From assembly GCA_022925895.1 (NCBI GenBank), contig JAKSYS010000657.1, positions 1-34,794 of the forward strand: a stretch of DNA of 34,794 bases. The letters run 5' to 3'. The notes beneath the pieces were generated by a model, which was not told the origin of the DNA, searched no databases, and saw only the letters and a list, made by a program, of their open reading frames with translations. Position numbers and translations under genes: made by a program. Origin of the DNA: Fragilaria crotonensis (Eukaryota; Bacillariophyta; Fragilariophyceae; Fragilariales; Fragilariaceae). Position 1 is the stretch's first letter. Each line of letters starts with the position of its first letter. Below are positions 1-34,794 of the stretch, in pieces.

Positions 1-85
1 ATCGATACGCTGCGGCAAGACATCTAGCCTTGGCCAACTCAAGCCCAACTCTTCCGTACCACATCAACATATCAGCATATCAGAA

Positions 86-1302
86 ATGGGAAAGATCCTT
101 GTTGCCATTGCTCAGGCATCCCTCTATTGGGTTCTCTTGAATGCAGCACTTTCGCAAGTTCTTGTGGTTTACCGATGGAACGAATACAATCCTACGCTTG
201 TTCAAGACATTGTGAAGGAAGTTATCATCGAAAAGCCACTAGATCCAGTTATTGAAGAAGAGATTGTTGTCAAGGAAGTTGCGTCAGAATCAGTGGGAGA
301 AATTTTGGATGCCCACACGAAGAGTCGATCGAAGCAGCTCTTGTTGGCATTATACGATGCCAAACACCAGCAAATGACGCAACTTCAAGAATCTGAAGCA
401 AAGTCGCTCTATTGGTCCACCAGTCTATACAACCTTCAACTTATCCAAAACAAGAATTAGCATCAGTAGCGACAGACGTCAATTCGCTTCAGGCACTTCT
501 CATTCAGCCAACATTGGCGGACACTAAGGATGACGCTCTGATCAACCTCTTGGACCAGTCATTGGAAGAGCTTGATAACGTTGTTAACTCGAACGCTTCG
601 AGCTCACTTCTCAAGACCTTGGTCTCTTTGAACCTGACACGCGTTGATGCGCCTACAGTGACCAAGGACTGCCCAACTGCTCCGACTGGAGTTCGAGCCT
701 CAGGACTAAAGGCCGCCGTGGGGACAGTTCAGCATGCGCTTCGGGACCAAAGGAGGGGGAGATCGCTCGAACGATTGTTGAGCGAAATTAATGTGGAAGA
801 TTACATGGCCCTGCCTTTGCCAGAGTCAGCGTTGGCGGACGCGCCTGATCAACAACAAAGCAAATTAGCGAGCAAGCCCACACCTGATTCAGAGGAGAAT
901 CGCATCTGTCTACTCGAGGAGGATCTGATGGACATGGTGGATCTTGCCCTCCAGAAATCACCCACAGACCTACAATTGGCGCTGACCAAGTTTGTCAAGG
1001 ATCTCGATCCCGACACTGATGTAATTCTAGATGCCTTGCTGCCCCCACCATCTTCCTCCATTCGCATGGCACCTCGTGCTTCCACTCCTACGAATTTGCG
1101 ACAAGCGCTCAATTCCGAAGTGCTCTTTTACGGATCAACCAAACTCATCGACACGCTTGTCGATTGGGTCAGCGGCTACAACGATGAACTGGACGGTGTA
1201 CTGGATTCCCTGATTCAAACTGCCGGTGAACAATCAGTGGGACGCATCGTCGTTTCGAAATTGTTGGAGGTAGCCGGGCGAATCCTCTTCCCACACCTGT
1301 AG
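86..1302 (+). CDS. Gene A: unknown protein with N-terminal signal/anchor, one frameshift
   Basis: I do not recognise the family. The ATG at 86 opens a frame with a hydrophobic N-terminus (about residues 3-27), either a signal peptide or an anchor, followed by an acidic segment. That frame stops at 460, while a second frame is open to the TAG at 1302. The second frame has no ATG near its beginning, so the two belong to one gene. One extra A in the AAAA run at 447-450 would join them into about 405 residues with smooth composition. A GT-AG intron at 423-460 would also restore the frame, but 38 nt is very short. The C-terminal half is helical and acidic, with Leu/Asp-rich segments. A decayed copy of codons from about 860-1150 lies at 4450-4730, which supports this being a real gene. 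No catalytic motif is visible. Confidence 0.6.
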
Positions 1303-1574
1303 TGAATCTATACAATACCACTCAAGCGGGTATATTGCTAACGAGATGTAAAGCAAGTAGTAAATCCGTCAAACAGGAAGGGGTTAGGGGTTAGACACAC
1401 AATTTTTTTCTCGTCATTGGCGAGAAGGTTGAAGGCACATTCCCATGAGACACCACGCGGGTTAGCGAGCTACCAAAGACACTGTTGGAAGGAATTGTTT
1501 GAACCATGTAAGCAGCATTTCCGACTGCGTCGTATGGAGTACTACAGTACAACGTAAGATACCTACATGATGAC
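1303..1574. other. Intergenic, 3' flank of gene A
   Basis: No gene is supported here. The stretch contains two copies of a TTAGGGG-like heptamer near 1381-1396, too few to call telomeric, and no ORF with a credible start. Confidence 0.5.
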
Positions 1575-1790
1575 AAGAGGGCCAAGGCGAAGGTTAAGTA
1601 TTGAGAGTAGAACCCCTACCGGTAGAATGGTACAAACTTGACTTTTAAGTTGAGGCCATTCCTTGGATGCGAGGCATTGCAAGGAATGAGCCAATCGCTT
1701 GGCAGTCTTTCTTCCCCAGCAGAAGAAGAATCACCAAATACTGCTTCACTATCAACACAGACTGTAGCCGAAATATTGCCTCGCATTTTG
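1575..1790 (-). pseudogene. Decayed 3' end of a gene B duplicate
   Basis: This stretch aligns by eye with 4755-4970, the 3' flank and last codons of the intact gene B. Both share the AAACTTGACT block, the GAGGCCATTCCTTGG block that encodes the B C-terminus on the minus strand, and the CAGTCTCTTCCTTCCCCAG-like block, in the same order. The stop codon of B is altered here and small indels break the frame. Similarity fades after about 1770, so only about the last 50 codons survive. It lies directly downstream of intact gene A, just as intact B lies downstream of the A fragment, so it is a relic of a block duplication. Confidence 0.75.
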
Positions 1791-2926
1791 GTCCTGACTT
1801 TGACAAACCCGTTGTGGATGAGGATAGTTAACACACACACAAGGTGCATCTACAAAATCTGTTCGGAAGGAAACTCACGTTTAAGTGACGTCAAATCATC
1901 ATTGTTATGCTTGTTTTCATTGAAGCGCATTACGGCATAACAAACTTACAGGAACAAGTCCCGGCAACGTTTATGTTTTGGGTTTAATGAACTTGCGCGA
2001 GGCGTTGTTAGCGGATCATTATCATTATGCTTTATTTATATGAATGCGAAGTGACTTGACAGAGTCTCCGACCTCCTCTGATTTAACTCATGCAAGGCGA
2101 TGCTTTAAATGTTCTAACATGTGGGTCTAAGAACTATCGATGGCACTCGCCTAAACTCTGCAATCTGCTGTCTGGGGATGCACACTAGTTATTAGCAAAT
2201 CTCCATTCTGGCTCATTGTAACAGCGTATGATTGCTTGGATTGATGCAGCTGCGTGCATAAATTTCTGGCTCAAATCTACTTCATAAAAAGCCGAACAAC
2301 GATTAATCCGCGCATCTCGTAATTCTTTCCAATTCCCAACTCAATGAGGATGGATGCGACCGAGCTATCTCATCGTTCGAGAGATATCGGTGGGCACTAT
2401 GTGACCGTGGTTTTATGAGATATTGCACTGCTTATTTGTGCAAGCAAAAACCGTCAAAGAATATCAAAAACAAGGGTATGTTAACGGCGGTATAACGAGA
2501 GACCGGCGAAATGGGCCGGCAAAACTCTTAGGTGACAGAACGGTGTCGATAATAGCTATCATATGCATAGGCGAGACCTCCGTATCGGTCTATCATACAG
2601 TTTACAGACAACATACCAGTACTGTACCTTTTAAGTACTGTACGAGTAAATCAGTCGTACTAGTCGTAGTAGTATCTTTCGGGTCATATAGAGCACGCCC
2701 GACAATTCTGAACATTATATAACAACTCACACATAGACAGATTGGCGCACTGCCGTTATCTAACGGACGAGATTTGTGTATGAGTCTGAAGTCTGCATCG
2801 GTTGAGGAGCACAAGGTGAGGTTTTGGTGTTAGTGATCGCCCAAATCCCGGTGCAGTACAGATAAGGCGACCGCATTGCACCCATTTCACCCTGCGCATC
2901 GCATATTGCATCCATCCATTATATCA
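1791..2926. other. Intergenic region upstream of sulfotransferase 1
   Basis: No supported gene. A palindromic TGACGTCA lies at 1886-1893, and a cluster of GTAC/AGTACT motifs occupies about 2612-2680, some 250-310 bp before the sulfotransferase start. Short open frames here begin with non-ATG codons or show no family signal. Confidence 0.5.
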
Positions 2927-4141
2927 ATGAGCAAGACCGTGAACAGGATGTGGGCTAATAAATTGTCCAGAGCAAGAGAAGGCCGCAATGTGTTGCGCAA
3001 TGTGATTCTTACTTGTATACTTTCCTTCTCAGTTCTTACTGTATCGATGGCACCGCGATCGGTGGTCCACGTATACCAGGAGGAAAACAAGTCATCGACA
3101 GATTTTACTCGATTCTTGGTTGAGCTCGCTCGATTGCCAACTAAGGATCTGCAAAAGAAACTGTACTATGATGACGTCTTCGAACTTGCAGCGCTCGAAA
3201 CAGCACAAAGAAACTCTTTAGTTAAGTCATGTCCGCTCAAATCCTTACCTACATGGCTCCCACCTTCGGCACTGTCCCCTCGGGTCTATCATCGCCCTTC
3301 TCATGTCATTTGGTACGAGCATTTGAGCAAAGCTGGTGGGACGTCATTTTGCAAGCTGGCGCAAACCAATTTGAACAATACCACAGAAGTTCCTGCCCAC
3401 TACTGCATGCCAGGCGATGGTCGATTGAAAGATGGACGTGTGGGTCTTTGGAACAATTCCAAGCTTCTCAAATACAGAGAGAAGAAGCCCCTCATCAGGA
3501 TCGTATCCAATGAGTGGAACCCATTTCCACCAGACCGATGGAAGTTGGAGGATCAACTATACTTCGTCACCACAATTCGAGACCCCCTGGATCGACTGGT
3601 TTCCGCCTATGAATATCAATTCTGGGGTATTATGCTCAATAAAAAACCCAAAAAACCAACGTTTGACGAATGGCTTGTGAAGAACCGAGAAACCTCGTTT
3701 AACATGTCGGCGCTCAATCCGGCATTGTACCTTCACATAGCACGATATAACTTCATTGCTTGGAAGTTCAGCAACGGTACCATGCCCCAGGGTGACCGCA
3801 ACGCCACCGATTCAATGGGTTTACCAGTGGGAGTGACTCGCGACGAGGAAGATCAATGGCTCGCTCCGTTTGTCATGGCGGCCAAGACGTTATCCAAGTT
3901 TGACCTGGTGCTAGTATTGGAGCTCATGCCCAGTTATTCGTCCAAGATGTTAGTCGAGACCCTCGGTTGGAACAACCTTTCGGAAATTCACGTCGTATCA
4001 GCGGGGAAAGTCCATGGCAGCAGTGCTTCGCGAGCGCTAACGAAAGACGTGTACGATGCCTTGTGGGAAGGTAATCGATTCGATATGATCCTGTACCTGT
4101 GGATGAAGGCTGTGCAAATGATCAGGTCACAATGCAAATGA
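2927..4141 (+). CDS. Type II membrane sulfotransferase, copy 1
   Basis: This is a probable Golgi carbohydrate sulfotransferase that moves sulfate from PAPS to a glycan. The ATG at 2927 gives 404 residues; the open frame runs further upstream but without an ATG. A short basic cytosolic tail precedes a membrane anchor at about residues 24-41. The PAPS 5'-phosphosulfate loop is EHLSKAGGTSF (131-141), the eukaryotic Hx3KxGGTS pattern. The 3'-phosphate motif is TTIRDPLDRLVSAY (215-228), with Arg218, Asp219 and Ser226. Several N-glycosylation sequons fit a lumenal domain. The pattern is closest to heparan-type 2-O/6-O sulfotransferases, but the acceptor cannot be told from sequence. A paralogue with almost the same catalytic domain lies at 14122-15438; this copy has two extra codons right after the 3'-phosphate motif (YEYQFW against YQFW). 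Confidence 0.9.
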   Translation: MSKTVNRMWANKLSRAREGRNVLRNVILTCILSFSVLTVSMAPRSVVHVYQEENKSSTDFTRFLVELARLPTKDLQKKLYYDDVFELAALETAQRNSLVKSCPLKSLPTWLPPSALSPRVYHRPSHVIWYEHLSKAGGTSFCKLAQTNLNNTTEVPAHYCMPGDGRLKDGRVGLWNNSKLLKYREKKPLIRIVSNEWNPFPPDRWKLEDQLYFVTTIRDPLDRLVSAYEYQFWGIMLNKKPKKPTFDEWLVKNRETSFNMSALNPALYLHIARYNFIAWKFSNGTMPQGDRNATDSMGLPVGVTRDEEDQWLAPFVMAAKTLSKFDLVLVLELMPSYSSKMLVETLGWNNLSEIHVVSAGKVHGSSASRALTKDVYDALWEGNRFDMILYLWMKAVQMIRSQCK

Positions 4142-4300
4142 ATGGACCACTTTCATCTCGCATTGTTGTACATACAAAGGATGGACAGTTTTGTTTTGTC
4201 TGCGTGAAGATGGAGAAGGGCAGCTGTTGGTGGGTGTATTTTGTCTACCGCTGCCAAGACAGTATCGTGTTTAAGAATAGATTGTGGACCAATCAAGGCT
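4142..4300 (+). repeat. Duplicated 3' flank of sulfotransferase 1
   Basis: The downstream sequence matches 15439-15600 after the second sulfotransferase, including GGATGGACAGTTTTGTTTT and GTTTAAGAATRGATTG blocks. The duplication therefore extends past the stop codon into the probable 3' UTR. Similarity is lost soon after about 4290. Confidence 0.75.
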
Positions 4301-4449
4301 ACGCGATCTGAACACATGGTGAATACGCAGCTGTTCAGTTCACCTGACATCAAGGCTACTTGTTGCCTGGACATCTGTACATATATTAACTCTTCCTCGA
4401 CCGTAAAGGAAGTTGCCACTTATAGTTCTCCCTGATTTACAGACATCAA

Positions 4450-4730
4450 GGCAACGTAGCAGGCAAGCTCACTTCTGATGAAGTGGTGTGCCGTGTCAGC
4501 CTGCTTGAGGAGGTTGTGATGGAGACCAGAAATCAAGCTTTGACCAATAAGAGTTTTGACTTCGTTCGTCAACGATCTTGATCTCAACTGTGATATGATT
4601 CTAGATACCTGGCAACCTGCTGTCTCCTCCATCCACATCGATTTGTTTGTAATTGCGTGCTTCCAGCCGTACGAATTGCGACAAGCACTCAATTTCGAAG
4701 TGCTCGTTTACCGATGAACCAAACTCAGGA
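4450..4730 (+). pseudogene. Decayed C-terminal fragment of a gene A duplicate
   Basis: It aligns with about 860-1150 of gene A. Shared blocks in the same order include GCTTGAGGAGGWTSTGATGGA, the GATTCTAGATRCC block, TCCTCCATYC, and the ACGAATTGCGACAAGC-to-AATTYCGAAGTGCTC block. Indels and stops destroy the frame and the last part of the gene is missing. It lies immediately before the intact gene B in the same relative order and orientation as gene A and the B remnant in block 1. Confidence 0.8.
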
Positions 4731-4823
4731 AAACCGAGACGACAGTGAAAATTAAGACAAAGGCAAGGCTAAAGTATTGGGAACAACATCTCATTATTGG
4801 GAAAAAACTTCAAACTTGACTAT

Positions 4824-5825
4824 TTATTGAGGCCATTCCTTGGGTGAGAAGGCTTTGGAAAGAATGCGCCAATCACTGGCAGTCTCTTCCTTCCCCAGAA
4901 GTAGAAAGTCATCAAATACAGTGTCCTGAGCTCCATTACCAACACGGACTGTAGCGGTAGCCGCCAAGCCGCAAACATCCATTGATACGATCGAATCGTG
5001 TGCGCGACAGGTGGGTGCATGGGGACGTTGAGATTCCACCCCTTCCAAATATGTAGAGAGCGAGACTTCGAGCAATGATCCCGCAGGCGCCGACCAATCA
5101 TCTTCATCATCATGAGTGTCGTCATCGCGAGGCCGAGATCCTACTGCAATAAGAGACGCACGTGGATCAAAGAGCTGTTCTGCCTTGGCCCGTCCAACTG
5201 CACCCCCGCCATGTTCCACATCGAGGTACGTTTGAAGAGCTTGATTCAAGGAACCGAATGCACTCCTGCTAGTCCTCTGAGCAGCTTCTCCCCCAATGAC
5301 AACTTCTCTTAGAATCAGCCAACCATCGTTTGCAATCATTGAGTTATTCCTTTCATCAGGATCCAACCTTAAGAGAGTCAAATACCTCTGGTAACCATCA
5401 ACACCCAACAACTTGACAAGTGCTGTTCTATCGTCTGACAACGTCATGGACAACAGTCGTGGTGTCATGATGCTGGCTGTGTTCCGTGACCCAAGCGAGG
5501 AATTGGTTCGTTGTTCAAACTCGGCCTTGGCGGTTGTGGCTGTCCACCCGAAGTGTTCATCATGTCGCCATATCACACCCTGTGGGTGCCACGTGGTGGA
5601 GACCGTGTCCAGTGCCGACGCGGCCCAACCATGAGACGACTCGACAAGTCGTAAAATGTTGTTGGAGCATTGCGCCGCTTCGAGACCGACTTGCACAAAT
5701 TGTCGAGGACCACTGGTAGTAGCCATCATCATGGGGCTGTTGTTTCCTCCGTGTGTCATGTGGTGCCGGACTTGATATGAGGCAAGTGCGGCACGTCTTG
5801 TTGCAGTAGAGACATGAAGGATCAT
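4824..5825 (-). CDS. Gene B: tandem NTF2-like (lumazine-binding-2/SnoaL-type) protein
   Basis: A single uninterrupted 333-residue frame starts at the ATG whose first base is 5825. Residues about 189-328 look like the putative lumazine-binding NTF2-like family (Pfam Lumazine_bd_2 type): a long first helix ending in TYLD, a FDPRASLIAVG strand, SMDVCGLAATATVRV, then FDDFLLLGKEE and DWRILSKAF. Residues about 46-178 appear to be a second, more diverged copy of the same alpha+beta fold (TWHPQGVIWRH, YLTLLRLD, DGWLILREVVIG). Such folds usually form cone-shaped pockets in small-molecule enzymes or binding proteins; no catalytic residue can be assigned. No transmembrane segment is evident. Internal Met23 or Met32-34 could be alternative starts. 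A remnant of a duplicate 3' end lies at 1575-1790. Confidence 0.85.
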   Translation of the reverse strand: MILHVSTATRRAALASYQVRHHMTHGGNNSPMMMATTSGPRQFVQVGLEAAQCSNNILRLVESSHGWAASALDTVSTTWHPQGVIWRHDEHFGWTATTAKAEFEQRTNSSLGSRNTASIMTPRLLSMTLSDDRTALVKLLGVDGYQRYLTLLRLDPDERNNSMIANDGWLILREVVIGGEAAQRTSRSAFGSLNQALQTYLDVEHGGGAVGRAKAEQLFDPRASLIAVGSRPRDDDTHDDEDDWSAPAGSLLEVSLSTYLEGVESQRPHAPTCRAHDSIVSMDVCGLAATATVRVGNGAQDTVFDDFLLLGKEETASDWRILSKAFSPKEWPQ

Positions 5826-6295
5826 TTTGTTGACTTTGATATTTGAATGCTTCGTCGTATGGAATAGTGATGCACCAAGTCAAGATAATAGTGAATCAGG
5901 AAGGAGGTTGCAAATTGCCGATGAAGTGAAGAAGGACAAGAAGATGAGACTAAAACTGCAACTGGAACCCGTTGGTGTCAAGGGTCAAGTAGCCTCCCAG
6001 ACTCGGCTCTGTCTGGCAAAGATCGCACGCAGCTGTCAAAGGACCGACATCCGGAGGTTCCGGAACTTTGGCTTTATGGGCGTATCGCGTAGCTGTACGG
6101 TGGACACAGAGCGATTATCTAAATAAAAAAATTCGCAGCCCCCCTCTAGATGATTCTCATGCAAGTGGAATGTTGCGCTCATCATAGATATAATGTAAAA
6201 CGTGAATTCTTTGGATGCCTAAGGACAAATCAATTGTTACGACATTTCGAGAATTAATCGATGATTCGGATGAACTACTTAGGGATAACCGCAGA
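5826..6295. other. Intergenic region upstream of gene B
   Basis: This is the 5' flank and probable promoter of gene B. A 99-codon open frame on the plus strand (5827-6126) starts at a non-ATG codon and shows no family signal, so no gene is called. Confidence 0.45.
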
Positions 6296-6402
6296 AGCCA
6301 TTGGCTTCGCGAAGCCATTGGCTGCAGCCATTGGCTTCGCAAAGCCATTGGCTGTAGCCATTGGCTTCGAAGCCACTGGCTACGCAGCCATTGGCTTCGC
6401 CG
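6296..6402. repeat. Palindromic GAAGCCATTGGCTTC array, copy 1
   Basis: Five to six tandem, slightly variable copies of AGCCATTGGCT with TTCGCGAA, TGCA or TCGA spacers. Both GAAGCCA-T-TGGCTTC and TGGCTTCGCGAAGCCA are palindromes, so each strand can fold into nested hairpins. The same motif recurs at 13411-13500. Translated, the array gives a meaningless SHWLR/AIGC repeat, so it is not treated as coding. Confidence 0.85.
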
Positions 6403-7187
6403 ATCTAGTCAAGGAACGTGTTTTCCAAAAAAAGAACTCGACACAAATTGGAACAATAAAGAAACTTGTGCTCTATGAAATATATGTGTGGTACAGTATA
6501 TACAATACACGTAATGGGTTGTCGGTTATCGCTTTATCGGAGTCGTAGGTCTCATCTATGTAAGAGAGTATTTGGTTCTACGTACCTGCTAGTAATACTG
6601 TACACCCTGCAAAGCAAGTGTGACGTCAATTTGGCACACGTTCTTGTTATTGATGCAGGATATTTGAGTACTACCGGTAGTACAAGTACTCCGTATAGTT
6701 GATGAGATTGCTGGCTTGTTGTTCATATCGTTGATTGTACACCGGATCACAACAAGGACAATGGGAGTTTGAATCATTCCTTGATGGGGGGGTGCAGCTA
6801 ATGTGCCTCCTTCATCAGATAGCATAGCAGCACGACAGCACCATTGACCAGCCAAGATCTCCCGTTTTGCATCTTCGTCGACGAGGATCTTGAGCTTGGA
6901 CTTGACTGCACCACTAGTGGTGAAAAGCTGAGTTTGTCTGCGAACACCAATTTCAATCACGATGCTACTTACACTTGTAAATACATGAGAAAGAAGATGG
7001 ATCCTACTACTGGTCATGTAGTACTTATGTACTAACTATTAACTGTGTCTGAATTGGTGTATGGTCAACACAAGAATGACTGCAACAGCTATGGAAGATT
7101 GATTCACGATAAGTCACACTTTGTTGGCGACATCACGAGAACAACTCACAGAAGAATTTTGGATTCCCCATACATTTCGGATTAGCA
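6403..7187. other. Intergenic region upstream of the repeat-protein gene
   Basis: No supported gene. It contains a TGACGTCA at 6621-6628 and a GTAC-rich cluster at 6660-6700 with the palindrome TACTACCGGTAGTA. Open frames on either strand lack any recognisable domain. Confidence 0.45.
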
Positions 7188-9561
7188 ATGGAAGGCGGTA
7201 ACTTTGGTTCTTTTCGCAACGAATCATCACCGACAGGTAAGAAGAGGGCGGATGATCAAAACCTGTGTCTGAAAAGGGAGCGACAGCTTTTGCGTGACGT
7301 CGAACTATTTGGAGGACTCCACAGTTGTTCTGTGAAGGCTTTGTGTGACAGGAAACCGGATGACTATGGAAGACCGAACTCTGCATTGAGAAAAGCAGTG
7401 CGAAACAAAGTGAATAAATGGAAGAATTTGAGCCCTGAAGCCTACCAACGTCGCGTAGTTGAAGCATTTGGTGGCAACACTGCGTCAATTCAGAGACTCT
7501 CGGACGCGCCACTTTCACCACCATTGGCACACTCACCACAATTGGCACACTCTCCACCATCACGGCAAGCAGAGTCGGCACCGTTTGCACTACAAAGAAT
7601 GATGAGGTCTCCAGGAGGGATCGTTCCATACTCTACTACGCCACCATCCGCCAGCAGCAGCCTTATGATTGCTATGCCTGGCGGAACTGTCACAAAAGAA
7701 GAAATGTACATCCATGAAGTTTTGGCTGATTCTAGCAGGTTTGGTACGTGAGAGGAGGTGCTCCAGAGGGTGATTTTTGTCTTTTTCTCACACCAGCATG
7801 ACTTGCTTTTTTGAAATGAATTTAGTCGAGATCGATGTTGACATTGATCGTCCGGAGCGTAACCGTGAAGCCATTATCTTCTACTTTACTGGCAAGAAAC
7901 ACGAAGGCAAGTTGCACAACGGCTTTTCGATTCAAATGTCGGTGGATCCTCGCGATGCGAGAGCTGGACTTTACCGAGCTTATTTGATGGCCGGTAGCCC
8001 CCACTTCGTTTTCATCAAAGCGCCTGGTCTAAGTGCCAGCTTTCGAGTGGACCATGCTGAAATCAAGAAAAGAGATAGGAACGCCTGTCCTCGAATCCAA
8101 GAGGCTATTGACTTGAATCGAAATGATGTTGAGAATGATGGTAAGCGCGTCGCGCAGCACTTTCTTCTCAAATTTCCTTCGTACCTCCACCTGTCGAATG
8201 CTATCTACTCACCTGACGCAAGGGGGGGACGGATCCAAGGAGTGATTACACCATATCCTATCAAAAATGAGGTTGGTGGAAAAGATAACGTCAATGTGAT
8301 GTGTCGCATTGCTTGGAGAATTCATATTGTTGAAGCGACAATGCGAGTTGTGGAGGAGGTCAATACTGAGGGTAAAAGTGAGGAGGACGACATGGCGGAG
8401 CAACTTGCAGGTATGATTTTATAAGCAACTTTGAATGATAAATTATAAATATATTCTCACCCACCATTGAGCATAGCATGTTGCTTCACTTCTTCTTCAT
8501 TGCCAGGGTCCGGTAGTAACGGGCTTCTTGCCGATGCCATGCAAACCCCACATCCCATCCGCTTACCTCCTGTACCCACTGTTGACATCGTCAATCAAGC
8601 TGCTTCTGCTACTTCATCTGAAAGAAATCCTTTCGTTGTCGGTGGCATTGTCCAAGTCTCATCAAATACTCCCACCAACACCAATGGTGATGCGGGCGTT
8701 GCACTGATTGATACCATGATGGCGGACTTTGTGCAATTTCCCAACAAGCGCCCTCGCGAATCTGAGGAGGAGCTACGTGGTGATTCTGGGGAGTTCTTGG
8801 TACAGCGCCCGCGTGAAAATGACGAGAAAGATGATAATTACTGCCCTGATCGTAGCGGGGCTTCCGGTGCTACACATCCCCCACATCCCATCCACTTACC
8901 TCCGGCTCCCCCTGTTGACATTGTCAATCAAGCTGCTCCTGCAACTTCACCTCAAATTAATCCTTTCATTGTCGGTAGCATTATCCAAGACTCGTCGAAT
9001 GCCCGCACCAATACCAATGTTGATCCGGATTCTGCACTCGTTGATTCCGTGATGGCGGCGGACTATGTGGAATTTCCCAAGAAGTGCCCTCGTGAATCTG
9101 AGGAGGAGTTACGTGATTATCCTGAAGGGTCCTTGGTGCAGCACCCACGTGAAAATGATGAGAAAGATGATAACTACTGCCTTGATCGTAGTGGTGCCGG
9201 TGCCACGAAGCCCTCACATTCCATCCACTTACCTCCTGTTCCCACTGTTGATGTCGTCGTCGATCAGGCTGTTTGCATTGCTACTCCTCCTTCTTTCAAT
9301 CTCGGTGGCATTGTTGAAGGCAACATAGCTTTCCGCAGCGGTGATGTGGATGTTACACTTGATACCGTGATGATGGAGCATGTGCAATTCCCAAAGAAGC
9401 GCCCTCGTGAGTTTAAGGAAGAGCAATGTTGTGATCGTGAAGAGCCCTTGTTGCAACGCCCTCGTGAAAACGAGGAGGAAGATGATGATTACTCTTCAGA
9501 AGAAGGAGATTACTTTGTAGTAGATGATGATTTTGATGAAGTCGATGACAATTCGCTCTGA
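7188..9561 (+). CDS. Three-exon unknown protein with 111-residue C-terminal tandem repeats
   Basis: I do not recognise the family. Exons 7188-7743, 7826-8410 and 8507-9561 join in frame to 731 residues. The introns are 82 nt (GTACGT...TTTAG) and 96 nt (GTATGA...GCCAG), and each acceptor chosen is the one that keeps the frame open. Exon 1 has a basic, helix-rich N-terminus (KRERQLLRDVELFGG and a RKAVRNKVNKWKNL block), then Ser/Pro-rich sequence. Exon 2 encodes a compact, mixed alpha/beta-looking region of about 195 residues. Exon 3 is three tandem repeats: units at 8539-8871 and 8872-9204 are exactly 333 nt each, and a third, more diverged unit runs from 9205 to about 9510. Each unit has a HLPPVPTVD-like start, a FPKKRPRE-type basic cluster that could be a nuclear localisation signal, and an acidic RPRENDEKDD end. 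The protein ends in an acidic tail. Confidence 0.75.
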
Positions 9562-9905
9562 TCTATGAGATAACTTTTCTATGTTGCCGCTGTATTGATT
9601 TGGAACATCATATACCGGTAGGATATATTAATCTTGCTCTTCGAGCCAATTGAGAGTGTAGCTACAGTACTGATTGGAACCAAGACTTGAACCTGAATTT
9701 ACAGGTAACAAAAATGAATTCAACATTATAGACAGCGTGTGATTGTCCTTCAGCCCTTCAGCTATAGAGAGCCTAATCAGAAATCGTGATGGGAACCAAG
9801 ACTACATGGTGAACTTGCTTGTACACCGATCACCACAAAATTCAATCACTCATAAAGCAAGCTCACAAACGATCATAAAAATCAACCACCGTGTTCCAGG
9901 GCAAA
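9562..9905. other. Intergenic
   Basis: No gene. A GGAACCAAGACT block occurs twice, near 9677 and near 9791. It may hold the left end of the Harbinger-type element, but no terminal inverted repeat could be matched by eye. Confidence 0.4.
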
Positions 9906-10639
9906 ATGGCATCTACTCCGGAACCAAGTCTCTGGAGGAATAGCAATGCACAGCGTGTCCTCCAATCACTCCTTATATCTGGTGAGATTCGGTGCACAGC
10001 TACAAGCAAGGCGCAAATGGAGGAAATATGGAACAGGCATTGTCTTCCTCGGCCAGAGTTTGCTGGGTTTCAATTTTCGAAATTCCCTGCAAGACTTCGA
10101 GCCATGCAGAAGCGACACCTTGACCAGAGGGGACATTCTGAGGTGGAGTATGCTGCACTGCTGCAGCACAGGCAGCACTTCCCAACACCGGCAGTAAATC
10201 ATCGTGGGGAGCCACAGTGGCATGGATCGGACGCCGAACGGCTTCTGAAGGCTGATGTCACGTTGAAGACTCATGAGATGATGGCTCCCCAGCAGCTTTA
10301 TCGCACTAGGATTGAGTACCAGGTTTATCCATTGGAGGTGTTTAGGAAGCACATCCACCAAGAAGTTCGCTTGCAGAAACTTCTGCTGCAGTATCGCAAG
10401 AACCCCCGGTAAACAACAGAAACCAGACTGGATGGATGACTTGCACTCATCGCTAGATAACCATAACATCTTCTTTTCTCAATAGAGCTTGTTCTCCGCT
10501 AGTAGGAGCCATGGGCACTGCTGGCGACTTCATTGAACGCTCCCAAAGCTACGAAAGTCTTTTTTCCATACTACAGTCATTGAGGGACATGCATAGGGGC
10601 CAGCAGTGGAAGTCATTGTTCCGTATCAGTTGCAGTTGA
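9906..10639 (+). CDS. Small protein with a duplicated W-S-A-R-L...EF/EY...F module
   Basis: The ATG at 9906 has a good context (AAAATGG); an upstream GTG is not used. The preferred model has exons 9906-10408 and 10486-10639 (218 residues) around a 77-nt intron with GTAAAC and a TTCTTTTCTCAATAG acceptor. If the intron is retained the protein stops at 10412 (168 residues). Two copies of one module are visible. Copy 1 covers about residues 10-70 (W10, S13, A15, R17, L19, then W42, PEF at 50-52, F60, RL at 63-64). Copy 2 covers about 105-158 (W105, S108, A110, R112, L114, then LY at 131-132, EY at 137-138, YPL at 141-143, F146). I recall similar modules in uncharacterised proteins of algae and marine invertebrates, without known function. 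It lies on the same strand just before a Harbinger-type transposase, so it could be that element's accessory DNA-binding ORF; that is inference. Confidence 0.55.
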
Positions 10640-10823
10640 AAACCAAGTAGCAGTCCGTCATTGCTCCTCGTTATCAAGTTTGAAAGCACTCACTCACGAA
10701 TCAAACACCAAAATCCTGCTGGAACATCGTGATTATGTACACCTGGTTGCATATCGTGAACACGCTGAAATTGTTGTATGCCTTCATAACAATCAATCAT
10801 AAAATCAATTTGACAAAGCAACA
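10640..10823. other. Spacer between the module protein and the transposase
   Basis: AT-rich spacer with no open frame of note. It probably carries the transposase promoter. Confidence 0.4.
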
Positions 10824-11906
10824 ATGGCTCATCGCATCATTACATCAGAAGATTTCCTCCGAATCGGTCTTGTTTTGTCAGGCTTTGGCATCACTAGACA
10901 ATTGACAGTGGAACCAGGAACAAATGTTCGTCGTTTCAAATCCCACTATGGGCCATCTCCAGTTGTCTGCGCAGCCATCTGGGCAGATTTGCTTGCCGCT
11001 GACAAAGAGGCTTGTATTGTTCCAGTTCCTGGAGCACTTGATAAGTTTTTCCTGTGCCTTAACTTCCTTAAGACATACGCAACAGAGGAGAAACTGTCTG
11101 GATTTTCAAAATTACACGAAAAGACCGCTCGAAAGTGGGCTTGGTTTTTTGTCTCCAAGTTGCAAGCGTTGAAAGCAAAGAAGGTGAGTTTCAGGAGTGC
11201 GGTGCATTCTTTCTTTCATTTTGAACGAAGACAAACTCACCTTTGATGAAGATTCTTTGGCCACAAGAAGCATGGACAACTTCCACCGCTCCTGGTTTTT
11301 GGTACTCTGTAGACGGTGTCCACTGTCGGGCAAATGAAATTATTCATCCGACATTGGCAAAGAACAGCAAGCTGTATTCTCACAAGTTCAACCAAGCAGG
11401 CTTCGGGTATGAAATAGCGCTCTCGCTATCAGCAAATTCAATTGTCTGGATAAATGGGCCGTTTCTCGGTTCCAAGCACGACGTAACCATTTTTCGCGAT
11501 TTTGGTCTTAAAGACAAAATGCCATCGGGAAAGAAAGGAATCGCTGACAACGGATATCGTGGTGAGAGGGGCATTCTTTGCACTCCAAGCTCACATGATT
11601 CGGCAGAGCTGCGCAAGTTCAAGGTGCGTTCTCACTTGACTACGGAAGAATAGTAGTTATTCATCACTCAGCATCGTTATTGCTTTTGTCCTTCCTCACC
11701 TCTCAATGTCTGACAAATTGCAAATTTGATCCCGACAGACCAGAGCTAGGGCACGGCATGAAACTCTTAACTCCAGGATTAAAAATTTTGGTTGTCTTGA
11801 CCAGCGCTTTCGACATGGCATGGCCAAGCACAAGATCTGCTTTGAAGCAGTTTGCGTGATTGTGCAATACGAGCTTGAAAACGGATCCCCGCTTTTCGAT
11901 ATCTGA
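10824..11906 (+). CDS. PIF/Harbinger-type DDE transposase, apparently intact
   Basis: Three exons (10824-11183, 11252-11623, 11739-11906) join in phase 0 to 299 residues. The introns are 68 nt (GTGAGT...TGAAG) and 115 nt (GTGCGT...GACAG). The catalytic triad fits the DDE superfamily endonuclease fold (DDE_4 type): Asp141 in YSVDGVHC, Asp219 in IADNGYRG and Glu250 in RARHETLNSRIK. HKFNQAGFGYEIAL and GSKHDVTIFR are the usual blocks between the first two Asp residues. The N-terminal about 110 residues contain the GPSP...W helical region typical of these enzymes. The protein ends with ENGSPLFDI, and no stop or frameshift lies inside, so the gene may be functional. Termini of the element were not located. 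The enzyme would cut and paste its DNA with a 3-bp target duplication, as known for the superfamily. Confidence 0.92.
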
Positions 11907-13410
11907 GCATGGACAAAAAGTAGACAGAGATTAACAGACGATGTCAATTCTTGAGACTAGCAACAAAGGCAACCCTTGCTTGAGAATGGAAGGAAGATGC
12001 TGAGCAAGATAGCAACAAAACATTAGCACGGAAAGTTTCAAACTATTTCTGGCCTACAAACCGGACGATGAAAAGGCACTTACTGTTTCTAGTACTTGAT
12101 ACCCATACCATTGAACTCTGTAGGCACCAGAAGTCTTGGCCTCGGAGTACAGAACTTGCAAGTGTTTTTGACCGTTGACTTATTACATGCTGTATATTGG
12201 TACTCGGCACCCTGGTGATCAACTCGAGATAGACAGTGAACACTCAAGTTGTGAATTGCTGAAGGGCTGAAGCTGATCCATGACCACATCCTAAGCCAGC
12301 ATGGATCATATGTGCCATCAAACACAAATGTCTTCCTACGCAAACTAGTAAGAACCTTGCAAGCGTTGCATTGCCACAGTCTGCGCTGGGTCTGTAAGGG
12401 TTTTGAGACCTCGAGTCTCGACGTGAACGTATCCCCCTCATCAATCAAAATTATTCCCTTGCCAACTTTGGACTGGTTCAATTCTCAGAACATCCGTCAA
12501 ATTTGATCGATACTCTTTCACTCTTTTCCTCCAGAAACAGGATGCTTCCTTTCCACACCCATCACCACCGACATCACTTCCCAACCAAATTTCAGACCAT
12601 TTTTCCGCGGCAGCAGCACGAATGAACGACCCGTCACTCTCCACTGGCCTATTAATGCAGAGTCTTCAGCAGCCCACACCAACGGGTAGCACCACAAGGT
12701 CAGGAGCGTGATCTGTCAAATCATACAGTTCCAATTCTGGCGCAAGTCGAAACAGCGATGCTGTGACGCATGTTGCCACCGACAACAAGCGTAACCCGCA
12801 GTGGTGGTTATTCAGTTGATGAAAGGGTGGGAAAAGAAAGTGTAGGTTTCTTTTGATTGCACCTGCTACCGCCACTTTTACGGAGGCCTTGGAGGAGTGG
12901 GAGATGGATCCATTGTCGCTGCAGCTAGAGTACAAACGACCACTTCGTCCACAGGATCCTCTTCATCTTGCGTCGCTTTCGTTCGATGAACCCTTTCCAA
13001 CGATACGCTTTAATGGCAGTGGGCTTGGTGTCAATCGCAGGGGGTGACTCGTGGTCACGTTATTGTGTTCAGCACTGGTGCTTGTCGCGCTTATGACAAA
13101 CGTTTGTCGGTGTCGCGAGTAGCTTGAATGATCAGATTGATGGTGAGCCTTATTGCTCCATCAAAAAAAGGGGAGGGGAGGATGAGGCCCAGCAGAACAG
13201 GGACTTGACAACGAGAGAAACCTCTCTTCCTCAACACGATGATTGTTGTTCTTGTTGATTCGTTCACCGTACTCTACTAGTACACGCTGTATGAGTGTAG
13301 TTCTCGAAGTATAAAAAATCGGAGTACCACGTACGTTGCAATGTACCAGTACTGCTATTTCACGAGCCACCAAGACTGCAAAAAACTGTCTTTGTTGCGT
13401 TTGTCTTCGC
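11907..13410. other. About 1.5 kb without a confident gene
   Basis: Candidate coding pieces exist on both strands. On plus, 12535-12698 and 12846-13047 can be joined in frame over a GT-AG gap and end in a 67-codon open stretch (MDPLSLQLEYKRP, SFDEPFPTIRFNG), but no start exon was found. On minus, 12089-12481 is Trp/Cys-rich but starts at TTG. The two overlap or compete and neither shows a known family, so no CDS is called. The right end of the Harbinger element should lie in this region. Confidence 0.4.
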
Positions 13411-13500
13411 CGTAGGCTTTGTCGAAGCCATTGGCTTCGCGAAGCCAATGGCTGAAGCCAACGGCTTCACGAAGTCAATGGCTGAAGCCAATGGCTTCGG
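13411..13500. repeat. Palindromic GAAGCCATTGGCTTC array, copy 2
   Basis: It contains GAAGCCATTGGCTTCGCGAA followed by GCCAATGGCTGAAGCC-type units, the same motif family as 6296-6402. It also contains TGGCTTCGCGAAGCCA, a perfect 16-bp palindrome. Both motif orientations occur, so the strand is not meaningful. Confidence 0.85.
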
Positions 13501-14121
13501 ACGTCAAAGTGTCCCTTACTCCTAAGTAGGAAAAATCATAACGTCGATATCTGTGTCTTAAACATCGTATCTAATAATCTGTACATAGGTATTCTATGAC
13601 ATCACATTTGTAAATATGACTTTTCACGATCCTGACATAAGAAACGATTGTTGAAACGTGGAATGATTATGCGCCGTGCAGAACGAGAAGAGATGATAGT
13701 ATGTTTAGACAGTATCCAGTAAGGCAGCAAAGCCAAACGTCCGGAACCTCCCGACTCTCATGCTAACTCGTTAATTCGGCACTGGTATCAGTACTCCAGT
13801 ACAAGTAGCTGAAACACAGCAAATGCCCAGTACAAATACCAGTAGACTTGAAGATAAACACAAATTTCACGTGCTCCGCAGTCCGACGCGATGACACGAG
13901 AAACCCGCCATCGTTTGATAAAAGGTGCGAGAGAGTACTGTACTGTTACCCAGTACGATACTCCAGTAGAAGGAGAAATGCAAAACTCCGTTGATGACGG
14001 TTGACCTCACCGGAATAAGCGCTACATCGTACTAAATTTTTCTCTTCGCCAGACATTCCCTCTGGTAACGGCTCCCGTCACTTTTAAAGTTGTTCGACTT
14101 TTCAATTATTGCGCATGGCGC
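13501..14121. other. Upstream region of sulfotransferase 2
   Basis: No gene. Clusters of CAGTACTCCAGTAC-like motifs at about 13785-13850 and 13930-13975 lie 150-340 bp before the sulfotransferase start, a position similar to the GTAC cluster before copy 1. Confidence 0.45.
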
Positions 14122-15438
14122 ATGGCACATGGCAGGATACTTGCATCTTGCATCCATAATCCATTGAGGCTGGCAGTGAATAGCAGAATGTTGGCTAGTC
14201 GATTTCCCCGACCTAGAGAAGGCATACAAATAAAGAATTCAAAGCAAAAATCGCTTAGGAACCCTTTCAAACGGCACCCTTTCCAATGTCGCAATCCATT
14301 GGGCATTGTGGTTCTTACAAGTATATTTGCCTTCTCAATTCTTACAGTGTTAAGGGCACCACTTCCGGCAGGCCACGCATACAAAGAGACCACTTCATCT
14401 GCAGATTTTACTCATTTCTTGGTTGAACTCGCTCGATTGCCAACTGCGGATCTGCGAAAGAAACTCTACGACGACGACGTCTTCCAACTTGCCAAACTCG
14501 AAACAGCACAAACGAACTCATTGATCAAGTCATGTCCGCTCGCTTCCTTACCTCCATGGCTCCCTCCTTCGGCACTTGCCCCTCGGGTCTATCAACGTTC
14601 CTCTCATCTCATTTGGTACGAGCATTTGAGCAAAGCTGGTGGGACGTCATTTTGCAAGCTGGCGCAAACGAATTTGAACAATGTCACTGAAGTTCCCGCC
14701 CACTACTGCATGCCAGGCGATGGTCGATTGAAAGATGGACGTGTTGGTCTTTGGAACATTTCCAAGCTTCTCAAATACAGAAAGAAGGAGCCCCTGATCA
14801 AAATCGTAGCCAATGAGTGGAACCCATTTCCACCAGACCGATGGAAGTTGGAGGATCAACTTTACTTTGTCACGACGTTGCGAGATCCGTTGGATCGACT
14901 GGTTTCCGCCTATCAATTCTGGGGTATTATGCACAACAAAAGCCCGTCTAAACCAACGTTCGAAGAATGGTTGGTGAAGAAGCGAGAAGCCTCATTTCCC
15001 TTGTCCGCGCTTGATCCGACACTGTACCTTCATATAGCACGATATAACTTCATTGCTTGGAAGTTCAGCAAGGGTACCATGCCCCAGGGTGACCGTACCG
15101 CCACCAATGCAATGGGTTTGCCAGTGGGAGTGTCTCGCGACGAGGAAGACCAGTGGCTCGCTCCGTTCGTCATGGCGGCCAAAACGTTATCCAAGTTTGA
15201 TCTGGTACTTATATTGGAGCTCATGTCCAGTCATTCGTCCAAAATGTTAGTCGAGACCCTCGGTTGGACCAACCTTGCAAAAATTCACGTTGTATCGTCC
15301 GGAAAAATCAAAGGCAGCAGTGCTTCGCAAGCGCTAACGAAAGACGTTTACGACGCGTTGTGGGAAGGTAATCGATTCGATATGATCCTGTACCTGTGGA
15401 TGAAGGCTGTGCAAATGATCAGGTCACAATGCAAATGA
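14122..15438 (+). CDS. Type II membrane sulfotransferase, copy 2
   Basis: Paralogue of the gene at 2927-4141 with the same catalytic layout. The ATG at 14122 gives 438 residues; Met23 (14188) is a possible alternative. The basic N-terminal tail is longer and quite different from copy 1, with the anchor at about residues 61-78. The PAPS 5'-phosphosulfate motif is EHLSKAGGTSF (167-177) and the 3'-phosphate motif is TTLRDPLDRLVSAY (251-264). From about residue 95 to the C-terminus the two proteins are nearly identical in sequence and length apart from a two-residue deletion after the 3'-phosphate motif. The catalytic residues are kept in both, so both copies are probably active. The tail, stem and anchor, which set Golgi localisation, differ most. 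Confidence 0.9.
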   Translation: MAHGRILASCIHNPLRLAVNSRMLASRFPRPREGIQIKNSKQKSLRNPFKRHPFQCRNPLGIVVLTSIFAFSILTVLRAPLPAGHAYKETTSSADFTHFLVELARLPTADLRKKLYDDDVFQLAKLETAQTNSLIKSCPLASLPPWLPPSALAPRVYQRSSHLIWYEHLSKAGGTSFCKLAQTNLNNVTEVPAHYCMPGDGRLKDGRVGLWNISKLLKYRKKEPLIKIVANEWNPFPPDRWKLEDQLYFVTTLRDPLDRLVSAYQFWGIMHNKSPSKPTFEEWLVKKREASFPLSALDPTLYLHIARYNFIAWKFSKGTMPQGDRTATNAMGLPVGVSRDEEDQWLAPFVMAAKTLSKFDLVLILELMSSHSSKMLVETLGWTNLAKIHVVSSGKIKGSSASQALTKDVYDALWEGNRFDMILYLWMKAVQMIRSQCK

Positions 15439-15600
15439 ATGGACCTATATCATCATGCATTGTTGTTAATGCTAACACAAGGGATGGACAGTTTTGTTTT
15501 ATCAACGTCAAGAAGAATATGATGAGGGCCGCTGTTCGAGAGTTTATTTTACCTACCCACAATTCAGTCTCGAGTTTAAGAATGGATTGCCCACCACTTG
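15439..15600 (+). repeat. Duplicated 3' flank of sulfotransferase 2
   Basis: Matches 4142-4300 downstream of copy 1 with small indels, marking the extent of the duplicated segment. Confidence 0.75.
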
Positions 15601-16475
15601 AGAATAAGCGATATTAACACTTCGAGACTACTCAGTGCTTCAGTCTTGTGTCATCATCCCGTTCTATGCGAAGATAGCAGAGGAGAGAGAGCTTAAGTGT
15701 CATTTGGATGTTAAAGACAGGTGGAAAGGATGCTGACAATTTGGTGGATTCCCGCTCTCCTAGTATTATTGGTAATACATCTGGAGTGTTTGGTACCCAT
15801 TTGTTGCCAAACGTTATCCAACTCTTTCAACCAACTCCTTTGTATCCTTGATCCTTGCCCAGGTCCCAACCCAACAATACGAATCCGCATCACTCCAGTA
15901 TATACCATGCAATAGAATGCTCTGCTAGTAGTAGGCACACTAAAGTGTTGCGCCGAATACTAAAAGTGTGAATGCTTTCTTGAGTACAGTACTGTATTGA
16001 TGATTCGGAACTGCGTTCCCTTGCTACAATGCACGGAGAGTATAGCTGTTTGTACGATATATATATAACTCCATTACTTGTATGCATACCAAAGGCGACA
16101 CAGCGAAGCACGATATAGATTTATGATATTTATAACATAGAAAAAGCGAAGTCGTACTCTAGGACTGCTGTAAAGTATCATGCCGACATGCAAATAACAT
16201 AATCCAATTTCTATCGAACGTGAACACCTCGCTCTATATAAAAACCATGTGGAACACGGAAAGACAATGTTACCGTTGCTGCAACCGTCGTGTATTTAAG
16301 TAACGCAAAACACTTAACAATTGTTGCATGTGTTATACATAGGTTATAGGTGAACGACTTCAACGGGATTGTCTGGCTAGGTCTACTCCGAGTCAAATTG
16401 TAGGTCGCTCATTCGAGAGATGTCAAATTGCTCATTGATCTTGATACAACGGCTTTATTCACTTCATAGAAACAA
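15601..16475. other. Intergenic
   Basis: No supported gene. It holds short AT-rich tracts (GATATATATATAAC near 16058) and the promoter of the following secreted propeller gene. Confidence 0.45.
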
Positions 16476-17879
16476 ATGAAAGCTCTGGCATTGCTCTTCT
16501 TGAAGCTACCGACGGTGGCAGCCATCCCTCAGCACAGTAGAGAATGGGGTCACGCTTGGGATCAACGTTCGGAAGCCGAGACACTCGCTTCTACTCATGA
16601 GGACGCCAGCTTCTCAACAAGAATGATGGAATCACTCGGTTCGTACAGTATGCCAACCCATTCTCCAACTCCTGCTTCCGAACCTCCAGCTGCCCCAACA
16701 AGCCCCGCCATCTGGCGCAAGGTGGGGGGCGACGTCATGGCACTTCCTAACGAATATTCCAGCCCCGCTTCGACGGCACTGAGCTCAGACGGAAGCGTGA
16801 TTGCAATCGGTGTTTTGGACGAGTCCAATCTCCTCCGGGGAGAGGTTTATGTCCACAAACTCAAAAATGCCAGTGATGGATCACAAGAGTGGGAGCCATT
16901 GGGACACGCGTTGGAAGGCGCCGTTGATAATGATAATTTCGGTACGTCAGTGGCCCTTTCAGGCGATGGAACTGTGTTGGCGGTCGGTGCCACCCAGTTT
17001 GCAAATGCATACGGCAGCGTTCCAACTGGTGGTGGTTATGCAACGGTTTACTCTTATCAAGGTGGTATGTGGGCCCCACGCGGCAAGATCGTGGGCACTG
17101 ATTCGGTTGATGGTGATGCCTTTGGCGTTCAAGTAGCTCTCTCTCAGGACGGAACGGTCCTGGCTGTCCTGGCGGCGAATTACGACTACGGGGGCGACCC
17201 AGTTGGATACGCAAACGTGTATCACTTCAATGAAGACAGTCTCGACTGGGACCTCGTCGACACCATTGATCACTGGGAAAGGAGCTATGGAGACATGGTC
17301 ATGGACCTATCTGGAGATGGACGTGTCATTGCTTTGGGGGATACATCCGATAGCGTCGCTGGTTCTATCCGAGCATGGTCGTGTGCTGTAGAAACAGGTT
17401 GTGAACGTCAGGGACAAGAGATCACCGGTGTCGATTATGAAGACCTGATCGGTAGTTCCGTATCGTTATCAGAGAATGGAAAGATCTTAGCAGTTGGTTC
17501 GCCTGGGAGCAACGATTGTGAACCGACCTGTGTCAATGTTAAAGTTTATGAGTTCATGATCGGTTCAGAGCCTGTTTGGACTCAAATTGGACAAGCGCTG
17601 AGCGGAGATATGGGATTCGGCAACAGTCTGAAACTGTCCGGGGATGGCGCGTCCTTGGTCGTCAATGGGCCGCTTTGCTATAAGGGTCGTGACTGTGCAT
17701 TTGAGGGTTACATAGATTACCAACCCATTATCCAGCTCTACCGACTAAACGCGATTGGTGTTTGGGATATGGTGGGAAGCCCATTGGCGGCAGAGCTTTT
17801 GGATTTCTCGAGTGATGGTTCTACGCTTGCAGCACACGACAAAGCGTTCGTTGTCTCTGGTTATCGACTTGATGACTAG
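16476..17879 (+). CDS. Secreted seven-repeat beta-propeller (FG-GAP/WD-like) protein
   Basis: A single 467-residue frame from the ATG at 16476. Residues 1-17 form a signal peptide (MKALALLFLKLPTVAAIP), followed by a Ser/Thr/Pro linker at about 60-80. The body then has seven repeats of a hydrophobic-xLSxDGxxLAVG strand motif: TALSSDGSVIAIG, VALSGDGTVLAVG, VALSQDGTVLAVL, MDLSGDGRVIALG, VSLSENGKILAVG, LKLSGDGASLVVN and LDFSSDGSTLAAH. Each is followed by a second strand with aromatic residues (VYVHKL, ATVYSYQG, ANVYHF, VKVYEF). Seven blades predict a closed beta-propeller. No transmembrane segment follows, so it is probably secreted or wall-associated. The ligand is unknown. No intron is needed. 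Confidence 0.85.
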   Translation: MKALALLFLKLPTVAAIPQHSREWGHAWDQRSEAETLASTHEDASFSTRMMESLGSYSMPTHSPTPASEPPAAPTSPAIWRKVGGDVMALPNEYSSPASTALSSDGSVIAIGVLDESNLLRGEVYVHKLKNASDGSQEWEPLGHALEGAVDNDNFGTSVALSGDGTVLAVGATQFANAYGSVPTGGGYATVYSYQGGMWAPRGKIVGTDSVDGDAFGVQVALSQDGTVLAVLAANYDYGGDPVGYANVYHFNEDSLDWDLVDTIDHWERSYGDMVMDLSGDGRVIALGDTSDSVAGSIRAWSCAVETGCERQGQEITGVDYEDLIGSSVSLSENGKILAVGSPGSNDCEPTCVNVKVYEFMIGSEPVWTQIGQALSGDMGFGNSLKLSGDGASLVVNGPLCYKGRDCAFEGYIDYQPIIQLYRLNAIGVWDMVGSPLAAELLDFSSDGSTLAAHDKAFVVSGYRLDD

Positions 17880-20800
17880 AGGTTTAGTCTTCTACTCTCC
17901 TTGGCAACCCCCTGGAATGCGTGATTAGGTTTTATATGTTGTCATCGCAAATTAGAACGAAGTGCATTCCATTCTTGCGTCGGGCGATATGCCGACCAGC
18001 ACATTCCAGCTCACTTCATCTTAAATTACACCTCCACGTCCTCATCTCAGACGACTGCGTCGCCACAGTTACGCCAAAGTCATTTCACAATATTGACTAC
18101 TGGTTTTTTTTTCAAACGGAAATGGTGTGCTTGGTTTGATGACGACGAGGCCATCTCCACAAACGTTGCAAACGCTTGGAATGGGTGTAGTCGGTGAACA
18201 CTCGCAGTTCGTGGCGATTGAAGCGCGATGCAGTCAGATTTGGAGATGCCTCCATTCGTGCCGAGGAAAAAAAGATCTTGGCAAGTAGGCACATTGCCAG
18301 AGATGCTCGTGCTGCCACCTCCGCAAATGTTACAGAATGGATGGAGTTTGGCAGCTGATGTGGATAGGATTGCGGCGATGATGACTGAAGTGAAAAATCT
18401 GATTATGATTGCGCGGGATCTATGGATCTAGTTGAAGATGTTGAAGGGATAACAAGGATTTACGGATCAACCATATGACCAGGTCCACACACATATTGCC
18501 GACAACGTGGGTCTCTGTATCCACGTAGTGGCGGATAAATCAGAATGCTTTCGACTTTCGACCACATGCACGTTTATACACTCGACGGGCTGACCACGCC
18601 CCCGCCAATAGCAGAAGGGGTTGGAGTTTCGACGTGGGACGTTGGTGAAATGTTGGCGTAGCAATGCACTTCGCGAAGTTTGGTTGTCGTGCCACCGCTC
18701 TGGACGAACTCGGCGAAGTGGATTTTGTCTTCGCCGTTTCTCGCCTTGTTATTAGGATATCTAATATCTTACGTATGCATACCCGTTACTAGCTCCAATG
18801 CGGCGGTTCGAGTGCACACGGGTGTGGGAGATCTTGCACAGTTTTTGGAATACTCACCGTCGTACCTTATAGTAGTAATTTTACGTGTAACTGTTCGTTG
18901 TGCTCGATGATCTCGGAATAGAAAATTGTTGCTCTAACTCATTCCATCATGACTGACCATGGCATCCCCCATAGAACGGCAAGAACCGTATAACTTTGCC
19001 TTCCATCTTGGTGATGTATTGGCATTCTGCATACATGGCTTGTAGCCAAGCCAAGAAAATCAACGAGAGAGTTGTGAGCGCATTTTCCAAACGATGATGA
19101 TTCTCGACTTGTGACCCAACTGCTGCGGTCGACTTGTTGTCAAGAACTACCAGCATTAACCAGCACCAGAGGAACATTTGCGTGAATTGATTGATGAGGA
19201 ATGCCCGTAGCGTGTAGAAACAACGCTGGTGGGTAACAAGCTCGCCTGTAGTACATTGTGAGGCTAACGTAAATTACCGAGACAAACATCAAGGGATCCA
19301 ATGCTGCGACTTGTCATCAGATGATGCAAAACAAAAACCATGCAATTGTAGACTGGGACCAGGTTTGAAGCAGGCGCCTCCAATGCACAAGAACAAGATG
19401 CATCAGGCTGGCTTATTACCGAAAGGCACAGTGGTTGACTCACGAGGCGGAGGAGAATGGATACAGTTGTCAATGATGACAAGTCGTTCTCATCGCGATT
19501 CAAAATGAACAAGGCTGGAAAGAGTGGCGATGCATTTTCTCCCTTGATTGTCTCAAGCTTAAGCTTCCTTGAATTTGCTATCAGCCAGAAGGTTCCTTTG
19601 CCGTTATGTTTTGTGTCACTTTCAAGTGAGCAATGATTCGGGAAACATTATGGTTCTTTTCAGATGAAAGGCTGCGATCGATGAAGGCAGTCACCTACAG
19701 CCAAAACAATATTCATTGGTACAATCTTTATGCTATTGAGAAGCGAGAAGCCATGTTGATCTTGAGACGGATGGGGAGGTGTGCAAATCGGTTCCAGAGA
19801 GATAGCAACAGATCTTGTCCATTCGGATTGGCTGATGTGACGTCCAACAGCACGGAAACTTATGTACCGACAGTGGGGTGATTTTGTATGTCGGTATGAA
19901 TCTGGTTGAGGACTTGCCTTTAGACTTCCCAAGCTTTTGGCTTTTCAGATCCTGCGTATGAGCTGCACGTTGGTCACAAGATCATGTACAGGTTGTTAGC
20001 GACCCGAAACCATTTCCGAGTTCGACTGTGCTGTGAGCAGATTGACTTGTGGATGATTAGATAGTGATGCACAGAAGTAGAGATCTCTTCAAAGAAAATT
20101 GCGCTTGGTGTTGCATGAAGGGCTAGTAGTTCACTCCAGCGCAGCAAATATGTTGTCTCGTCCTGCACGATGCGACTTGATAGCTCCACTAGTCAACAGT
20201 AGGTGATGTGACGTAGTATCTGCCCTAAAACCTGGTTTGCACCACGCCTACAATTATTATTATGCAATCGATACAGAGTGAAGATGAACTTGTGTACAAT
20301 AAACTAGGTACTGTTGTAATGTGAACGATCTGGACTCCATTCCAAGAGGCTCGGAGTCGGAGGTGGCGACAGGAGCTATGATCGGCACGCAAGGTACTGA
20401 AAATAAATTTCCACAGCAGCTGTACATTTTGTACCAGCATCTACTTGACGTGGGGAAAAAAATTGTCAAAAAACCGTGTGCACTCGAACCGCCGCCTTGG
20501 AGGTCGTACATGTTACTCCAGTACACCTGTTACTTGTTTTTCAAGTACCACACTCCGAGTACACCGTTGGTTGGTTGTTGTCGTCATCACGTCGTCACCA
20601 TTCACCTCTCTCGGCTCTCGGCGCCGCATGCGAAGCTGATTTTGTACGACTAAAAATGATTATGTCTCGGTTCTTAAGTAGAATTGCTTGTATCATGGCA
20701 CCCAAAGAAAAGGTTTGTTGCCGTCGTCAAACTATTGCCCCATTGGCCTGGATGTCCGGCGATGCAGAAACTTAGCTTGTTTTGTTCATATTTGAAAACC

Positions 20801-21361
20801 GTCATTTGCGAGCCTTGATGTGCACCACCAGTTTTTATTCAATTTCGTCAACTCCACTGGAACACGTGCAGTACTTTTAGCCTGTAGGCGAATGCGTGGA
20901 ACTTGTCAGTGACTCCGCAGATGGCAGAAGTGATGTGGTGATGAGTTATGATTTATGATATACGGATATGCTTATATGAAGCATTCCCTGAAATTGCATT
21001 TGGTGTGACACGTGCGACATATGACGCATGCCATTTGTAGATTCGCATCCCTGATCCCTGCTGTTTCGAAACATCTTTTGTATGGAATAGAGGGCAAATA
21101 TGCGTTTTTCTCCATAATTTGTTGGGCCGGAAAACTGCAGTTTGGTCGTTTTGTCACATTGTCTCACACCACACAGAAGACGACTCCGGCGAAGTCGCAC
21201 GGCGTCTGTCCGAATTCCGATTGTTCAATTCTGTTCGATTTTGATCGTCGCGCGCTCCCGTAAAGAAAGCAGCTTGAGCCAATTTCAATTTTGGACAGCC
21301 TCACAATCTCTTGTTGCTGACCCGAACAGTCAAGTCGAAAGTGCACACACAAAAAATCAAG
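17880..21361. other. About 3.5 kb without a supported gene
   Basis: Many short open frames occur on both strands, most starting at non-ATG codons and none with a recognisable domain. Pieces that look faintly protein-like (plus strand about 18230-18420 and 18550-18660, minus strand 18947-19177) change frame every 100-200 nt, which suggests decayed mobile or duplicated material. A short CTTCGCGAAG palindrome at about 18669-18678 recalls the core of the GAAGCC arrays. AGTACT-type motifs occur at about 20300-20560. The last 200 bp is the probable promoter of the FKBP-MsrA gene. Confidence 0.4.
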
Positions 21362-22390
21362 ATGGCGAACGACCAGCTGGTACCGGTAGACAATGGCCAT
21401 ATCCGCAGCACGGCTCAAATGGGCAGCATTTTTACGATTGACTTGAGTCTCACCCCTGAGAATGGATATGTTCCACTTCCAATGTTTGATACATCTGGCA
21501 CCATCACATTCGTGTTGGGATGGGGGAACTATTTACCTGGATTGCATACTCTCGTGGAGGGAATGGTGGAGGGAGAATCAGTTAAAGGCGTATCAATCGA
21601 TGCGGGTTGGGGCAAACGACGAGATGAACTGATTGTCACGGTTCCAAAGTCACGCCTCAAGTCCATCAAGGATCTCTCCATACTAAAGCCAGGATGCCAT
21701 TTGCACCTGGAGGGAGACGTTCAAGTCTTGGTCACACATGTCACCGAAGATACTATTACAGTGGATGCGAATCCACCACTGGCGGGAGCGAGCTTTAGAT
21801 GCGATTTAAAGATCCTGGAGGTGGAATCTTTGCCTCCCAACACCCTGCTGCAAACGAATCTCATGCCCGAATCTGACCCCTCCAGTCGATTCCAAGTGGC
21901 GACCTTTGGCCTTGGCTGTTTCTGGGGCGCTCAGTTGGCCTTCACTCGTGTCCCTGGAGTGGCAGGAACCAAGGTGGGGTACACACAAGGGATCCAACCG
22001 AATCCCACGTACGAACAAGTATGTAATGGCAAGACACGACATCGTGAAGCTGTCACAGTCATTTACAATCCCAACGAAGTCACGTATGAAGAACTGATAC
22101 AGGTCGCGTTGGGTCGGTTAGATCAAACAACGGATGTCCTCAAGCTTCATGAGTTGTTTGCCACAGACGGTGACGATGAGTCCGATCAGTACCGCCATGG
22201 TTTCTATTATCACACTGATGAGCAGAAACGCCTGGCGGAGGAAATCATTGCAGCGGATAGTCGCTTCCGTATTGAACTGCTGCCGGCCTCGCGCTTTTAT
22301 GAAGCGGAAGAGTATCACCAGCATTATTTGCTCAAAGGTGGGCAGAGTTCTCGCAAGGGAGCAAAGGAAACTATTCGGTGTTTTGGATGA
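21362..22390 (+). CDS. msrA: SlyD-like FKBP fused to peptide methionine sulfoxide reductase A
   Basis: 342 residues from the ATG at 21362 (CAAGATGG context). Residues about 18-157 match the SlyD-type FKBP prolyl isomerase with its inserted flap domain: GSIFTIDLSLTPENG, the GWGNYLPGLHTLVEGMVEGE block, a VPKSRL motif, then TVDANPPLAGASFRCDLKILEVE, equivalent to the VDGNHPLAG region of SlyD. Residues about 177-342 are MsrA, which reduces methionine-S-sulfoxide in proteins: GCFWG with nucleophile Cys186, HREAV with Glu229, and DQYRHGFYY. The C-terminus TIRCFG resembles plant MsrA, where two recycling Cys occur; here only Cys340 remains and the expected earlier one is Ala334. No signal peptide or organelle leader is obvious, so it is probably cytosolic. 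It converges with the centrin-like gene. Confidence 0.93.
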   Translation: MANDQLVPVDNGHIRSTAQMGSIFTIDLSLTPENGYVPLPMFDTSGTITFVLGWGNYLPGLHTLVEGMVEGESVKGVSIDAGWGKRRDELIVTVPKSRLKSIKDLSILKPGCHLHLEGDVQVLVTHVTEDTITVDANPPLAGASFRCDLKILEVESLPPNTLLQTNLMPESDPSSRFQVATFGLGCFWGAQLAFTRVPGVAGTKVGYTQGIQPNPTYEQVCNGKTRHREAVTVIYNPNEVTYEELIQVALGRLDQTTDVLKLHELFATDGDDESDQYRHGFYYHTDEQKRLAEEIIAADSRFRIELLPASRFYEAEEYHQHYLLKGGQSSRKGAKETIRCFG

Positions 22391-22775
22391 GGAGATTCAC
22401 TTTCCTCATATATATCATATTTGCGCTGATAAGTATTCGCTAATGAAAACCTTTATGCAACGATAGAATAACTCTGAGAATTCGTAGTTCCAAGCCGTGA
22501 AGCGTTTGATAAAGTCATGATCCGTCACAACATTGCAGTAGCAGGACTACACATGGTCCTGATCGCAAAAATTGTTTTGTGTTTATGGCATCGTCAACTT
22601 CCATGATGGAGCAAAGGCATTTGAAATGCTGAATTCGGTGCATAGGACTCGCTGTTGTGCAGCAACTTGCCTGGAGGGATAACTGGCATTCCTAGTAGTG
22701 ATGGCCCGCAAGGATGGTTTGCACACGGCAAACGCTGTACTGGTCACGGCAACGTCTGATAAGGTGGCCGCAATG
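22391..22775. other. Intergenic between convergent genes
   Basis: The 3' ends of the FKBP-MsrA gene (+) and the centrin-like gene (-) face each other across 385 bp. No coding signal is seen between them. Confidence 0.5.
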
Positions 22776-23369
22776 TCAAAGATTGAGCTTACGCACGATC
22801 CGAAAGAAGCCCTTTTGATCAATGAGACCCTCACCAGAAGGATCAGCCTCGTGCACCATTTCTTCCAATTCGTCGGCGGTGAAGGTTTCTCCTAATTCGC
22901 TTGCCACACGGGCCACATCGTCAAGACAAACCAAACCCTTCCCGTCCTTGTCAAAGAGTGCAAAGGCTGCCTCGGCTTTTGCATTTTGTCGTAATTTGGA
23001 GGCCGTAAACCTAGAAAAGGTGCTCCAAGTCAAATTATCGTCATCGTCACAAACATGTCGAATTTCTTCCTTTCGATCTCAATTTCAAAAGTCTCGCGCA
23101 GAGCAATTTTCGCGCGTTTGACCGAAATCTTCCCATCCTCGTCATTATTGGCATACGTATCGAAAGCCTCCTTAATGCTCTCTTGTTGTCCATCTGGTAC
23201 AGATGATAGCGGCGGCGCGGCGATTGCGCTCTTGGACTTGCGTTTTCTGGGACCCTATGGATGCAAATTTTCGAGCCAAATACTCTGTTAGTACGTACAG
23301 CCAATGCGCCTCGTCACGCCACAAGTTTCACGAGCGTGTCAAAAAGTACCATGCGCATGAGCTTACCAT
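22776..23369 (-). CDS. Divergent centrin/calmodulin-like EF-hand protein, one frameshift
   Basis: The proposed start ATG is at 23369-23367 and is followed at once by a 112-nt intron (23255-23366; GTAAGC, TACTAAC branch site, CATAG). The coding part then runs from 23254 to the TGA at 22776. The N-terminus is Lys/Arg-rich (GPRKRKSKS), as in centrins. The first EF-hand (NNDEDGKISVKR) lacks the loop-end Glu. The frame breaks near 23064-23066, where one missing G (AAGAAATT for AAGGAAATT) separates it from KEEIRHVCDDDDN. The second half has DKDGKGLVCLDD, the only nearly canonical Ca2+ loop, then a degenerate fourth loop DPSGEGLIDQKG, and ends FFRIVRKLNL like centrin FLRIMKKT. Without the frameshift it would be about 160 residues, normal for centrin. 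Such proteins act at basal bodies, spindle poles or the nuclear pore; the role here is inferred. Confidence 0.75.
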
Positions 23370-23439
23370 TGCAATCGGCACACAGCAGACAATAATGAAG
23401 AGAAATCTAATGAAGAAGCCTGTTGACTTGTGATAGCAC

Positions 23440-23860
23440 AGGGAAGACCGACGACGACGATGTAGGGCGTAGAGAGTATTCCTTAAGTACTATAGTACCT
23501 AGAATTCCGTGCTACTGTACAGTAATTGCAATTGCAAGTTCCATGTCATCAAGTAGTAGTACTACTAGAGTAGAACCAGTAGAGTTTACAGCTGTTACTC
23601 CCAGGAAGGTCCGGCCATGCACCTCTGCTTGGTATTAATTGCATGTAGAAGCTACGAGTAGAAACGTCATTTTACCGGACCTCCCAGTACAAGTACCTGG
23701 TACAGTACTGATGTACTCGCGTACCTTCAACGACTGTGGGCGCCTTCACCTCTGCGGCCACTGCCACTTAGTTGAGCGGTTTAGCTGTCGCTCTTTCAAA
23801 AATCGTGTGTACGCTACTACTAGCCAGAGTAGTATTATGAAGTACTCCAGTAAAAGAACA
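23440..23860. repeat. GTAC/AGTACT-rich intergenic stretch with inverted repeats
   Basis: It has dense TAGTACT, GTACAGTA and TACTACTAG motifs. A GGTCCGG/CCGGACC pair sits in an inverted arrangement about 23609 and 23677, beside matching ACTCCCAG and CTCCCAGTAC blocks. No gene is supported. It lies upstream of the centrin-like gene and may include its promoter. Confidence 0.5.
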
Positions 23861-24398
23861 TGAAACAATAGTCCGTAACGCTACTGTGGATGCGCAATAA
23901 TGGTCAATTGCCGTGAGGAAATCACTTTTTAGCCAGGATGTTGCCCCAAGCCACTCGGAACTGACCCTGATGCAGGCGTTATGAGAGAAGGCATTGCCGA
24001 AGCCCTCAATGATGTCATGCACATGCTCATGTGCTCATTGGCCTTGTCATTGTAGTCGTTGACGTGATGGCCTGGAATGAGAGACTCTTCACATCTCATT
24101 TTTCTTGACCTTGACTCCTGACTCTCCCCTAATTAATGCGAGCCGTCCCATGCATATTTCTGGCCATCCAATACAATAACCGTTGTATACGCCCCACACG
24201 TATCTTCCTGGAGGTCCCGGAATATTTGCTTTCGGACTAGTTTTTCTTTCATGTTTAAGGACTTCTTTCAAAACCGTTTCTTTTTTTCTACTTGCCATGA
24301 GGTGATAACCTTGGACATCAACCGAAATTGAAAACGTGACGAGCAAAACAAGTCCATCGATTCATATGCAAGTTCTATACACATTCATAGAAACCCTG
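23861..24398. other. Intergenic
   Basis: No supported gene. A minus-strand open frame at 24089-24346 lacks an ATG start and a recognisable domain. Confidence 0.4.
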
Positions 24399-24770
24399 GA
24401 AGAAAAACAAGTAAAAGGAAGAAAGGAAAAATCTGAAGAAAAAGAAAGAAAGAATTCCGTGAAGAAAAAGGAGAAAGGAAGAAAAGAGAGAAGCTCTACT
24501 GCTCATTTCATGGTCCAAAAGGTTTTAAAGCACTGTATACCTGCAATTTAATGTGAATTTTATGTACGACACGTATTTATGTGATCGAGTTCGTATCAAC
24601 GAAACTAAGTTTCTACGACTTGCAACGGAGTAAGCGAAAGGAAGCAAAAGGAAGAAAATAGAAGAAGCTGTTTAGAAAAAGGAGAAAAGGGAGAAACTAG
24701 AAGAAAATTGAAGAAGCTTCAATTTGCTTAAGTAGAAGAAAGAAATTAGGAGAAAGAAATCTGCGGACTT
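24399..24770 (+). repeat. Two polypurine (GAAAGGAAG) tracts
   Basis: Positions 24399-24493 and about 24626-24765 of the plus strand are almost entirely A and G with GAAAGGAAG, AAGGAGAAAG and GAAGAA units, separated by about 130 nt of mixed sequence. Translation gives only Lys/Glu-rich filler. Such homopurine mirror-like tracts can form triplex DNA and slip in replication. Confidence 0.8.
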
Positions 24771-25472
24771 TCTTCTTCTATAATAAAATCCGTCAAATCA
24801 GAAAGTGATAATTGTCCATTGTACTTGAGTACCTACGAATACCAACAGGGTGTCCAACCAATTCGATCAGTCTATTTTGTCCGTTTGGCGTGGCAATCTG
24901 ATACACAAAAAGTCCTGTAGAAGAAATACTAGGATAGAAGCAGAAATTCCTGAACCTCCTGTAAATGGCTGATGGCAAAAGTAGTCCTGGGTCTTGGCAA
25001 GCAAATACTCCCAGTCGCCTACCGATTACTGTAACTAGTATATGTACCATGCTTTCTGCTACCGAGGTGCTATGTGCCATGTCTCAGAGTTTCCAGTTTA
25101 AAGCGGCGAAGAGCCTTTTATTTGCTACATATGTACACATGATCATAGGTAGGTTATATATGTGTTCACTTTAAATAATATACAAACGCATGATGATCAG
25201 AATGAAAACATTTTTATAATATTCAAAAGGCACGAATACGTTCAATTCATCCAACGGAGCAGTTAAGTTTTCTCGAAACACTGTACTCAGCATATAGGGT
25301 ACGAATGGGTAGAGTGAAGTCAAGAAGACGCATCAAAACTTGACCGACGTCCAGAATTACGACTGATTCGTGCGAATAGCATAGAGAGGGCTTTGCAGCC
25401 CATTCGTGTTGCTAATATACCTGATCGATATGAAGCCGATGTCAGCTTGATGATTAGTAAAGAAAAGGAAGA
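24771..25472. other. Upstream region of the type I membrane protein gene
   Basis: No gene is supported. The segment just before 25473 is the presumed promoter and 5' UTR. Confidence 0.45.
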
Positions 25473-27712
25473 ATGAACCACCTTCTTCTGAGTGTCCTGG
25501 TGCTGGCATCAACGAACTCTATTAAAGGGAGATCAAAGCGGCAAGGGGTTTCGGTCGTTCAAGGTACCCTGATTCGGCAATTAGACGATCCGAATGGCGC
25601 ATCCACTGCGTCGATCCCTATCCCACAGTCAGATCAGGAAAACGTGATGGTGAGACCGCCTAATCTGGCGCAGGATGAAACGGATGACCCTACCACAGTC
25701 GACCCACTGGATAGCAATGGATCTGGCAACACAATCTCTGAACCGACAGTGGCTTCACCGATAAGTACAATCTCAGAACCGACTGTGGCCTTAACTTTAG
25801 CTCCATCGATGCTGAATACAGCAGGCAATGCACCTGTCAGTACTATATCAGAACCAACAATGGCTCCTCCGGTGTTCGAGACAGGAACCAATAGACCTGT
25901 CAACTCTATCTCAGATTCGCCTATTGCGCCGACGACCTTTCCATCGATGCCCGAGACAGGAGACAATGCCCCGGTCAGCTTATTATCAAAACAGCCTATT
26001 GCTCCGGCAATGGTTCCATCCACAGTCTTCTCCCCAGCGATCACTCCTTGGCCTTCAAGCGAGGGGCCTTGGTCGCCTGCACCAACACCTACAGAATATC
26101 AACTGATATCGCATTTGCCGTCCAATATCCCTTCAGACTTACCTTCTAGATTTTTGTCACCGTCGCCAACGAGACAGCAGACAACGCTTGCTACGATGTA
26201 TCCGACGGACTTGCCATCATCTTCATCCCCAGATTCGCCTACGTGGGAGCCGACGCCTTATCCCACACAAGGCTCACGACCATCGCCTACGATGGACCCG
26301 ACGGACTTGCCATCATCGTTATCCACAGATTTGCCTACGTGGGAGCCTACGCCGTATGTCACGCAAGGTTCATGGCCTTCGCCTACGATAGACCCGACGG
26401 ACTTGTCATCACCTTCATCCACCGACGTTCCTACGTGGGAGCCTACGCCGTATGTCACGCAAGGCTCATGGCCTTCGCCCTCGAAGGACCCGACACGAGA
26501 ACCCTCGCGTATAACAACTGACACTCCTAGCAGCATGTCATCCGGCAACATGTCATCTGTGTTTCCCTCGGCATCGGCTCTGCCAACTAGTTCTGCCTTT
26601 GTTACTATACGCATCGATGAAAATGGAAATCCAATCGGTGATGGTGATGGAGGCAATTCAACAGATCAAAATGGCGGATTAAATGGAGGCGAAGTAGCAC
26701 TCTTATCTGAATGTGCCGGTCAACCTGCAAACGAAACTGGAGCGTCCACTAACGTGCTCGAGTTTCAATATGTTATGATTCTGAAACCGGCTATCAGCGC
26801 AGATTCAGTGGTTATGGAAATTGAGCCTATTCTACATAGGCAGATTGGAGTGGAATTCCTAACCTGCGACATGCAAGAACAGCGCAAATTGCAACAAGCC
26901 ACGAATGATACGCCATTCACAGTCATGGATCTCAGTTCGCTACCTATGGACAAGGTTGCAGGCTTTGCCTGCGCCGATGATGACTTACAATCATCCGACG
27001 ATGGATTCAACTGCTTTGTTGTGGATGCGGGTTTCACGTCAAAGATGTTGTTTTCGGCATCTCCCGGGGAGGTATTGAAAACCATTGCTAGTTTCCTGAC
27101 AGAACTCATGGCATCGGAACGATGGCGCGACGCAAATCAGAATATTCAGCGGCTTGCATTCCGTGGTTTTCGAGATGATATGGTGACCGTTGCGCCGACT
27201 CCGTCGCCCGACGATGAGAATGACCCGAACGGAGCTGTAAGCATGACCTCTCCAGCGGATGTAGGGCTATTGTGGGAGGCACGTTGGCTGTGGTCGTTGC
27301 TGCGTTGGCTGCCTTGTTGGTCTTGTTCTTCGCTGCCAAACGACGGCAGAAAGGGCAACTGTATAACAAACCGATGGACGAAGGCTTTCTCGATGAAGGT
27401 TCGGGTCCAACTCTCCCAGTCGATGGTGTTCCGTCGTTTATTGTGATTCAGGATGACGAGAGCAAGGACAGCAGCGGCTATGGTGCGACAGCAAATGTTG
27501 TTGCATCCTACCACGAGAGCATGGCAGCATGGGGTCATGATAGCAGAACCTGCAAATCAACGACATGTGCCGAGTGCCAAGCGGATAAATTGCTGGTACC
27601 AACCTTTGTACCGGCGGACGTTATGAAGGCTCAAATCAAACGAGATTTGGCTCCGCTTCGGCCGCCGCGGCCCAGGCCCGGCTTTATACCCAAGGACACT
27701 GTAGAATTGTAG
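25473..27712 (+). CDS. Repeat-rich Ser/Thr/Pro type I membrane protein, one frameshift
   Basis: The ATG at 25473 begins a signal peptide (about residues 1-18). Then come a region with repeated TISEPTVA-like motifs (about 25730-25870) and a Ser/Thr/Pro stalk. The stalk contains three 96-bp repeats at 26196-26291, 26292-26387 and 26388-26483, each encoding PTDLPSS...PTWEPTPY.TQGS. A globular ectodomain (about 26740-27180) with several Cys follows. The first frame then runs into a different product, while the transmembrane helix (TLAVVVAALAALLVLFF) and a stop-transfer KRRQK lie one frame over from 27272. One missing G in the GGG at 27264-27266 would join them as DVG-AIVGGTL. The joined protein is about 746 residues with a cytosolic tail carrying two CxxC-type pairs and ending PKDTVEL. 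It could be a cell-wall or adhesion protein, given the rigid O-glycosylatable stalk. Confidence 0.82.
26196..26483 (+). repeat. Three 96-bp in-frame coding repeats
   Basis: Three consecutive 32-codon units starting MYPTDLPSS, MDPTDLPSS and IDPTDLSSP. The two later units are closest to each other (PTPYVTQGSWPSP), so the most recent expansion was at the 3' side. Confidence 0.85.
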
Positions 27713-27815
27713 GTATCCATGATTGTGTTCCCAGTCGTTTCTGTGCCATTAATGTGTTGTTCTACAACACGAAGTGAATTTCGGCGTGACGAAGTAGTGT
27801 ACGTTCATGTGCTAA

Positions 27816-29399
27816 TTATAGTTGCTTGATGATCTCTATTTCATGTTTGACCAGTTCCAAAAAGAAGTTCAAATCTTGCGGCTCGTCAATGGTTTCAATG
27901 GGCAACCAATGCACTCGCAAGTGAGATGCATGATTGAGAACATCCCAATCCAGGAATGCAGGCTTGCCTGTCTCTTTGTCTCGCTTCAGCCCACCCGTTG
28001 CTTCGTAGTACAAAATGAGGGTCGCACCGCGAGGTAAAAATGTGGCTGTCATGGCGCCACCACCAACCACCGTCACAAAAATGGCGGCCTGACTGGCCAT
28101 CTCAGCTTGTGAATAGAGAGACAATTTACTCATCTCTGACCCAGAAATCGTGATGTTGTGGGATTTTTGTATAGAACGTTTCAATAGCTTCACCTGTTTC
28201 CCAAATCCTTTCAGTCGACCTTTTGTGCTGGACGAATATCGTGAAAAACAGATGTTGTAAGGCGGACCCAGAGTTGTGGGAGAAGAAACGCCCAAATTGC
28301 GCAGCATGAAGGATTGGAACTCATAGAATGCGTGACCACGTCCTGTGTTGACGGTTGATTCCCAATCTTCTTCGTCCCATCCATGAAATTTCAGACCGTG
28401 ATCTGTCAACATACCCAAACCAGCTGCGCCATGAGGAGCACAGACATAGTTACTCTTGAGCGCACCAACCGTCAAGTTAAAATCATGGTTCGTAGAGTTG
28501 ATTGTCGATATTTGATCGAGCCCCATTGCGGGGAGGAATTTTTGAAATAGATGATTGCACGTGACTGTCTTCTTTGGATTCCAGTCGCAGGATCCCCACA
28601 CTTTACGTTCAATTTTAGTCAGTAGGAGATTGTTATGTAGAAGATCAAACATTTGCAAAAGTTTAAAAATGGCGAAAAAATCATCCCACATCAAATGTCC
28701 CGCGTTGTATCCAGCCAAGGAGTGAAACGGCACCCAAGTGGTATCCGCGGGAAGTTCGTAGTAACCTCCAGGCGGTTGGTCCATTTCGATACGAGGAAAC
28801 CATTCTAGTTTGGCGAGATCTGTTGGCCTCCATTTCCGATTAATCCCACCGAGCGATACGCTCAGTGCTTTGGTTGTCGAAATGTGTGTCCGATTGTTGT
28901 CTCGTGCAAGCTGTTCGAATTTCTGGTCATCTTGTGATTGGAACAGTACATAGGTACGATTGGACAAGTCAAAACAGAGGTTGCGAAACTTGCAGGAGCG
29001 ATAATACCAGGCGTCATCTCGAAAGTTTTCGCCAACGCAAGAGTATGTGGAATGCAGGTATCTTTCGTTATGGGAGATCGGGATATTGTTGAATGTGCCT
29101 TCGGCAGGCAGACGAGACTTGGTCGGAAACCCTGCTTTTCCATCAATTCCAGAATTTGTTTGCCTGATAAACATGTCACTTTTCACATCACTGGTGTTGT
29201 GAAAGGAATTGAGAAAGACAATCAGTCCTCCAGTCGCACTCAGGGCCACTGTCAACACGGAGAACAGAGGAGGCCACCGACGATGTCGTTTTCTTGCCTG
29301 TCAGCAATTGTTAGTGTATTGCTAAAATTCAAAGTGCAGAATGAATGTATCAGACTCAGTCTAAGCTTCACGTACCATTCTATGCGTGGTTGTTGTCAT
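27816..29399 (-). CDS. GT61-like (DUF563) glycosyltransferase, type II membrane protein
   Basis: The proposed exon 1 is only 24 nt (29399-29376, MTTTTHRM), followed by a 78-nt intron (29298-29375; GTACGT, TGCTGACAG). Exon 2 runs 29297-27816, for 501 residues in total. This start is chosen because the long frame has no ATG of its own near the anchor. After a basic tail (ARKRHRRW) comes a membrane anchor at about 19-38. The lumenal part has HSLAGYNAGHLMWDDFFAIF (about 200-219), resembling the NxxH block of GT61, and FVTVVGGGAMTATFLPRGA (about 415-433), which matches the GAHGAGLTNxLFLPPGA motif with the His replaced by Gly. Many N-glycosylation sequons fit the Golgi lumen. GT61 enzymes transfer xylose, arabinose or GlcNAc; the donor here is unknown. 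Confidence 0.8.
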
Positions 29400-29643
29400 C
29401 TCTATTTCGCAGTTCGTAATCGGTCATCGATGTCATCAACACATGCTGCGGATGAGTTGATTCTCTCCCCCCGCCCCCCGCCTACATATTCCCTTCGGAA
29501 AAAATATTTGAAAAACTTGCTTTCTCCGGTCGCTCCAACCGCGTACTACAAGTACTAAGTACTCGTACCTGGTGCCTGGTGTCTGGTGTACCACCGCGGT
29601 GTCTTGCATTCACCCATAATTCAAAAAATGAGTATGTAGTATG
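29400..29643. other. Short intergenic region upstream of the GT61-like gene
   Basis: Promoter side of the glycosyltransferase gene. A CTACAAGTACTAAGTACTCG cluster lies at 29546-29566. No gene. Confidence 0.45.
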
Positions 29644-29703
29644 TACCAGAGTCCTGCACTGGGTATGACGCCTGTGCCCATGGGTACCCAAGGCAGCCGG
29701 TAC

Positions 29704-29812
29704 GCAGGCTTGGACCACCCATGACCCACCCACTCTTCGCACGGTCGAGCTCGGACCACCCATTACCCACCCACGCCCACTAGGTCGTACCCATACCCAC
29801 CCATTACCCATT
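29704..29812 (+). repeat. Subterminal ACCCACCCA-rich direct repeat, left copy
   Basis: Matches 34635-34737 in the same orientation at roughly 80-85 percent by eye: GGACCACCCATTACCCACCC, a CGCA.GG.CGAG-like link, a second GGACCACC block, then GCCCATACCCACCCATTA. In many DNA transposons subterminal repeats bind transposase; that function is inferred here. Confidence 0.75.
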
Positions 29813-29951
29813 ACCCATTACCCGTTGTCCGCGCGTAAAAGTCCCTGTTCGACACAAAACGAGAGCACACTGTAGTACGCACTCCGCGAACTATAACTAT
29901 GGATGTGTTTGTTTAATTGCTGTTTAATACACGCTGTTTACAACACCTGTA

Positions 29952-30140
29952 TAATATTTCATCATTCTTTCTGGCGGTTGGCAACACTTTGATTCTCTCA
30001 AGGCAGACAAAATGCAGAAGTTAAACATGCTTTTGCACGAGCTGTCCATCAAACAGCAACCCCTTACTCCCTCTCTTGACATCGACATGTGTGACAAGCT
30101 GCACAAGCTGAAGCAGCTTGTCGCAGATCCGGCGTATTGA
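29952..30140 (+). pseudogene. Possible upstream exon of the hAT-like remnant
   Basis: An open stretch ending at the TGA at 30138-30140, with an internal ATG at 30012. It encodes a helical segment (KMQKLNMLLHELSIKQQPLT, DMCDKLHKLKQLV) and precedes the clearer transposase-like exon. Its membership is inferred from position and composition only. Confidence 0.35.
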
Positions 30141-30343
30141 AGGGCGTCGCCGCTTTCGAAGTCCTTTTTCGAACAATCAGTTCCTGTCCCACCTATTTTG
30201 AAGGCAAGGATGCTACCTTCTGCCTTGTCTGTTTATGCTTGCTTTGTTGCAATAAAATATCACCTGAAGAAGCTTGATGGTGCTGTCAGGTAAGGCTTGA
30301 ACCTGAATAATGATGATATTGTTTTGAATGACAATTCTAACAG

Positions 30344-31016
30344 ACCATTGTCTTGCAACCATCTACACAGAAGCACATGCACTTTGCCTTTGCAACACAT
30401 CCAATGTATACTGAGAGGCGGACAAGGATTGCAGGTGAATTCGGAGAAGAGTTCCTTCAACTGGGGAAGCCGTCAATTAATCAACAAGCCAAGATTGCTC
30501 TCGCTTGTCTTGCAAATGGCAATGATGACCGTCATCAGAAAATGTTCGGTGAGTTTGCCACTTACATTACAAGGTCGTCCAAGCACGACAATTCAAATGA
30601 AGAGATGTTTTGCATCTTGAAGGATACAATGATGAAACCGTCAGAGCTGCGGATGTTGTCCGACGACTCTGACTACAGTTCAATCAAACACCTGCTGTCT
30701 GCAGTTCACCGCAATGTAGCTGGAGCAAGTGGGCAAGAGAGAAACCACAAGTTGCCTAAACATGTGCACAGTCGCTTGTGTGCCCGGTTAGGTGCTGCAA
30801 AGGTTGAGACAGGGGCCAGGACTGCAATACATTTTAATGCAAAGCACCTTCTTCTTCTCCGTAAAATGGACACAACAAGAAGTTCTCAATTCTGCAAGTG
30901 GTGGCTGCAACATCTTGGATCTCCATTTCTTGCTGGCTGCTGCTGAAGACAATCTTGCATGCCAGAACCTGATGATTGAAGAGGAGAACGATGACAATGC
31001 CTCACTCGGAATCTGA
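30344..31016 (+). pseudogene. hAT-like transposase C-terminal segment, frameshifted
   Basis: Open from a CTAACAG acceptor at 30343. It contains HMHFAFATHPMYTERRTR, a long helical region, then ASGQERNHKLPKHVH and ARLGAAKVETGARTAIHFN. This resembles the SxxSERxFS...RxRLxxxxVExxxxLxxN dimerisation region of hAT transposases, although the classical residues are not all present. The frame breaks near 30863-30866, where one A too many in GTAAAATGG moves RKWTQQEVLNSASGG into another frame that is open to the TGA at 31016. No start exon or catalytic core was found, so it is called a remnant. The assignment to hAT is moderate. Confidence 0.5.
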
Positions 31017-31556
31017 CTGGTGGAGTCGACATGATTGCTGATGAAGATATCTTGGCTTTGGCAGACAGAGAAAAACAGCAGCTAAATGTATTTGATGGAA
31101 GTACAGTAAAATCATTATGGTAGCAGCAGGTATACTAGAACTTGGCAGTGCTCTTCCCAATCCCCCATCCTATCTATGTAGTACTAGGTACTAAACTTTG
31201 CATACTAGTGGCTAGTAGTAGCAATACATCTAATGCCATCAGGGCTTCTCAGTTACTACTACAAAATGGTCCTGGTGTTTGTACAATTTCTTATTGTTGT
31301 AAAGTCAAATCAATTTACTCAGTTGTCGGCAAATGTAATCATTGTACTTGGTGTACTACCGTAGCACCTTAGTCTACCTCCGGTGTTCAGCGATTTCAGT
31401 ACACCAGTAACCAGTACACAGTCTTTTACTACACGTTGCTTTCGTTCATAATCTGAAGTCTGAGTTAGAGATACAAAACATAATTTTAAAGGTTTTCTCA
31501 CTGTTCTACCCATGGATTTTGTATCCCTTTATTCAATGCTGACTAGCTAGTATGAT
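31017..31556. other. Noncoding interior of the element
   Basis: No supported ORF. It has GTACTAGGTACT-type motifs near 31179 and TACTAC-rich sequence up to about 31400, then the beginning of the inverted-repeat arm. Confidence 0.45.
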
Positions 31557-32306
31557 AGTCAATGCAAAAGCCCCAATACAGGGTGCAGGGTCCCCATTGT
31601 AATGAAAAAGGGCTGCATTGGAGATGCAGAACAAACCTTCTGTCAAAGAATGTTGTATCAGAAATGTTTTGACACCCTAGTGATCTTTTGCAAGCAGTGC
31701 ACAAGTACAGGTGCAGGGTCCCCATTGTAATGCAAAATGAGGGGCTGCATTGTGCAGAACAAATCTGTCAAGGATTGTTAAGGGTGTATCAGAAATGTTT
31801 TGACCTGTGTTTTTTTGTAGTGAGCTTACTTATTGGTTGAAAGACAAGTTAGTGCACAAGCCCCAAATATAGTGCGGACCCTTTGTAATGCAAAATCTGA
31901 GGGCTGAATGAAAGATGCAGAAAAATGTTCTGCCAGAGTTTGTCAAGTTTGCATTGATGATCGAGCATCCTTTGATTGGAGTGGGTATATATACCCATTG
32001 ACTAGTGTGCAATTCAGTGGGTAATTTGCCACAATTGCCGATACAGGTTTTTGATTAATGAATAGTCAGACATTAATATTCCGCAGAATTGTACTGTTGT
32101 ATTTTTGTTGAGTGTATGGATTGTATTGATGGCATCTGAGATCCTTTCAACCTTTTTGCTCATTGACTTCTTGAAGATTCAATTATGATGCCAAAATGCG
32201 AACAAAAAAACACAAAAATGATCAATACTCATTGGATTTTGGATTTTAAAAAATCAAAACTGGCATTTACTCCATCATCAAATGCCTGAGACTCATTTGA
32301 AGCTCC
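31557..32306 (+). repeat. Left arm of the giant inverted repeat
   Basis: Its reverse complement matches 32481-33316. The inner end, GGAGCTTCA...AATGAGTCTCAGGCATTTGA on the minus strand, is nearly identical to the start of the right arm. The arm includes the GTATATATAC palindrome, the AATTGTACTGTTGTATTTT block, and shorter copies of the 175-nt unit at its outer end. Confidence 0.85.
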
Positions 32307-32480
32307 AGCAACGAAAGTCAATGCTAGGGTTGTTATAGTGCAACTGACAAGCTCAGAACATAAAGTACTTCTGATTTGTGTGATTACAACACTAGTAGAT
32401 AACATGTGATCGCATCCTAAATTTCACATTAACTTATGTCGCTAACACCAACACTAACTCCCAAAGCAAATATTGTTGCG

Positions 32481-33316
32481 GGAGCTTCAGCCAATGAGTC
32501 TCAGGCATTTGATGATGGAGTAAATGCCAGTTTTTGATTTTTTAAAATCCAAAATCCATTGAGTATTGATCATTTTTGTGTATTTTTTTGTTCGCATTTT
32601 GGCATCATAATTGAATCTTCAAGAAGTCAATGAGCAAAAAAGGTTGAAAGGATCTCAGGATGCCATCAATACAATCCATACACACTCAACAAAATACAAC
32701 AGTACAATTCTGCAGAATATTAATGTCTGACTGCAGAATATTCATTAATCAAAAACCCTGTATCGGCAATTGTGGCAAATTACCCACTGAATTGCACACT
32801 AGTCAATGGGTATATATACCCACTCCAATCAAAGGATGCCGGTATCATCAATGCAAACTTGACAAACTCTGGCAGAACATTTTTCTGCATCTTTCATTCA
32901 GCCCTCAGATTTTGCATTACAAAGGGTCCCCGCACCCTGTATATTTGGGGCTTGTGCACTATCTTGTCTTTCAACCAATAAGTAAGCTCACTACACAAAA
33001 AACCTAGGTGTCAAAAACATTTCTGATACACCTTAACAATCCTTGACAGAAGATTTGTTCTGCATCTCCAATGCAGCCCTCAGATTTTTCATTACAATGG
33101 GGACCCTGCACCCTGTATATTTGGGGCTTGTGCACTGACTTGCCTTTCAACCAATAAGTAAGCTCACTACAAAATCCTAGGGTGTCAAAAACATTTCTGA
33201 TACACCCTCAACATTCCTTGACAGAAGATTTGTTCTGCATCTCCAATGCAGCCCTCAGATTTTTCATTACAATGGGGACTCTGCACCCTGTATATTTGGG
33301 GCTTGGCTGTGCATCG
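32481..33316 (+). repeat. Right arm of the giant inverted repeat
   Basis: Mirror of 31557-32306 around a 174-nt loop (32307-32480). A single strand could fold into a stem of about 750 bp. The outer end carries 175-nt tandem units and is longer than the left arm because some units differ in length. Confidence 0.85.
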
Positions 33317-33340
33317 CCTTGTGATTCAACCAATAAGTAA
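32915..33340 (+). repeat. 175-nt tandem repeat units
   Basis: Units start at CATTACAAWGGGGACC-like sequence at 32915, 33090 and 33265, an exact 175-nt spacing. Each has GTATATTTGGGGCTTG, CAACCAATAAGTAAGCTCAC, AACATTTCTGATACACC and TTCTGCATCTCCAATGCAG blocks. The third unit changes sequence after AAGCTCACTAC into more diverged copies that continue to about 33860. Confidence 0.85.
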
Positions 33341-33954
33341 GCTCACTACAAAAACAAGGGTGTCATGATTATCACCAATGCAACTGAAAGAGACTTTGAC
33401 AGGACCATCTTCCGCATCTCCAAGTCTGACCACAGAATATGAATTGAAGTGGGAACCCCAATCTGCAAAAGTTGTGTACTCGGGTTTTGCATACTTGTTT
33501 GCGCAACAGTCAGTTTGTATTGAAAGTTGTTAGAATCAAGAAGGGTCAACAAAACAACTGAAGAAAATACAACAAACACTGACAGAATAATTTCTCCATG
33601 CCCATAGCTGACCGCAGTTTTTGCATTTGAGCACGGATCCTACACCAAGTAAAACAAGTGCTGGATTTGCTTGTGCACTGAGTTTACCAGAAGTCAGTTA
33701 CCATCAATGGGTGTCATCAATACCACACATAATAAAAACTCAACAAATATTGACCAAAACTTTCCAATTCCCAGGTTGACCACAGATTTTGCACCTCTTT
33801 AACTAGGATCCCACACCCAAAGTGTTGATTTGTGCATTGAATTCAACAAGTGTTGATGGGCATGGATAGTACTGACAATCAAAGGGTGCTGTCAATACAC
33901 CCAATACACACTTAAGAAACCATCATGATGACAGCTAGTTTTTCATTTCCAAAA

Positions 33955-34370
33955 TGAGAATTTCTGCATAGTATTTTATTGCATTCTGGGATCATGCATT
34001 GAATCTTGTTCAAGAAGTCAATGAGCTTGGAAAGTGAAGCGCTTCCAAGGATGCCATCAAGCAATACAATCAATGCACACCAAGCAACCCACACCAGTAC
34101 AATTTTGTTTTATCTCACTGTCTGCCTACTGAATATCATCCATTTAAGTGGAAAGCATCAAATGTGCTATAGTTGCAAATTGCTCATTGAATTGCCCACT
34201 AGTCAATCAGTTTGCATATCCATTGCAATCAATGGCTGCCGTCAGTACTATGACCAAAAAATCTTCATAATTCCTGACAGTTGCATTTTTTGCATCTCCA
34301 TTTCAGCCCTCACATTTTGCATTTACAAAGGAATTTGGCACCCAGGACATGCTGTTCTTTGGGATTGAGG
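33955..34370 (+). repeat. Diverged direct copy of the inverted-repeat arm
   Basis: Aligns with 32590-32960 in the same orientation, offset by about 1.37 kb: TTCAAGAAGTCAATGAGC, GGATGCCATCAA.CAATAC, CACACCAGTACAATT, ATTGCACACTAGTCAAT-like, CATCTCCATTTCAGCCCTCA and TTTGCATT.ACAAAGG. It has lost the tight symmetry, so it is an older duplication. Confidence 0.75.
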
Positions 34371-34634
34371 CACATTGATTTGTGTACTAGTCTATGAGTA
34401 AGCTTAGTACATACAATCCAAGGGTGCCATCAATATCACCAATGAAGCATTGATAGGACTATTTTCTGCAACTCCAAGTCTGAACACAGAATATGAATTA
34501 AATTGGGGATTGTGACAATCAACATTGATTTGCGCCTCGCACCACTAGGAAATGGTACTGGAGTGCCCTATGGCTACTAGCTACAGGATACAGGATACTT
34601 GGAGAAATGGAGTGCAATGGTCGATTCGTGTGGG

Positions 34635-34794
34635 CAGGTTAGACCACCCATTACCCACCCACGATTTGCGCAGTGGAGTTTGGACCACCTATACCCACCC
34701 ACCCACTGGTTATGCCCATACCCACCCATTATCCATGGGTATGGGTGGGTACTGGGTGGGTACTGGTATGGGTACCCAGTGCAGGACTCTGGTA
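34635..34794 (+). repeat. Right terminal region: direct subterminal repeat plus terminal inverted repeat
   Basis: 34635-34737 repeats 29704-29812 in direct orientation. It is followed by ATGGGTATGGGTGGGTACTGGG, a local reverse complement of the preceding CCCATACCCACCCAT, and by the 22-bp terminal repeat ending on the final base of the window. The local symmetry predicts a GC-rich hairpin. Confidence 0.75.

Follow-up and report, generated by a model that had tools for sequence, protein, structure and literature searches.

A tandem duplication of three neighboring genes in a diatom, with each copy decayed in a different gene

The window, by which we mean the whole analyzed stretch of 34,794 nucleotides from Fragilaria crotonensis (contig JAKSYS010000657.1), contains two blocks in which a gene of no recognized family (A, plus strand), a second gene (B, minus strand) and a sulfotransferase gene (plus strand) are each represented by a gene or by a remnant. 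Three collinear pieces of block 1, namely part of A, the 3′ end of B and the sulfotransferase, are found again in block 2, in the same order and orientation. In particular, positions 852–1147 (+) of A aligned with 4443–4727 (74% identical, blastn E = 5.6e-35), with a Smith–Waterman score of 99 that none of 300 dinucleotide shuffles reached (mean 10.5), and the B pair, 1584–1768 and 4760–4955, was 79% identical (blastn E = 1.2e-24), with a score of 75 that was likewise reached by 0/300 shuffles (mean 9.8). The sulfotransferase homology spans 2906–4352 and 14141–15656 in two aligned pieces, the main one pairing 2979–4352 with 14285–15656 (84%, blastn E = 0) and a further 5′ piece pairing 2906–2978 with 14141–14218 (0/300 shuffles). 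The same three pairs, including both relics, are present on contig C545, which represents the second haplotype. On that contig (positions 1–40000, E ≤ 1e-3) we detected no third block upstream of A, and no fourth duplicated piece except a short local repeat and one LTR-like pair. A preliminary description made from the window had proposed this doubled arrangement, with coordinates that proved correct to within ~10–40 bp, and had singled out the alignments of the A and B scraps as the ones whose absence would count against it; both were found. The detectable duplication ends on the right with the 3′ flank of the second sulfotransferase (15439–15656, +, by pairwise alignment), and the junction between the two blocks (4353–4442) has no convincing match to the 5′ half of A, to the sequence upstream of A or to that downstream of the second sulfotransferase. 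The pattern of a three-gene tandem duplication in which each copy has decayed in a different gene is thus genuine. A scan of the window against Rfam gave 0 matches at the gathering threshold.

Gene A (86–1302, +) gave just one weak Pfam match, below its cut-off. It had been described as intact in block 1, which does not hold for the sequence as assembled: the frame from the ATG at 86 meets a stop at 458–460, and the N-terminal part (86–460) and the main open reading frame (397–1302) lie in different frames. In C545 the frame is broken elsewhere, the breaks falling at different short single-base runs in each contig, and there are 0 substitutions between the two over 1,215 aligned bases, which suggests that the breaks are sequencing indels. 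Among the best-scoring candidates in the genome, A has five matches (the window, C545 in two pieces, and two relics). The scrap of A reported at 4450–4730 is a dead copy, aligned at 4443–4727 (+). Four of its five gaps are not multiples of 3, there are 3 in-register stops in 89 codons, and on its 3′ side block 2 lacks a counterpart of 1148–1583, having 32 bp where block 1 has 436 bp. We did not find the missing stretch in the 33 bp at 4728–4760 (best score reached by 99/300 shuffles), and the best candidate in 4301–6053, at 5850–5887 (6/300 shuffles), is non-collinear and was not counted. Differences within the A pair are spread over the codon positions (26/93, 20/93 and 26/92, or 46/186 against 26/92) without third-position bias, and to judge from this evenness the constraint on gene A itself over the duplicated stretch looks weak.

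Gene B (4824–5825, −; first in-frame ATG at 5825) is open in the window contig and encodes a Lumazine_bd_2 C-terminal domain (PF12893, E = 3.2e-9). Among the best candidates scored in the genome, only two alleles of B were found, the C545 one aligning to the 338-residue query from residue 11 onward. In block 1, the B scrap that had been placed at 1575–1790 is present (1584–1768, −) but is limited to the last ~44 codons and ~64 bp of 3′ flank. This relic is 79.1% identical to its counterpart over 182 aligned bases; four of the five gaps in its coding part are not multiples of 3, there is no in-register stop, and its differences per codon position (4/40, 8/40 and 6/40) lack third-position bias. 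A search of both strands of 1769–2978 for the body of B found none (best scores reached by 297/300 and 299/300 shuffles). Thus B, whose relic lies inside the duplicated unit, has been lost from block 1 as proposed. Between the A–B pieces and the sulfotransferase piece of block 1 lie 1,137 bp (1769–2905) that, by shuffle tests, have no detectable similarity to the body of B or to the B–sulfotransferase spacer of block 2, and that hold a short genome repeat at about 2261–2340. Because sequence at a divergence (K) of about 0.3 aligns elsewhere in the locus, deletion by itself does not account for this segment, and replacement is needed as well. B and the sulfotransferase stand head-to-head, with 594 bp between their first in-frame ATGs in the haplotype that lacks the transposon described below, so that in block 1, where B was lost, sulfotransferase 1 is also preceded by unrelated sequence.

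The sulfotransferase is retained in both blocks, as had been claimed, and both copies are open in the window contig. Copy 1 occupies 2927–4141 (+; ATG at 2927, the ATG common to copy 2 at 2948) and copy 2 occupies 14122–15438 (+; ATG at 14122, the common ATG at 14188), and their proteins are 83% identical. With a match to Sulfotransfer_2 (PF03567) of 26.5 bits (E = 8.3e-6) against a cut-off of 22 bits, copy 1 resembles the carbohydrate sulfotransferases, and there is a weak match to heparan sulfate 3-O-sulfotransferase 1 (1zrh, E = 1.8e-4); the sequences here are nevertheless divergent, copy 2 falling below the Pfam cut-off (19.1 bits, E = 0.0015). Differences between the copies number 54, 34 and 82 at the three codon positions (400 each; p = 1.5e-5 for a bias that the relics do not share), and Ka/Ks was 0.33–0.37 in four cross-paralogue comparisons. 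The two alleles of copy 2 gave a Ka/Ks of 0.94, from only 10 changes, and in the C545 allele the reading frame is interrupted close to the 5′ end. The four sulfotransferase sequences group by locus at 136 sites, and at 7 others copy 2 of C545 agrees with copy 1; we therefore rejected large-scale interlocus gene conversion, those 7 sites lying within 13 bp and representing either a very short patch or clustered mutation. The last 21 codons are identical between the two window copies and might be another patch.

Sulfotransferase 2 had been described as pushed about 8 kb away, and the spacer between it and B indeed contains a DNA transposon of the PIF/Harbinger superfamily (6054–13750; 7,697 bp) with terminal inverted repeats and the ends GAGGTTCCGGA...TCCGGAACCTC. 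The element is absent from C545, and comparison with the empty site there delimits target-site duplications of CCG on the left (6051–6053) and right (13751–13753). It is a heterozygous insertion between the two haplotypes; what had been put down to later insertions in block 2 is later, but is a single transposon rather than several. A match to the endonuclease domain DDE_Tnp_4 was detected at 11225–11653 (E = 3.9e-7) and in a related element, L044 (E = 3.7e-8). At E ≤ 0.1 there was no Myb/SANT Pfam domain in six open reading frames of the window element (7113–7751, 7774–8424, 8449–9561, 9879–10409, 10803–11246 and 11225–11653) or in six of L044. In the family, 11 of the 14 copies with both ends found have identical 3-bp flanks (the other 3 pairs are not identical), and the left flank reads CAG or CTG in 14 of 15 cases, the present insertion having CCG. 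These largely CWG-type left flanks, the DDE_Tnp_4 domain, the short inverted ends and the 3-bp target duplication recall the NuwaI group of the PIF/Harbinger superfamily, which is known from 16 animal genomes, being confined "mainly" to animals in the abstract of the report and "only" to animals in its results (PMC4482050). NuwaI elements are described there as averaging ~4.5 kb, usually beginning GGG and making CWG target duplications (PMC4482050), whereas the diatom element is 7.7 kb long, starts GAGG, has a CCG target here and has no detected Myb/SANT domain, the comparison being one of features. The element represents a diatom PIF/Harbinger family whose target is apparently CWG. The window holds two insertions of this family that differ between homologues.

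The duplicated pieces have diverged to a similar extent. K was 0.318 ± 0.040 for the A relic, 0.245 ± 0.042 for the B relic and 0.306 ± 0.045 for the sulfotransferase 3′ flank (4142–4352, +, against 15439–15656; 74.9% identical), and Ks between the sulfotransferase paralogues, which the preliminary description had proposed as a check, was 0.316 ± 0.039, the same as the relics within error. The four values are homogeneous (χ2 = 2.09, df = 3, p = 0.55), the B relic being lowest but not significantly so, and values of 0.25–0.32 that are alike across relics, flank and synonymous sites mean that one duplication suffices. Homology, collinearity and equal divergence together bear out a local tandem duplication.

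The explanation we favor, to which we would give a probability of roughly 0.87, is a single tandem duplication followed by loss of B in block 1, death of the A copy in block 2 and, later, the transposon insertion. An ancestral segment at least about 3.5 kb long would have carried A, B converging on A, and the sulfotransferase head-to-head with B, and would have been copied once. In block 1, a deletion would then have removed all of B save its last ~44 codons, and we infer that it was here that the B–sulfotransferase spacer changed, becoming wholly unlike its block-2 counterpart. The A copy of block 2 would have died, the first 766 bp of A never having been copied or having been lost, the 436 bp on its 3′ side disappearing and the rest drifting. 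Both sulfotransferases would have been retained, the Ka/Ks between these paralogues lying well below 1, and the B–sulfotransferase 2 spacer would later have received a PIF/Harbinger-type transposon, at a CCG, on one homologous chromosome but not the other.

Compatible with this history, and in our estimate marginally the better half of an even bet, is a variant in which the duplication began inside A, at or to the left of 852, so that block 2 had a truncated A from the outset. Since A sits at the left end of the unit and block 2 preserves nothing recognizable of the gene's first 766 bp, A may never have been copied whole: positions 1–851 found nothing above shuffles in 4142–6053 and 13751–16500 (best scores reached by 101/300 and 63/300), the junction yielded nothing convincing, and one breakpoint at birth is more economical than a copy followed by a large deletion. 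Against this, the 436 bp missing 3′ of the A relic indicate that deletions do occur in block 2, and the 90 unmatched bp at 4353–4442, which also found no match in C545 5001–9226 (87/300 shuffles), leave the junction unclean either way. A marginal match of the junction within window 1–852, at 269–282 (13/14 bases, reached by 15/300 shuffles), would if real favor a whole A. Were the duplication to have begun inside A, B would be the sole complete gene lost. Accordingly, of the reciprocal loss that had been claimed, the loss of B from block 1 stands, but duplication of the whole of A is not established and the term would be overstated under this variant.

Two independent duplications, one of a fragment comprising the ends of A and B and one of the sulfotransferase, could account for the 1,137 bp without block-2 similarity that part these pieces in block 1; shared order and orientation and statistically equal divergence would, however, require two separate events that happened to coincide in age, which we consider very improbable. 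That mis-joined haplotypes merely mimic a tandem duplication is scarcely credible, since, although substitution-free indels and a mosaic pattern of divergence between contigs C621 and C545 betray an imperfect assembly, each contig has the two blocks along with the two relics, and paralogue Ks (0.28–0.32) far exceeds allelic Ks for the same genes (0.009–0.018).

Read as a single tandem duplication with subsequent losses, the locus is a case of tandem duplication–random loss (TDRL, or DRL), tidy but not new in kind. In this model of gene-order change, neighbors are copied in tandem and different genes are lost from each copy (PMC5745709). Here too, several neighbors were copied, losses fell in different genes with relics as witnesses, and a new order, A–sulfotransferase–B–sulfotransferase, resulted. 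The TDRL literature that we found deals nearly entirely with animal mitochondria, whereas this is a nuclear-type diatom locus at which one gene is kept twice and A was perhaps only partly copied. The locus captures, at a legible stage, gene order midway through change by duplication and loss, with relics that can still be aligned, and offers both haplotypes and a neutral-divergence yardstick in one place.

The head-to-head arrangement raises the possibility that B and the sulfotransferase share a two-way promoter. In block 1, all sequence more than ~40 bp ahead of the start codon that the two sulfotransferases have in common would have been replaced by the same change that took away the start of B. 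If removal of the start of B thereby gave sulfotransferase 1 new regulation, the loss of B and the double retention would be coupled, which would explain why the sulfotransferase alone was kept twice; we consider this coupling rather doubtful, but promoter exchange through a neighbor's deletion is a testable idea about the double retention of one neighbor. The heterozygous transposon now divides the same B–sulfotransferase spacer in block 2.

Self-comparison of the window recovered the A, B and sulfotransferase pairs alike, bearing out the preliminary description, in which a three-gene block was read as present twice. Block 1 consists of gene A (86–1302, +), a B relic (1584–1768, −) and sulfotransferase 1 (2927–4141, +), and block 2 of an A relic (4443–4727, +), gene B (4824–5825, −) and sulfotransferase 2 (14122–15438, +). 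The matches anticipated between 860–1150 and 4450–4730 (A), and between 1575–1790 and 4755–4970 (B), are present as 852–1147 with 4443–4727 (68% identity including gaps, E = 5.6e-35) and 1584–1768 with 4760–4955 (73%, E = 1.2e-24); neither alignment score was reached in any of 300 dinucleotide shuffles. The sulfotransferases match over 2979–4352 and 14285–15656 (84%, E = 0), with an extra 5′ match between 2906–2978 and 14141–14218 (0 of 300 shuffles), and copy 2 carries about 66 bp more than copy 1 in its 5′ region.

The two blocks most likely arose in one duplication event. Corrected divergence was 0.318 ± 0.040 for the A relic, 0.245 ± 0.042 for the B relic and 0.306 ± 0.045 for the sulfotransferase 3′ flanks (4142–4352 and 15439–15656), and the Ks between the two window sulfotransferases, a check that had been called for earlier, was 0.316 ± 0.039; these four values are homogeneous (χ2 = 2.09, p = 0.55). 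The remaining three cross-paralogue sulfotransferase pairs gave Ks values of 0.282–0.311. Allelic Ks, determined against C545, the contig of the second haplotype, is 0.018 and 0.009 for the sulfotransferases, and the duplication therefore long predates the divergence between these alleles.

Both relics are dead. Gaps that are not multiples of three make up 4 of 5 in the A relic of the window and 4 of 6 in that of C545, where 3 of 89 and 2 of 92 aligned codons, respectively, are stops; of the gaps in the B relic, 4 of 5 (window) and 2 of 3 (C545) are frame-breaking, and the 37 and 38 aligned codons include no in-register stop. A third-position excess is absent from the A relic (Fisher p = 0.56) and the B relic (p = 1.0) and present in the sulfotransferase pair (p = 1.5e-5). 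Allelic differences are densest in the relics (17/285 in A, 5/185 in B; genes: A 0/1,215, B 11/994, sulfotransferases 10/1,188 and 10/1,256), which lends weak support to decay, because haplotype divergence is patchy and the spacers are low too (0/228, 0/426 and 2/1,119). Between window 1–29470 and C545 8375–28846 this divergence forms a mosaic, with 250-bp bins free of substitutions in 1–1250 and 25001–28250, and bins diverging by about 2–22% in 15501–18750 and 9–22% in 20501–21500; either loss of heterozygosity at mitosis or collapse of the two haplotypes in the assembly could be responsible.

Gene A had been called intact in block 1, which the assembled sequence contradicts: the frame from the ATG at 86 ends at a stop at 458–460, and the main ORF, of 301 codons, lies in another frame. 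This break is missing from C545, in which two different ones occur elsewhere in the gene. Since these indels come without substitutions (over 1,398 bases aligned between window and C545 there are only two, both at the very end, where ends fray), they suggest assembly errors. Similarly, the C545 allele of sulfotransferase 2 is broken near its 5′ end by a one-base difference.

B sits within the duplicated unit, flanked by A on one side and the sulfotransferase on the other, so block 1, where little of it is left, has lost it. Nothing similar to the B body remains in 1769–2978 and nothing similar to the block 2 spacer in 1769–2905, a stretch carrying a 50–80-bp repeat found at nine other genome sites. 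Block 2 is without a counterpart of block-1 1148–1583 (436 bp versus 32 bp), and this absence, too, is a loss. A forms the left edge of the unit, and block 2 has nothing left of 852; the junction between the blocks (4353–4442) gave no convincing match, the best being 14 bp to 269–282 within A (a score reached in 15 of 300 shuffles), and A may have been copied only in part. Thus, of the reciprocal gene loss proposed previously, the loss of B from block 1 and of 1148–1583 from block 2 stands, and a whole-A copy is not established.

The 8-kb gap in block 2 had been ascribed to later insertions; insertion is confirmed, as one insert rather than several. C545 aligns to window 1–6053 and then directly from 13751 onward. 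The insert (6054–13750) is 7,697 bp long, with ends GAGGTTCCGGA and TCCGGAACCTC, and the window has CCG on either side of it, whereas CCG occurs once at this site in C545. It encodes a DDE_Tnp_4 domain, and its relatives in the genome include an approximately 8-kb element on contig C41 and short ones with the same ends. Among 15 copies examined (13 chosen from genome matches and the 2 in the window), both ends are present in 14, and the 3-bp flanks are identical in 11 of these 14, one of the others being offset by a base and two being CTG/CAG. On the left side, 14 of the 15 copies are flanked by CAG or CTG, and the 6054–13750 insertion by CCG. A CWG target is the hallmark of NuwaI, a group described in PMC4482050 from 16 animal genomes; the insert belongs to the PIF/Harbinger superfamily, an assignment made to superfamily level only. 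Within it, an ORF at 8449–9561 has internal repeats spaced about 333 bp and no Pfam match. Between the ends of the C41 element, an ORF (L044:914–1357) with a Biotin_lipoyl domain (2e-14) is possibly a captured host gene fragment. A second element of the same family (24211–24958, 748 bp, one mismatch per end, CTG on both sides) is absent from C545, where the empty site has one base changed.

Copy 2 has no ATG corresponding to the first in-frame one of sulfotransferase 1 (2927); the conserved start codon probably lies at 2948 in sulfotransferase 1 and at 14188 in sulfotransferase 2. Ka/Ks is 0.33–0.37 between the paralogues and, with 10 changes each, 0.31 (copy 1) and 0.94 (copy 2) between alleles. 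In sulfotransferase 2, the 10 differences detected between alleles are confined to 14929–14986, and at 7 of the 10 sites, within 13 bp (14937–14949), the C545 allele agrees with sulfotransferase 1, reflecting either a tiny conversion patch or clustered mutation. Sulfotransfer_2 matches in the genome (62.1 Mb, 881 contigs) number 29 when each exon is counted separately, with copy 1 represented by both of its alleles; the two sulfotransferases are therefore a minor branch within a broader family. The genome's assignment to a diatom is supported by its chlorophyll-binding-protein genes (61 PF00504 matches, again with exons counted separately); the closest PDB chains to one genome ORF are FCPI-7 (297 bits) and Fucoxanthin chlorophyll a/c-binding protein Lhcr11 (294 bits), which we take to be from the diatom Chaetoceros gracilis.

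Tandem duplication would have eased selection on each gene of a pair, with B dying in block 1, A dying in block 2 and both sulfotransferases being retained. B and the sulfotransferase are transcribed divergently, with 594 bp between their first in-frame start codons in C545, so that the change removing the B start in block 1 would have been accompanied by different sequence upstream of sulfotransferase 1; that this new sequence drove retention of sulfotransferase 1 is a guess. The locus is best described as a case of tandem duplication–random loss, as defined in PMC5745709, and illustrates well a type of change that is already known. The literature consulted on this process is mainly mitochondrial, and that on reciprocal or differential loss includes nuclear work (for example, PMC2134927).

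Towards the end of the window, 31576–34323 is densely packed with nested inverted repeats, with arms as long as 88 nt (99% complementary), and its G+C is below that of the rest of the window. A stretch of C545 absent from the window (28847–35291) carries a pair of direct repeats (about 325 bp each, 98% identity, starts 6.1 kb apart) and resembles an LTR element present on that haplotype.
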